In this document: one piece after another, positions 1-64,000 of the stretch
How positions within the stretch are numbered: the first letter of the stretch is position 1
How the letters are laid out: every line of letters begins with the position of its first letter
NCBI GenBank assembly: GCA_019055375.1
Contig: JAHQIW010007219.1
Span: forward strand, 62,001 to 126,000
Direction of reading: 5' to 3'
Length of the DNA: 64,000 bases
DNA from: Parelaphostrongylus tenuis
Lineage: Eukaryota > Nematoda > Chromadorea > Rhabditida > Metastrongylidae
Translations under genes and position numbers: made by a program
The notes under the pieces: generated by a model
Seen by the model: only the letters and a program-made list of their open reading frames with translations
Databases searched by the model: none
What the model was told of the DNA's origin: nothing

Positions 1-512
1 GATGATGAGAAATAAATAGTTTAGAAGATGGAGACAAGATTACAAGAATACACTATCAATTTTCAACGCCAATCAGCACACTTTCTGCTTCAGAAAAGAC
101 CATTTCTTGATGAATTCGATTACGCCATTATTCAATTCATAAAAGATTTTTTTCATTGGAGCAGCTATTGCAACCATTGACGTCAAAATTCTTGTTCTAA
201 AAAATTTTTTATTCACGAAATTTTCCATTATCTAGGAAGTGTAGCATTAACGACTCATGTTTCCCTGAACTAGAATTCTAAATGCTTCACTGCTGCCTCC
301 TTTGGAACTTCGTAAGCGTGCTTGCGTCGTTTGTTATAATGACATATGAAACCAGCTACTTCGTTACCTATCACAGATTACTTTGACATTCGACGCCTTA
401 AATGAGATAGCTCAGAGTCATCTATATCAATATGACATGCCTTAAAATCGCGTAATTTATTGAGCCTAAAAAAGCCAAATGGGGATGGGGTGCAGCAAAG
501 CAGAAAGTCACT
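1..512. repeat. Left arm of long palindrome 1
   Basis: The reverse complement of this stretch recurs almost perfectly at 1785-2295: base 1 pairs with 2295 and the motif gcagcaaagcagaaagtcac near 491-511 pairs with 1786-1806. Only about one indel of drift is visible over 510 bp, so the duplication is young or has been kept similar by gene conversion. The arm starts at the window edge and may extend further left. It contains no recognisable coding sequence. Confidence 0.95.
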
Positions 513-717
513 AAATCGTCACATGTCGTTAAATTACTGCAGTACAGCTATTAGAGTACACGCTGTTCACGTAGGCTTCTCTGAAGGATTGACAAAGCAC
601 TGAGCCACAGATGAAAGTTTTAGAAAGCATATTAAAGTTTGTTGAGAGTATAAGTTGCTGCCACTTTGCATTTTATTCATATGGAGGCGCCTTTAGCTAG
701 TAGAGGTAAAAGCAAAA

Positions 718-882
718 ACCTTTGCGTCAGCCGGGATTCGAACTCAGATCTCACTCTTTCCGGAAGCGTATGCCAACCATTGCACTACCAACGCTCGTTT
801 TGCACAGCACTCTTATTTACGCTGTAACGAGATAACGGAAAGAGTGAGATTTGGGTTCGAATTCCGGCTAACGCAAACGTTT
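718..882. repeat. Inverted pair of tRNA-like (SINE) sequences in the palindrome loop
   Basis: The minus strand of about 718-797 reads like a tRNA-derived promoter: a box A-like ggtagtgcaatggttggc, then a box B-like gagttcgaatccc. A second copy of the box B half lies on the plus strand at 836-877 (gggttcgaattccggc). The two share about 42 bp in inverted orientation, and the plus copy lacks the box A half. This is known of tRNA-derived SINEs; I see no complete cloverleaf, so it is not called a tRNA gene. Confidence 0.65.
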
Positions 883-1235
883 TTGCACAGTACTCCACAT
901 ATTGGGTATACTAATAACAGAAGATAGTCTTAGCTATACAAGCAGTCTCCTTCATCTGTCGCTGTATTAAGCACCGAATCATCCCGAACTCCATAAAACG
1001 AAAGTAACTCCACAGAATATGCGGTAATCAATGGGCAACAACTGAATATTGGACATCGAGTTACAACTACTATGCGAATCTCTCCGATGCAAACAGGACA
1101 TGATGTATGCTCAGTTGAAAAAGTGTAAGTTGAATGAAGATAACTGTGCCACATATTTAGAATGTTACCTTTGCATGAAGACTGTAGGTGAGTCAATTTT
1201 GATATGCAACTCTCTCAGGTCGAGCACTAAGGTAA

Positions 1236-1691
1236 CCCTAAGCAAAAATTCGACAATCTCTTAATCAAATCACAAAAAACAGCGTTAACAAACTTCAAAG
1301 TGCTTTTCAAGAAAGTCCCAAAAGTCGATTTGTGATTGATAATGTGCCAGAAAAATCAAGGGTCACCGTATTGTGAGGCATGAATCTTTCTGAAGACGCG
1401 CCCTCACTAAAAGGACCAGGTCCAAACTTCTCACCAGTGCAGCCCATTTCTAAGGAAATCCTGAGTAGGATCGTGAGCAGTCTGCACCAAGTTCAAGACC
1501 AACTTCGTTATATAGCAAAGTTATACTCATTGCACAAGGAAGAAAAACAAAGGATAGTAGCGATTCCAACACATCCTTTGCCTCGTACGTTTTTCAGGCA
1601 ACCAGAACCCAACGATGAAGATGATTACAAGTTTCGCAAATTTCGACCGATACTCTCAAAACTCTCAATCGCTATCATCTTACAAAATTAA
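1236..1691 (+). pseudogene. Decayed ORF, possible N-terminal part of a Penelope-like element
   Basis: A reading frame runs from about 1236 to a stop at 1691 with one in-frame TGA at 1374-1376. Before the stop it reads KSRFVIDNVPEKSRVTVL; after it comes MNLSEDAPSLKGPGPNFSPV and then a charged, amphipathic stretch rich in Leu, Gln and Lys (about 103 residues in total). The GPNF-type motif followed by such a helix-rich region resembles the segment before the reverse transcriptase in Penelope-like ORFs, as I recall them. No catalytic residues are present, so the assignment is tentative. A further cysteine-rich open stretch upstream (1049-1188), ending at a GTGAGT, could belong to the same decayed gene. 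The whole sits in the loop of palindrome 1, on one strand only. It could instead be an unrelated decayed gene. Confidence 0.35.
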
Positions 1692-1784
1692 GTCCCAACC
1701 TAACAGCCACACAAAAAATGCTGTTTACGTAAGGTACAAGAACTAATAAGATCTAAGACTTTTAGACTGTCAGTCAGTGACTTC

Positions 1785-2295
1785 AGTGACTTTCTGCTTT
1801 GCTGCACCCCATCCCCATTTGGCTTTTTTAGGCTCAATAAATTACGCGATTTTAAGGCATGTCATATTGATATAGATGACTCTGAGCTATCTCATTTAAG
1901 GCGTCGAATGTCAAAGTAATCTGTGATAGGTAACGAAGTAGCTGGTTTCATATGTCATTATAACAAACGACGCAAGCACGCTTACGAAGTTCCAAAGGAG
2001 GCAGCAGTGAAGCATTTAGAATTCTAGTTCAGGGAAACATGAGTCGTTAATGCTACACTTCCTAGATAATGGAAAATTTCGTGAATAAAAATTTTTTAGA
2101 ACAAGAATTTTGACGTCAATGGTTGCAATAGCTGCTCCAATGAAAAAAATCTTTTATGAATTGAATAATGGCGTAATCGAATTCATCAAGAAATGGTCTT
2201 TTCTGAAGCAGAAAGTGTGCTGATTGGCGTTGAAAATTGATAGTGTATTCTTGTAATCTTGTCTCCATCTTCTAAACTATTTATTTCTCATCATC
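1785..2295. repeat. Right arm of long palindrome 1
   Basis: Near-perfect reverse complement of 1-512. The outer end reads ttatttctcatcatc at 2281-2295, complementary to bases 1-15. The sequence after 2295 is unrelated to what can be seen on the left, so 2295 is either the element boundary or where the left copy leaves the window. The arms enclose a loop of about 1.27 kb. Confidence 0.95.
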
Positions 2296-2394
2296 ATCGT
2301 ATTCATGGAATCTTGCCGTGATGTGAATTCGAATTTCAAGGGTGCTCAAATTGGATGCTAATGAATTGTCATAAACTCCTTCTTTAGACTGCTA

Positions 2395-2570
2395 CTTCAT
2401 CTTCGATAGCCACAATTTTTAAAGAACTTGAAGATATGTTAGATCCTTGAAAAAGCTCTTTTGATAGTGCTGTAGGAGAAAGAAAAGGATTGTGCTCTAA
2501 AACTCTCCAGACAGAGCTCCTTCTTTAGACATGTGGTAATACGTCTCCATTCGATACCTTTTTCATAGAC
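2395..2570 (+). repeat. Family C dispersed repeat (decayed copy)
   Basis: Contains gatagtgctgtaggagaaag near 2463, closely matching gatagcggtgtaggagaaag near 63571, and a cttcgatagccacaatttt stretch that matches the family's recurrent 'cattcgatagcacaaattt' module. No coding potential. The same family recurs at about 4525, 6740, 18480, 58770 and 63230. Confidence 0.5.
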
Positions 2571-2699
2571 CTCGTCCTAAACGATAATGCTCTGATAATG
2601 TTATAACATGTTTTTAGCCGTTTATCAGGTCTAAGTGCTAGACAGGCAACTGTTTTGCCCTCCAGGACTCTTCACAGTTTAGCACAGTTCTTCGCTTCA

Positions 2700-2960
2700 G
2701 CTTACCCCGTGAGCTATACACCTCTATGAAGGAATCGACTCCGTAATAAGTCACCGTAGATCAGGTTATAAAAATCCCTAATATTGCAGATACTAACAAT
2801 CGAGCTTGTGGCTGTGATTGCGGTGATCTGTCACTCACCATCGATTGCTTCATAGAGGTGTTTAACCTCAAAGGATCGGCTGCACCGTACAATCGTTCTA
2901 CTGAAAAGTCCTGGATGACGAAACAGGTCAACGGCCGAAACAATTTACTAGCCATGAGCA
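2700..2960. repeat. Family A repeat, strongly decayed
   Basis: Shares the family landmarks 'cctctatgaaggaatcgac' (2723) and 'aacctcaaaggatcggctg' (2863), in head-to-head arrangement. Near 2896-2925 a degenerate hammerhead-like stretch is visible (ctgaaaagtcctggatgacgaaac broken at the CUGAUGA box). I regard the ribozyme here as dead. Confidence 0.5.
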
Positions 2961-3055
2961 ATCGACTATCAATGCCGATGCGGTAAAAAAATACTCAATT
3001 GAATAATAATATTTTAAACGCGATTGATCGCTCGGCACCTGCCCTCTCCCTCTCA

Positions 3056-3080
3056 CCCCCCCCCCCCCCCTCCCCCTCCG
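3056..3080. repeat. Poly-C tract
   Basis: A run of 15 C residues at 3056-3070, then short C blocks split by T. Any open frame across it is an artefact of the homopolymer. Confidence 0.95.
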
Positions 3081-3279
3081 CGATGTAGCAGGAAAGCAAG
3101 GTCGCCGAAATTGTAAGACTCGAACCAGTGTTTCCCTAGCAGTAAAACTGTTGCAGAATAATACAAATAAACCTGCAAGAAGAGGCGGAAAGATGTGTCA
3201 ATGGAGTTCATGCAGAGGAAACTGCGTAAGAGCGAGTGGAGAGTAGTGCAAAATTGGAATGGCTTGATGGTGCTCAGAT

Positions 3280-3560
3280 CTACCTCTTCTATTGACCGAT
3301 TTTCATTGACCCGGTCAAAATAATATAATCTGATAAGGACATACATGTTTTGAGCTGATAGGTTTAGTGGTATATAGCGCGCGACTGCTGGTCATCGCAA
3401 TGTCAGGTAAATGCATCACCTGACTTTGGGTGATTTAACACTCGGTGTCGATTCCTTATGGAAAATTATTTGACCTCAGGGGATCGGCTGAACCGAGGGA
3501 GTGTGGTCAGATGAGCTTCAATAAGACAGAACTGCGCTTAGATGGTTTGACAAGAGCGAA
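3280..3560. repeat. Family A repeat, truncated and inverted
   Basis: Starts with the landmark ctgataaggacatacatgtt and the ribozyme-proximal 'ttagtggtatatag', then switches to the opposite orientation (gactttgggtgattta, ggggatcggctgaaccgagg). The ribozyme box reads CAGATGA instead of CTGATGA at about 3508-3514 and stem III is lost, so it is unlikely to cleave. The switch in orientation falls a few bases past the position corresponding to the family's cleavage site. Confidence 0.65.
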
Positions 3561-3599
3561 GGGCAGATGCTTTCAACAGCATACGTTGCGACATAAGTT

Positions 3600-4520
3600 C
3601 GGGTATGAAGAAGCTCAGAGTTGTTGAAAACTATAACAAAAATTAAGGATTTGTGGACCTCACGGACCAGATGGCTGCCCCTTCTCCATTCCCTAGAAGA
3701 ACCAAAAAGCGGTAGGTACATCTTGCTACTTTTTAGTGTCATAATTTGCAATTTCCTCCTTTAGGTACGTGGGTATCCTTTTTCATTTCGTTTATAACAT
3801 ATTGCTACTGAACGCTCATAGGACGTACTGTGCCAGCAAAGAACAAACCAAATTCAATAAGTTCAAGAAGGCGGTTTATGTCAGTTATCTAGGGGACGAT
3901 TTTCCTTCAACGACGACTAGCGGCGTTCTCGACGAAAAGATTTAACATGAAAACCACTGCCGCTGTGAGTGCTATAAAAAGTTGTAGGCTGAAAAAGGCT
4001 GTATTTATGCTCAAAATCATTTCAAATACTAAATGTGTTAAATGTAAAACGCATTTCTGCTCAAAATGTTGTAATCCCGCACATCTCTGTAACCCCAGCG
4101 ATGTTACGTAGTTGCTGTTTTTAATCAAGTAACAGATATTTCATAAGTATTCATTGTATTTGTATTGCAACGATTATATTATCGCATTACTTAAAAAGTA
4201 TTACTGTTTTGCTTCCCTATGTTATATGTAGATATAATATGTTATCATAATTCGCAGATTGTTGAAAACTATTCTTATGATTTGCAGATTGTTGAATAAA
4301 TGGTGATGAACAAATTATGTAGATTGACTACTCGCGTTACGTATTACTATATGGGATATGGTGTAATTTGGTGTGCCAAAGATTCGAGCATATTATAGCG
4401 AAAATACAACAGAAGACGTGATTGATGAGGCGTAGCGAGGGGACGGGCTCAGACATGCCTACGGTTCCCGTGGTACTCAACCGGTTAATGCACAAAATTT
4501 TCCCTTCCCCTAAAGCGCCA
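3600..4520. other. No recognisable feature
   Basis: AT-rich sequence with only short chance reading frames. I see no exon pair with convincing splice sites, no RNA gene and no clear repeat unit here. Confidence 0.5.
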
Positions 4521-4524
4521 TCAA

Positions 4525-4720
4525 GAGTTTTCCAGAAAGTAAAGATATTTTTAAGCTTTTCGAGACTTGTATCATCGAAAGAGTACTAGCAGTCTAAGCA
4601 GGGAGTTTCGTCCAGCGATATAAAAGCGAGGTAAGATAAAAAAAAATGCGTGATCGCGTGAAAGATAATTTTCTTTTAAATTTTACAGCATTATAGAAGG
4701 GTGTTTTGAAAAACGGCCGC
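4525..4720. repeat. Family C repeat fragment
   Basis: Carries the module 'gtgaaagataattttc' followed by 'aaattttacagc' (4659-4690), which matches the end of the window (gtgaaacataatttcg, gaattttacag) and a copy at about 7011. Non-coding and decayed. Confidence 0.5.
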
Positions 4721-4854
4721 GTGTTGTACTAGGCAGAGCTCCAAGGTTTCAAGTGATTACTCACACTCCCATGAAAATTGCCCATCGCGAATGGTTGTTT
4801 CTACACTTATTCTCGAAAAACGGAAGAAAACAGCATTTTTCAAGAAAACGTACA

Positions 4855-5060
4855 TTACCTTTATATTCGAACGTTCTTGAGACCTCGCTCAAAACAATAT
4901 TTATTCGACAACATAATTTGAGCATTTCATGAGGTCTGTTATGCGCACATAAAATGATGAAACATGTCTTGACCTTACAGCCCGTCAATAGCACGGTGCC
5001 TTTTGTTTCAGCCAACTCTTGTATGAGAAGGAAACCCCTTGGTATAGAGGAATCGACGAC
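4855..5060 (+). repeat. Family B repeat fragment
   Basis: Recognised by 'cgttcttgagacctcgctca', 'gagcatttcatgaggtctgt' and 'agcacggtgccttttgtttc', which occur in the same order in the copies at 53.0 and 54.6 kb. The ribozyme portion has degenerated to 'atgatgaaacatgtcttgac' without a usable core. Confidence 0.55.
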
Positions 5061-5127
5061 GAAAATGCACGTGCAAAGCGAGAAGATTGTTTCACACTGC
5101 AGAAATAACTTATCACTACATGTTCAA

Positions 5128-5250
5128 TGATAAGATCACCCGACATTCAAGCTAGGTCTCAGAAAACAGACAAATATAAAGGTAATATTCAATATAACAG
5201 CCATGAATAAATAACTGTTAAATTAACTACGATGTCGGGCGACCTTATCA
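5128..5250. repeat. Short inverted repeat
   Basis: tgataagatcacccgacatt (5128-5147) is the reverse complement, with about three mismatches, of gatgtcgggcgaccttatca (5231-5250). The spacer is about 83 bp. It could be the remnant of a small foldback element. Confidence 0.6.
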
Positions 5251-5269
5251 CTAAATCTGCAATGATTTT

Positions 5270-6740
5270 TTTATTTCAGGATTGTACAGTTTCTTCACGT
5301 TTCGCGCGTACTGTGACATTTTCGTCCTCAGTTACTCATGTGTACGGGGAATATCCCTTCACAAGGGATTGACCCAAATGAAAAACACCGAGCTACTGAT
5401 GAGGTTGAAAGCCAAAACACATGTCTCGACTTTTAAAAGTGCCAGCTCATAATAGGTCATCAGAATATATATGTCGTACTTTGGAGTGTATCACTCGCTA
5501 ATGAACTTGTTTGAGAGTTTTTGTAATCTGTTGGGTGTACAGGATGCAATTTTCGTTGTGAGCCATTCTGTATTAAGTGCTTTCGATTATGTGTCTGACA
5601 ATGGATGGTGCGATACCAGGATACTGCGATAGACTAGACTCAGTGAACTCAGAATTGATTGTGAAGTACCCATGCCAACAAATTGGCCAGTAAACTAATG
5701 CCTTAATAGTGTTCATGTTAGGCAAAACGTATCTACCACAAAATATTCCCAATCCGAAATAAACGGGCTGCTGTAAGAATCTCAAGTTTGTCGATGAAGG
5801 TTAAGCGGCTACTCATTTAACCCTGAATGTTTTACTATCGGTCTATCCCATAAATTCTTCCTTATTCCGCCACTTTAGTTGTTTCAGTTGTTATCTATTT
5901 TGAGGAATCAACGAATCAAGGTATAATCACCATCATGATCGGCAATATGCAACCGTTTGTTGGGTAAAGAATAGATGCCTTCCTTTCAAGAAAAATGAGG
6001 TTGGCAATCAAAAAAGTCGGTGAGGTCACTTTAGCTGGTTGTAAGATATGTATTTCATTTCCCACATGCAGCTCTAAAGTGAGAAAGGCATGATAATCCA
6101 TGGACAATATCAGCGCTATACGGTGGATGTGGAGCCGTTGCCCAGCTCATTTCCTCCAAAATATGGCGAGTTGGCTTTGCAATGTGTGATAGAGCACTAT
6201 CCTGGAGAACAGCGTCAATTTGGGCGCCTCTCTTGAACTGCGGCCAACTTCCGGTCTTCGCCATAAAAAGTAAATTTTTTGGTTTTTCCAAATCAAAACT
6301 TTTTAATACTTTTCAACAATCCAGTAGAAAATCTTTGTCCATCAAATGAGTTTCTACCAAAAAACTTTTCCCAGTGCAGGAAAGTACCGTTATTTGAAGT
6401 ATTTCAGTCTCCCAAAGCCAACACGTTCTATGATTGCATCACAGAGTTTTATTGATGGTACATAATATGCTAATCCGATATTGATAAAGTTTATTCGGTG
6501 CTTGTCCACTATATGACAACAAATAAAGATTCAACCTCTCGAATCTCTGGCTATCGCGGTAATAGCCGGTTTTTAAAATACTCTTTAATATAGCGCTTTG
6601 ATAAGGAAAAGATTTGTGTTTAACACGCATGTATTTCTCGCGTAACAGAGCTCTTTCTAAACTGTCAGCATTCATTCGATAGCGCAAGATTTAAGGAATT
6701 CAATACTGTGCTTATTTTCTGGCTAGACCGCTTTTCTGCG
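5270..6740. other. No recognisable feature
   Basis: AT-rich unique sequence. Open frames on the minus strand (such as 6055-6291) have no recognisable domain and no supporting splice structure. Confidence 0.45.
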
Positions 6741-7060
6741 GTATAGCAGGAAAATGAGGTAATTTCACTCACACGAGCAAGTGTTCCTATTTCAATTCTC
6801 TGGGTGTGGGGTGCGAGGCAGGTGAAGCTGACGCTATCATCAAACGATGGCGCCTATGTGAATCGCGATTTTTGTTATTTGATTAGGATTTGTTTCTCGT
6901 TTTTGAAAGAAACTGCACATTAAACCTCTGACTCTGATACTGAAAGATTTTCTCTATATGTTCATTTGCTTTTCGCGCTTCCAGCGAAGTGGTAGTTGAA
7001 GTTGCTGCCGATGTGAGACATAATGTTATTCTGAATTTTACAACTAAAAAGGCGCCTTTG
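6740..7060 (+). repeat. Family C repeat fragment
   Basis: tgcttttcgcgcttccagcg at 6968 matches tgcttttcgtgcttccagcg at 63910 and a copy near 18508. It is followed in each case by a 'gtgaaacataat...gaattttacag' module. Non-coding. Confidence 0.55.
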
Positions 7061-7200
7061 CAAAAAAGGGCCGCATATTGCGCCAGCTACAAATATAAGC
7101 TTTTGGGTGATCGCCAACATTCCGAAAAGTTTCTGTTCGGCGAATAGGGTCGAGTCTTCATTTATCATTATTTATTGGGTAAGAACCGTCTATTCATCAG

Positions 7201-7345
7201 GTCTCTGATGTTCTCGAACGACAGGCTCGTAGTGCACTCCTCTTTGATGCTGTAATTTCGGCCATTTTGGGTTAGCTTATGGTTAAAATCAATTACAAAC
7301 CATTGTCGTGCCAGAAAGTTGTTCTTGATTTAGCGACGGATATGG
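7201..7345 (+). pseudogene. Orphan exon of a nematode-type protein family (copy 1)
   Basis: This stretch encodes VSDVLERQARSALLFDAVIS, then an in-frame TAG, then a tail ending CQKVVLDLATDMG. It aligns residue by residue with the exon at 35111-35255. Both copies are exactly 145 nt, both are followed by a GT donor at the same codon position (here at 7346), and this copy has a TTCATCAG acceptor just before it. The shared length and junctions argue that it is a true exon and not chance. The stop codon and absence of neighbouring exons show it is dead. I do not know the function; I recall a similar uncharacterised family in strongylid nematodes but cannot verify that here. Confidence 0.6.
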
Positions 7346-7408
7346 GTAGATCCTGAAAATTGCGCATTCGCAATTTCGATGATCTAACAGAAATAGCAGA
7401 CATTAGTA

Positions 7409-7795
7409 ATGCTCAGACTGTGTTTACTAATGCCCAAGAACAGCAGTTTTCATGAATTATTAGAAATGTTTCAGAGTATGGAACTTAGCGGCAGAGTGGC
7501 TAATGATTCTCGACGACGCTTTATGTGTCGTTTAGTCCCCACCCTCCAATACTCGCCGGCGATCAATGATGCACGATCTACGGAACACTCCAACATGGCT
7601 ATCCTCGATATTGAAGAGTCATGTGCCGACCAGGATTTTACAACGTTTATTAAGAAAAAGAAATCCATTATCAGACGATCCACGCGAGGAGACGAAGTGA
7701 ACGCTAGAGGTACCAAAATACTCAAAATGAAGAGAACGGCTATGATACGAGTAGATTACAACAGATCTGTGCTGTGCAAACCGGCTAGGCGTTGA
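7409..7795 (+). CDS. Unassigned open frame of 128 codons
   Basis: One of the longer uninterrupted frames in the window that does not fall in a recognised repeat. The predicted product is basic, with a Lys-rich segment (FIKKKKSIIRRSTRGDE) in its second half and no signal peptide or membrane segment. I recognise no domain. The opposite strand is also open for 84 codons over the same stretch, which weakens the case for coding. It follows the orphan exon at 7201-7345 on the same strand but is not part of that family's visible pattern. It may be chance or an exon of a decayed gene. Confidence 0.2.
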   Translation: MLRLCLLMPKNSSFHELLEMFQSMELSGRVANDSRRRFMCRLVPTLQYSPAINDARSTEHSNMAILDIEESCADQDFTTFIKKKKSIIRRSTRGDEVNARGTKILKMKRTAMIRVDYNRSVLCKPARR

Positions 7796-8219
7796 GAAAG
7801 CTGACTGCATTTTAGAGGACTGAGAGAGCTCCGTGGGTGGTGTGTAGTTTTCATGACGTGGCTATAGTAAAAGCCCAGGTCTCTGCTTCTTGAGAAAGCT
7901 TCGGGAAGACTTCCGAATCACAAATGTGAGTATAAAGTCTGAGATCCGGTGTTTAGTCGATGGTTTCTATGGGAGGCTCAGATACTGTCTATGCTGCTTT
8001 CCTTTTTCTGTGTAATCCCGCCTTCATATTGTTCTCCATATTCATTGTCTAAGGCTACGTACAAGGTAACCTCCGTAGACAAGTAACCATCCAATTTGAT
8101 TTTATTGCTCTTGCACAATGCATTCTCCATAAACTGTGTCTTTATACTATTTTTCCGTAGCCCAATCTTTTTTTTTCTTCTTGTCGAATTTATTAGCCAT
8201 AGTCTCTTCTTGACTGGTA

Positions 8220-8394
8220 CATTTTGGAAAGATAATGATCACCTGTATCACCTGTATCACCTGTGGCCCCGTTGATCGTCGAGTGACTCGAGCGGATACC
8301 AGCAACACTTCCATTTTTCCCTATCGCGTGCAAGAGTAGCCGAGTGGGTCCTTCTCGCTCTAAGGATTCGCTGAGCATCATATCTCTCTTCTAT
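8220..8394 (-). mobile_element. RTE retrotransposon, 5'-truncated 3' end
   Basis: The minus strand matches the last about 130 bp of the element at 8996-12252, including the final codons (RARRTHSATLARD in the correct frame) and the 3' tail made of repeated 'tcacctgta' units (three here, two in the long copy). This is the usual product of incomplete target-primed reverse transcription. Unlike the long copy, it has no TA tract beside it. Confidence 0.8.
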
Positions 8395-8953
8395 ATCTTA
8401 TAATATCTTTTAAAGATAATAATTTTATGTCGTTCGCAAAATGAGGGTTTTAGGCAGTGCTCAAACAGCCCCTACACCTCAAGCTCTTCTTCGCATAGCA
8501 TAGCTATGAATAAAGAATCCAAACGAAATTACGCATTGATTTGAGAAATGGGAATGTGAACTGCACTATTAATCGAAAAACTACTACTAATCACCGACGA
8601 AAAAAGATTGCATGCAACATGCACCACTATTTTCAACGAACTATTAATTGCTTGGAATTTTGAGCCAATGTGATGAATTTTCAGTATTTTATGCAATAAG
8701 GTATATAAGAACTTAAAGATATAAGAGATAAATTCGATGGAATTTTGGGTAAGTATGATTAAAAAATCATGGAGATGTTAGATAAAGATTTTCAATATAG
8801 CCCTTTTATGGGCGAAGAAACTACGTTATTTCTGATGAAAATATCCCTAACGTCTGAGTTATCATACATGACCACTTACCGACGCACAAATCGTATTTAT
8901 TTACAAAAAAAGTACGAATTTCATTATAAAACACTACACTAGCATTGATCGCG

Positions 8954-8964
8954 ATATATATATT

Positions 8965-8995
<31 letters not shown>
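8954..8995. repeat. (TA)n tract at the RTE 3' side
   Basis: About 42 bp of TA repeats with a few interruptions, directly abutting the tcacctgta tail of the RTE element. Confidence 0.95.
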
Positions 8996-9007
8996 CACCT
9001 GTATCAC

Positions 9008-10730
9008 CTGTCGTCCCGTTGATCGTTGAATGACTCGAGTAGGTACCAGCAACTCTTCCATTTTTCCGTATCGCGTGCAAGAGTAGCCCAGTGGGTCCTC
9101 CTCGCTCTAGAGATTCGCTGAGCATCATATCTTTCTTCTACCGCTTTCGTGAAGAAATCAGACCAACGAGTTAGTGGTTTTCCTTTAGAGCGCTTGCGTC
9201 CTGAGGAATCCAGTCGCTAACGGCTTCGTCCATCGGTTGTCGTTGAAGCGCATCACGTGTCCGGCCCATCTTATTTGCGATATCCTGGCGTGTAGAACGG
9301 CGTCTCTGATTTTCGTTCGTTGTTGTAGGTCGGAACTTCGGATCCTTTCTATCATTTGCGAGAAACGGGATATTCCTAGCATCGACCTTTCGACTGCGCG
9401 TTCGATAACGGCAAGTGATCTTTCATCCTGCTTACGTAGCGACCAGGTTTCCGCTGCATACGTCAGGGCAGGGATAATCGTCGATTCGAAAAGGTGGACA
9501 CAGAGTCGGATGTTCTTAGTTTTCTTCACTACATCTTCGATGCTCTTAAACGCCCTCCAAGCCGCTTGTTTCCTTTGGTCAACTCTGGAGCTAGGTCTTT
9601 CACCATGTTGATTTTACGACCTAGATAGACGTGACTGAAACATTCGGGGATTGTGTTCCGTTAAGCCATGAACATCGTTTTCGTTAGACTTAGTTGAAGA
9701 CCAATCTTTACATAGGCGTTATCGAAATCAGTAAGCATTCGTTCCGCTTGGCTGATGTTTGTTGTTACGAGGGCGATATCGTCAGCAAAGCGAAGATGGT
9801 ATAATTGTCGACAGTCAATTTTCACTCCCATATCGCCCCATTTTAATGTTCGCATCACGTTTTGTAGGGTGGCAGTGAATAGTTTTGGCGAGATTGTATC
9901 GCCTTGTCGAACCCCTCTTCTTATGTAAATGGTGATATTGTTGTAGAATGGAGATATTTTGGTCGTAAATTTCTTATAAAGCTTACGAAGATCATTATGT
10001 ACCGAGTATGGACGCCCTGGATATCCAGAGCCTCTATAACGCTTGTGTTTCCATTGAATCAAAGACTTTCTTCAGATCGATGAAGGTGAGACAGAGTGGT
10101 TGCTTGTACTCTCGTGAAGCTTCAATGAGTCTTGTAACCGTGTAGATGGTCTATGGTAGTAAATCCTTTTCGGAACTCTGCTTGTTCGCATGGCTGTCCT
10201 TTGTCCAGTTTTCTGTCAATCTTGTTTGGGATGACTCGAGTAAAGAGTTTATCGACAACGGACAGCAAGCAGATTGGGCGATAATTGCCGTCGTTAAGGT
10301 CTCCATTTTTGAACAACAATACGGTGTGGCTGGTTTTCCATTGAATAGGGACCTTGTACTCTGACAGGTAGCGCGTGAAGGGCCGAGCCACGGTGTTGAC
10401 GAGAACTGGCAGCAGGTTCTTCAGGTGTTCTAGTCTAATCCTGTCTGGACCGGGTGTTGTTCTGTTCCTCACCGACGATATAGTATTTCGGGTTTCGGAA
10501 GGGAGGATCGGTGGAGCGACATATTCGTCCTCTTTCAATTCATATGACGGTAAGATGACATGGCTAGCGAAGAGATCCAAGTAGTATCGATGGATAATTT
10601 TCTCCATAGCCCTACTCGAAGCTGTAAGTGTCCCGTCAGGGTATCGGAATGCAATCACCTTGGTCTTATAGCTGGCGAAGCCTCGCTGGGCTTTGCGAAT
10701 GCTCTTCCCCGCTTCTGCAGCTTCTGCCAT
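9008..10730 (-). pseudogene. RTE reverse transcriptase and C-terminal region, frameshifted
   Basis: Read on the minus strand, the frame from 10730 gives the N-terminal fingers (TTPGPDRIRLEHLKN, then GNYRPICLLSVVDKLFTRVI). A second frame from 10062 gives the palm with FADDIALVTTNISQAE, the YADD/FADD catalytic box. A third from 9529 gives the thumb and connection (LTYAAETWSLRKQDERSL; RWAGHVMR), and the last piece (9180-9008) gives TRWSDFFTKAVEERYDA. RTE enzymes copy their own RNA at a nicked target. The catalytic aspartates are still present, but at least three frame changes (near 10090, 9600 and 9185) break the protein. Confidence 0.88.
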
Positions 10731-10999
10731 AACTGCTGCTCTTCTCTCTTTGAGGTCTTCTTTTATCGCTTCTCTGTAACGTTTCGCGAGATCGAATGTA
10801 AGGTTTCGGTTGCCTGTAGCTCGTGCAATTCCACATTGACGTTTTAGCTCAGTGTCAGCGTAGACAAGAGTCTCTTCGTGACCTTAGGACTCTCGGCTTT
10901 CAAAGCGGTAACGTGAAGATATTCAACGAGTCGATCGTATTCTTCGTTGATGCTGCCGAGAACGGTATCTTCCCAAGAGCAGACTAATGATTTGAATAT

Positions 11000-11794
11000 A
11001 TCCCAGTTTATGGTAAATCTGGGACTTCGTTGTTCGAATTTAGCGGCTTTCCCTCCTCTCCTCGAAACACGAAACGTTGCGCGAAGGAGGCGATGGTCTG
11101 ATCCCGTGTAGAACTTAGGAACAACAACGGCATCGGTCAGGCAAAATCCTCGATCTACTAAGATGTGGTCTATTTCCTTATGATTTTTTCCATTGGGAGA
11201 CTCCCATGTCCATCGCTGAAAAAGAGGCTTTTTGATTGCGAGTTATCATGGATGGTTTGGGTCGTCATGATAAACTCAGATAGCCTCACCCTGCTCATTC
11301 CATTCTAGTCCGTGGGTTCCTATGTGACGTTCTTAAGACGTTCTTTTAGGTCCAATTTGTGCGTTAGAATTCCCGACTATAACCTTGAAGAATGTATAAA
11401 TTTCTCAGAAGAATTTTTCGAGGTCCATGTAGAACGCTTCGACTTCGCCTTCGTCATAGCTTGATGTTGGTGCGTAGGCAACGAAGATGGTCATAGCCGG
11501 CATAGAACCACATCGTTTCAACTGTAATCGTCTGATACTGGTTGTTAGTTGTTCAAATGAATCAATGCTCACGGTCAAATTCGATTTGACAAGGACGCCA
11601 ACGCCGCCGACACCTCTGCGATAGCATCTACCAAGGACAGCTCTTCTCCGCTGTCATAAACAGGGTGAAAAGTATGGTGCCTTCTCGTCTCAGCCAGGCC
11701 AATGACGTCGTATCTCATCCTTGTTGCTTGAATCAATAGATTTCTACATCGGGTTGGTTAGCAAGAGTTCTTAGATTGTAGGTAAAGATCGTCA
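11000..11794 (-). pseudogene. RTE apurinic-like endonuclease domain, broken
   Basis: The domain begins at the ATG at 11794 (MTIFTYNLRTLANQPDV), meets a stop within 20 codons, then continues through MTIFVAYAPTSSYDE (about 11495-11450), VIVGNSNAQIGPKRT (about 11390-11345) and ends with a GSDHRLLRA motif (about 11115-11090). RTE endonucleases nick the target to prime reverse transcription. The usual GDFNA motif has become GNSNA, removing a key aspartate, while the distal SDHR histidine motif survives. With the early stop this argues that the copy is dead. Confidence 0.8.
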
Positions 11795-12251
11795 TTTTAG
11801 TCCGTTTCGATCTTGGCAGCCTAGTTCGGCCCTGAAATTTTAGCTCTCCGTACTCGTCCTACCGAGTGGTGCTGTACAAGGGGCTCTTTCGGGGTCAGAG
11901 AAATGAGGCCCATATTTGTTACTGTTTTTGGCACTTTGATACCCAACGTATAGCTTGCCGGGCTCTAAACGTGGGGGCCGGGTACTCACGAGTAGCTTGC
12001 CAGTCTCTCTCGGAGGAGCGGGAGGAGCTTATTTGTTGGAGGCAACTCCTAACCGCCTCCCATGTACTTCCCAGATGTTTGCTTGCAGGCTTTTGGCAAA
12101 CATGACTCCTAGAAATAGAGTTTTTGTTAAGTTGGTGGTGCAGAAACAGTGAGCTCACCCCTGAATCCACCTGCGTCTCTGGGAAGCACACGATCGCTTT
12201 TGGTTCGCGTTTATTCCCCTATCCACCACCTGGAGACCCGTCACGTTCCGT

Positions 12252-12252
<1 letters not shown>

Positions 12253-12292
<40 letters not shown>
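12253..12292. repeat. (TA)n tract at the RTE 5' side
   Basis: About 40 bp of uninterrupted TA dinucleotides beside the 5' leader of the RTE element, matching the tract on the other side. Confidence 0.95.
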
Positions 12293-12296
<4 letters not shown>

Positions 12297-12299
12297 ATC

Positions 12300-14520
12300 T
12301 TTTTTCACGCAACTGTCTTGAATCTCGCTCAGAACTAAGATATCTTAACAGCATATTTTAGCAGCAATTATAGTGCCAATTTTGAATGTACTGATATATA
12401 GTCGCAGTTATAACACCAACTTTCTTCCACGTGTAAGCTAGAGACAAAGAATAGATGGTTGAAGAAAGTGACTACAAGCAGGACACATATGGCTGTTAGA
12501 TAAGCCGAAGCCTCACAAACTTTGTACCAGAATTTTCTTTCACGATAATGAGAGTTCTGTTGACAGATATGTCAATCTTCGTGCTTTTCTTTTCTATAAG
12601 ACGATCACTTAAATATGAGGCGACAAGCAGCCCTAAGAAAAGCGCGCTAATCATCGTTAAAGGAGATTGTTTTGGTGTTATTTATGCTAAGTGCGACTTG
12701 TCCATAGTGTGCACAATTATATCGTTTTATCCGCCTTCCTCGACATCTTTCCGAAGTCGAAAATCGATCGCATCTCGACAGTCGTCTTTGCAGGGCGTTC
12801 TAGAAGAAAACATCCAGTGTGCAGAGTACTGAAACAAACACTACGCTGAAATGCTGTTTTGTAAAGTGGCAATGCCAGCCTAACCAGACCTGTGATGACT
12901 TTCAGGTTGGCTTGCTCCTTGCTGGGCTTCCATGTGGAGATAATGGAATCCTTTCAGTTTGAAATACTCTGCTGAGGATGTACACTCGCACTGTATATCA
13001 AATCTAATTTTTTCCATCACAGGAGCACTTCCCATCCACGATGAGATGGTTTGGTTAGAAAAAATATAATATAACATCGTCACTTACTACTCGTTTAGAT
13101 GAATCTCTTTACTGATGGGGCCAGCTCCAACTCAGGCTTCGAGTGTTAACGTTGAGCTGGTAAATCGCGCAAGCTAGAGTAAAAATGTGCAAGATTAATA
13201 GCTCTGTAAGTAAAGTCGAAGTGGGACGCCCACGGAAAAATCTTGATGTTTCAACTATCTCAATATTGCTTCATTTTCGAGAACGTTGTCCTCTTTCTGT
13301 GTTAAACCTTGAAAGAGTACCTAGAAGTCAAACTGCGATCTGCAATAAGGAGTTCACCTCACCCAGATAGGCGCCACAACTGCGCAGGAGTTCGAAGTCC
13401 ACTCGAAAGTCCACACTAATGTGGACCACTTTAAAAGTTACCACCACCTAGGTGATGGCTAATCGCAAAGTGGTGAAAGCCTCTGTTTTCTGAAGGCCAC
13501 CAGTTGACTAGTGTAGTGATGACGGGAGGAAGGCCACGACTAAGCTCACTTCAAAGCTTTAGGAAACTAAACAGTTAAACGAGGAATTTCTTACTTCCGT
13601 TTCCCGCCCACTGGGAGCTGTCGTCTACGGCTTTGGGCGCTGATACGATCGGTGGGAGGCGATCCAATCCCGGATTCAAATCATACAACTTCCTTATAAA
13701 TGTAATGAAATGTTTATGACACTATATATATAACCAACTTTTGTCACTTGAATAGGTTAATACCTTTATTCGCCTATTAGATCAAATTCACAGACTGCTA
13801 GTCGTTGAAAGATTTGACACATTATATATTAAAAAAATTTAATAATAAAGCATGGACCTTGCTAATATAGTGCTAGCAAGCACCTTCTATACGTTGAAAC
13901 CATGGTTCAGGTCTCTCTTGGTGTGTAAAGTTAGTTTACATATTTTAGCACTACATTAGATCCGTTATCACAGTGTTTTTTTAACTCTGCGATTTCAAGT
14001 ACTTCTAACGTCCAGTTCGTTTTTCATCTTCTTCTTGAACGGCATAGAACACTGATTGAGCGATTCTCTATGCAATCAAAGACAACCTTGCTGTGGCATT
14101 CCATAGAAGGTTGATGTTGACTGCCAGAGAGAGGTGGGGAGTGAAGCTCGACTCCACAGGCGCCACGATGAGCATCACAACTGCTCGGCCACGGCGCCCC
14201 ATTTCCATAGTTTAGTCATCAAAATTGTAGAATAACCTTTGCTTTATAACGCTGTTAATAGTTTGTAACAATGTTGACCGAAAACTGAGTTTTCCGATTA
14301 CTAATGGTGAACTCGTTATTGCAATATCTTTCAATGTCTACCTTCTCTACGGCACATGCACGGAATAAGATATGTACTGATTTTTGGTGACATAAAGAAA
14401 GAAATACTTATTTACAGATTTGTCAACCTTATTTTTAAAGGTTGTGATAAGTCGAAATTCATCACAATGAATACTTCAATGTGACTTACTGTATTATGTA
14501 AACTGCTGATTTCAGCATAC
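12300..14520. other. No recognisable gene; a GC-richer block inside
   Basis: No domain or splice structure is visible. The block 13380-13690 is visibly richer in GC than its surroundings and contains short self-complementary runs (caccacctagg; cccgcccactggg), so it may be an unrecognised repeat. 14110-14205 is another GC-richer block. Confidence 0.4.
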
Positions 14521-14524
14521 CTCA

Positions 14525-14690
14525 TAAATATTATTTGAACCCAACATGTCATGTGGTCTGTTAGTAAGCTCTTGTACAGCCCGATACACGTGTTTCGGCC
14601 TTGAGCAGCCTCGTCATTCAGGCGGAACCCTTCATTTTTAATCAGTCCTATCGAGGTGCTCCAGTCTTCCATACTAAGAGTAGGTGACCA
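14525..14690 (+). repeat. Family B repeat fragment with a dead hammerhead
   Basis: Carries 'catgtcatgtggtctgttag' and 'tacacgtgtttcggccttga'. Read on the minus strand this gives the ribozyme 3' half (GAAA, then the ACACGUGU stem III), but the catalytic box reads AUGACGA instead of CUGACGA and stem I does not pair. The ribozyme is therefore predicted to be inactive. Confidence 0.65.
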
Positions 14691-14986
14691 CGTACGATTT
14701 ACGCAATTTATACAATTACCGCCAAGCGAAAAATCACTAGATCGGCAGTATTGTACACTTGGTTGCTCGTGGCTGTTATTTTGAAAGCAGTCTTTTCAGT
14801 TTTATTCAAAGCAGACCGGTTAGTGTCTTTTACCAGGTGGGAAGTTGCCCGACTTAGGTCGGAGTATATTTAGCTATTTAGGACGCTAACAAATGGAAAG
14901 CGCAAGTCCGAAGACCTTTTAGTTATAAAAGAGTAAGCGAAGATATGAAAGTTTGTTAAGATCTTTCTAATTTATAATTTTTAGTT

Positions 14987-15640
14987 TACCTCTTTTATCT
15001 ATCGCTTTCTATAGACTCGTTCAAAATGATATTATCTGATAAGGACATATCATGCTTTGAGTTATTAGGGTTACTGCCATACAGGTACCTATTCGTCCTA
15101 ATGGGGCTAATCAGTAGCACCCTCCCTACGTTCAGCCGATCCTTTGAGGCTAAATAATCCTCTCTAAAGGAATCAGCACTGAGTTATAAATCATTCAAAG
15201 TTAGATGATGGAGTTCTTGACAATGTGGTGACCGGCAGTCGAGCTCGAATCTTTTACAATGAATCACACCTCTTCTATAAACCTCATTTTATAGACCCGC
15301 TCAAAATGATACAATCTAATAAGGATGTCACATTTTGAGCTGCTAGGTCTAGTGCTATACAGATACATGTTTCGTCCTATTGGGACTCATCACTAGCATC
15401 TTCCCTTGGCTCAGCCGATCCCCTGAGGTTAAATATTTCTCTATAAGGAGTCGACGCCGAGTAATGAATCACCCCAAGTCAGTTTATAGAGGATTATTTA
15501 ACCTTAGGGAATCGGCTGAACCAAGCCATGATGCTACTGATGAGTCCCAGTAAGACGAAGCAGGTACCTGCATATCTCTAGACCTGACAGCTCAAAAAAT
15601 GTTATATCTTTATCAGATCTTAAGTTGTCGAATACATGGT
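14987..15640. repeat. Family A: tandem dimer plus inverted copy
   Basis: Two direct units follow one another; the ribozyme C3 positions fall at 15114 and 15393 on the minus strand, a period of 279 bp. From about 15484 a third, shorter copy runs in the opposite orientation (C3 at 15537, plus strand). The boxes read CTGATTA, GTGATGA and CTGATGA respectively. The third keeps its core box but has an altered stem III junction (GAAG), so none looks fully intact. Shared landmarks include 'cagccgatcccctgaggtta' and 'ataatcctct'. Confidence 0.85.
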
Positions 15641-15999
15641 GTCTCAAAATTTAATCGTTAGTTCTTCATTTATTCCTTTTCTTTTGTGAGTAATCTCTTT
15701 TTGATGATCAAATCTATTTCCATAGAGAGGATTAAGACAGTGCCATCAAAGCTATGAATTGTTTACTAACGTGAGCAAAGACAGCACTTGACAAGCGTTT
15801 CAGGTGCATTTTCTAATTGAAATATGCGCTGTTGGAGATAAATCTGCTTGCACAAGTTTAAATGGTGCTTTATAGCGCAGTTCACATAGAGCTCACGACA
15901 GCGTGACAGCTCTTAAAAAGCCAAGTCGAGTCGTCATCGGCGATATCGGCTTTCAAAAAGGCTATAAAGCATATTTTAATGACTGATAATACCTTTCTT

Positions 16000-16200
16000 T
16001 TTGAATATTTGTGAGAAATCGCTCAAAACAATTCAATCTGATAACATATTGCAAAAACCCCTCTATATGAGGAAATTTCTCTGTGGATCTGACTGAACCG
16101 CAAGGCACCGTGCACCTGAGAGGCTGTGATGTCAAAACACGTGTTTTGCACTGTATGAAAGCCCTAACAGACCTCATTAAAGGTTGAAAACATATTATCA
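16000..16200 (-). repeat. Family B repeat fragment
   Basis: Shows 'gcaaggcaccgtgcacctga', 'acacgtgttttgcactgtat' and 'taacagacctcatt', the family landmarks in reverse orientation. The ribozyme box is degraded (cacctgagaggctgtgatgt). Confidence 0.55.
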
Positions 16201-16204
16201 AATT

Positions 16205-18480
16205 AATGATAACATTCTGAAGCCTGAGACACCGTAGTTGAACGCCATAGCCATGTTATCCTTGAGATGACAAAAAGACGTACTCAACCAGTATTCTATG
16301 ACGTTCAAGAAGAAGACAAAAAAAAGAAGCTGAATTCTTGAAGCACTGGAATACCCATGAGGGAAAAATAAGAAAACTAGAAAAATACTGTGAAGACGTA
16401 TCAATAGAGTGCCGAAAAGTTGAAGCTAAGAAGGTCTCATGAGATCTAACACAGATGACAATAAACTTGGAATACGGGGTCGTAGATCAAATTTAGATAA
16501 AAAATAGACGAGCTCTATCTAGGTTTTGTTTTTTCCGCTATCTTGCGATGCTGATCTTCACTGCCGGCACATTTAATCTAATCCAGTAGGTTGATGCACC
16601 GCACTGACAAAGTATTGTTCTCAATGTTGCCTTTTCTTATCGGGATCTATCGATGCTACAATGACCTGATGCCTACTTTGCAACGATCCAAAAAGGAGCT
16701 TCTAAACAATGCTGCTCGTAGAATCATTGACAAAACAGCTTTCGCCACCGCACTGGCTGAAATTCGTTGGCATAGCACAGTAATGTGTTCAAAGTGCAAG
16801 AAAATTGCGTAGCCGAGCTGCTTTTTGCTTCAACCATGCTCAACCATGCTATTACTCAGACTGCTGCAACATGGAATTGCCTGACCACTCTGTTCGGCGT
16901 CCGTAAAAAGGCTCTTGAAAACCCCCTAAATTTACGGCGTCGGCGGTGCATTTGATTTGTCATTCGCAAAAAGACTGATTAGGATAAAGCCTTTCTTTCT
17001 TCGAGTTCAAGTGAAATAACACTTCCATGGAGACGTTATTACTTCTCATAACAGTTCTGTACCTGCTAAACTTTCATTGGACTTTTTCAAAGTAGCACGG
17101 TGTTCACTGAAAAGTAATACTGTGAACTGAAAGATAGATTCCTAACCCTTGACGGATGGCTAAAGAAATCGATGTGTGCAGGGCGAATTTCGCGATTTCC
17201 GTTGTTTGACTAACGTTTTTCTCTTCATTTGGCAGAAATTTCCAGAATTGTCTTGTTGTCCTGATAGAACAAGATTTTCTCTACTCGCTCATATGCTTTT
17301 GGTTCAATTATACGTGCTTTCTTCAAAGAATAACGCTGATTTACTACGAAATAGCAATAAAACTGGCATTTAATAAATTGCACTGTATTGTACACAGAGA
17401 AATACAAGAAAAATCTTCAGTTCTGCTTTTCTCTAGTATCATACAAGACTGAAAAGTTATCATAGCAAATAAAATTTGAAAAACAACTAGTTATTTTATT
17501 CAAAATTATTGCGCATGCTGTATTCGATCCTGTTTATCGAAAACTCTCACTCTGAACTAAATTTATATCATTCATTCATTTATTTCCAATTATTCAAAGT
17601 TGACGTACGCGAGAAATGGTTGACTACTTATGAACAGCGAAAGAATTCTGAGCGGTAAGAGACAACCGTGTTGAATAAAAGTCTTAGAACATCGGTATTA
17701 TGCAAATTATTGGTCGTAAATATGTGTCGACAGAGAAGTTTTCTTGGTACATCTCTCCCATCCGAACCCATATTCAAATAAAATATTTTTCATTCCTTTT
17801 CGAGGCTATAGTATTCGACAGCTTGAGCATCGCGAACCTGAAGGGTGTGTTTTACTTTTCGAATGATTTCTATATTATGCTGTAAAGGAGAAGTAAAATT
17901 TGCGATGCTTCTATGCCAGACGGCGACCGATATTTAGGACGATCTCATTCGCTGGACATGAAATTTTTACAGAAGTGTTAGTAATCTCGATAGCCCAAAT
18001 CGTTGGCTACAACTTATCGTCGTCGATTTTTTATAATGCCCATTCATAAGGCTGTATCATTTGGGATGAATTTCTGTTCCACACTCGCTTTTCGTCTTTA
18101 TTTTTGCCACGCGTACACCACGTAGAAGCACCAAAAGCATATGACCGTGTAGACAGTTTTCGCTAGCGTCAGAGTCTACGTTTCCACCTGAAGTTTCTGT
18201 CGATGTGGTGAAGAAATTCCCAATTGATTAACAAAATTTCAAACACGATTGGGCGTCCTCCCCGCTCCGTGAGTTGGCCGGTAAGCAAAGTCACTGAAAA
18301 ACGAGTAAAATGTGAACGAAAGCCTCAGCAACGACTTGTCAGTAAGGTAATCGCCTGATCTACTGCGTAACTCTGTAGTGGTCTGCCGCATTATGCACTA
18401 AAACTGTGGCAACCCATGTGATTTTACTGAGGATTTTTTACGGCATCGGCAGACTCTTTAGATAGAAGTGTACGTCCTGA
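16205..18480. other. No recognised gene
   Basis: One frame at 16591-16812 encodes a 73-residue stretch (KKELLNNAARRIIDKTAFAT, ending CSKCKKIA) with a plausible helical character, but I do not recognise it and found no partner exon. Part of 16940-17010 (gatttgtcattcgcaaa) recurs near 33117, suggesting another low-copy repeat. Confidence 0.4.
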
Positions 18481-19570
18481 TACTACGAAGAATTTCCTAC
18501 ATGCTGATATGCTTTTCGTTCTTCCAGTAATTTATGCTCGCGGTAAAAATGAAGACGAATAGCAAGTGAAAAACAAAATTTTATTCTGGATGCTACAGAT
18601 TTATAAGTTTTGAAAAACCGTTGAGGTGTAGTTGTAGCTCAAAATTTATGCTTTCGAACGATCATTGATCCTCCTATGGGAAATTTTCGGGAACCGAACG
18701 AGATCGGCCTAAAGAAATGTCGCCGTGCAATATGTAGGTACCAAATTTTTTTCACACTCAGATATCTTTCGCTCAACAAAAGCTTCCATTCAGACTTTCA
18801 GTAGCCATTCGATAACACAAATCTCAGCAATTTCAATGATAAGCTTGATTACGTTTTAATGCGTTGTCACAGCTAAAAGATTATCAAGTCTCGGACCCGC
18901 CATCGCTTCCATAGTGCTCGCATTTTACATGTGGCGTGCGCAGCGCGACGATTGTAAAACTCTATATTTTTTTACTTGTAACGAAACACTGAGAAGTTTT
19001 TTCAAAAAGCAGATCTTTGAATTTTTCAAGGTTTGCGCAATCGAATGGTTGTGAAAGCGTAAGAGAAAAGCCGTGTCTAGCGAAAAATACTCACAAGTGC
19101 AACATAGTTTTATCCTTGTTGCTACAGCTCGCAAAGAGAATTTTTTCCAAAAGCAAGGGCACCATTGAAATCCTCGAAATTTGAGTAACTGATTGGTTCT
19201 TGAAAGGTGACGGCTAGGTGCCAATGTTTCACTATAAATTCACATCCCGGTGGAAGACACACTTCGCATATGTATTTCAATCTCAATTTCAGTGTTGTAA
19301 CACATTTAAGAGATTTCTTGGAAAAACAAGGACGCTATTAGATTTACTGAGATTTGCGTCATCGACGAATAGTTGAATTTTCTGAGGAAAATGCCTTGCT
19401 CGTCGAAAGATGCTTGATTGTTTAGTATTAATTTCTTTTTACTGTTACCGTGTAATATAACAATCGTCCAAAAAATAAGATACATGACTCAAATTTTCGA
19501 GACTTGAGCTATCGAATAACTAATAAAATGTCTACAAAGAGCAGAAAATGCGGGTTTTTTTTCAATATGA
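18480..19570. repeat. Family C cluster
   Basis: Several degenerate modules in a row: 'tgcttttcgttcttccagta' at 18508, 'gtgaaaaacaaaattttatt' at 18568, 'cattcgataacacaaatct' near 18805, and similar modules at about 18925-19220 and 19270-19550. Short frames here are repeat-derived. Confidence 0.5.
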
Positions 19571-20210
19571 ATGCTGATATAGGAAGTAGCGCATAATGGG
19601 CAATGATGAACGCGCGCTCTTCCTACACTTATAGTACATATGAGAATTCCCTTCAAATACCTCTATTAGAAAAGTTTAGTTGTGAAAGATATGCTTTCAA
19701 GTCACGTTCTCGCAAGACAGGCGATACAAATGCACAATAGGTGTTGAAAGTTTGTTTATTTTTTCACAAGGACGTGGCAATACCTTTGGAAAATAGATCT
19801 CATGAGAGCTAATCACTCTTTAGAACAACAACGTTTTTAGAAAGTTTATTCGCGTTAATCCGCTCTTTATGTAAAGATAACATACCTCGGACATGTCTGT
19901 CTGTGTGAAGGCTTTTATGCAGCGAGAAAGGCCTTCAAACAATCGTGTACTTCAGCTGTACCTCGTCCCTCAGGGTAATCGAGCACTCAAAACCGGTACG
20001 TACCTCATTAACATTGTTTTGTTCAATTTAGTTCATCACCAACCTTTCATGTCTGTATCTAAAGTCGGCGAACTGTCTCGCTGATGCTTGATGTTACAGG
20101 AACGACGTCGACAGAACAAAGGGGATAAGGTGGTTTTTGACCACTGATAGAAATTGCATGTTGCACTATTCTAATATTTGAATGGTGTTTCGGTGAGTGG
20201 TCATCAGAAT
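19570..20210. other. No recognisable feature
   Basis: AT-rich sequence with no domain, RNA gene or repeat that I can support. Confidence 0.4.
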
Positions 20211-20214
20211 TATT

Positions 20215-21180
20215 GGCAAGACTGTAGGGCCTCACCGATCCCCCCTTACGTCGATGGCAATATTGCCGTAGAGTGGTGACATTTTGTTGTGAAAGATTTA
20301 TATATTACTCAGAATCATTTGATCAGTCTGGCTGTCTAGAACTCCTTTTACTGCTTCTGTTCAACTGAATTGAGTATTTTGAATAGATGTAAGTGAGACA
20401 GAGCGAATTTTCGAGCTTTCGAAAGCCTCAGTGAGTCTTCTTTTTGTACGATTTATAGCACTGGCACTTTCAGAAACCTTGATGTTCGAAGACCGTCCTT
20501 CTTCCTGTGCTGTTAATGCGCTTGGGATCACTCGAGTGAAAAGTTCGTAGGCAACAAACACTAGCAGATTGAGTGATAGTTTACGGCATAAGTTTACCTT
20601 TTTGAACAATAGCACAGTCTTGTTGATTCACTGAAAAGAAACGTATTCAAAGACAGCGCATGACGAGGACGTACCGCAATTCGACGAAGGAGAACTACAG
20701 GACGATGACCATAACCTTCTTTATTTCATATGACAATACAAGAAGTGACCACTAATGAGATCTGCGTAGTCATCGTGGCTAACTTTCTCCAAAGCCCTTC
20801 TGGACGCTGAACTGTTCCATTTAGTTGGCACATCACCGCGTCAATTGGTCTTTGTGATAAGTTTATGCAATTTTAACAACGTAAAAGAGTGTTGCCTAGG
20901 AGCGCTTTGGTTTAACAAAAGTTGCTTCCAGATGACGGCAAAAGAGAGCCAATGAATAAGCAGACTTCCTTGCAGTGTTTGCCATCTCGCTGCTACTGAA
21001 TGTTGGTGCTGCGAACCATCAGTGTGTTCTCATATTCGATTTCTTGAACATTTGCAATCAATAATAGTTTCTTCAGTTTATAAGAAGCAACGGTGATGCT
21101 CGCTCCTAACTGGCCAAAATTAGCTCACCAACCATAACGTCATCTTCAAAACATAGGAGGAGTTTAGTATCGAAACGGAT
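20215..21180 (-). mobile_element. Second RTE retrotransposon remnant (reverse transcriptase part)
   Basis: Aligned on the minus strand this matches the RTE copy at about 9920-10870 over most of its length, for example 'ggcaatattgccgtagag' against 'ggtgatattgttgtagaatg' and 'cttgggatcactcgagtgaa' against 'tttgggatgactcgagtaaa'. The frame at 20615-20361 still reads VLLFKK-like and ELFTRVIP, the fingers of the RT. It has many substitutions, stops and indels and lacks both ends, so it is much older than the copy at 9 kb. Confidence 0.75.
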
Positions 21181-21386
21181 CGTCGCTTAACAGTTCATTG
21201 ACAAAGTACAGCTGCTTATTCAGTAGTATTTAACACTGGTAGATTTTTTGTGAAAGAGCCGACAACTTAACAGTGCTTAATGTGCCCTCAAACTTCCCTT
21301 CATCAGAAGAAAAGCCACAACATTTTACTGATACTAGAAACATTTAATGTTTTGACTGCATTTTTTCGCAGTGATACGCCAACACA

Positions 21387-21757
21387 CTTAAGAGAATTGA
21401 GTGGCATGCAAAACCATGGCTTCAGGCGGGAATCGGACCAGCGCTTAAACCTATCCGGAGACGCGTGCTCTACCACTGCACCACCAAAGCGCATTTGCCC
21501 GACCACTCATTCTTCAGCATCTCTATGTTAGCTATCATCCACCAGCCTTTAACAGATTTGGTCGGGTATGCGATTTCGCTTTATAAACCCAGTTGAGCTG
21601 ACAGCCCCTGTCGTAACTAATACTCGAAATTGAAGAATGAGTGATCGGGCAAATGTGCCTCGATGGTGTAGTATTAGAGCACGCGTCCACGGATAGGATA
21701 AAACGCGGATTTAATTACCGTCAGAAGCCATTTTTTGCTCATCACTCAATTTTCTTA
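21387..21757. mobile_element. TIR-bounded element with two inverted tRNA-like cassettes
   Basis: The ends form imperfect terminal inverted repeats (cttaagagaattgagtgg at 21387 against the complement of actcaattttcttag at 21743-21757). Inside, a tRNA-like sequence lies on the minus strand at about 21420-21497 (gtggtgcagtggtagagc; box B ggtccgattccc) and a second on the plus strand at about 21640-21720 (gatggtgtagtattagagca). The arrangement is palindromic overall. The related element at 60694-60912 has the same ends with one cassette. Confidence 0.75.
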
Positions 21758-22334
21758 GGTATATTGATAATACTTTACGTTTAGAGTCGAAGTATTCTCG
21801 GTAGCACATTGGATTCAGAGGAATGTGCGTGTCCTTTGACTAATCGGGTAATATGACTCTCACAGAAGGACAAACAATTTGCGCAATAAATGTCACTATT
21901 CCTTGTGAAATTCTAAGTGTATGGTTTTTTGATAGCACTATCAAACCGTGTCTTTTGAATAACAGCCTAACAAATGGAATTTTTTTCACTGTCTAATGGT
22001 GAGATTTTTGAAGTACTGATGAGTGGTCATTTTTTTAAATGAACACTACCGTGCACAGTCATCTATCCGGTAATGTTACGTAAATGCGAAATTCTCAACG
22101 AAGACTGGCTGTTTCAATAACCTTTCACCCATACCGAGTGTGTCTAATACCACTACACCTAGGTCACCGCTTTAGTACGCTTGCTTTTCAAATAAAAATA
22201 GTCGAATCTGCTAACAATCAACCTGTACCGGTTCCGAATACCACCTGAAGTCGGAAATTCTTCTTATCATGCAATATTCCTATATCTGTCATCAAAGCAA
22301 CTACTAAAACGGGGTGAAATGAGAAAATCATATA

Positions 22335-22800
22335 AATTATACCTTTATTTCGAGTGCTTTATTAAGATCACGTTAAATTCAGTAGATCCTTTCATTATTA
22401 TTTGAGCTAATATGTCATGTGGTCTGGTAAGGGCTCTTGTACAGCCCGATATGCGTGTTTCGTTCTTACAGACTCGTCAGAAAAAGAATTGAAATTTGAG
22501 CGTGGTCTTAATAAAGCACTCGAAATAAAGGTATAATGCGATAAAATACCAGCCAGCTAGCAATGGAGTGCGCAAACACTCTGTGTTGGGTGAAAATTTC
22601 GCTTGACATAGAGTGTAAAACGTTTGTCTTCGATGACTCTCTGTAAGGAAGCAGAGCTCGAGAGAGAACTGGCTATAAAAATATCGAAAGACGACTGGTT
22701 CTGCCCGACTGATGAGTCTGTAAGGACGAAACACGTGTATCGGGCTGTACAAGAGCCCTTACCAGACCAGATGACATGTTGGCCCAAATAATGATAAAGA
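22335..22800. repeat. Family B element folded as nested inverted repeats
   Basis: The outer pair joins 22395-22475 with 22708-22795 (both contain tctggtaagggctcttgtac or its complement). An inner pair joins 22338-22380 with 22487-22537 (atttcgagtgctttattaag and complement). The right half carries an intact hammerhead at 22703-22745; the left half carries the matching GAAA/stem III segment on the minus strand with a CUGACGA box, but its stem I cannot pair. Confidence 0.85.
22703..22745 (+). ncRNA. Hammerhead ribozyme (type I), family B
   Basis: All core positions are present: CTGATGA at 22709-22715 and GAAA at 22728-22731. Stem II is GTCU/GGAC closed by a GUAA loop (GNRA-like). Stem I pairs GCCCGA (22703-22708) with TCGGGC (22740-22745), six perfect pairs. 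Stem III is the very short ACACGUGU stretch, and the nucleotide at the cleavage site is A (22739), giving a GUA triplet allowed by the NUH rule. Predicted cleavage lies between 22739 and 22740. Short stem III is typical of ribozymes of Penelope-like elements and retrozymes, which often act as dimers. Confidence 0.78.
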
Positions 22801-22804
22801 ATCA

Positions 22805-23685
22805 TATAGATTATATTAACTTATGATTTGAGTGGTTTTTATTTACAAACTGAATCATGTTGAAATTTGAACTGTATTATCTTTGAAGAACAAAGAGCGT
22901 TCGGTTTCGATTTTTGTTGAACCGCTGCGTAGGTTATCAAATTGCTTGTAAAAGGGCTTTCACAAAGCTGTTTGCAAACGCAAATTTGGTGAATATTTTG
23001 AAGAATCCGCTTTGACCAGAATCACAATTATTCACGTCGCATCTACACTGATTGTTCTTTCTTCGACGTTGCTCTTCAATCACCTCACGCTGAGACGAAT
23101 CGAGCAGTGTGAAGCATTGCATGGATGAAATCGTGTTCAGAGCGGTGTCCTTCCTTACTGACTCCAGCCACGCTCAAGTGGTCTGACTTTTTCTATACAA
23201 CAATCTACATATGACAGTGTTACGAACCAACATTGCTCACATGATCAAGCAGAACAGTTCTGTTTGAAAAAATTCGCTAAGAACTCTCAACTTTGAGTGG
23301 TATTGTGTGTAATGTGTAATAACATTGCTGGAGCGAAACTGTTTCTTGCTCAGCAATTCAGATTAACATCACGGAAGTAATATGATAAGAAACTCCGGCA
23401 ACACAGGACTGTTATAACACAGAATTGTATACTAGCCCCATTCAATGTTTATGTAAATCCATATCAGAGTAGATGATTTAACAGCGTCATTAATTCTATA
23501 GAGCCATTGATGTTTCAAATTTAACATTCATAGAGCAGATAGAATAGAACTGCTGCGTTTTGCAAAGATTAAATCTCACTAATATTATGACAGATGCGGA
23601 TACTCTGTGATACCTGCGCAGCTCAGATCTCCCGAAATTTATCGCATCATCGTGATGGAAGAGAATTCACAACCATAGTGAAACA
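22805..23685. other. No recognisable feature
   Basis: AT-rich unique sequence; nothing supportable on either strand. Confidence 0.4.
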
Positions 23686-23689
23686 CGGA

Positions 23690-23905
23690 TGAGCCGGTTA
23701 TATAGTAAGAAGGTCAGACGACAGATAAACGAAGCGATAAAAAGGAGTTCACGTGAATTTACCCGATGACGACCACTTACTCGTTGGGCGGACGTGTTGA
23801 TTAGAGGAATTAATCACCTGTACTCACAGCTGCCGACATTTTACACATCACGGTATGAAACTCACGCAATTGAGAGAAGAAGAGACGAATGGAACTATTC
23901 TAGCC
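23690..23905 (+). pseudogene. RTE-type C-terminal fragment
   Basis: The frame at about 23780-23900 reads TRWADVLIRGINHLYS, followed after about 13 residues by ERRRDEWNYSSL. This matches the order of the RTE C-terminus at 9180-9008 (TRWSDFFTKAVEERYD, then ARDTEKWKSCW). An upstream stop and frame change are present. It appears to be from a diverged RTE lineage, on the plus strand. Short length makes this tentative. Confidence 0.5.
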
Positions 23906-23909
23906 TCGC

Positions 23910-25080
23910 ACAATTCGTGAAGACGAACTGCTTAAGTGTCCAACTAAGTGGTATTAATATAATTGAGACAAAATTTCTCTCTTTTCGACTCTAAGTGCAA
24001 TTTTACTTGGATGAAGGTCTAAAAGCTTTCCATTAAAACTTACACATGCAGAACCCTGACACACCCAAGCCGTCGTTCTTTGGTAAGTAAATTTACAAAA
24101 TGACGATTGAGTCCATGTAATATTTAGTCGCTAAATTGATAATGTAGTACTGAACGCACACTGATATTAGTCATCGCCATGTCTACCGTTTGAGCAGCTG
24201 AAACTCAGAATGGGGCAAATCGCTATTCAGTGTGCTCGTTTTCTGGCGTGTGCAAAGTCCTCCGAATGGTAACACCACAATGGTCAGCCCATATGATTGG
24301 AGGACGATCTACTACATGGGGATAAGAAATCTATGATTATCTCCCATTTGGTTCATTCAAAGAGATTTCAAACACCTGAGAAGCGAAATTTATCAAACTG
24401 ATTGCCTTTGAAAAGTCAGCTTCTCAGATTTTGGGATGACTCTCGAAACATCTGGAAAAATGAAAAACATTCCGAAAGACCGATTTTCCTCAAGCCTCGG
24501 TATGTTAGAAATATTGAACTATGAGAAAGAAAAGACTGGTTTTTAAGCTATTCTTTTCTTTTTCAAACAAAAGACTTTAGAAAATTTGCGCCATTTACAC
24601 AAATATAATCTGCCTTTATTATAAAATATGCATTGGCAAGCTTTGTTTTATATACACATCGTGAGTAAATCGTAAGAAATTGATGAAAATTCATTAACTT
24701 CCGGCTTATAAGGAGCTCGTTTAGAAAAGTGAATAAGGCAGGCCAGGCTCAACCCTGAACCATTGCTCACACTCTCAGCAATTTTTTGTTCTGATACATT
24801 TGGATTTCCGTCGAAGTGCAGTATTCCCATGTCTCACGACAAGACCCAATGCCTTAATACAGTTGTTCTCTTGCCACCAATTCTGATGCATTTCTCCCTC
24901 TTCCGTGTTGAATTGGTGGATTTTAGATGGAATCTCAACCCTCGATTTTCTGTGAATCCTCCAGCAACTTTTTGCACAAGTTCTGATTTTGGATGTCAGT
25001 CGGGTTCTTTATGAACAAAGGATTTATCCGCGCACTAAATGATGAGAACATCAAGTTTCAATAAGTGCATTTTCTGTTTC
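23910..25080. other. No recognisable feature
   Basis: AT-rich; the open frame at 24763-25014 has no recognisable domain. Confidence 0.4.
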
Positions 25081-25084
25081 TTAA

Positions 25085-25200
25085 AAAACTTGTTTTTTAC
25101 AGACCATATGACATGTGTGGCCCAGAAAAGATTATTTGGCATATTGAAATTGAGCTGTGGTCTTGAGAAGACACTCGAAACGAGAGAAAAAATTGTTATC
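25085..25200. repeat. Family B fragment
   Basis: Contains 'cagaccatatgacatgtgtg' and 'ctgtggtcttgagaagacac' followed by 'tcgaaacgag', the family's recurrent outer modules in reverse orientation. No ribozyme part. Confidence 0.55.
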
Positions 25201-25816
25201 AAAAATGTTCCGCGGTAAAGACGGAGTTTTATGTCACAGCATCAGAAATAAGAGGTCGAAATTCGAATTTAGCCGCCCCTTCGAAATAAGTATATTCACT
25301 GAAACTACTGTCGTGATTCAATATTTAACACATACTTAATCTCATTTACTGATTTTGGTTTTTTTTCTGAAATAGTAGATTCGGTCGCAAAACTTGCTTT
25401 GAAAGATTTTGCTCTAAATCAAACCAATTGGGAAACTCCAGTCATTTTGGAAAACTCAATGAAGCTGCTACTCCGCCATCAACCCTCTGGGGATAGCCGT
25501 TGATAGTAGATGAAGTCTTGTTTGTCATTTGTGCGACTCTCGGAGAGATCGTCCTTGCGATGGACCACGTAATTTTATACAATGTTGTGATTTTGCATCC
25601 AATTCATATTTTTACCGTTATTGAGGCATATTTTTATTAGTAAAAAATGGAATGCAGATGCATAAACTTTAATCAGGCTATTTTGATTGAAATATGTCAA
25701 AAAAAATTACTAAACGAGACGTGTACTTCAAAAATTGCTGCAGATTGCAATGCGTCACCTCGTCGACTACAGTGACTTCGATTATCAGCATACTTCGACA
25801 GTTTATTCAATAGAGT

Positions 25817-26376
25817 TGCAGAAAACTTGGTTGAAAGGAAAGTCCCGTTTATCATCCCGTTCTATTCAAATGAGATTAGTACAGCTATAAAACGATGTTT
25901 GAAAAGAGCGGGTTTAGAGCAATCGGTGGTCATTATTGAAATACCACCGAATACTCTAAAACGCCAACTAGTTCGCAACCGCTTATATGACCGTCTCTGT
26001 ATGATGAAAGATTGTAAAATATGTCCTAACGGCAGAGACGGTGATTGCATGAGCGTAGGTACAGTCTACCTAATCTCTTGCAAAGCGTGTAGTGATAAAT
26101 ATGTTGGCGAAACGGGTAGGCCGCTCTATGCACGCATAGAAGAACACCTAGCTGACAAGCGTCTTAATAGACAAAACACCCCGCTAGGGACGCATAGAGC
26201 ACAGAAGCACGACGGAGTTGATTTTGAAATCGAAGTCACCATCCTTGCGCAGGAGCAAAAAACATCAGCGCGAAAGATCTTGGAAGCATTTTGTTAATAC
26301 GACCAATCCAACCATAAACCGCAGAGAGGAATGCCTTGTAAACACTCGTGATATGAGCCAGTATATAAGACTGTTG
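25817..26376 (+). pseudogene. Penelope-like element C-terminus with GIY-YIG endonuclease
   Basis: The frame opens before 25827 and gives a linker (PPNTLKRQLVRNRLYD), a cysteine cluster (CMMKDCKICPNGRDGDC), then a GIY-YIG nuclease: GTVYLISC and YVGETGRPLYARIEEHL hold the two halves of the signature and the catalytic Arg and His-containing helix. A one-base shift near 26293 moves the ending (NTTNPTINRREECLVNTRDM) into another frame that stops at about 26376. PLE proteins use this nuclease to nick target DNA for the reverse transcriptase, which is missing here (5' truncated). A hammerhead follows 210 bp downstream, as expected for a PLE 3' end. Confidence 0.85.
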
Positions 26377-26585
26377 TTATGATGGGTAGGGTGCATTACG
26401 AGCCTATGTGTCTCTCTTGCCGGTGATCTCCACTTGGATCATCCAGTGGAACACATATAAAAAGCGGTGAGTATGTTGAGTGTTGATTTTTGCTTGGTGC
26501 GATTGAAATCTAGGTCTGGTGATTTTCTCTAAAGAAGTAATGGAGGTGTTTGACTGATTGTATTGCAAACATTTTGACCTTTCCA

Positions 26586-26620
26586 GGCTCTGAAGAAGGC
26601 GAACTGCCGAAACGTCAGCT
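26586..26620 (+). ncRNA. Hammerhead ribozyme downstream of the PLE nuclease
   Basis: Core CTGAAGA at 26590-26596 and GAAA at 26609-26612. Stem II pairs ggc (26598-26600) with gcc (26606-26608). Stem I pairs GGCT (26586-26589) with AGCT (26617-26620), with one G-U. Stem III is minimal (A-U closing two bases), and the cleavage triplet is GUC with the cut after C at 26616. Minimal stem III hammerheads have been described in the terminal repeats of Penelope-like elements, and the position here agrees with that. The short stems mean activity would probably need a dimer. Confidence 0.72.
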
Positions 26621-26649
26621 ATCGAATAAAGTTTAATGTAACACTTCGT

Positions 26650-27149
26650 GTTCTGCTCAAAGAAGGAAATCAAAAATCATACTGTTGTAGAAGATTTTTT
26701 TCTATTGTCTCGTGAGTACTATACTTCTACATACCCATTTATCCCTTTGAGTCGGCGCCATTTTTGGCTGGCTGACGCCTCGGACGGATGCGAAGAGAGG
26801 CTGCGGGCGCCTGCTCCAAGGTTAATGTGGTAGCTTTCTAATGATATTTTCAGTTCTACCAGCAATAACTGGGATGTATGTGCCATTAAATGGTCAAATA
26901 TGATAGAACACATTTCAGTAGACTATTTTTATTGAAAATATCGTGACTGATCAGTTTATAATTCTTGCTTTCAAAAGAACGAACCATGTATTTATGTAAT
27001 GGCTATCTTTATAACCTTTATCGAACATTTCTATGACATTTTATTGATTGTAAACCACAATTCAGTCAAAATTCAGTCGATAGATAGCCGCGTTAAAATG
27101 GCGGAAGGCCACTCGGCGTGCTTGTGCATTTTCATAACGCACATAATTA
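26650..27149. other. No recognisable feature
   Basis: No coding or repeat signal that I can support between the PLE 3' end and palindrome 2. Confidence 0.4.
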
Positions 27150-27770
27150 GCTGGAAGCAAAGTGTTGACAGCCTATAGGACAAATCCCGCGTTCAGCCGC
27201 GCCGAGTATGACTAGCCACTCGGTCACAGCTCCTTTACAGGATATAAGTCAAATGAAGCTATAGTAACATGAAGTATAGTAGTGCATCCGCTTTGCCGCT
27301 TTTTACAACATTTGTGTACTAGAAAGTCTCATTAGTTGCTCAAAGACACGGATATAACGCATGAGTTGAAGACGTAGAAACGGCAGCATTCAGAGGTTCT
27401 CAAACTGTGAGCTTCTTCTTTTAACATCTTGAAAGTCTGTCTGAGAAATGCGCCAACTCCACGCGAAGGTTGTCAACTAACGGATTCAGATGTCATTCAA
27501 ACTCATTCTAATTAATCTATTTCCAAAGTGGATAAAAAAATTTTTTGCAGGAAATTGTTTCGTAATTCACCACCACCTAGGCTCTATAGTGAAAGCAGGA
27601 AATAGAGCTGTTTTATTTATTGAGTTTTCTTTTTGGCTGATAATATATTCTCAGGACATTATATACGTATATTCGTTGTACTATTCTTTTGGTGCTATAT
27701 ATAATTATCGCTACATTATATGTATATTCTACCAAGAGCGCATGTGGCGTAGTAGTTGACAGCGTCTTGA
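27150..27770. repeat. Left arm of long palindrome 2
   Basis: Reverse complement of 28574-29186 at roughly 90 percent identity (for example tttccaaagtggataaaaaa at 27521 and its complement at about 28800). The outer part holds a tRNA-Ser-like box A on the minus strand (gtgaccgagtggctagtcat), and the inner end holds only the first about 37 bases of the SINE that is longer in the right arm (27734-27770). Confidence 0.95.
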
Positions 27771-27784
27771 GTCGAACACATCAA

Positions 27785-28005
27785 TTTCAGGAAGTCTCGT
27801 AACTTGAAATGCATTTTTTGTACACAACTTTGCTTTGAAAGCAGCAAGAAATTGTGCACACCAAAACATCATCATGGCTGATTGGTTGAGAACGATGTCG
27901 CAGAATGTACTAAACAGAGCTGTTCGAATGTTGGCATGAGGTCCTTCTAGATGGGACTTCTCGGCGTCTACCACTGTCGGGGGAAGCTGAAACTGGACTG
28001 TGATG
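27785..28005 (+). pseudogene. Fragment of the nematode-type protein family, last exon (copy 2)
   Basis: The plus strand reads ISGSLVT, then after a gap QNIIMADWLRTMSQNVLNRA and VRMLA, a stop, then FSASTTVGGS. The same order occurs at 36300-36490 (QNVVNRAIRML, then FFSVSASVGG). The fragment has at least two in-frame stops and lies in the loop of palindrome 2. The minus strand is open too (27729-27974), but the shared pattern supports the plus strand. The function is unknown to me. Confidence 0.55.
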
Positions 28006-28329
28006 TGTTCGCGACGAATATTTTCATTAACGATATTTATTGTGGCATTTTGGCATCAAAAAATTCGTAAATCACATGAGTGTTGATTAGTCAGAATAAT
28101 GCGATATGCTGCGCTGCACTGCGCCACGTGATGAGCTTGTATTTAGTGCTTTCTCAGAAAATAAGAAATGAAATTCAACAAAAACGGAAGAATTTTCTTC
28201 GCTTTGAATTCTACAAAACTCTCCGATCATTGTCTCTTTACCGACCATAACGAGAATAATTGAAAAAAAGTCACAAAAAGAAAACAATGTGAACAATATC
28301 ACAATAACAATAAGCGACAGAATACTGAG

Positions 28330-28610
28330 CCCTAAAGGATAAAGCTTTTGGTGTTGATCAATCCCTGAGGAATGCGCCATGCATTCGTCTTTGATTTCTA
28401 ATTTCGTTTGAAGTGACTGAATGCACATCTGGCCCTTATAGTGTCTCGCGGTGGCCTCCCGCTGTACCAGTACTGCTTCTGCTCTCAGACAAGTCTGAGA
28501 CCAGTCTGGCACCAATTTACCGACCTCGGGCGGATGGATGGCTTAGTGAGCCATCATTGACCTCGTGTAAGACGCAAGGCACTGTCAACTACTGCGCCAC
28601 ATGCGCTCTT
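28330..28610 (-). mobile_element. tRNA-derived SINE (family S1), minus strand
   Basis: Read on the minus strand it begins aagagcgcatgtggcgcagt (box A-like), then a body with 'ccagactggtctcagacttg', 'gtggcctcccgctgtaccag' in complement, and a tail near 'caccaaaagctttatccttt'. The copies at 54895 and 57504 share the body order (acttgtctgngagnataagcagcactg, then accnnngagncattgtaaag). The box B is degraded here. SINEs of this kind have no protein and depend on another element's reverse transcriptase. Confidence 0.75.
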
Positions 28611-29186
28611 GGTAGAATAATACATAATAATGTAGCGATAACTATATATAGCATTAAAAGAATAATACAACGAATATACGTATATAATGTCCTGAGAATA
28701 TAGTACCAGCCAAAAAGAGAACAAATAAAACAGCTCTATTCCTTGCTTTCACCATTGAGCCTAGGTGGTGATGAATTAAGAAACAATTTCCTGCAAAAAA
28801 TTTTTTTATCCACTTTGGAAATCTATTAGTTAGAATGAGATTGAATGACATCTGAATCCGTTAATTGACAACCTTCCCGTGGAGTTGGAGCAAATCTCAG
28901 ACAAACTTTCAAGATGTTAAAAGAAGAAGCTCCCAGTTTAAGAAGCTTTGAATGCTGCCGTTTCTACGTCTTATACCTCATGCGTTATATCCGTGTCTTT
29001 GAGCAACTAATGAAACTTTCTAGTACACAAACGTTGTAAAAAGCGGCAAAGCGAACGCTCTACTATACTTCACGTTGATATAGCTTCATTTGACTTATAT
29101 CCTGTAAAGGAGCTGTGACCGAGTGGCTAGTCATACTCGGCGAGGCTGAACGCGGAATTTGTCCCATAGACTGTCAACTTTCCAGC
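28574..29186. repeat. Right arm of long palindrome 2
   Basis: Mirror of 27150-27770. The outer end carries the tRNA-Ser-like box A on the plus strand (ggagctgtgaccgagtggct at 29109). There is no intact box B or acceptor stem, so I do not call a tRNA gene. The two arms are separated by about 800 bp. Confidence 0.95.
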
Positions 29187-29189
29187 GAT

Positions 29190-29695
29190 CAATGACGAAT
29201 ATCCCATTCGGGCCACCATCAAAATAGCAAGGAGACGAGCACTATCAGTATTCTACAACATTCGTGAAGGAGATGAAAGTCTCAAGCAAAAGAGTCGATT
29301 CGAATACTGGAAGTAATAGAACCCGCTTAGTAGAAAAGAAGAAAATTGCCGAAAATTCCAGTATTCATTTCAATGAAACACACATTTACGAAATAATTTT
29401 GCAGTTGGCAAATTTGCATAATTTCACCATTCTTGCAGAAAGTGACTTTCAGACGCATTTTTGTAATTTTGAGAGTAGGCGTTATGTATTGAAGAAGACA
29501 TTTTATTTCCTTTAGTTTTGGCTTAATGGGTGAAACATAATGAATTCTTTATTATAATCGGTTGCTAACTTTGAACACACAGACTCTGTGCAGGGTTCCT
29601 GAGAATTTTGCTACCAAAAATTTTCGAAGGAACTCTCTGTTGAACTAGTTTATTCGTCGGCATAGTTATTGTTAAGCGAGAGCCAATTTTTTTTC
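29190..29695. other. No recognisable feature
   Basis: The open frame at 29264-29515 (plus) has no recognisable domain; no repeat landmark seen. Confidence 0.4.
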
Positions 29696-29879
29696 GATCC
29701 TTACATCTGATTTTTATCAGTCCATATTATTATTTTTTCCTCACCTTCATTCAATCCAAGTTGGCACTGGACGCTCCCATTGCAAGGCCTACTATTTGTG
29801 GACTGCCTTAGCAGATTAATCAGAAGGCTGGATTTCAAAAGATTTTCAAGGCCTGTGAAGTTAAACGAATCTTTAAATG

Positions 29880-30400
29880 TTGTCAGATCGTCAGCCCACA
29901 TCTGTGCTGTAAAACGAAGCGTTAGAGGGGCATAAATTTGACCATTCAGGCGCAGAATTCTGGGTCCACTTGTTGGACAGTGGCTTCTCAGTAGAGCCAA
30001 AATGCGGAGCATGATGCTCTGCCTCTTTGTACATTGCCAGAATTGCTGGTGTTGAGTGAAAAAATTGCTATGCTTTCCTTCCCTCCAGAGTCGGAAAGAG
30101 TGCCATATCGCCTGAAACGATAGTAGTACTCACTTGATCTGATAAGCTATCGCAAGCTATTGCGTCGGCGTGGTATGCATTCAGCCAATCTGCGACAGAT
30201 TTGTAACATTCGAATATGCGTTGCATCTTTCAGGGACTGGTCAGCTCGAATGGTTGATTTATTTCAGCCGTAGCATATGTACTAACTGTCGTCTCGTCAA
30301 TGTCGAGTGAATAAACTGGCACAAGTAATATTTCCAATTTTTCTATCCTCCTCAAAGTAACTCAGAAAGTTATCCCAGGCGTTGAAATTCTTTGAGCATC
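29880..30400 (-). pseudogene. Decayed coding region of unknown family
   Basis: On the minus strand, from about 30380 downwards, long protein-like stretches follow one another with few stops: FNAWDNFLSYFEDRKIG, then LLVPVYSLDIDETTVSTYAT in a shifted frame, a stop, IFECYKSVADWLNAYHADAI, GDMALFPTLEGRK, a stop, and AMYKEAEHHAPHFGSTEKPL. The composition (mixed charged and aromatic residues) looks like real protein rather than AT-rich noise. I do not recognise the family. The stops and at least one frame change say it is dead. A competing frame at 30012-29701 is open but less protein-like. Confidence 0.35.
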
Positions 30401-33400
30401 ATATTGCCTTCCTAGGGTTTCAGTAAGACTTGAAATCATTGAGTCCGTAGTATTTCTAGGGTGCATTTTATCTCGACCGTGTGTTTCATTGGTGCACTAC
30501 TACTATAGTGAGATTCACATTATTAAACCGTTCGGAACGGAATGAAAAAAGTGCTAAGCGTAGCATTAATCGCAAAGTGGAGCGCAATTTTTTCTTGTTT
30601 AGTTAGGTTTTCCTTCTCGTCTCGACAAAATTTTTGGTTTCGTCGTTTAACTTTGACAATTCGCGGCTTACTCTACAAATGCATTAGCTCTTGGAGCATA
30701 TATAGCCTTCATAAGTAAGCAAAGCGCCTATTTGCAAGGCAAGCATGCTGTTTTTGGCATTCACTCGAGAGTAATAAGTTGCAGAAAGGATGTCACGATA
30801 TGAATCTTCAAGATCTGAATAGTTTTCTCTATATTCAGTAACCAAAAGTCATCGCAGCCGCTAAAACCAAAAGACGATTAGTTGATCAAAAATGTGATGC
30901 ATATTGAATGCGATACCAGTTCATCAATAACTCTCATCAATTCAGCATTGATATACTTTAGGAGTTAGCATCTAAGTAGATTTACAGAAGAGCATTTTTT
31001 CTACCGTATTACAATTTTTTGTTTGTCTTATAATCATTTATACTTACTAAGAGCATTATTTGTCTGCGCAGCTTTTGCCAGTGTGAATGAAAATTATTTT
31101 GAGAGTACTACGTATTTTTCTAGTTAATTGCCTTCGAGATAACTCCCTTTACCTTTCTCAAGTTTCAATCACTCAAAATAATTTCAGTGTGAGCCCGCAT
31201 AGTTGGCTCTAGCAGTTCATTAGTAAACCAGAAACCTGATTTGTCCGCTGTTTTCCATGGGTCCCCTCCTCCACGTTCATCGCTTGCATGCGTATGCTTT
31301 CTTGTCTGCCACGATTTTCATTGTTCATGTGCGCAAAGAGCAGGCGAATACGCTTATTTGTGTTACTGAAGACCCTATGCAAAAAGTACAGGAGTGCTTA
31401 GGAAATCGAGTATGCACTGAGTATTTTTTGTTCGTTGGTTGTCGTCACTTAACATTCTCTTTCTTCGGAAGCGCTTTCAGAAGAGGTTTACTATGAAAAT
31501 TGCGAGTCAAGTTGACCTTCCCAGACCATCAAACATCAAGTCGACATCGATAAAGAGATCATTGGTGATTGGTGACAGAACATGACGTTCCCAGAATTAT
31601 ACGCAATTCTTTATTGACTGCGTAAGGCGTTGGAAAACATAAAGCTTAGGTACAAATCAGTCATCTTCAACTAAATCTACATCCTCGATAATAGAGATAC
31701 AGTTGTAAAATCGATATGTCTATGGCGATCAGAAGAATAGATTACAATCTCATTTGCAACAATTTCACCCCAATTCGGTAACAGTTGGAAGTATTGACTA
31801 GGTACAGCGAAGTTAGATAATGTCGGCATTCGAATTACGGCAAATGGAGAGCTATGATTGAGTCGACGGTAATATAAGAATTGCCGAGCTATTCCTGGTA
31901 TTGAAAACTCACATTGTATTCTTCATTTAAGTTTTTCAGCATACAATATGATCATAAGCTTTTCAATTCATAAAAAAAATTGGTGGTGCGCTTTTTCTAT
32001 GGGCTGGAGTTCGTCGATTAACCACAGCATCATATCAAAAGCTGAAGGATACAGCAATGCAAACGACTCATTGGTCGGTATTCCAACTAAAATAACGCAA
32101 CGCAACGCATCCAGCTATATTTAGCTCCCACAAATTTCTCATAAAAAAGGCAATGATTCAGCAGCTCTGACTGTGCCTCCATCTTCTCTGTCATGGGTGA
32201 AAAAAAGTATTATAATTTTTGTTCTAAGTCGAAGAAATTTCAGTGACATATTGAAAACAAAAAAATACTTGCTTTCTTCGACTATCAATGTGATGCCACT
32301 TGCATGCAAACGCTTCTAGTCACATTTTCCAAGCAATCACACATGAAACATCAAGAGAAAGGTCTTTCAGAATAATAAGCTTATAAATAAGAAACTTCTA
32401 AACAGACGACTGAGTTCTTCTTCCATCAGAGGATGAAGCTACTAAAGGGCTAACGAGTGCTCATTTTTGTCAGCGACTCTCCGCTTTACCTTGAAGCAAA
32501 TTGAACCACAAAACGAAGCTCGTTCATGTTTCTGTGTATTGTTTCAAATATAAAACGATGCTCAATTTTGACTCTTACAGAACATCGTCATGACTATGAG
32601 TTATCAATATTCTGTTTCATTGTTGAGTTTACAATAAGATTGAAGCTTCTCAATTTGACTAGCTTTCCCCCGTTTCATCTTTATCAGAACCACGATGGTT
32701 TGAGCCCAGTTTCCACAGTGAATGTTCTTGCAGGGAAATCGACATACACCCCTAGGCCGAAACAAAGCACGAATGAAGCAGCTCTCGACGCTGAATGTTT
32801 TGTACAGGATCCAAGCCATGCTGATGTCAGACGCTTGTTACAGCAATCCATGTAATATAACGTTGCGCAACAAATCTGTTCACATCACCTTCGACCAAAA
32901 TGTTCATGCAGTCATTGTCTGACAATCGCTGACTTGGTACAGTACTGTATTTTGAGTGGGTGGAAAGGTCATTAATAAGACTGTTCTTTGCTTAGCAACT
33001 CACGTAATAATAGACTACCATAAAATGGTGCGACACAAATCTCATTCAGCTCCTTTCAACGTTCATAAAAACTCATGCCAGAGCACATTATTCTACAGCG
33101 CTGAGAATACTTTTGATTTGTCATTCGCGAAAGAGACAAAACAGGATTATTACGTACGAGTCGGATAATTCATGTCAATATACTAATATTAGACTAAAGC
33201 CTTTCGTTCCTTCACTATACGTGCAACTTCACTCATATGAAGACCTAAAGATATTCCAATACAGCACCATACTTGTAATACCCTGAGTGAAAAGTTTTTC
33301 AAAGATGCGCCAGCTCGTCATTTTTGAATAGTACTTTGGAAAACTAACAGGTGCATTCTTCTATTATCTAATCGACAATCTTTTGCACCACAAATGGCTG

Positions 33401-34780
33401 GTGGATATTTTGATAAGCACCACCCCAATAGCTCGGGTAGGTGAAACCACAAAATGAGGTCATTCGATGACCGTTGTTGTATTCTTTTCATGAAATATGC
33501 TTCAAAAAGTTGTTTAAGAAAAATTTTTCGATACTTGGGAATCTAGGTTTAGCCAAAGCACTCCATAGCAAGAAAGCTCTTTTTTCCTGCGGATAAATCG
33601 ATTCAAGTACCATAACCAAGGTGGCCCACCGATTCAACAGAAGTGATACTTACTACCTGACAAATAGGAAATCGGTGAATGCCTACCACTTAGCTCATAT
33701 TAGATTATTTTGGAAGCTCAGGATACGAAATGGGCTAAAATATCAATTTGTTTCAAGAGAACAGCATTTCATAATCACAGTCATTCTTTTATAATATCTG
33801 GAAAAATTAAACTGCTGAAGAGTCAATAACCGATACATGAGGCAGACGAGACTTCATTAGACGAAATGCACAGCGGCAAACTTGGTTTTGTCTGCACATT
33901 GTGGCTTGCCGCTTGCTTTTCAGTCCTTCACTAAAGATCTGCGGAAGTTCTTATTTTGAATGGCCCACAAGTTTTTCATAAACTTAAGGCTTCAAAGAGG
34001 TACCAAAGCCGAGTGGCTAATGAGAGGGCCATAACTTAACCAATGCTTTTTCTGCTCCTTAAAAATATGTTGCCATAAACATTTACAAAAGTTAGGTGCG
34101 CTCAATTGTAGTCCATCGATCTTTGCTTATGAACCTTTGTTAAAGTGCACCTGTAATTTCTATAGCGTACGACTTACTTTTATGAACACCACAGCAATAG
34201 ATATAAAAGAGCAGCAACCACATTCAAATCATACTACTTGAAGACGCATTCGCTGAAATTTTTTTCTTTATAAGCAAGTCCATCTGTGTGCCCGCTCTCA
34301 TCAAAAATTTGACATGCCTATAACTTTACTAGGAGATTTAAGTGTTAAGTGTTAAATCCGTTGTTGCCTTGTGGATGAATTGCTGCAAAAGATGTAAATT
34401 TTCTTCGGTTGAATCCACAGTGTATTTGTTTAGTCTAAACAACTAAATTGATTATTCATGAAAAAAAGTAAGGCTTACGACCGATCCATCAATGATTCAG
34501 CTGTTGGTCACAATCTCGACAGTGATGGGATATGGAGTGATGATCGCAGGTCAAGATAATGAGCGGAAGATTGGCGTCGTTCCACAAATATCCCCTGTCT
34601 CAAATAGAACTTTATGCATTTTCGTCAAATGAACCTACCTTACATCAATAGTACTTCATGAGCTGTCATAAGTGGGGTCTATTGATGGAACGAATTGACT
34701 TCTCAATAAGAAGAGAAAAAGAGCTCAAATAATATTCAAGGTCATGATTTTATTTTTGTTTCGTTAAATACACTACCACA
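30400..34780. other. No recognised gene over about 4.4 kb
   Basis: AT-rich. Open frames at 31257-31496 and 32526-32855 (plus) have no domain I recognise. A 'gatttgtcattcgcgaaag' stretch at 33117 recurs near 16943, marking a minor dispersed repeat. Confidence 0.4.
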
Positions 34781-34793
34781 AAATTTTACTGCA

Positions 34794-36490
34794 GCAAGCA
34801 CCAGGAGCTTCACTGTCACCGATTTCGCTTTGCCTGTTGCTATGGTTCACGCTGGTAAGCCTGAAATTCCTACTCGGATTTCTGGCATTGCAGCTAGCAA
34901 GGTTGGAGCTCAGGCATTCGTACGTTGTCTTGTTATGCAAACAGTGAGTTTGAAACTCATAGTTGTTCTGAAGATGTAGGGAGTAAACTCTGATTCTCTG
35001 TAAATTTCGCAATCCCCCAACACTGACATCAACTACACAGCTTGACCTAATTTTCATTCTAAAGAGTCTTGGATAAATACTTTATATTAGAGAGAACATT
35101 CGTTGTTAAGATCTTTGATGTTCTCGAAAACCAAGGGCGCAGCGCAATTTTACCTGATGCTCTGATCTCGACCATTTTGAGTCAACTTACTGTTAGCATC
35201 ACTTACGAACCAGTGCAATGTCAGAATGTTGTTCTTGATCTAGTGATGAATAAAAGTAGGTGTTCAATATTGAAAATCCACTTGTACGATTCCATGCAGA
35301 AATACAACAGGCATAAAAAACAGAACTGCTATTGTTGTGTTCGAAGCGAAACTAGTATATCCTATAAAATTACTCCAGAATGTTTTAGAACAGAAGATAA
35401 ACCATCATGATGATGATAGCAAAATCCGAATATTCAATATCGATTGAAATCTACAAGCACGTTTCTACTAATTTTTGCTGAAATTGAGATCATGTGTTTC
35501 TGATGATCTGATGGTTTGAAGCGCTCTAGAAAACTGAAGAGAATCTGGGAGTATTGAGTGATACGCAAAGAATTAACCTCAAACGGGAGTTGTACCGCGC
35601 TTCACCCAAACCGAAAGCATGTACCACCACTACATCGGCGACGTCACAGTTTTGTTCCCAATCTTTCATTGATATATCCTATTATAACCGTCACCACCCA
35701 TTTTTAAGGTATTTAATCTGCAAAATATCTATGGCCATCAAATTCAGTTAAGCCGACAGCTTTTCAAAATGTATAATCTACTTGTTTTAACTGCCCATAA
35801 GCAATATGTTGATATATGTAAACCCAAGCAAACTCGTTAGAGGTTCGTTGGTGACAGCTACGATAGGATTTGTCGCAACAATACTGCTGCAAAGCAGAGG
35901 GCTCGGTGAAGAAGTGGTGGCGCGCGCTCCGTTATGTGTGAAACGCGAGGTGGCTCTCGTCGGTGGTCGAATGCTTTGAATACGGCTCAACACTCTCAGC
36001 ATAGCATTATAGTGCTGTTCAAAAGCAGTTGAATCAGACGATTTGCATGGAAGAAAATCACTGCTCGAAACTGTTTCTAGGTCTTTATTTCACTGTAGTG
36101 GAAGAATGTCTCCTTCAAAAAATCAAAGTATCCTGCAGTTCCTATGATGGAAAGCGGTTGCATAATCGCCGGCAACACGGTGACGGTAATTTGCATTAAT
36201 AATACGAAATAAGAAGAGGCATGCATGCAACCAATGAAGGACGTTATAACAGTCCCTGTCACCGTCATTCAGGCATCAATCTCAGAAACTCTTACGGTTC
36301 GAACAGCTTCCTTATTTCTTCAGGGAAACTCGTTTTTGGTGAAAAAAGTGCGCGGACCACAAACATCGTTATGGCGATTTGGTCAAAATTGATGTGACAA
36401 AATGTCGTGAACAGAGCGATTCGAATGCTGACATCGGGCCTGTTTGGATAGCACTTCTTTTCAGTATCAGCTTCTGTCGGCGGAAACTAA
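34794..36490 (+). pseudogene. Decayed multi-exon gene of a nematode-type protein family (copy 3)
   Basis: An exon starts after the acceptor ttttactgcag (34793) and reads FTVTDFALPVAMVHAG, then SKVGAQAFVRCLVMQT, ending at a GTGAGT donor (34944). The next exon, 35111-35255 (145 nt), reads IFDVLENQGRSAILPDALIS, then SITYEPVQCQNVVLDLV, with a GT donor at 35256. A third coding patch after a TTTCACTGTAG acceptor (36098) reads KYPAVPMMESGCIIAGNTVT. A last patch (36300-36490) holds QNVVNRAIRML and FFSVSASVGG. Stops interrupt the third and fourth patches. I recall an uncharacterised secreted-type family in strongylids with this order, but this needs a database check. Confidence 0.6.
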
Positions 36491-36549
36491 AGTTGAACTG
36501 TGATGTACTTCAGGCCAACATGCTTAGTCAATGGATGTTTATTTTATCA

Positions 36550-37665
36550 TTACAGCCCAATAAAGAGCAAGTCACATGTATGCTCTTCAGTCTTGCAATA
36601 AATTCGATTAAAGTGCTCACTGTGACGAGTTTTGATTTGAGCACACTTTGACAAGCAATTGAAAAACTCCCAGAAAAAAATATAAGAAGAACTTCTTTTA
36701 ACTTGAAGTTAGAGAAAACGCTTCATTGGTGTCGCCGCACTGTCCATAACGGGATTAGTGTATTGGAATTTATTTATATGACCGCTTTTTGCGGTGGTAT
36801 GATCTTATAATTAACCCAATAAGTAGAGTAGTGTGTAAAAGCATCATTGGAAGATATTGGATTGTTTATAACTTCTTCTGTAATTTTATTTCATTCACGT
36901 TTTGCCTGTTCACGTGGGTTAATGCCAAAAGGCTCTTGTTTCTTGTAGAATATTTTGGTAGCTTGGTAGACGCTTAGATATAGAGGTAAAACTACCACTC
37001 ATTATCTGAGTAAATCAGATGTAAATTATAATGTAAAACAATATAATATGATATAACAGAATGTAATATGACGTAATAAGCCAGACTAAATATTAAATAA
37101 AATAACAAAATAAAAAATAAATAACGCCTGTGTCAATGGGTTGACCGATCAGGCCATTATGTAGAGTCGACTCGCCACATTTGGAGAGAGTGGGTCGACC
37201 CACGGTACCACATCCAGTGCATACTCTTGATGCATCTCCATTGAAGTATCATCTCTTCGACACTCTGAAGCATCATCTGCGGGAGAAAATGTTCAGAGAC
37301 TATAATTAGCTTAGAAGTAATAAACAAAATAATGGAATAACAGCGGCAGCTCCTTCTTCAATTGCCAATTTCATTCTTTCTAAAGCAAAGCAATTACTCT
37401 TTGCCCACCAAACGATTGCATGTTATTGATTTTGATGCCGATTCCATTGCTAAGTGGTTAATTTCTCTATAAATGACATTAATATTGATAAGGTGTCAAA
37501 ATGTCAGGGAAATAATGAGGCAATCTAATAATTGAGAAAGACAACAAGAACGAAAACGATAGCATGGAGCCATACAATAGTATACGACATCATAAGAAAA
37601 CTAAAACAACCTATACTTTTCTTCAACTAAAAGTTGCATGAGGTTAGTATTTCTCCTCTTTCAAA
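36550..37665. other. AT-rich tract, no gene
   Basis: 37015-37125 is especially AT-rich with short repeated 'aatataatatgatataac'-like runs. No coding or RNA signal. Confidence 0.5.
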
Positions 37666-37670
37666 ACTTG

Positions 37671-37712
37671 GTAACTGACGTTTCAGCGAACTTGCCTTTG
37701 TCAGAGCCAACA
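37671..37712 (-). ncRNA. Degenerate PLE-type hammerhead
   Basis: The minus strand reads ggctctgacaaaggcaagtt and then cgctgaaacgtcagttacc. The order CTGACAA, stem II region, GAAA, CGUC matches the PLE hammerhead at 26586-26620, but the box has CTGACAA for CTGANGA. Stem I is weak and activity is not expected. It lies just upstream of, and opposite in strand to, the PLE fragment at 37855. Confidence 0.45.
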
Positions 37713-37854
37713 CGTATATATCATGACCATATCTAATTATTTCGTTAATGTTTCGTATGCATCAAGAATCCAATAGAAAACAATTCAACACTTTTTTTCA
37801 TTCGAAAAGCCCCCACCTATTTCTGCTTATATGATATAGGACACCGGTGTTGTG

Positions 37855-38285
37855 TGACACACTTCATAAAATTAGGAAGACAGGGCATGCGTCACATTCG
37901 GGAGTTCATAAACGCTAAGAGAATTCGGTTATATTTTAATGAGAAAGTTGGAGAATTTGTAGTCATTGTTTGCCAGTTGCACGCTCAAATGCAGAAAAAC
38001 ATCTTCCAGATGTGCTGTTCATCGGCTATCCTCTGAGGAGGAATATAAAGCACAATACTATTGAAGAGAGAATGGGTCAACTAGTGTACAACAATCGATA
38101 AGTCGTAAGCTTAAGAATAATTTATCAACTTGTCCTGTCCTACACACACATTTCAAAACACACAAAACTACCTCTAATGATGATCTAGTGGCAACCGATC
38201 CTTCAACATTCAAAGTTAGATTAATCATTAGCTGTGTAAGCGGACAGACGGATAGGATAACACGGTTTTTGAGCCTCATTTTACA
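37855..38285 (+). pseudogene. Penelope-like reverse transcriptase, start of the domain
   Basis: In pieces linked by frameshifts the plus strand reads HIREFINAKRIRLYFNEKVG, FVVIVCQLHAQM, SSEEEYKAQYY, IEERMGQLVYNN, then HFKTHKTTSNDDLVATDPST followed by FKVRLIISCVSGQTDRITRF. The KTHK...RPIIS-like motif (here RLIIS) marks the first conserved block of PLE reverse transcriptases. The catalytic YADD block is absent; the sequence breaks off near 38285. At least three frame changes and stops are present. Together with the GIY-YIG piece at 25.8 kb it shows that PLEs have been active in this genome. Confidence 0.7.
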
Positions 38286-38433
38286 TCGGTTCTCATTGTG
38301 AAGACGGATTGATGAAACAAATTAAAAAAACAGCCGCTAATTTTTTTGCTGTGACGCCACATTTTAGTCTTTCAACTTCGGCTGCTTTTGCTATTGCCGA
38401 ACAGATTGCATCAAGCATTGACTGTTCATCAAA

Positions 38434-38739
38434 TCATAGTGAGTATAATGGCGACACGAAGAACACAATAATTTTATCTTCTTGCCCAAATATCGTTTGA
38501 CTATACAAGTACAATTTGTAGCCGAAACTTTGATAACCTAGTTGCAGAGGGAGTGATATAAGAGCAAGAGATAAGGTAATGTAGTGGTCATAAGAGCCTC
38601 GGAAAGGGTTCGACAATCTTTGAAAGACAGTTATACAACGCACCGCTGCTAAAAAAGCGGCAATGTAGAGAATTCTTGTGACTTTTGCGTTAATAATTCT
38701 GGTAATTATGAGCAGATTAAAAACCGCACAATGAATCAC
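38434..38739 (-). CDS. Hydrophobic open frame, possible membrane-protein exon
   Basis: About 100 codons open on the minus strand with two or three hydrophobic stretches (ITLSLALISLPLQLGY; KIIVFFVSPLYSL). Nematode chemoreceptor exons can look like this, but there is no family motif I can name and no convincing flanking splice sites. It could be chance in AT-rich DNA. Confidence 0.2.
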   Translation of the reverse strand: MIHCAVFNLLIITRIINAKVTRILYIAAFLAAVRCITVFQRLSNPFRGSYDHYITLSLALISLPLQLGYQSFGYKLYLYSQTIFGQEDKIIVFFVSPLYSL

Positions 38740-39283
38740 TGAATTAGCGGATCCGATCAGTAGTTCTATATTAACATCAAAGGGTTTCGACTGATTACTT
38801 TTAGTTTGATATTTGAATTAGTGAACGCAGCTTGTAGACATCATGTATGACCTTGATGATATGGACGATGTCTTTTGCTAAATGTCAAAATCAATATTCA
38901 CTTTCTTCTGCACAACATTCGTCATATGTACTCAATTGTGTTCTTCGTTCTCGAAGGCAGACGAACATTTTGCATGTGAACTCGTAATCTGCGGAATGGT
39001 TTTCGTCACCCGTACAAATGTTATTTAACAGCAATTGAGGGAATTTTTTTAGCCAACTCAAAGCGTTATAACGTTAACACAAAGGCCTAAGCTGAATCCA
39101 AGCAAATCTTGTACTTATACCTTCCTCCCCGTAAATAAGAGCAGAAGAAATGAGGAATATTCTGGAGCCTCTTGAGTATCGAGCCAACGCCTCACTATGA
39201 GCGATAACTACGGAAACTTAAATTTTTCTTTGAGTTTAATTTCCAGGAGAAAAACAAAATAAGAGGCACATGTTCAGGTCAGC

Positions 39284-39526
39284 ATGCTACGTCAAGTACT
39301 GCGGTATTTCTGCAATGTGATCAGTACAAGGTCTTTAGCTATATGTTGTACTATCTATTGTAGTACATCACTGTGGCAAGTGATTTGCAAACCAGGTCTA
39401 GCTGAGAAACCAAAAACTGTCGTCTTGGTGGTAACGATAGCACAATGTAAACCTCTCTCCGACGCTAAAGAGGGAATGCTCTGCTACAGTTTTCTCGGAG
39501 TTCCAATACAATTGTTAAAACTATAG
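39284..39526 (+). pseudogene. Possible N-terminal exon of a type-B carboxylesterase
   Basis: The frame reads KPKTVVLVVTIAQCKPLSDA and ends EGMLCYSFLGVP before turning into unrelated codons and a stop. Type-B carboxylesterases begin with a 'VVTT..GK..G...FLGIPYA' pattern, and the end of this frame fits that, with a Cys where the conserved Gly would be. The homologous part stops exactly after the GVP triplet without a GT donor, suggesting truncation. The catalytic Ser, Glu and His lie further on and are absent. Evidence is short, so this is a suggestion only. Confidence 0.35.
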
Positions 39527-39529
39527 TAT

Positions 39530-46255
<6,726 letters not shown>

Positions 46256-46261
46256 GCAGGG

Positions 46262-46340
46262 TTGCACGGTAGCGCAGTGGTTAGCGCTGCAGTGTAGCAA
46301 GAAGCAAATTGATAAAACCGGCTCTTGGTCGACCCCTTCC
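46262..46340 (+). repeat. tRNA-like SINE head
   Basis: Reads gcacggtagcgcagtggtta (a clear box A), then about 45 bases later 'cttggtcgacccctt', a degraded box B. The sequence after it does not match family S1, so it is either a third SINE type or a tRNA pseudogene. Confidence 0.5.
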
Positions 46341-46344
46341 CTCA

Positions 46345-49300
46345 ATACTTCTGACAGTCAGTTAGCTGAACACCTTAGCTCGCTCACCTTCAGAAGTTCA
46401 AAGAGAATCGTCTTGACCAACATATGAATTCAAAAAGAAGATGTATTCCTCATGCGCAGCCTCAGCAAAACGTAACGGAAGAATTTTGTGAAAAACGGAT
46501 GCGAGAAAGTAATTTGAATGCAAGAAGTGCTACAATCTACGCGGCAAACTGTGATGGTTTCCCTCATAAAAATTACTGTATATTGTTAGTACTTCGCTCA
46601 TGAAAAAAGTCATTCGTATCATGCGATCAGCGATCAAAGGGGCTTTCTTGTAACATGGGATCTGTGGTTTGATGAGGTGTCCCGAGTAGACCAAGTTCTT
46701 CGTCACAGTGGTTTTGCCAAATTGCTGCCAAACTTTCCCGCAGGACAAAAATAATTACCCGATTTATCGCTCTGTCACACCACGTTTTGCGTAGGTCAGA
46801 GTTTCATTCAATAACCTTTAGATGCTACAAATGTACTTCAATGCAAGGCACACTACTCAAAAAGTGATCAATGAAGAACACTTTAATCTCTTTTCCATTA
46901 CGGTGTTCAAAGTCTGATTGGCACAAGGTTATACGATGTTTCGGGATAGCGTGATATAACATGAATAAAAAATGGCATCTCGTAATCTGCATGACTTGGA
47001 AGTACGTCAACAGGAAATTAGAGTATTAAGACGTATTACTAGTGCCCCTATGTCATAACCTAATAAACTGGCAAAGCTTTATGTAGCCAACATAACATAC
47101 TTCGAAGAAATGCCCTTACGTGACTGCCGGCAAAAACAGAAACCAAGGAACGTCGTAGAATGCAACCACTGCTTGTCATGATTGTCTGCTGACACTTGTT
47201 TTGTCAATGCTCGGAAACCTGTGTCGAGTAGAAAAATTTCCGCCTATTTCGAGGAGATTTGTGACTTGTGCAGGCTAATTATTGCCTGTCTACTAATTAT
47301 GGCGCTAGATATTGGCTCTTCCAGTAATTACGAGTCACATATCAAGAAACTTACTATACATTATTCATCTTTATTTTTGTACGAATTAACTTGAAGTGCA
47401 AAGAGTGCAATAAGTGAGAGAACGAATATCATACACAAGCAAATAAATAAAAATTTACACTTTATCGGCCTCGATGCCGTCAATTTGGAATAGGACTCAT
47501 CACGAATGGACCGATAAAGCTTAGATGCAATCGAAATGCGGAATAGGCGGAGCGACTCAGTTGCCCGCGGCAACCTAGTCGATGCAGCACCTCCGGCTGG
47601 ATGGATGAGAATGAATGGGGAGAATCACCGATTCGGTCTAGGCTTGATGGCATTCGAGAATCTCGATGTCGCATTCAGCCCAAAGAGTAAGAAATGTCCA
47701 TCAAGTCCTATTACTCTGCTGCCGATATGTAGGCGGCTGTTTCAGCGTTTGTTCCACTCAAGAGTAATTGGGCAAATGCTTCAAAGTCTTGGATGGACAT
47801 TCAGAGTATATAAGATTCATGAGAATGAGGCCAGATATGAGCTGTCTTTCACTCTTGAACATTCAGATATAGCTTTTAGATAGTAACAATAATGAAGACA
47901 CCGTACACCATGGAGCAAAAATCTACTGATCCATTACTTTTTTCCTCAAAATTCACACATGAAATAGCACTTATCATAAAGATCCACCGGGCTAAAAGTG
48001 CGTGCACAAGATGAGAGGAGAGGAAGGATTAGCTAAAGTTGGCATGGAAAAAGGCCATTTCTAGAAGCGATGAGAAATCAGCCACCCAGGCAAGTCTAAA
48101 CGGCGGAATAAAGCTCCAAAGAATTATTCACTCCTAGATAAAAACCCTTTCCAGTTGCTATTTGTAGTATGATACAAAGTCTGCAGCGCTATTAAGAGGT
48201 GCCTAAAGAGGTGTGGGCTTGAAAGTTCTGCGGTAGCTAATGAACTCCTACATCCAACGCTGCGCCGCCAATTGACTGCAACCGCCCTTACTTAGTTCAC
48301 TCAATAAACTATATAATCTGTTCTATCATAAAAGCATAACGGTGTTAATTTTGAAAAGATCAAAAGGATCCTGATGCGGAAATCAAGAACTAACGGGAAA
48401 AACTCATGGAGCAGTCCGGATGAGCGCTAAAAAATCGAAATTGAATATAGACACGACGTTTTTCCTTTGTTTGATCTTTTGACCTAACGTAAGAGGTATG
48501 TAGAAACATCCACCGAGTAATTCAAATGTTAAGGTACAACACACTTCCAGACTTTGAAGAAGACGAAGTAGCCGAAGCGTCAACACTCAATTTTGAAGAA
48601 GACATACTGGACCTGTACAAGCTTGGAAAAAGATCAATTTTTGAGAAAATTTTTCATTTTCATCAATGTGCCAATTAGATAATTCCGACATGTTAAGGAC
48701 GTATTATCATTAAGACAAAAATCGCCTTAATTAGGTAGAAGACCTACTTTCCTTGCCTCTGCATTAAACACAAAGCTGTCCTTTTATTCAAAAAAGGAAC
48801 TTGCATGAAATGTGAATACCGAAGAATTTGAGTAAAATGCTGAGTCCTTATGCGATTATTATGCACTTGATCATGAGATACACAAACGAATCGTTCTCAA
48901 CAATATAGAAATGCGTATACGAAGATCTTCGCCTAATTATTCATTTGATGACATATTCAATTTGAAATTATTTCCAGCGGGCTGCAAGTTTAGTTATTGC
49001 GATAATACCGAACTTAGACTTTCGAAATGACGGACGAAGTGATGCTATTTTCAAAAACATATGATTATCGCTGAAAGTGCTCTCTGGTAGTTTATACTGC
49101 TGTGCTCATAAAGAGATGGAATATTCTTTAAGAGAAGCTTGAATGAACATGGTGGTTGACAGTTATTGCACTTTGCAGCGTCTTATGTACATCTTGCAAC
49201 GGAGTGTTGATGTGCAAACTCAATGAACTTTCCTTATTGACCAGCTTTACTAACACGTTCTACAATTTTGCATGGTTTCATTGATTTCTGCAATCGCTTT

Positions 49301-52300
49301 ACAACCCAAGTCTCAAAACATTCAGTAGCACATTTGCTTAAATGTAAAAGTTATCTCAGCCGCCCCTTTTGTAAACTGCGTTTTACAAAATGTTTAGAAC
49401 ATTTACTTCATTTCATCATTTTGTTGATAGTTTTATGACGTTTTTTCCACCTGCAAGTATCAGTGGATTTGTCTTGCATTCCTAAAACGAGCGATTTGAG
49501 GAAGATGTGTAATTATGATATAATCAAAATTATTAGTACGACTTGGAAATTCAATGTCAATGGTACTAGAAATCACAAAAAATGCTTTAGGAAATTCAAA
49601 GAAATACTGGAAATCAGTCGTAGGCACAATTTTCAGACTGACAGAATGTTTCGAGTCTTTCAAGTGCTCTAATATTATAGCAGAAGCCGCCAAAGACGGT
49701 CACATCAAGTCAAGTGAAAAGATAATTTGATCTTGCGTCCTGAGTTTGTTACATATGCTTCCGTTACAGCCGTGAGCCGTACATTGGCTCCTTTCACTTG
49801 ATGTTGACTGATACATCTCAAGCGGCCACTACTAATAGTAGTAGGAGTGAGCAGTAACATATGGTACTTATGAGGCGTGCGAGAACGTATTAATGTGCGT
49901 ATACCACCGAGATGCCATACCTGACATTCTGAAAGATTTGAAACAATCTATCATTCTAAGGGCGCAAAATTAAAGTCACTTCAAATGGGAGCTCCAAAAA
50001 CACGGACAGATGTGGCTGTTGGTGTTATTAACAACTCTAGCGCAAAAGTTCGGCACTCGATTACAAACTTGAACAACTCGCCTGATGTACAAACACTACG
50101 TACAGTGTTGGTTATTCGATAATAAATACTAGTTTCTCGATTAAAGGGCTTGAGGTGTTAGAGATCAGTCATCATTAAAAATAAGATATTGAGGGAAGAA
50201 TTTTTTAGATTCTTTGAACTTTGAGATCAATTACTCACCATAAATTCAGCAGTCCATTAGACTAAGAGTGTTCGTAAATGTCTAACAACGTTGTGCATCT
50301 GAGAGCTCACTCCATCTGTGGTTTATGCCAAGTTCATGTGTGATATAATCGTCTTGAAACCTACCGAGTAGGAAATTATGCTATGTCAAAGACCAGCAAG
50401 TTAGCTAATATCTCATGAAATCACTACAAGACGTAAGTGAAGTATACTTTCATGTCCCATGAGCTAGGTGAGCCTAGCAGCCAGCTAACGTGATTTTAGG
50501 AAAGATTTTGTTGGTGATAGCCTTAATGACCTGACAGCTGAGGAGATCTGCAAACTATGTTGTACTATGTATCAAGCCATATTTACCACAAAACGTTTGA
50601 AAAGAAGCACTACTACAATACATCCTCCACACATGGTGTTTATTTTAGCGCATCAGTAGATGAGGAACTAATCCGTATGTGCTTTCACTTGTAAGACTGA
50701 TGTATTCACAAAATCACCCCTAGGAAGGTCACGCTTATTCGGACATCACCGCTAACATGTATTGATTTGAAGGCACTTCCCTTAAAATTTGCCAAATATG
50801 CACAAGATAAATCCAACACGGTTATTTCGATAACTATCTAATACTATATAAAATACCACAATTTAGCAGCAAAATAAAACTATGACCTTAAAAAACCAGT
50901 TTGCCTAGCATCTATTCAAGTATATATCTAATCAGTACTGATTTTAATATAGAGATATGATCGACTCAAGTGAAGGGCTAAATCAAACGTGATTTACGTT
51001 GTCTTGAATGTGATACGATGCATGACCATACTTCCAATAGTTTAGGACACCGACAGAAAATTAAGGACACTGTTCTGCGAACCACATACGGCATTTTACG
51101 ATTAATTTATAACTGAATGCAGATCAGGGGGCACCTTTTACCTCCATGTAATGTGTTTCATTACGTTCTCTGTTAATTGTTTGGCAATCAATATTTTGAC
51201 CTTGCTGGATGTATTCGCTTAAATTGTGCTATCAGATTTGATGTGAGTCGTACTACATCTATTTGGAAAATATCAGTGCTTACTGTGTGTTGTATAAATT
51301 GCTCTTTAAGTAGTCCTGAGGTGTCGCGAATTGTTCTCTGTAGCGAAGCAGTCTGACGAAACGATTGATAAAGATGCTATCAAAACCAGTGCTCTCAAAG
51401 GTACTCCTGCTGTTTACTCAGATCATTATTTTTAGTGCTGCTGCAAAGATAGGGCTATTTAGCGAAGCTTCAAATTAATTTTGGACATTTCGCAAATTGG
51501 GAACATAAACTACTTTGTGCGCTCTAACGCCATGCAACCGTGTTGATGGAACACTACAGGCACTTGTTCTGGCGTAACTCTTCCTCGCTCCGACGCATCT
51601 ATCTGTCAGGAACCAACCACCAACGGTATGACACTGGTAGTCGCTATCGACATTGAACCCAGTTATGCCGGCAGAGTTTGCATACATATGTATTGTCAAC
51701 TAGAAATCCTTTTAATTGACTAGCTGTGGTATGATGTTATTACTCTTGGATATATATCTGTGAAATCATACCACAGCAATAAGCGGTTTATAGAAAGAAT
51801 AGCTGATAGTACAGACACTGTCATTTGCAGATCATGCACAGCATTTTAGGTACAATTTGTAGTCGTGTGTAAATCACGATTGGTTTTTCAAGATATCCGG
51901 CTTTCATATTAATTTTTTAATATCAATTAATTCTTCACTTGTCTAAAAATTGCCGTTTAATTCTTTGTGAATGTATTATGGCCAGACCACTGGTGCCCTA
52001 AGGTCTGCTCGCAGTCGTATTCAACTGTTTGAGAAACTTGTCTGTATCTGTGTTTTGACAGTCATTGCTTCTCAGTGTTTTGTCGAGGTGTCACGAAATG
52101 TCATTTGTACCGAAAGAATCTAACGAAGTGGTTGATGAGGGTGCCACCGGAATGCAATTTTTTGAAGGTAATCTTGTCTTTGGTACTATTTTTTCTTCAT
52201 TTGAATACTTTAACTAATGTAGTACACTGTTATCGTTATTACTGTAGCTGCAGAAGAGCGAGCCATTTGACGAAGATCGAAATCATCAAACGCTTCGCAA

Positions 52301-52950
52301 ATTAAAGTCTAAAAGTGACGACCTGGGAGTGTGCGATCAGTATATAACGATAATTTGGTATGATAACGAATTGAAATCTGGCGCAGCACGCGACGTGATC
52401 GCGCAGCGAGAGCGGCGAGCTACAATTACAGTAAGGGTCCAGAAAAAATTGCGATTTGTATTGTCGCATTTAACTTACAAATATGAGGGACAAAAGGGAA
52501 AGCGTGTCGGATTTGGTCGAAGAAAGATTCAACTCCACCAAGCTATCAGGTCTTGCTCTGAGGTTTAGGAGTATTAAATGTTGACGAAATTGTCAATTTA
52601 TGAAATGGAAAATTTAGTTGGACGTTGACAAAAACGCGACTGAAGCTGCACTGAAGTGAGGCATTTTAATTCGCCTTTCCAAAGGTTTCATGTTTCTCTT
52701 CAAGTTATTGTTTATAGAACACCGTTCATTTCTCGCAACTTTTTCACTAGTTATAGCACATTTCGTATAAAGGAATCTCAATTTATTCGTGTAACGATAG
52801 GAAATTCTTCAGCACTTATCTTGTTTCTCCAAAAGTTCCGAAGAAGTTTGTCTGTAAAGATTTAGAATATTAATTAACTTAGAATAACTGCATAGTCATG
52901 TCCTTTCATGTCTTGAAATCTTAAAATAGTCCGGGAAAGCTAAGTATAAG
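46345..52950. other. Mostly featureless; one GC-richer block and one hammerhead-like relic
   Basis: 47460-47650 is GC-richer (gttgcccgcggcaacctagt) and lies in an open frame of 115 codons (47536-47883) whose product I do not recognise; it may be a dispersed repeat. At 48550-48585 the plus strand reads ctttgaagaagacgaagtag and gccgaagcgtcaac, the order of the PLE hammerhead at 26586 but with a broken first box and GAAG for GAAA. Nothing else is supportable. Confidence 0.4.
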
Positions 52951-52954
52951 ATAA

Positions 52955-53360
52955 CTTTCGTTTCAAGTGTTTTTTGAGACCACGCTCAAATTTCAGTATA
53001 ACTGGTAATTATTTTTGAGCAGTGTATGTGGTCCCTTATGAGCACTCATACAGTGTAAGATCGTGTTTCGGCCTTTGAGCATCGTCATCTGCACGGTGCC
53101 TTTCGGTTCAGTCCCGCAGGAGATAATCCCTATCTGTGGAAACCGATGCTGTAATGCATATACTACGCCGTGAAATAACTGCCGGACATATTGAAATATA
53201 AGCGTGGTCTCGAGGAACACTTGGAACGAAAGGCATGATATTTTACAAGTACCAGCCTAGAGCAATCAAGTGTATAACATTGCCGAGGCTGAAAGGTGAA
53301 AAACGTGTCTTGTAGTCTATAGGTGACCATAGCAGACCACATGCATCACTCAAAATTAAA
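52955..53360. repeat. Family B element, near-complete copy
   Basis: Order of landmarks: agtgttttttgagaccacgc, gagcagtgtatgtggtccct, gatcgtgtttcggccttt, tgcacggtgcctttcggttc, then the reverse-orientation modules 'gcgtggtctcgaggaacact' and 'agaccacatgcatcactcaa'. The ribozyme box on the minus strand reads AUGACGA, so it is dead. The two ends are inverted relative to each other. Confidence 0.75.
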
Positions 53361-53364
53361 ATGT

Positions 53365-54490
53365 AGTCAAAACCAAAGTTTTATCTCAAATTTAGAATAT
53401 CAGTGAAATTATCCGACTCGCAAAGTAATAAATCATACATATTCAATTCACGAATGAGACCGAGGGCGCCGTTAGCACCATAGAATGACCGGCTGTGCTA
53501 TGAGCTTTTATAAATCGAGCTGAGTAAGTGATTTTGTGTTATAATAGTTCTCCGTTGTAGCAATTCCGTATCATCCTGATTGAATTACTGAGCTCAACCG
53601 TCATATCACAAAATTTCTGATCAAAAAACGAGGGTTTTGGTGTGTTCTTCTGAAAACCTTTCTCATAGCGTTCCACAAGTGAAAATAGATTTCATCCGGG
53701 GAGCGTACACTTCTCCATACAAGGGCACTAGACTTTAGTCGTATTATGCGAAAAATTTTATTATTTCTGATGCAATAGCGAGAATTTTCGATTCGGATCG
53801 TTTATTATTATTATGATTTTCTACTCACGAATGACAAATCGAATGCACAGTCAGCGCTGATGAATCATCGGTCCCCTGTAAGCAATTTTATGAATGCCTA
53901 GTATAGCTGATTAAACAGCTTAGCGTCGTTGTATTTGGGCTGCTGAGTGGTGGACACTTTTGACGTAATATTCTCCATCCGCATTCAGTAGGATACAGTA
54001 CTCAGACGGCAAATTCCAGTCGTTTGAAAGAGAATCGTGGCTTTCGTAAAACTGAATATGTCAACTTTAAGGCAAAATCATGAGACACTCAATCACTCAA
54101 GTTGAATAACGCAATATTGACTTTTTCGGCAACAGAAACAGCACGGAAAACACCATGCTATAGTTGGACTGGTCAATAGCCATCAATTGCTACATTTTGA
54201 ATGCAGACTTTCAGTTGGCCTTGACATGCCTTACTCCTGCCTTCTCAGATTATCAAAGTATCAGAAAGTCGTTAAAAATCATATAAATCCATAGAATTTC
54301 TCAGATAACTTCAAAGCATCTTTAGAACATTCGGAGCCTAGTGTGATAAAATTAGTACAAGGTCTTTTCATGATTTTCTCGTCGGGTGCGCAGATTTCAC
54401 TAATAAACAATCAGTAGCTAAAAAATATAATTCCACCATTGATCTTCGTTTTTGCAAAGGCTTTCTTTATGTGCTGAAATAACAATAGAA
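53365..54490. other. No recognisable feature
   Basis: AT-rich, without supportable signals on either strand. Confidence 0.4.
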
Positions 54491-54894
54491 TATTACGTTT
54501 CTTAGCCTTCGTTTCGAGTGTTTTCGAGATCACGCCCTAACTTTAATAAGAATATTGATTGTTTTTTGAGCAGTGCATGTGGTCTATTCTGGGTACTTTT
54601 ACAGTGCGATACAGGTGTTTGGGAACTGCAGCCTCGCCAGTTGCACGGTGCCTTTCGGTTCGGTCAATTCCGGGATCACATATCGCTTATCTATAGAAAC
54701 CGGTGCTGTAATACTTACACGCGCCGTCAAGTGATAAAATCACCGAACGAGACACTAGATTGCTTTTGGTTAGCAATCGTGAAATTTACCTTTTATCTCA
54801 AATGTTTCTTAAGACCACATTCAAGTTTCAATATGCCTGATAGTTTATTTGAGCCATGCATGTGATCCGTTAATAGCATTTATAGACTGCAAGA

Positions 54895-55196
54895 GCGAAT
54901 GTGGCACAGTGATTAGAAGTGTTCTGTGTCGCACATAAGGTCGATGGTTCGATTCCGAGCTTATTGCACACCAAGCCATCCATCTCTCCGGAGCTGGCAA
55001 ATTGCTATCAGATGAGTTTCAGACTTGTCTGTGAGAATAAGCAGCACTGACTCGATATAGCGGGAAGTCACCGCGAGCCATTGTAAAGGCCAGTTATGCA
55101 TCCAATCACCTCAACGATGTTAAAAATTGAAGACTAATACATGACTCAGCCTTCAAGGATTGATCAACGCTGAGAACTTTATTTGTTTTTATACGA
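54895..55196 (+). mobile_element. tRNA-derived SINE (family S1) with target-site duplication
   Basis: Begins gcgaatgtggcacagtgatt (box A-like) and has a perfect box B, ggttcgattcc, at about 54945. The body holds cagacttgtctgtgagaata and ccgcgagccattgtaaaggc, and it ends in a T-rich tail. It is flanked by a perfect 7-bp duplication, tgcaaga, at 54888-54894 and 55197-55203. It is the best-preserved copy of the family here. Confidence 0.88.
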
Positions 55197-55243
55197 TGCA
55201 AGACACGTGTTTCGGCCTTCCCGCCTCGTCAGCTGTACGATGC
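55196..55243 (-). ncRNA. Hammerhead ribozyme, family B, near-intact
   Basis: On the minus strand the core is CUGACGA (plus complement 55226-55232) followed by stem II GGC/GCC, GAAA, the short ACACGUGU stem III and a GUC cleavage triplet. Stem I pairs GUACAG with UUGCAU, with one mismatch and two G-U pairs. Predicted cut between plus positions 55202 and 55201. The SINE insertion's 3' duplication covers this same site. Confidence 0.6.
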
Positions 55244-55489
55244 TTTTCGGTTCAGTCAGTTCCACAGGAAGATTTCCCTATCTATAGGAATCAAAGCCGT
55301 AGAACTTACTAGTATGATGACATTTCACGATTACCAGCCAAGAGCAATCGACTGTACAACGCTGCCCGGTCGGTGATTTTATCACTTGACGGTGCGTGTT
55401 ATATCATAAAGTTGGTTCATAAAGATAGGAGATATCTACTCTCGGAACTGACTGAATCGAAAGGCACCGTGCATGAGCACTTGACGACG

Positions 55490-57495
55490 GTTAATCATCC
55501 AAAGCAGCAGTGTTCGTTGTTCAACCTTGCCGGACGTCCTAAACGAGGGCTTTAAGGCCGAAATCTCCGGCATTGAGACTTGTTCTTTCCCCTACAACTT
55601 CTTTGATTTTATCGACTACAGCTCGTCGAGAAAGAACCTTTTCCAGCAATAACGCAATAAAGCCCGAACTTTGATTGTATCGTTGAATATGACGGAGGCT
55701 CGAACAAAGTGCGAATAAAGACGATTAATATCTAGGCCATTAATGAGAAAATACCACATAAGAAACTATGACATTCTTATGATATGTATAGGAATTATCT
55801 CATTTTTATTTGCTCCGGAACACTCTTTCCAACCGTAGAAAAAATGATAGATAAGAAAGTAAGAAAGATAAGAAAATAGAAAATGATAGATAAGAAAGCA
55901 CTAGTAGTTCTGGCTTTCAACGTTCACGTCATAAGGTTTGCAATTTGAAGAATTTCTGTCAGGAAACACTATCAACTAGCAATCTTCAGACATTGTACTC
56001 CACTGAACTGCCCTTGTAGTGGTGGAGCTAAGAGGTTCACCACAGTCACGTCACATCTATTTCGGACGTCACGCCCCATATGCATCGTTTCCAAGCACCT
56101 GCAAATTAACGGGCTCAAAAGTTACATAGAAGTAGATTTTTCCATTCTCAATACAATTTGAAACGCACTTCAAAACACAAAGTATTAAAGGAACAATAGA
56201 AAGCTCACCTAAAAATTCAGTTTGCTGTCCTCTCACTGATTGCTGATCATCAAATCAAAATTGGTTTCAGTGAGCACAGAAATTTGAACAATTTCAATAT
56301 GGGCAGACTCGCTGTGTGACATACTTCCCGAATGTGAAACGATATTTATGAGTGTTCCTCCAGCATGGTTTGACAGAATGTTTCAAACCTTTCAAAGATC
56401 CGGTAAAGGCACCTTCAATGGTATAACTTTTCTCTAGCGTATTGTCACACGCATCATCAGTGCCACATACCATTCGATTCACCCCCTACAACTACAAGGT
56501 AAGCCATGCATTCGGCAATCAATCACTCTGAAGGTACGCCTCATCAAGTGACCTCTTTTGACGAGGAGCGATAATTCTTCAGCGCCGCTTGTTCGTCTTG
56601 GCAGGGAAGAGCCGTAAGAAACGTGGGTATTGATAAGGAGCACGAGAACGCCGAAACGTACTTATGCTACTAGGGATGCTATATCAGACCTCTGAAAGGT
56701 TTAAAGAATTCTATTAGATTATACAGAATTTTTAACCGCTTGGTAACCAAATGGGCCATATTGACCTATGCGACATTTTGCGCCACCAGAGTTTTCTACG
56801 GCGCAAGCATGAGAAGTGGAGATACTGAGGGAAATTACCTGGCAATTGAAGTTCCAGTAAATCATCATTATCAAATCACAAAATATCACTAAAGAAATTT
56901 CTGTGAAGTTTTCATGCGCTTTCTAATTGAACTAACACCCATGTGTCAAGAAATGTCCTTTTTTTCAACATACAAAAACCCATATCTTCTCATAAACGAA
57001 CACATTTCCAACCATTATTTAACATTCGTGTCTTTCTTTTAGTTTATATTTTTATATTCGTTGAATTGCTTGAGAAATACCAATTCTGAAACTATGCTTG
57101 ATTTGTGGTTCAATGTTCATACTGCGTTTTCCTAACCAATAAAATAAAACGCTTCGCAATCGTAGTCCATTTTTGAACTTCACAGCAGAATTTTTGATGA
57201 TACATAGTGATATCTTAGATTAGATTAGATAGAATATTACATAAGGGACACATGAAGACGTATTTTTAGTAAGAAGACCTTCCAGCTTTCTTGAAAAGGT
57301 CCACTATTCTTACGAATCGAGTGGAATGCAGTCGCATCGCGTGATATGTTTTCGTACTTCCTTGTTTTTGCAGTCAGCAGTGCTTCCTCACTAAACTATT
57401 AGTAATCTTTCAACAGTGAAAATTGGAAAATTTAGCACTGAACCCAATTAGTGAGGAGACCTTAACAGTAAGTTTTACTAGAAAAAAATGAGATT
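55490..57495. other. No recognised gene
   Basis: Low-complexity gataagaaag runs at 55848-55902. A weak hammerhead-like string (ttgataaggagcacgagaac, then gccgaaacgtac) at 56624-56656 lacks the CTGA box. Otherwise nothing supportable. Confidence 0.4.
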
Positions 57496-57503
57496 TTTTG
57501 CTC

Positions 57504-57745
57504 AGGAGCTTATGTGACGCAATGGTTACGGATGCCTTACAGTTTATCCTCACTGGTTCGGTAAATTTCTAGCAAACTTGTCTGGGAGCATAAGCAGCAC
57601 TGGTATATATATCGGTAGACCACCGTGAGTCATTGTAAAGTCTAGATATGTAACAATCACCTCAAACGAAAATATAAATTAAAGACGATGCATGGCGCGT
57701 CCCTCAACCATTCTACAAGGCCAACTGCTTTATCTTTTTAATCTT
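57504..57745 (+). mobile_element. tRNA-derived SINE (family S1), second plus copy
   Basis: Head ggagcttatgtgacgcaatg, body aaacttgtctgggagcataa, gaccaccgtgagtcattgta, and end catggcgcgtccctcaacca match the copy at 54895 module by module, including the final 'ctttatcttttt' tail. Box B is degraded to ggttcggtaaat. Confidence 0.75.
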
Positions 57746-58119
57746 TTGCTCTTGGAGTACGTTGTTTCAATTCTATGGGGACCTTGTTCAATATCATAAA
57801 ACGGAGTTTGGATTCTAAACATACTTCACGCTACGAAAAGATTGAATATCACTGGAATAAGTTCTTTAAGTATATTTTCGTCGAAAGGAGAGCTCATTTT
57901 TCAAACACTGGTACTTTCCAGAAAGCCGCATATTTGGGAAGCTGAGAGTATACTACGGTTGGTAAGAATTCTGAGGCACTTTAATAAGCATAAGATGACT
58001 CCCAAACATATCACGGGAATATTACAGTCTCTTATGAGGGATTTTCCCATTGAAGGCCTAGGTATCATTTGTCTTTATTTTCATTTTGTTACAAGCCTCT
58101 GCCATGTCCAACGATACTA

Positions 58120-58605
58120 CCTTCGTGTTTTATTGCGTCATTATGGAGAAAGGGTCTTTCACAGCGAGCTGCAGACGATGAAATCAACAAAGTTGAGTGG
58201 GAAGGCACAACAAGCAAATCTGTTGCTAGACGCTGGTTTCAACCTTCTCAATGCCGGAGATCCTGATCTCGAAGACAAGCCTCATTCAGAACGTCTAACA
58301 AAATTGAACAAGGCAGATTTGATTGCTGCTTTGGACGATGAACCGTCCTCAAGTGCTCGCGAAGTGGCAACCGAGCTTGATTTTTCTCATACAACATTGC
58401 AATAACTCATTCACAACAGCTTAACTTTGTCCACAAGAAGCCACGAAGAAAAGAGGGCAGAGGAAGAAGATTTTAATTGCGATGAATTTGAAGTAGCATG
58501 TCAAGAGTTCATTGATTTGAAGTTAAAGGAATGGTACTTCGACCAGATCCGAAACTTGGCGGATCGATAGCAGAAAGTCGTAGAAAACCATGCCCTTTAT
58601 CTAGA
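58120..58605 (+). pseudogene. Mariner transposase with its catalytic core deleted
   Basis: The N-terminal paired helix-turn-helix is recognisable: KGLSQRAADDEINKVE in one frame, then after a shift near 58240 NAGDPDLEDKPHSER and LIAALDDEPSSSAREVA, ending SHTTL at 58403 before a stop. Directly afterwards comes KEWYFDQIRNLADR, a stop and QKVVENHALYLE, which match the extreme C-terminus of mariner transposases. The whole DDD catalytic domain between them (normally about 200 residues) is missing, so this is an internal deletion derivative. I found no clear terminal inverted repeats. Confidence 0.75.
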
Positions 58606-58769
58606 ATAATACTTATTACTTTTTACGTGTAATTCATGCATAAATTTTCAACTTCTTACAAGTGATCGGAACTTTCTTACCAACCTGGTTCTTGCCCGGC
58701 TCCTTGCATAAGAGCACGATGTCGTTTGATTACCTACGTGATTTGCTCTCGACATGGGAAATGAAGGAT

Positions 58770-59740
58770 CATTTTTGTAAACCGCGCTCTGTTTCAAGCT
58801 CTTGAAAGAAATGCGCTTCCTAATTAGGCTGAGAGTTGTCGTAGTTATGTGATAGCTTGAGCCAAGGAAATTTGAACTATGAATAATAATTCCGAAATAG
58901 CCTATTTATTGCGTTGTATGGTAGAAGTGATATCATCTTCCACGCCCAAACACTTTACGCTGGGCAGAGCTTTTCTCTGAGAAATTCAATGCACATGTGA
59001 TAATTTAACGTCGGCAATCTAAATGATGTAATTGGTTCCTCAAAAAAACTTTTCATATCGCTGTATCAGCAAAAAGAGCGCTGGGTTTTGCAAACTGGAT
59101 CCTCACCATTTTCCGCACCCTGATTAGAGCTCTTGATGAAAACGCATTTTCTGATTTTTCCAGAATTTTCCAGGCAGCTGATAGCTTAGGTCTCGAGATT
59201 TTTGAAAATCTATTCCATTCTTAAAATGACCTTTTGATTGCGCTGCAACAGCCAAAATAAAATTATGTTTCACACTCAAGCATTTCTCGCCGGAGAAACT
59301 CCTCCTTCAGGTTTTTGGTGATCATTCGATAGCCTAAATTTTGAAAGTTACAACGAATTACCTAGCTTTTGCAAAAGATTGCTCACTGCGCTATAAAAGC
59401 CAAAAAAAAAATATTTGGTTTCTCACTCGTCGCACATTCTTCGCTCCGGTATGCAGATGGAATCGATCACGTAGCGTGAATTGAAGAAAGCCTTGAAAGA
59501 ATGAAGTACACCAAAACTCTCGTGATTTGAGCTGTCGAAAGGATTACTAAAGCTCTTGGAAAATCGGAAGAACGAGTTTTTCTCAAGGGGTCGAAAGAAG
59601 ATGCGTATGACAAAAGAGTATCGAAATGAATCATAAATGCGAATGGAATAGGGACAAACATTAATAAGAAAGCATAAAATTGCTTGATAAAAGTGTGAGC
59701 TATGACTTTTTCGTAAGCACCTGGACCCTTTTCAAAAATG
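58770..59740. repeat. Family C cluster
   Basis: Repeated modules 'gatcattcgatagcctaaat' (59321), 'gcgctataaaagccaaaaaa' (59389) and 'tttcacactcaagcatttct' (59268) correspond to pieces at 18.5-19.5 and 63.4-63.7 kb. Non-coding. Confidence 0.5.
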
Positions 59741-60119
59741 TGGCGTTATAAAAAAGCAGAGATTAATTCCAGGTTGCAGCGCTGAAGCGACATTCATATA
59801 GAGTATAAGTGGATTTATAGAAAGTTTTCACGCATGATACAATAGAATAAGTCTCCTCTACAATTCTATGGAAGTCCCAACTCGTAAAGTTTACTGATAC
59901 TGGAAGTGTTTTCGAATTATCGCTGAAGTGGCATCGCATTGCAATGTGCACTATCATTTTTGACGAACAACGGATCGTTGTTTCACAATAGTTCTGGCAC
60001 GTTCCAATCAAATAAAGCCTAACTGAAGTTTTCCTTCCGCCTTTTCTCTTTAAATGACGATTCAACCGGCTTTACGGACAATAAGAATTCAGTTTTCATT
60101 GCGAAATAAGTGTCACTTA

Positions 60120-60360
60120 TTACGCCACTGAGACGACCTGCACATATCGCGGCGCTGCGCTGTCTCGCTGCCTTCCGCGCAGCAAATCACCGTGGTACCC
60201 AGGGAGTTAACACTTTGACGACCACCGTTGATACGCAGGCGGCGTCGTTCTGTCGCTTGCGCGTCACTCGCTAGCCGTGGCATCTGCGTCTCTGTGCGAA
60301 ACTGTCGATGTGCCTGCGCTCTGCTGCAGCAAGCGCTTTCATTCTACGCCGTCGTCTCAG
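60120..60360. other. GC-rich island
   Basis: Strikingly richer in G and C than the rest of the window, with many CG dinucleotides (for example atcgcggcgctgcgctgtct and gtcgcttgcgcgtcactcgc). It carries no coding frame. It could be the edge of a CpG-containing promoter or a piece of an unidentified repeat. Confidence 0.45.
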
Positions 60361-60444
60361 TAGGTGATTGAGACCGCTGGAAAATTGAGAGTGACAATGA
60401 AGGCAGAGTACACCCTGGGTATGCGGGACCACTTACTAGACAGC

Positions 60445-60690
60445 TGCCCTTATCACTATCACTATCACCACCATTATCACTATCATTACCACTATCATTA
60501 TCACTACCACTATCGCGATCATTATCACTGCAACTATCATTATCACTATCAATATAATAGTCACTATCACTATCATCATACTACCATCATTATTACCATC
60601 ATCATTACCACTATCACCATTATCACTATCACCATTATCACTATCATGATTATCACTATCATCGTTATCCCTGTCATCGTTATTACTAAT
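60445..60690. repeat. (TATCAC)n-type minisatellite
   Basis: About 245 bp of imperfect tatcac/tatcat units. The long open frame across it, rich in His and Tyr or Ile and Thr, is a product of the repeat. Confidence 0.95.
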
Positions 60691-60693
60691 ATT

Positions 60694-60912
60694 CTTAAGA
60701 GAATTGAGTGGTGAGCAAAAACAGAATCGCATACCCGACCAAACCTGTTAAAGGTTGGTGGCTGATAGCTAACATTGAGATGTTGAAGAATGAGTGGTCG
60801 GGCAAATGTGCCTCAGTGGTGCAGTGGTAGAGCGCGCGTCACCGGATAGGATGAAACGTGGGTTCTATAGCCGCCTGAGGTCGTGTTTTTGCTCACCACT
60901 CAATTCTCTTAC
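60694..60912. mobile_element. TIR-bounded element with one tRNA-like cassette
   Basis: Ends: cttaagagaattgagtggtg at 60694 and its complement, caccactcaattctctta, at 60895-60912, extending to about 27 bp of near-perfect inverted repeat. Inside, plus strand: gcctcagtggtgcagtggta (box A-like) and gtgggttctatagccgcc (degraded box B). Flanking actaat on both sides (about 60685-60690 and 60911-60916) may be a target duplication. Same family as 21387-21757. Confidence 0.78.
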
Positions 60913-60954
60913 TAATTTAGAAAACGATATGACATATTTTGAGCCATAGATCTA

Positions 60955-61002
60955 GTGCTATATAGGCGCCTATTTCGTCCTATTGGGACTCATCAGTAGC
61001 AC
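60955..61002 (-). ncRNA. Hammerhead ribozyme (type I), family A, copy 1
   Basis: Reverse complement of the copies at 61466 and 61740, with no visible change in the 48-nt motif. Stem I gtgcta/tagcac, core CTGATGA and GAAA, stem II gtcc/ggac with a CAATA loop. Predicted cut between plus positions 60961 and 60960. Confidence 0.88.
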
Positions 61003-61465
61003 CCTCCTTCGGTTCCGTCGATCCCTTGAGGTGAAATAATCCTCTAAAGGAACCGACGCCGAGTAAAATTAAGCACCCAAAGTAGGATGATGGTATTACC
61101 TGACTTTGTGGTGACCGGCAGTCGAGCTTACGGCTTTTAAAATGAACTATACTTCTGCTATCGACCGCTTTTTTACAGACCCGCTCAAAATGATTTAATC
61201 TGATAAGGATATGACATATTTTGAGCCATAGGTCTAGTGCTATAAAATATGTCATATCCTTATCAGATTAAATCATTTTGATCGGGTCTGTAAAAAAGCA
61301 GTCGATAGCAGAAGTATAGTTCATTTTAAAAGCCTTAAGCTCGACTGCCGGTCACCACAAAGTCAGGTAATACCATCATCCTACTTTGGGTGCTTAATTT
61401 TACTCGGCGTCGGTTCCTTTAGAGGATTATTTCACCTCAAAGGGATCGACGGAACCGAGGGGAGG

Positions 61466-61513
61466 GTGCTACTGATGAGTCCCAATAGGACGAAATAGGC
61501 GCCTATATAGCAC
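61466..61513 (+). ncRNA. Hammerhead ribozyme (type I), family A, copy 2
   Basis: Stem I pairs 61466-61471 (gtgcta) with 61508-61513 (tagcac), six perfect pairs. CTGATGA occupies 61472-61478. Stem II pairs 479-482 (gtcc) with 488-491 (ggac) around CAATA. GAAA is 492-495. Stem III pairs a495-t506, t496-a505, a497-t504, g498-c503 with a four-base GCGC loop. The cleavage triplet is AUA, cut after A at 61507. All invariant core bases are present. The tiny stem III is typical of PLE and retrozyme hammerheads. Confidence 0.9.
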
Positions 61514-61739
61514 TAGACCTATGGCTCAAAATATGTCATATCCTTATCAGATTAAATCATTTTGAGCGGTCTGTAAAAGCAGTCGATAGCAGAAGTATAT
61601 CATTTAAAGCCGAAGCTCGACTGCGGTCACCACAAAGTCAGGTAATACCATCATCCTACTTTGGGTGCTTAATTTTACTCGGCGTCGGTTCCTTTAGAGG
61701 ATTATTTCACCTCAAGGGATCGACGGAAACCGAGGGAGG

Positions 61740-61787
61740 GTGCTACTGATGAGTCCCAATAGGACGAAATAGGCGCCTATATAGCAC
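61740..61787 (+). ncRNA. Hammerhead ribozyme (type I), family A, copy 3
   Basis: Identical in all 48 positions to copy 2 and one repeat unit (274 bp) downstream; cut predicted after A at 61781. Two cuts would release a 274-nt RNA monomer. Confidence 0.9.
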
Positions 61788-61969
61788 TAGACCTATGGCT
61801 CAAAATATGTCATATCCTTATCAGATGAATCATTTGAGCGGGTCTGTAAAAAAGCAGTCAACAGCAGAAATATAGAAAACATCATAACAATGCGGAATGC
61901 ATTGAAAATACTATCATTTCCGAGTATTAGTTATCACTAATCATTATCACTACCATACCTCTTCAAACA

Positions 61970-62365
61970 AGCGCTTTTTTATAGAACTGCTCAAAAGATG
62001 AAATCTCGTAAGGTTAGAACATTGTTTTGAGCTCTTGGGTCTAGTGCTGTACAGGTACCTCTCCTATCGGGATTCATCAGTCGCAACTCTTTTAGTTCAG
62101 CCGATCCCCTGAGGTTAAGTAATCCTCTATAGAGGAATTGACGTTCAGTAGTAAGTCACCCCAAAGTCAGATGATGGAGTTACCTGACATTGCGGTGAGC
62201 GGCAGTCGTGCTCGTAGTTATTACAATGAACCATACCTCTTCCATCGACCGCTTTTCTATAGACCCGCTCAAAATGATTTAATCTGATAAGGTGCTGATG
62301 AATCTCAATAGGGCGAAGAATAGCATTAAACCTAATAGCTCAAGACACTTTACATCCTTATCAGA
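61970..62365. repeat. Family A copy, decayed, with a short inverted end
   Basis: Main part on the same strand as the first unit of the neighbouring locus (gagctcttgggtctagtgct; ccgatcccctgaggttaagt). Its minus-strand ribozyme keeps CTGATGA but has GAGA for GAAA. A short inverted piece at 62287-62365 has CTGATGA (62292) and CGAAG, without stem III. Neither is expected to cleave. Confidence 0.75.
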
Positions 62366-62490
62366 TAATGTGACTATCATCAATACCTCTATCATCACTA
62401 TCAATTTCACTATCATCATTGTCACCATCATCATAATCACTGTCATCATTATAACTTTCACTATCATTATCACTATCATTAATTCCCAAG
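62366..62490. repeat. (TATCAT)n-type minisatellite
   Basis: Imperfect atcatcactatcat units, the same type as at 60445-60690. A shorter run lies at 62825-62885. Each run borders a family A or related element. Confidence 0.9.
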
Positions 62491-62527
62491 ACCGACTGTC
62501 TATTAACCTCGGTATGCTTCAATACAA

Positions 62528-62673
62528 TTTCTGATTTTCTTCTTAAAGCCAAACACGAGGTGTTACAAAAAACTTTATTTGACAGCTGAGGTTTTATAGT
62601 TCCTGAGCTTTTTCAATGTCAAATAAAGCTTATTGTAACACCTCGTGTTTGGCTTTAAGAAGAAAATCAGAAA
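62528..62673. repeat. Compact palindromic element
   Basis: Arms of about 57 bp (62528-62584 and 62617-62673) share tcttcttaaagccaaacacg and cgaggtgttacaa in inverted orientation with only two or three mismatches; the spacer is about 32 bp. The size and high arm identity suggest a young MITE or foldback element. No target duplication is evident. Confidence 0.9.
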
Positions 62674-63229
62674 CTATCATTGATATTATTCCAATCAGTA
62701 TCGAAAGTATGCTTCATTTTACCAGCTACAAGTTCGACTGTTGGTCACCGAAAACTCTAGCACTGTGTAAGTGCTCTTATGAGACCTCACAAACAGTTTA
62801 AAACAGTGACAGTTATTAGCACTTTCGTAATCATTACCATTGTCAGAAGCATAATCATTATCACTATCATATCAATATCATTATGGTTATCATTTGGAGT
62901 TAGTTTTAGTTTGTCGGTAGTTTTGCCTTTGAAACATAAAAGAAATGTAGATGAATTATGGAAGATATAGAAATCTCTTCACTGAGAATATCTCTATAGA
63001 AACTTTTTCAATAAATTCCATCATTTGATGATGAAAATGCTCTCTAAGAACCACCAGGGTTCGTCTTCCCACATCCATCATGCTGTCTGGAGTCTATCTT
63101 CTCACGAGATTCGCCACCTTTCTCACGGGCGCGACGCTGCCATTACAGTAACTGAGGAGATTTGACGTGGCGCGGTGTGGGGCGAAATGTCCCACATGGT
63201 CCTCAAAGTGTTGAGCGAGGTCTGAAGAT

Positions 63230-64000
63230 AGTTTATTGAAAGGTCTGTAATATATCGGGCACTTATATATTAGACGGCGACAGATGAAAAACTGATGTAA
63301 TTCACTGAACAGGAACTATTCATGGGAGCGTTAGTGATTATTTAAAAGCTTAAATCTCTGACTAAAGCTATGCATGGTCAGTTTTTCAAAATCCCCTTTT
63401 GTAACGCTGTGAAATCCAAAACAAAGATATGTTTCACACACCACGTGTTTTCTCTTATCTCGTTTATATCTGGCTGAACAAAGCTTTTTTCCTAGAGTGC
63501 TAGTACTCACTTAAAAGTACAGGTTTTGAAGAGCTCAAAAAATATGTTTGCTTTTTGGAAACCTCTTTTGATAGCGGTGTAGGAGAAAGAAAATATTTGC
63601 GTTTTGAAACTCCCCGGACAAAGCTCTTCCTCTAGACCATTGGTAATCATTCGATAGCACAAATTTCATTGATTCCAACGTTGTGCTTATTATCTGGAAG
63701 TCTCGTTAGCACGTGAGAATAGATGGCGTTTTACATTTTCGGCAAACTGGTTTATCGGCTAGTCCATGGGTCGGGGCAATTCATCGGCGGCTTGGCCGTT
63801 GAATATGTGAGTTGCAATGTGTTATTTAATTCGTATTTCTTCTCCGTCTTGATGGGAGCTCCAGATAAAATGATATATCAGATACCACGAAAGTTTCTCT
63901 ACACGATGATATGCTTTTCGTGCTTCCAGCGAATTATACGCGTGAGAAGAATGGAGGTACGCGGCGAGTGTGAAACATAATTTCGCTTTGAATTTTACAG
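63230..64000. repeat. Family C repeat, best-preserved copy
   Basis: Modules: gatagcggtgtaggagaaag (63571), gtaatcattcgatagcacaa (63643), tgcttttcgtgcttccagcg (63910), gtgaaacataatttcgcttt (63970). It runs to the window edge. The frame 63723-63980 (85 codons) overlaps it and is probably repeat-derived. Confidence 0.55.

Follow-up and report, generated by a model that had tools for sequence, protein, structure and literature searches.

Can a nematode locus in which one and the same 48-nt motif, with the parts of a hammerhead ribozyme, occurs three times be read as the mark left by a retrozyme? The question arises from the 64,000-nt stretch of Parelaphostrongylus tenuis DNA that was analysed, here called the window, for which an initial annotation had proposed tandem repeats with intact ribozymes whose self-cleavage would give unit-length RNA able to circularise. 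It is very likely that the hammerhead family is real and, to judge from the anatomy of its DNA, likely that the repeats are of the retrozyme kind. The most informative part is the head-to-head arrangement of their arms, which was absent from that annotation.

Hammerhead motifs of the window

The three motifs are identical and lie at the places and on the strands claimed for them (Table 1), and each has CUGAUGA, GAAA, stems I to III and an NUH site, here the triplet AUA. Stem I is of six pairs (GUGCUA/UAGCAC), stem II of four (GUCC/GGAC), and the short stem III is palindromic, AUAG-GCGC-CUAU with GCGC as its loop. A mechanical search of the window for type I hammerheads recovered four intact motifs, i.e., these three and one of a second family at 22703-22745, and 100 dinucleotide shuffles of the window gave a mean of 0.01 and a maximum of 1, with none in the 100 combining a stem I of at least six pairs and a stem II of at least four. 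The Rfam comparison that had been suggested as a check did not go the same way: no hammerhead match in the window attains the gathering score, RF00163 giving 29.5 bits versus the 34 required (with an E-value of 0.0034 for every one of the three), and the sole match at gathering score within the window is a tRNA. This shortfall is outweighed because of the E-values, the shuffles, the paired changes in the stems and the genome-wide count of the core, the last two of which are given below. Matches to MIR807, MIR4208, MIR1862 and mir-374 at 61128-61337 fall on the centre of the fold-back, below their gathering scores, and were set aside.

Two families of paired arms

How are the motifs arranged? 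The two on the plus strand are, as had been proposed, in direct tandem 274 nt apart, and TRF finds a period of 275 in the arm that holds them, but the third belongs to an arm of inverted orientation. Adduced as a second tandem locus, the pair at 15114/15393 does have the 279-nt spacing, with both members on the minus strand, but its hammerheads are degraded and it makes up one arm of the insertion at 14987-15618. What endures of the retrozyme reading is a nematode family of hammerhead unit repeats, the basis for its logic being units of 274-283 nt, paired stem changes and Penelope-like elements (PLEs) in the same genome, but a purely tandem description has to be given up, as the common copy is an inverted pair of arms.

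This emerged from mapping copies to a circular unit, numbered from the base that follows the predicted cut. The family 1 unit has a GC content of 0.44 in the window, and no stop-to-stop frame of 100 aa lies within 60890-61880. Five family 1 loci (A to E) were mapped in the window, and in every one the left arm is on the minus strand and the right arm on the plus strand. At locus A the outer end of the left arm, which was set by eye as the aligner continues into the adjoining repeat, is at unit 35-47, the short site, and its inner end is at unit 1 or the preceding base, i.e., on the predicted cleavage site. In the target duplication of this locus 11 of the 12 bases are equal, TAGAAAAC being exact, a score reached by 0.7% of random pairs.

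A short repeat adjoining locus A (60690-60913) has, by eye, inverted ends of ~27 bp and a tRNA-like centre, and stretches similar to it are at 21389-21582, 21614-21770 and 35549-35707. Loci A and C are flanked by two simple-repeat tracts of the (ATCATT/ATCACT) type, 60450-60690 and 62379-62480.

Family 2, with a unit of ~318 nt, has eight loci in the window, four of them head-to-head and four in a single orientation. The copy at 22336-22803 has a flanking repeat of 12 bp with one mismatch, and its hammerhead is matched in Rfam by Hammerhead_3 alone (22.3 bits, E 3.6). The region after the hammerhead is common to both families, with a score reached by none of 500 shuffles. Together they cover ~5.3 kb or ~8% of the window by merged BLAST matches, which is a rough figure as hand-drawn query segments are counted among their own matches.

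Table 1. Positions of the retrozyme and PLE features of the window; unit positions are counted from the base after the predicted cut
Feature	Position	Strand	Details
Family 1 type I hammerhead, intact	60955-61002	-	RF00163 29.5 bits, E 0.0034; predicted cut 60961/60960
Family 1 type I hammerhead, intact	61466-61513	+	RF00163 29.5 bits, E 0.0034; predicted cut 61507/61508
Family 1 type I hammerhead, intact	61740-61787	+	RF00163 29.5 bits, E 0.0034; predicted cut 61781/61782
Hairpin after predicted cleavage site	61515-61572	+	unit ~8-66
Locus A, left arm	60926-61243	-	~1.1 units; circular mapping
Locus A, right arm	61244-61873	+	2.3 units; outer end unit ~92 (tail site), inner end unit 21
Locus A, target duplication	60914-60925 (left copy), 61869-61880 (right copy)		12 bp, one mismatch
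Locus B	14987-15618		head-to-head; hammerheads degraded; circular mapping; left arm 14987-15479 (-), 1.8 units, tail end 90; right arm 15478-15618 (+), short end 45
Locus C	61955-62366		left arm 61955-62292 (-), tail end 91; right arm 62295-62366 (+), short end 45; degraded
Locus D	3277-3543		left arm (-), tail end 94; right arm (+); degraded
Locus E	2514-2927		left arm (-); right arm (+); degraded
Family 2 copy	4853-5443		head-to-head, old
Family 2 copy	14489-14795	-	one orientation
Family 2 copy	22336-22803		head-to-head; left arm (-), tail end ~116; right arm (+), short end ~57-66
Family 2 type I hammerhead	22703-22745	+	intact by mechanical search
Family 2 copy	52946-53371		head-to-head, old
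Family 2 copy	54490-54884	-	one orientation, >1 unit
Family 2 copy	55203-55489		head-to-head, old
PLE ORF, 3' part	25776-26297	+	GIY-YIG endonuclease (PF01541)
Minimal hammerhead-like motif of PLE, putative	26590-26616	+	CUGAAGA...GAAACGUC
PLE 3'-end fold-back	62512-62716		exact 10-bp flanking duplication GTATGCTTCA

RNA stems under constraint

Pairing was counted in unit coordinates for 187 family 1 copies, with 81-132 copies per pair. Standard pairs fill 97% of the cells of stem I, 97% of those of stem III and 94% of those of the hairpin at unit 8-66, and also 97% for stem II, the conservation of which is partly built in because loci were chosen by the exact hammerhead core; with partners slid by 1-3 bases pairing is 68% at most. 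Two-sided changes, given as numbers of copies and not of events, are present at stem I pair 245-3 in 9 copies and at stem III pair 272-281 in 19 (~116-132 copies per pair), and a U-A pair of the hairpin has become C-G in 17. The short end site is in, or adjoins, the loop of that hairpin. RNAalifold on a mixed alignment of families 1 and 2 returned no structure.

Orientation, ends and target duplications in the genome

The genome searched amounts to 481,506,261 bases (481.5 Mb) in 5,105 contigs. The hammerhead core word has 4,438 matches in it at up to three mismatches, scattered across many contigs, and its reversed control has none. The sample consists of 60 stretches that hold 92 of the first 100 exact core places listed, the last eight being omitted, so that every sampled locus was chosen by the exact core; copies were mapped onto one genomic unit from contig C149. 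The copies fall into 63 groups, of which 38 have the order minus-plus. Of the others, 14 hold the minus orientation alone and 9 the plus orientation alone; one is minus-plus-plus, and one, the window with its adjoining loci A and C, is minus-plus-minus. Both orientations are thus present in 40 of the 63, and the order plus-minus in none of them. The arms span 0.2-4.2 units, the longest being 1,179 nt, and 40 of 105 exceed one unit.

Where do the arms end? Counted past the predicted cleavage site, the outer ends gather at unit 30-60 (short) and 80-112 (tail), and 33 of the 38 minus-plus groups have one of each, the left arm carrying the tail in 16 of these and the right arm in 17. L059 (a mirrored duplicate of L057, on C179) and L071 (on C239, with mirrored flanks, and itself a rule-breaker) look like assembly palindromes because of this mirroring, and when they are dropped the pairing of a short with a tail end is found in 32 of 36 independent two-armed insertions, the exceptions being L028, L031, L037 and L039. 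When the count is limited to insertions in which each arm matches the unit at 90% identity or more, the pairing is found in 22 of 24.

Exact target duplications of 8-16 bp, with a mode of 12, abut the ends in 23 of 38 two-armed insertions, a set without L059, with L071 and with locus A added, whose own duplication the scan missed; the cross-locus flank control, run at slightly different settings, leads one to expect ~0.3. In the other 15 of the 38 an exact duplication of at least 8 bp is absent. One-armed groups make up 23 of the 63, with 15 short, 6 tail and 2 other ends, and L058, which has a short second arm, is among them. A duplication of at least 8 bp was seen in 7 of these 23, a count with no separate control, and a comparison of their inner flanks with the flanks of PLEs and with the units of the two retrozyme families yielded three matches and no convincing PLE/retrozyme chimera.

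Origin of the two arms

Is one arm a copy of its partner, or was each synthesised separately? With all 38 minus-plus groups used, L059 and L071 included, the inner ends cannot be told from a uniform distribution along the unit (KS p 0.32), those of partners are within 25 nt of each other in 6 of 38 versus 6.8 expected, and the spans of partners are uncorrelated (r -0.08, 38 groups). Such random inner ends and uncorrelated spans make the arms look like separate cDNAs and not one snapped-back strand. Yet partners have a history in common: in a comparison limited to arm pairs at most 5% apart, there were 11 rare variants common to both arms of one insertion in 4,138 nt (22 pairs) versus 3 in 52,624 nt for arms of different loci (308 pairs), an excess from which it follows that one RNA, or one lineage of RNA, was the source of both arms, if gene conversion is not responsible.

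Because arms continue across the cleavage site and are up to 1,179 nt long, the template was probably circular or uncut multimeric RNA. The position of the left inner end of locus A was considered as a footprint of cleavage and dropped, there being no enrichment across 76 inner ends: 5 of the 76 inner (5') ends are within 5 nt of the cleavage site and 3.0 are expected. This argues against the usual template having been a monomer cleaved at its 5' end.

The autonomous PLE of the same genome

The window holds the 3' part of a PLE ORF at 25776-26297, named relatives of which are in the strongylid nematodes Angiostrongylus, Parelaphostrongylus, Ancylostoma, Heligmosomoides and Haemonchus. The motif downstream at 26590-26616 we take to be a putative minimal hammerhead, after the minimal hammerheads of PLEs dealt with in PMC7229834. 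A search of the genome with the GIY-YIG protein gave 18,164 first-look candidates, and the 150 scored among them are 97-100% identical and free of internal stops, with frames of 173-978 aa, often 893. Several pairs of copies are ordered minus then plus, and on C2880 there are tandem copies 2,985 bases apart. More distant GIY-YIG pieces in the window, 45635-45838 (-) and 48140-48289 (+), are 41-48% identical to the main PLE and are possible alternative partners.

Does this element end as the retrozymes do? Both 3' flanks were taken of 10 minus-plus pairs picked for closeness, reduced to nine as C2303 is a mirrored duplicate of C1287. Counted past the minimal hammerhead of the element itself, ends are at +60..70 or have tails of +102 and more. 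The short end is at +38 in C411 (left) and at +63 in C4566 (right), and tail ends vary, with ~+104 in some arms and ~+127..132 in C2179 left, C2488 right and C411 right. Seven of the nine (C416, C1287, C2179, C2488, C411, C292 and C647) combine a short with a tail end; the exceptions are C1421, with two tails, and C4566 (+75/+63), the left arm of which diverges at +75 and, if read as a tail variant, would bring the count to eight of nine. After the ends of four arms had been placed by hand, exact duplications of 10-15 bp accompany seven of the nine insertions (C416 12 bp, C1287 15, C2179 13, C2488 12, C292 13, C647 12 and C4566 10), one of at least 8 bp is absent for the two others, C411 and C1421, and none of 72 cross-pair controls reaches 9 bp. 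By eye, the left PLE arm of C411 (L083, C411:53592-54182) adjoins sequence resembling the short end of family 2.

The post-hammerhead similarity between the one PLE family compared and the retrozymes is not significant, its scores being reached by 139 of 500 and 79 of 500 shuffles. Because of this, another PLE family could be the partner, and nothing in the sequences compared accounts for recognition of the RNA.

Mode of integration and its alternatives

Integration of the retrozymes is likely to be of the PLE type because orientation, end pairing and duplications match those of published PLEs and of the PLE in the same genome. The reading preferred here, and thought probable, is that the nematode retrozyme is a non-autonomous, non-coding element mobilised by PLE machinery that primes from both strands. 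From the observed anatomy, ends, duplications, variants in common and the same anatomy in the PLE, we infer cleavage, the form of the template, the enzyme and the order of steps as follows. Tandem copies would be transcribed and their type I hammerheads would, or at least could, cut the RNA; circular or uncut multimeric RNA would be taken by the protein of an autonomous PLE, which would cut both target strands ~12 bp apart, and each 3' end at the target would prime a separate cDNA on retrozyme RNA. The starting point of one cDNA would be ~30-60 nt beyond the cleavage site, in or near the loop of the conserved hairpin, and that of its partner ~80-112 nt beyond the site; the two would cross the hammerhead region, stop variably and be joined in the middle of the insertion. 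What results would be two arms joined head-to-head, one with a short end and the other with a tail, between the copies of a target duplication.

Could LINE machinery, e.g., that of the RVT_1 element of the window, have moved the repeats instead, with twin priming as the source of the inverted arms? A degraded LINE is present, and L1 twin priming also yields head-to-head inversion, but its hallmark would be a fixed 3' end and a random internal one, and here the outer ends keep to two preferred regions of the unit; this, with both orientations in 40 of the 63 groups and the same end pairing in the PLE of the genome, makes LINE mobilisation decidedly unlikely. A further alternative is a single, self-primed cDNA, its 3' end snapping back and copying itself into the second arm. 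The rare variants common to the arms of a locus would then be natural, and palindromic junctions of rotifer PLEs are explained by self-priming in PMC3846280. However, snap-back should leave inner ends that mirror each other, and its second arm should not exceed the first in length, whereas inner ends are random and spans uncorrelated, and it does not predict the defined short end, so that we regard it as unlikely.

A fold-back DNA transposon or MITE with a hammerhead by chance, for which the arms would be terminal inverted repeats, would account both for the inversion and for target duplications of 8-16 bp. It is very improbable given that the two ends of a copy differ by ~50 nt in 32 of 36 insertions, that arms are of 0.2 to 4.2 units with lengths and inner ends unrelated, and that the RNA stems have paired changes. 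Or was there no retrotransposition at all, the copies being products of satellite recombination or inverted chimeras made in assembly? Mirrored stretches of assembly do exist (L057/L059 on C179, C1287/C2303, and the flanks of L071 on C239), but flanks are unmirrored in 37 of 38 two-armed loci (score at most 43 of 600), target duplications are direct and copies are dispersed over many contigs, and such an origin is hardly credible.

As to minor features of the window, its LINE-type reverse transcriptase, at 9185-11242 (-), is degraded into several frames, with the RVT_1 match at 9661-10071. Inverted repeats at 297-522/1777-2000 (98.7% over 226 aligned bases) are possibly the ends of a DNA transposon, and those at 27342-27779/28565-29000 (90% over 441 aligned bases) possibly the ends of a second. 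A tRNA-Ser-like sequence, 723-794 (-), lies inside a palindrome, 712-886.

If the retrozymes are moved by PLE machinery, is priming from two sites a regular part of it? That Penelope-type retrotransposition is two-ended by rule, in the autonomous PLE and in the retrozymes moved, is a tentative proposal to which we would give a little less than even chances. Its molecular form would be a paired RNP in which one structured RNA offers two reverse transcription start regions ~50 nt apart, one for each cut strand; the evidence for two start regions by rule is the end pairing by itself, and this form too we hold to be somewhat more doubtful than assured. The absence of strand preference of the lizard PLE in vitro would fit if either strand takes either site. 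The pairing of short and tail ends is a strong constraint on the integration of PLEs, a poorly understood class of retroelement, and if the two-ended rule is true, PLE integration can be read cheaply, across a whole genome, from the insertions of retrozymes.

Relation to known elements

What is described of metazoan non-LTR retrozymes in Cervera and de la Pena 2020 (PMC7229834) is close to the nematode repeats: type I hammerheads, tandem units of 170-400 nt with GC <50%, a short stem III with a palindromic loop and PLEs in the same genome. Target duplications, when present, of >4 bp are a further mark of the metazoan elements, and those here are of 8-16 bp in 23 of 38. The nematode copies differ in being two-armed and head-to-head, with paired short and tail ends and duplications of ~12 bp, and the strings 'inverted' and 'nematod' have 0 occurrences in the main text of that paper. 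PLEs are put forward there as a strong candidate for mobilising retrozymes, on the grounds that the two kinds of element have hammerheads and tandem copies in common and are found together. Mobilisation of animal retrozymes by PLEs has so far been a proposal; the insertion marks sampled match those of the PLE of the same genome, and therefore the question of what moves retrozymes becomes directly testable. Should the RNA of the family prove to behave as supposed, the range of retrozymes would come to include nematodes.

The likeness to GIY-YIG PLEs, as described in Arkhipova 2013 (PMC3846280) and Frangieh 2024 (PMC11167929), takes in inverted head-to-head arms, an optional tail on a single arm, duplications, a hammerhead near the 3' end, tandem units and two adjacent start sites of reverse transcription. 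In the former, inverted pLTRs are mostly head-to-head with a tail optional on one and duplications of 8-10 bp. In the experiments reported in the latter the PLE protein cuts and extends both strands, with two adjacent internal starts that match the genomic tail; for the lizard PLE in vitro the strands do not differ in start site, and hammerhead mutants still insert, so that the ribozyme may or may not have a role in insertion. Unlike PLEs, the retrozyme lacks an ORF of 100 aa (at locus A) and has a canonical hammerhead with stem III. An autonomous PLE has an RT plus GIY-YIG ORF within the element, which locus A lacks, and the retrozyme would work with a PLE and not as one.

Plant LTR retrozymes (PMC4918200) are likewise non-autonomous hammerhead elements for which movement via circular RNA is proposed, but according to PMC7229834 they have type III hammerheads in LTRs, are ~700 bp long and make duplications of 4 bp. 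The hammerhead repeats of schistosomes, the W-elements of Schistosoma among them (PMC8490949), are also those of a parasitic worm and differ in having a platyhelminth host; they are set beside the nematode family here by description. In the open-access literature no paper was found on a nematode retrozyme or on an inverted-arm retrozyme.

In public sequence collections a conserved box had 0 viral and three bacterial matches, which were taken as chance. The hammerhead core was found there in no genome contig and in one viral contig, the 56.7-kb IMG/VR contig L001, which carries the same core word at 12602-12624 (-).
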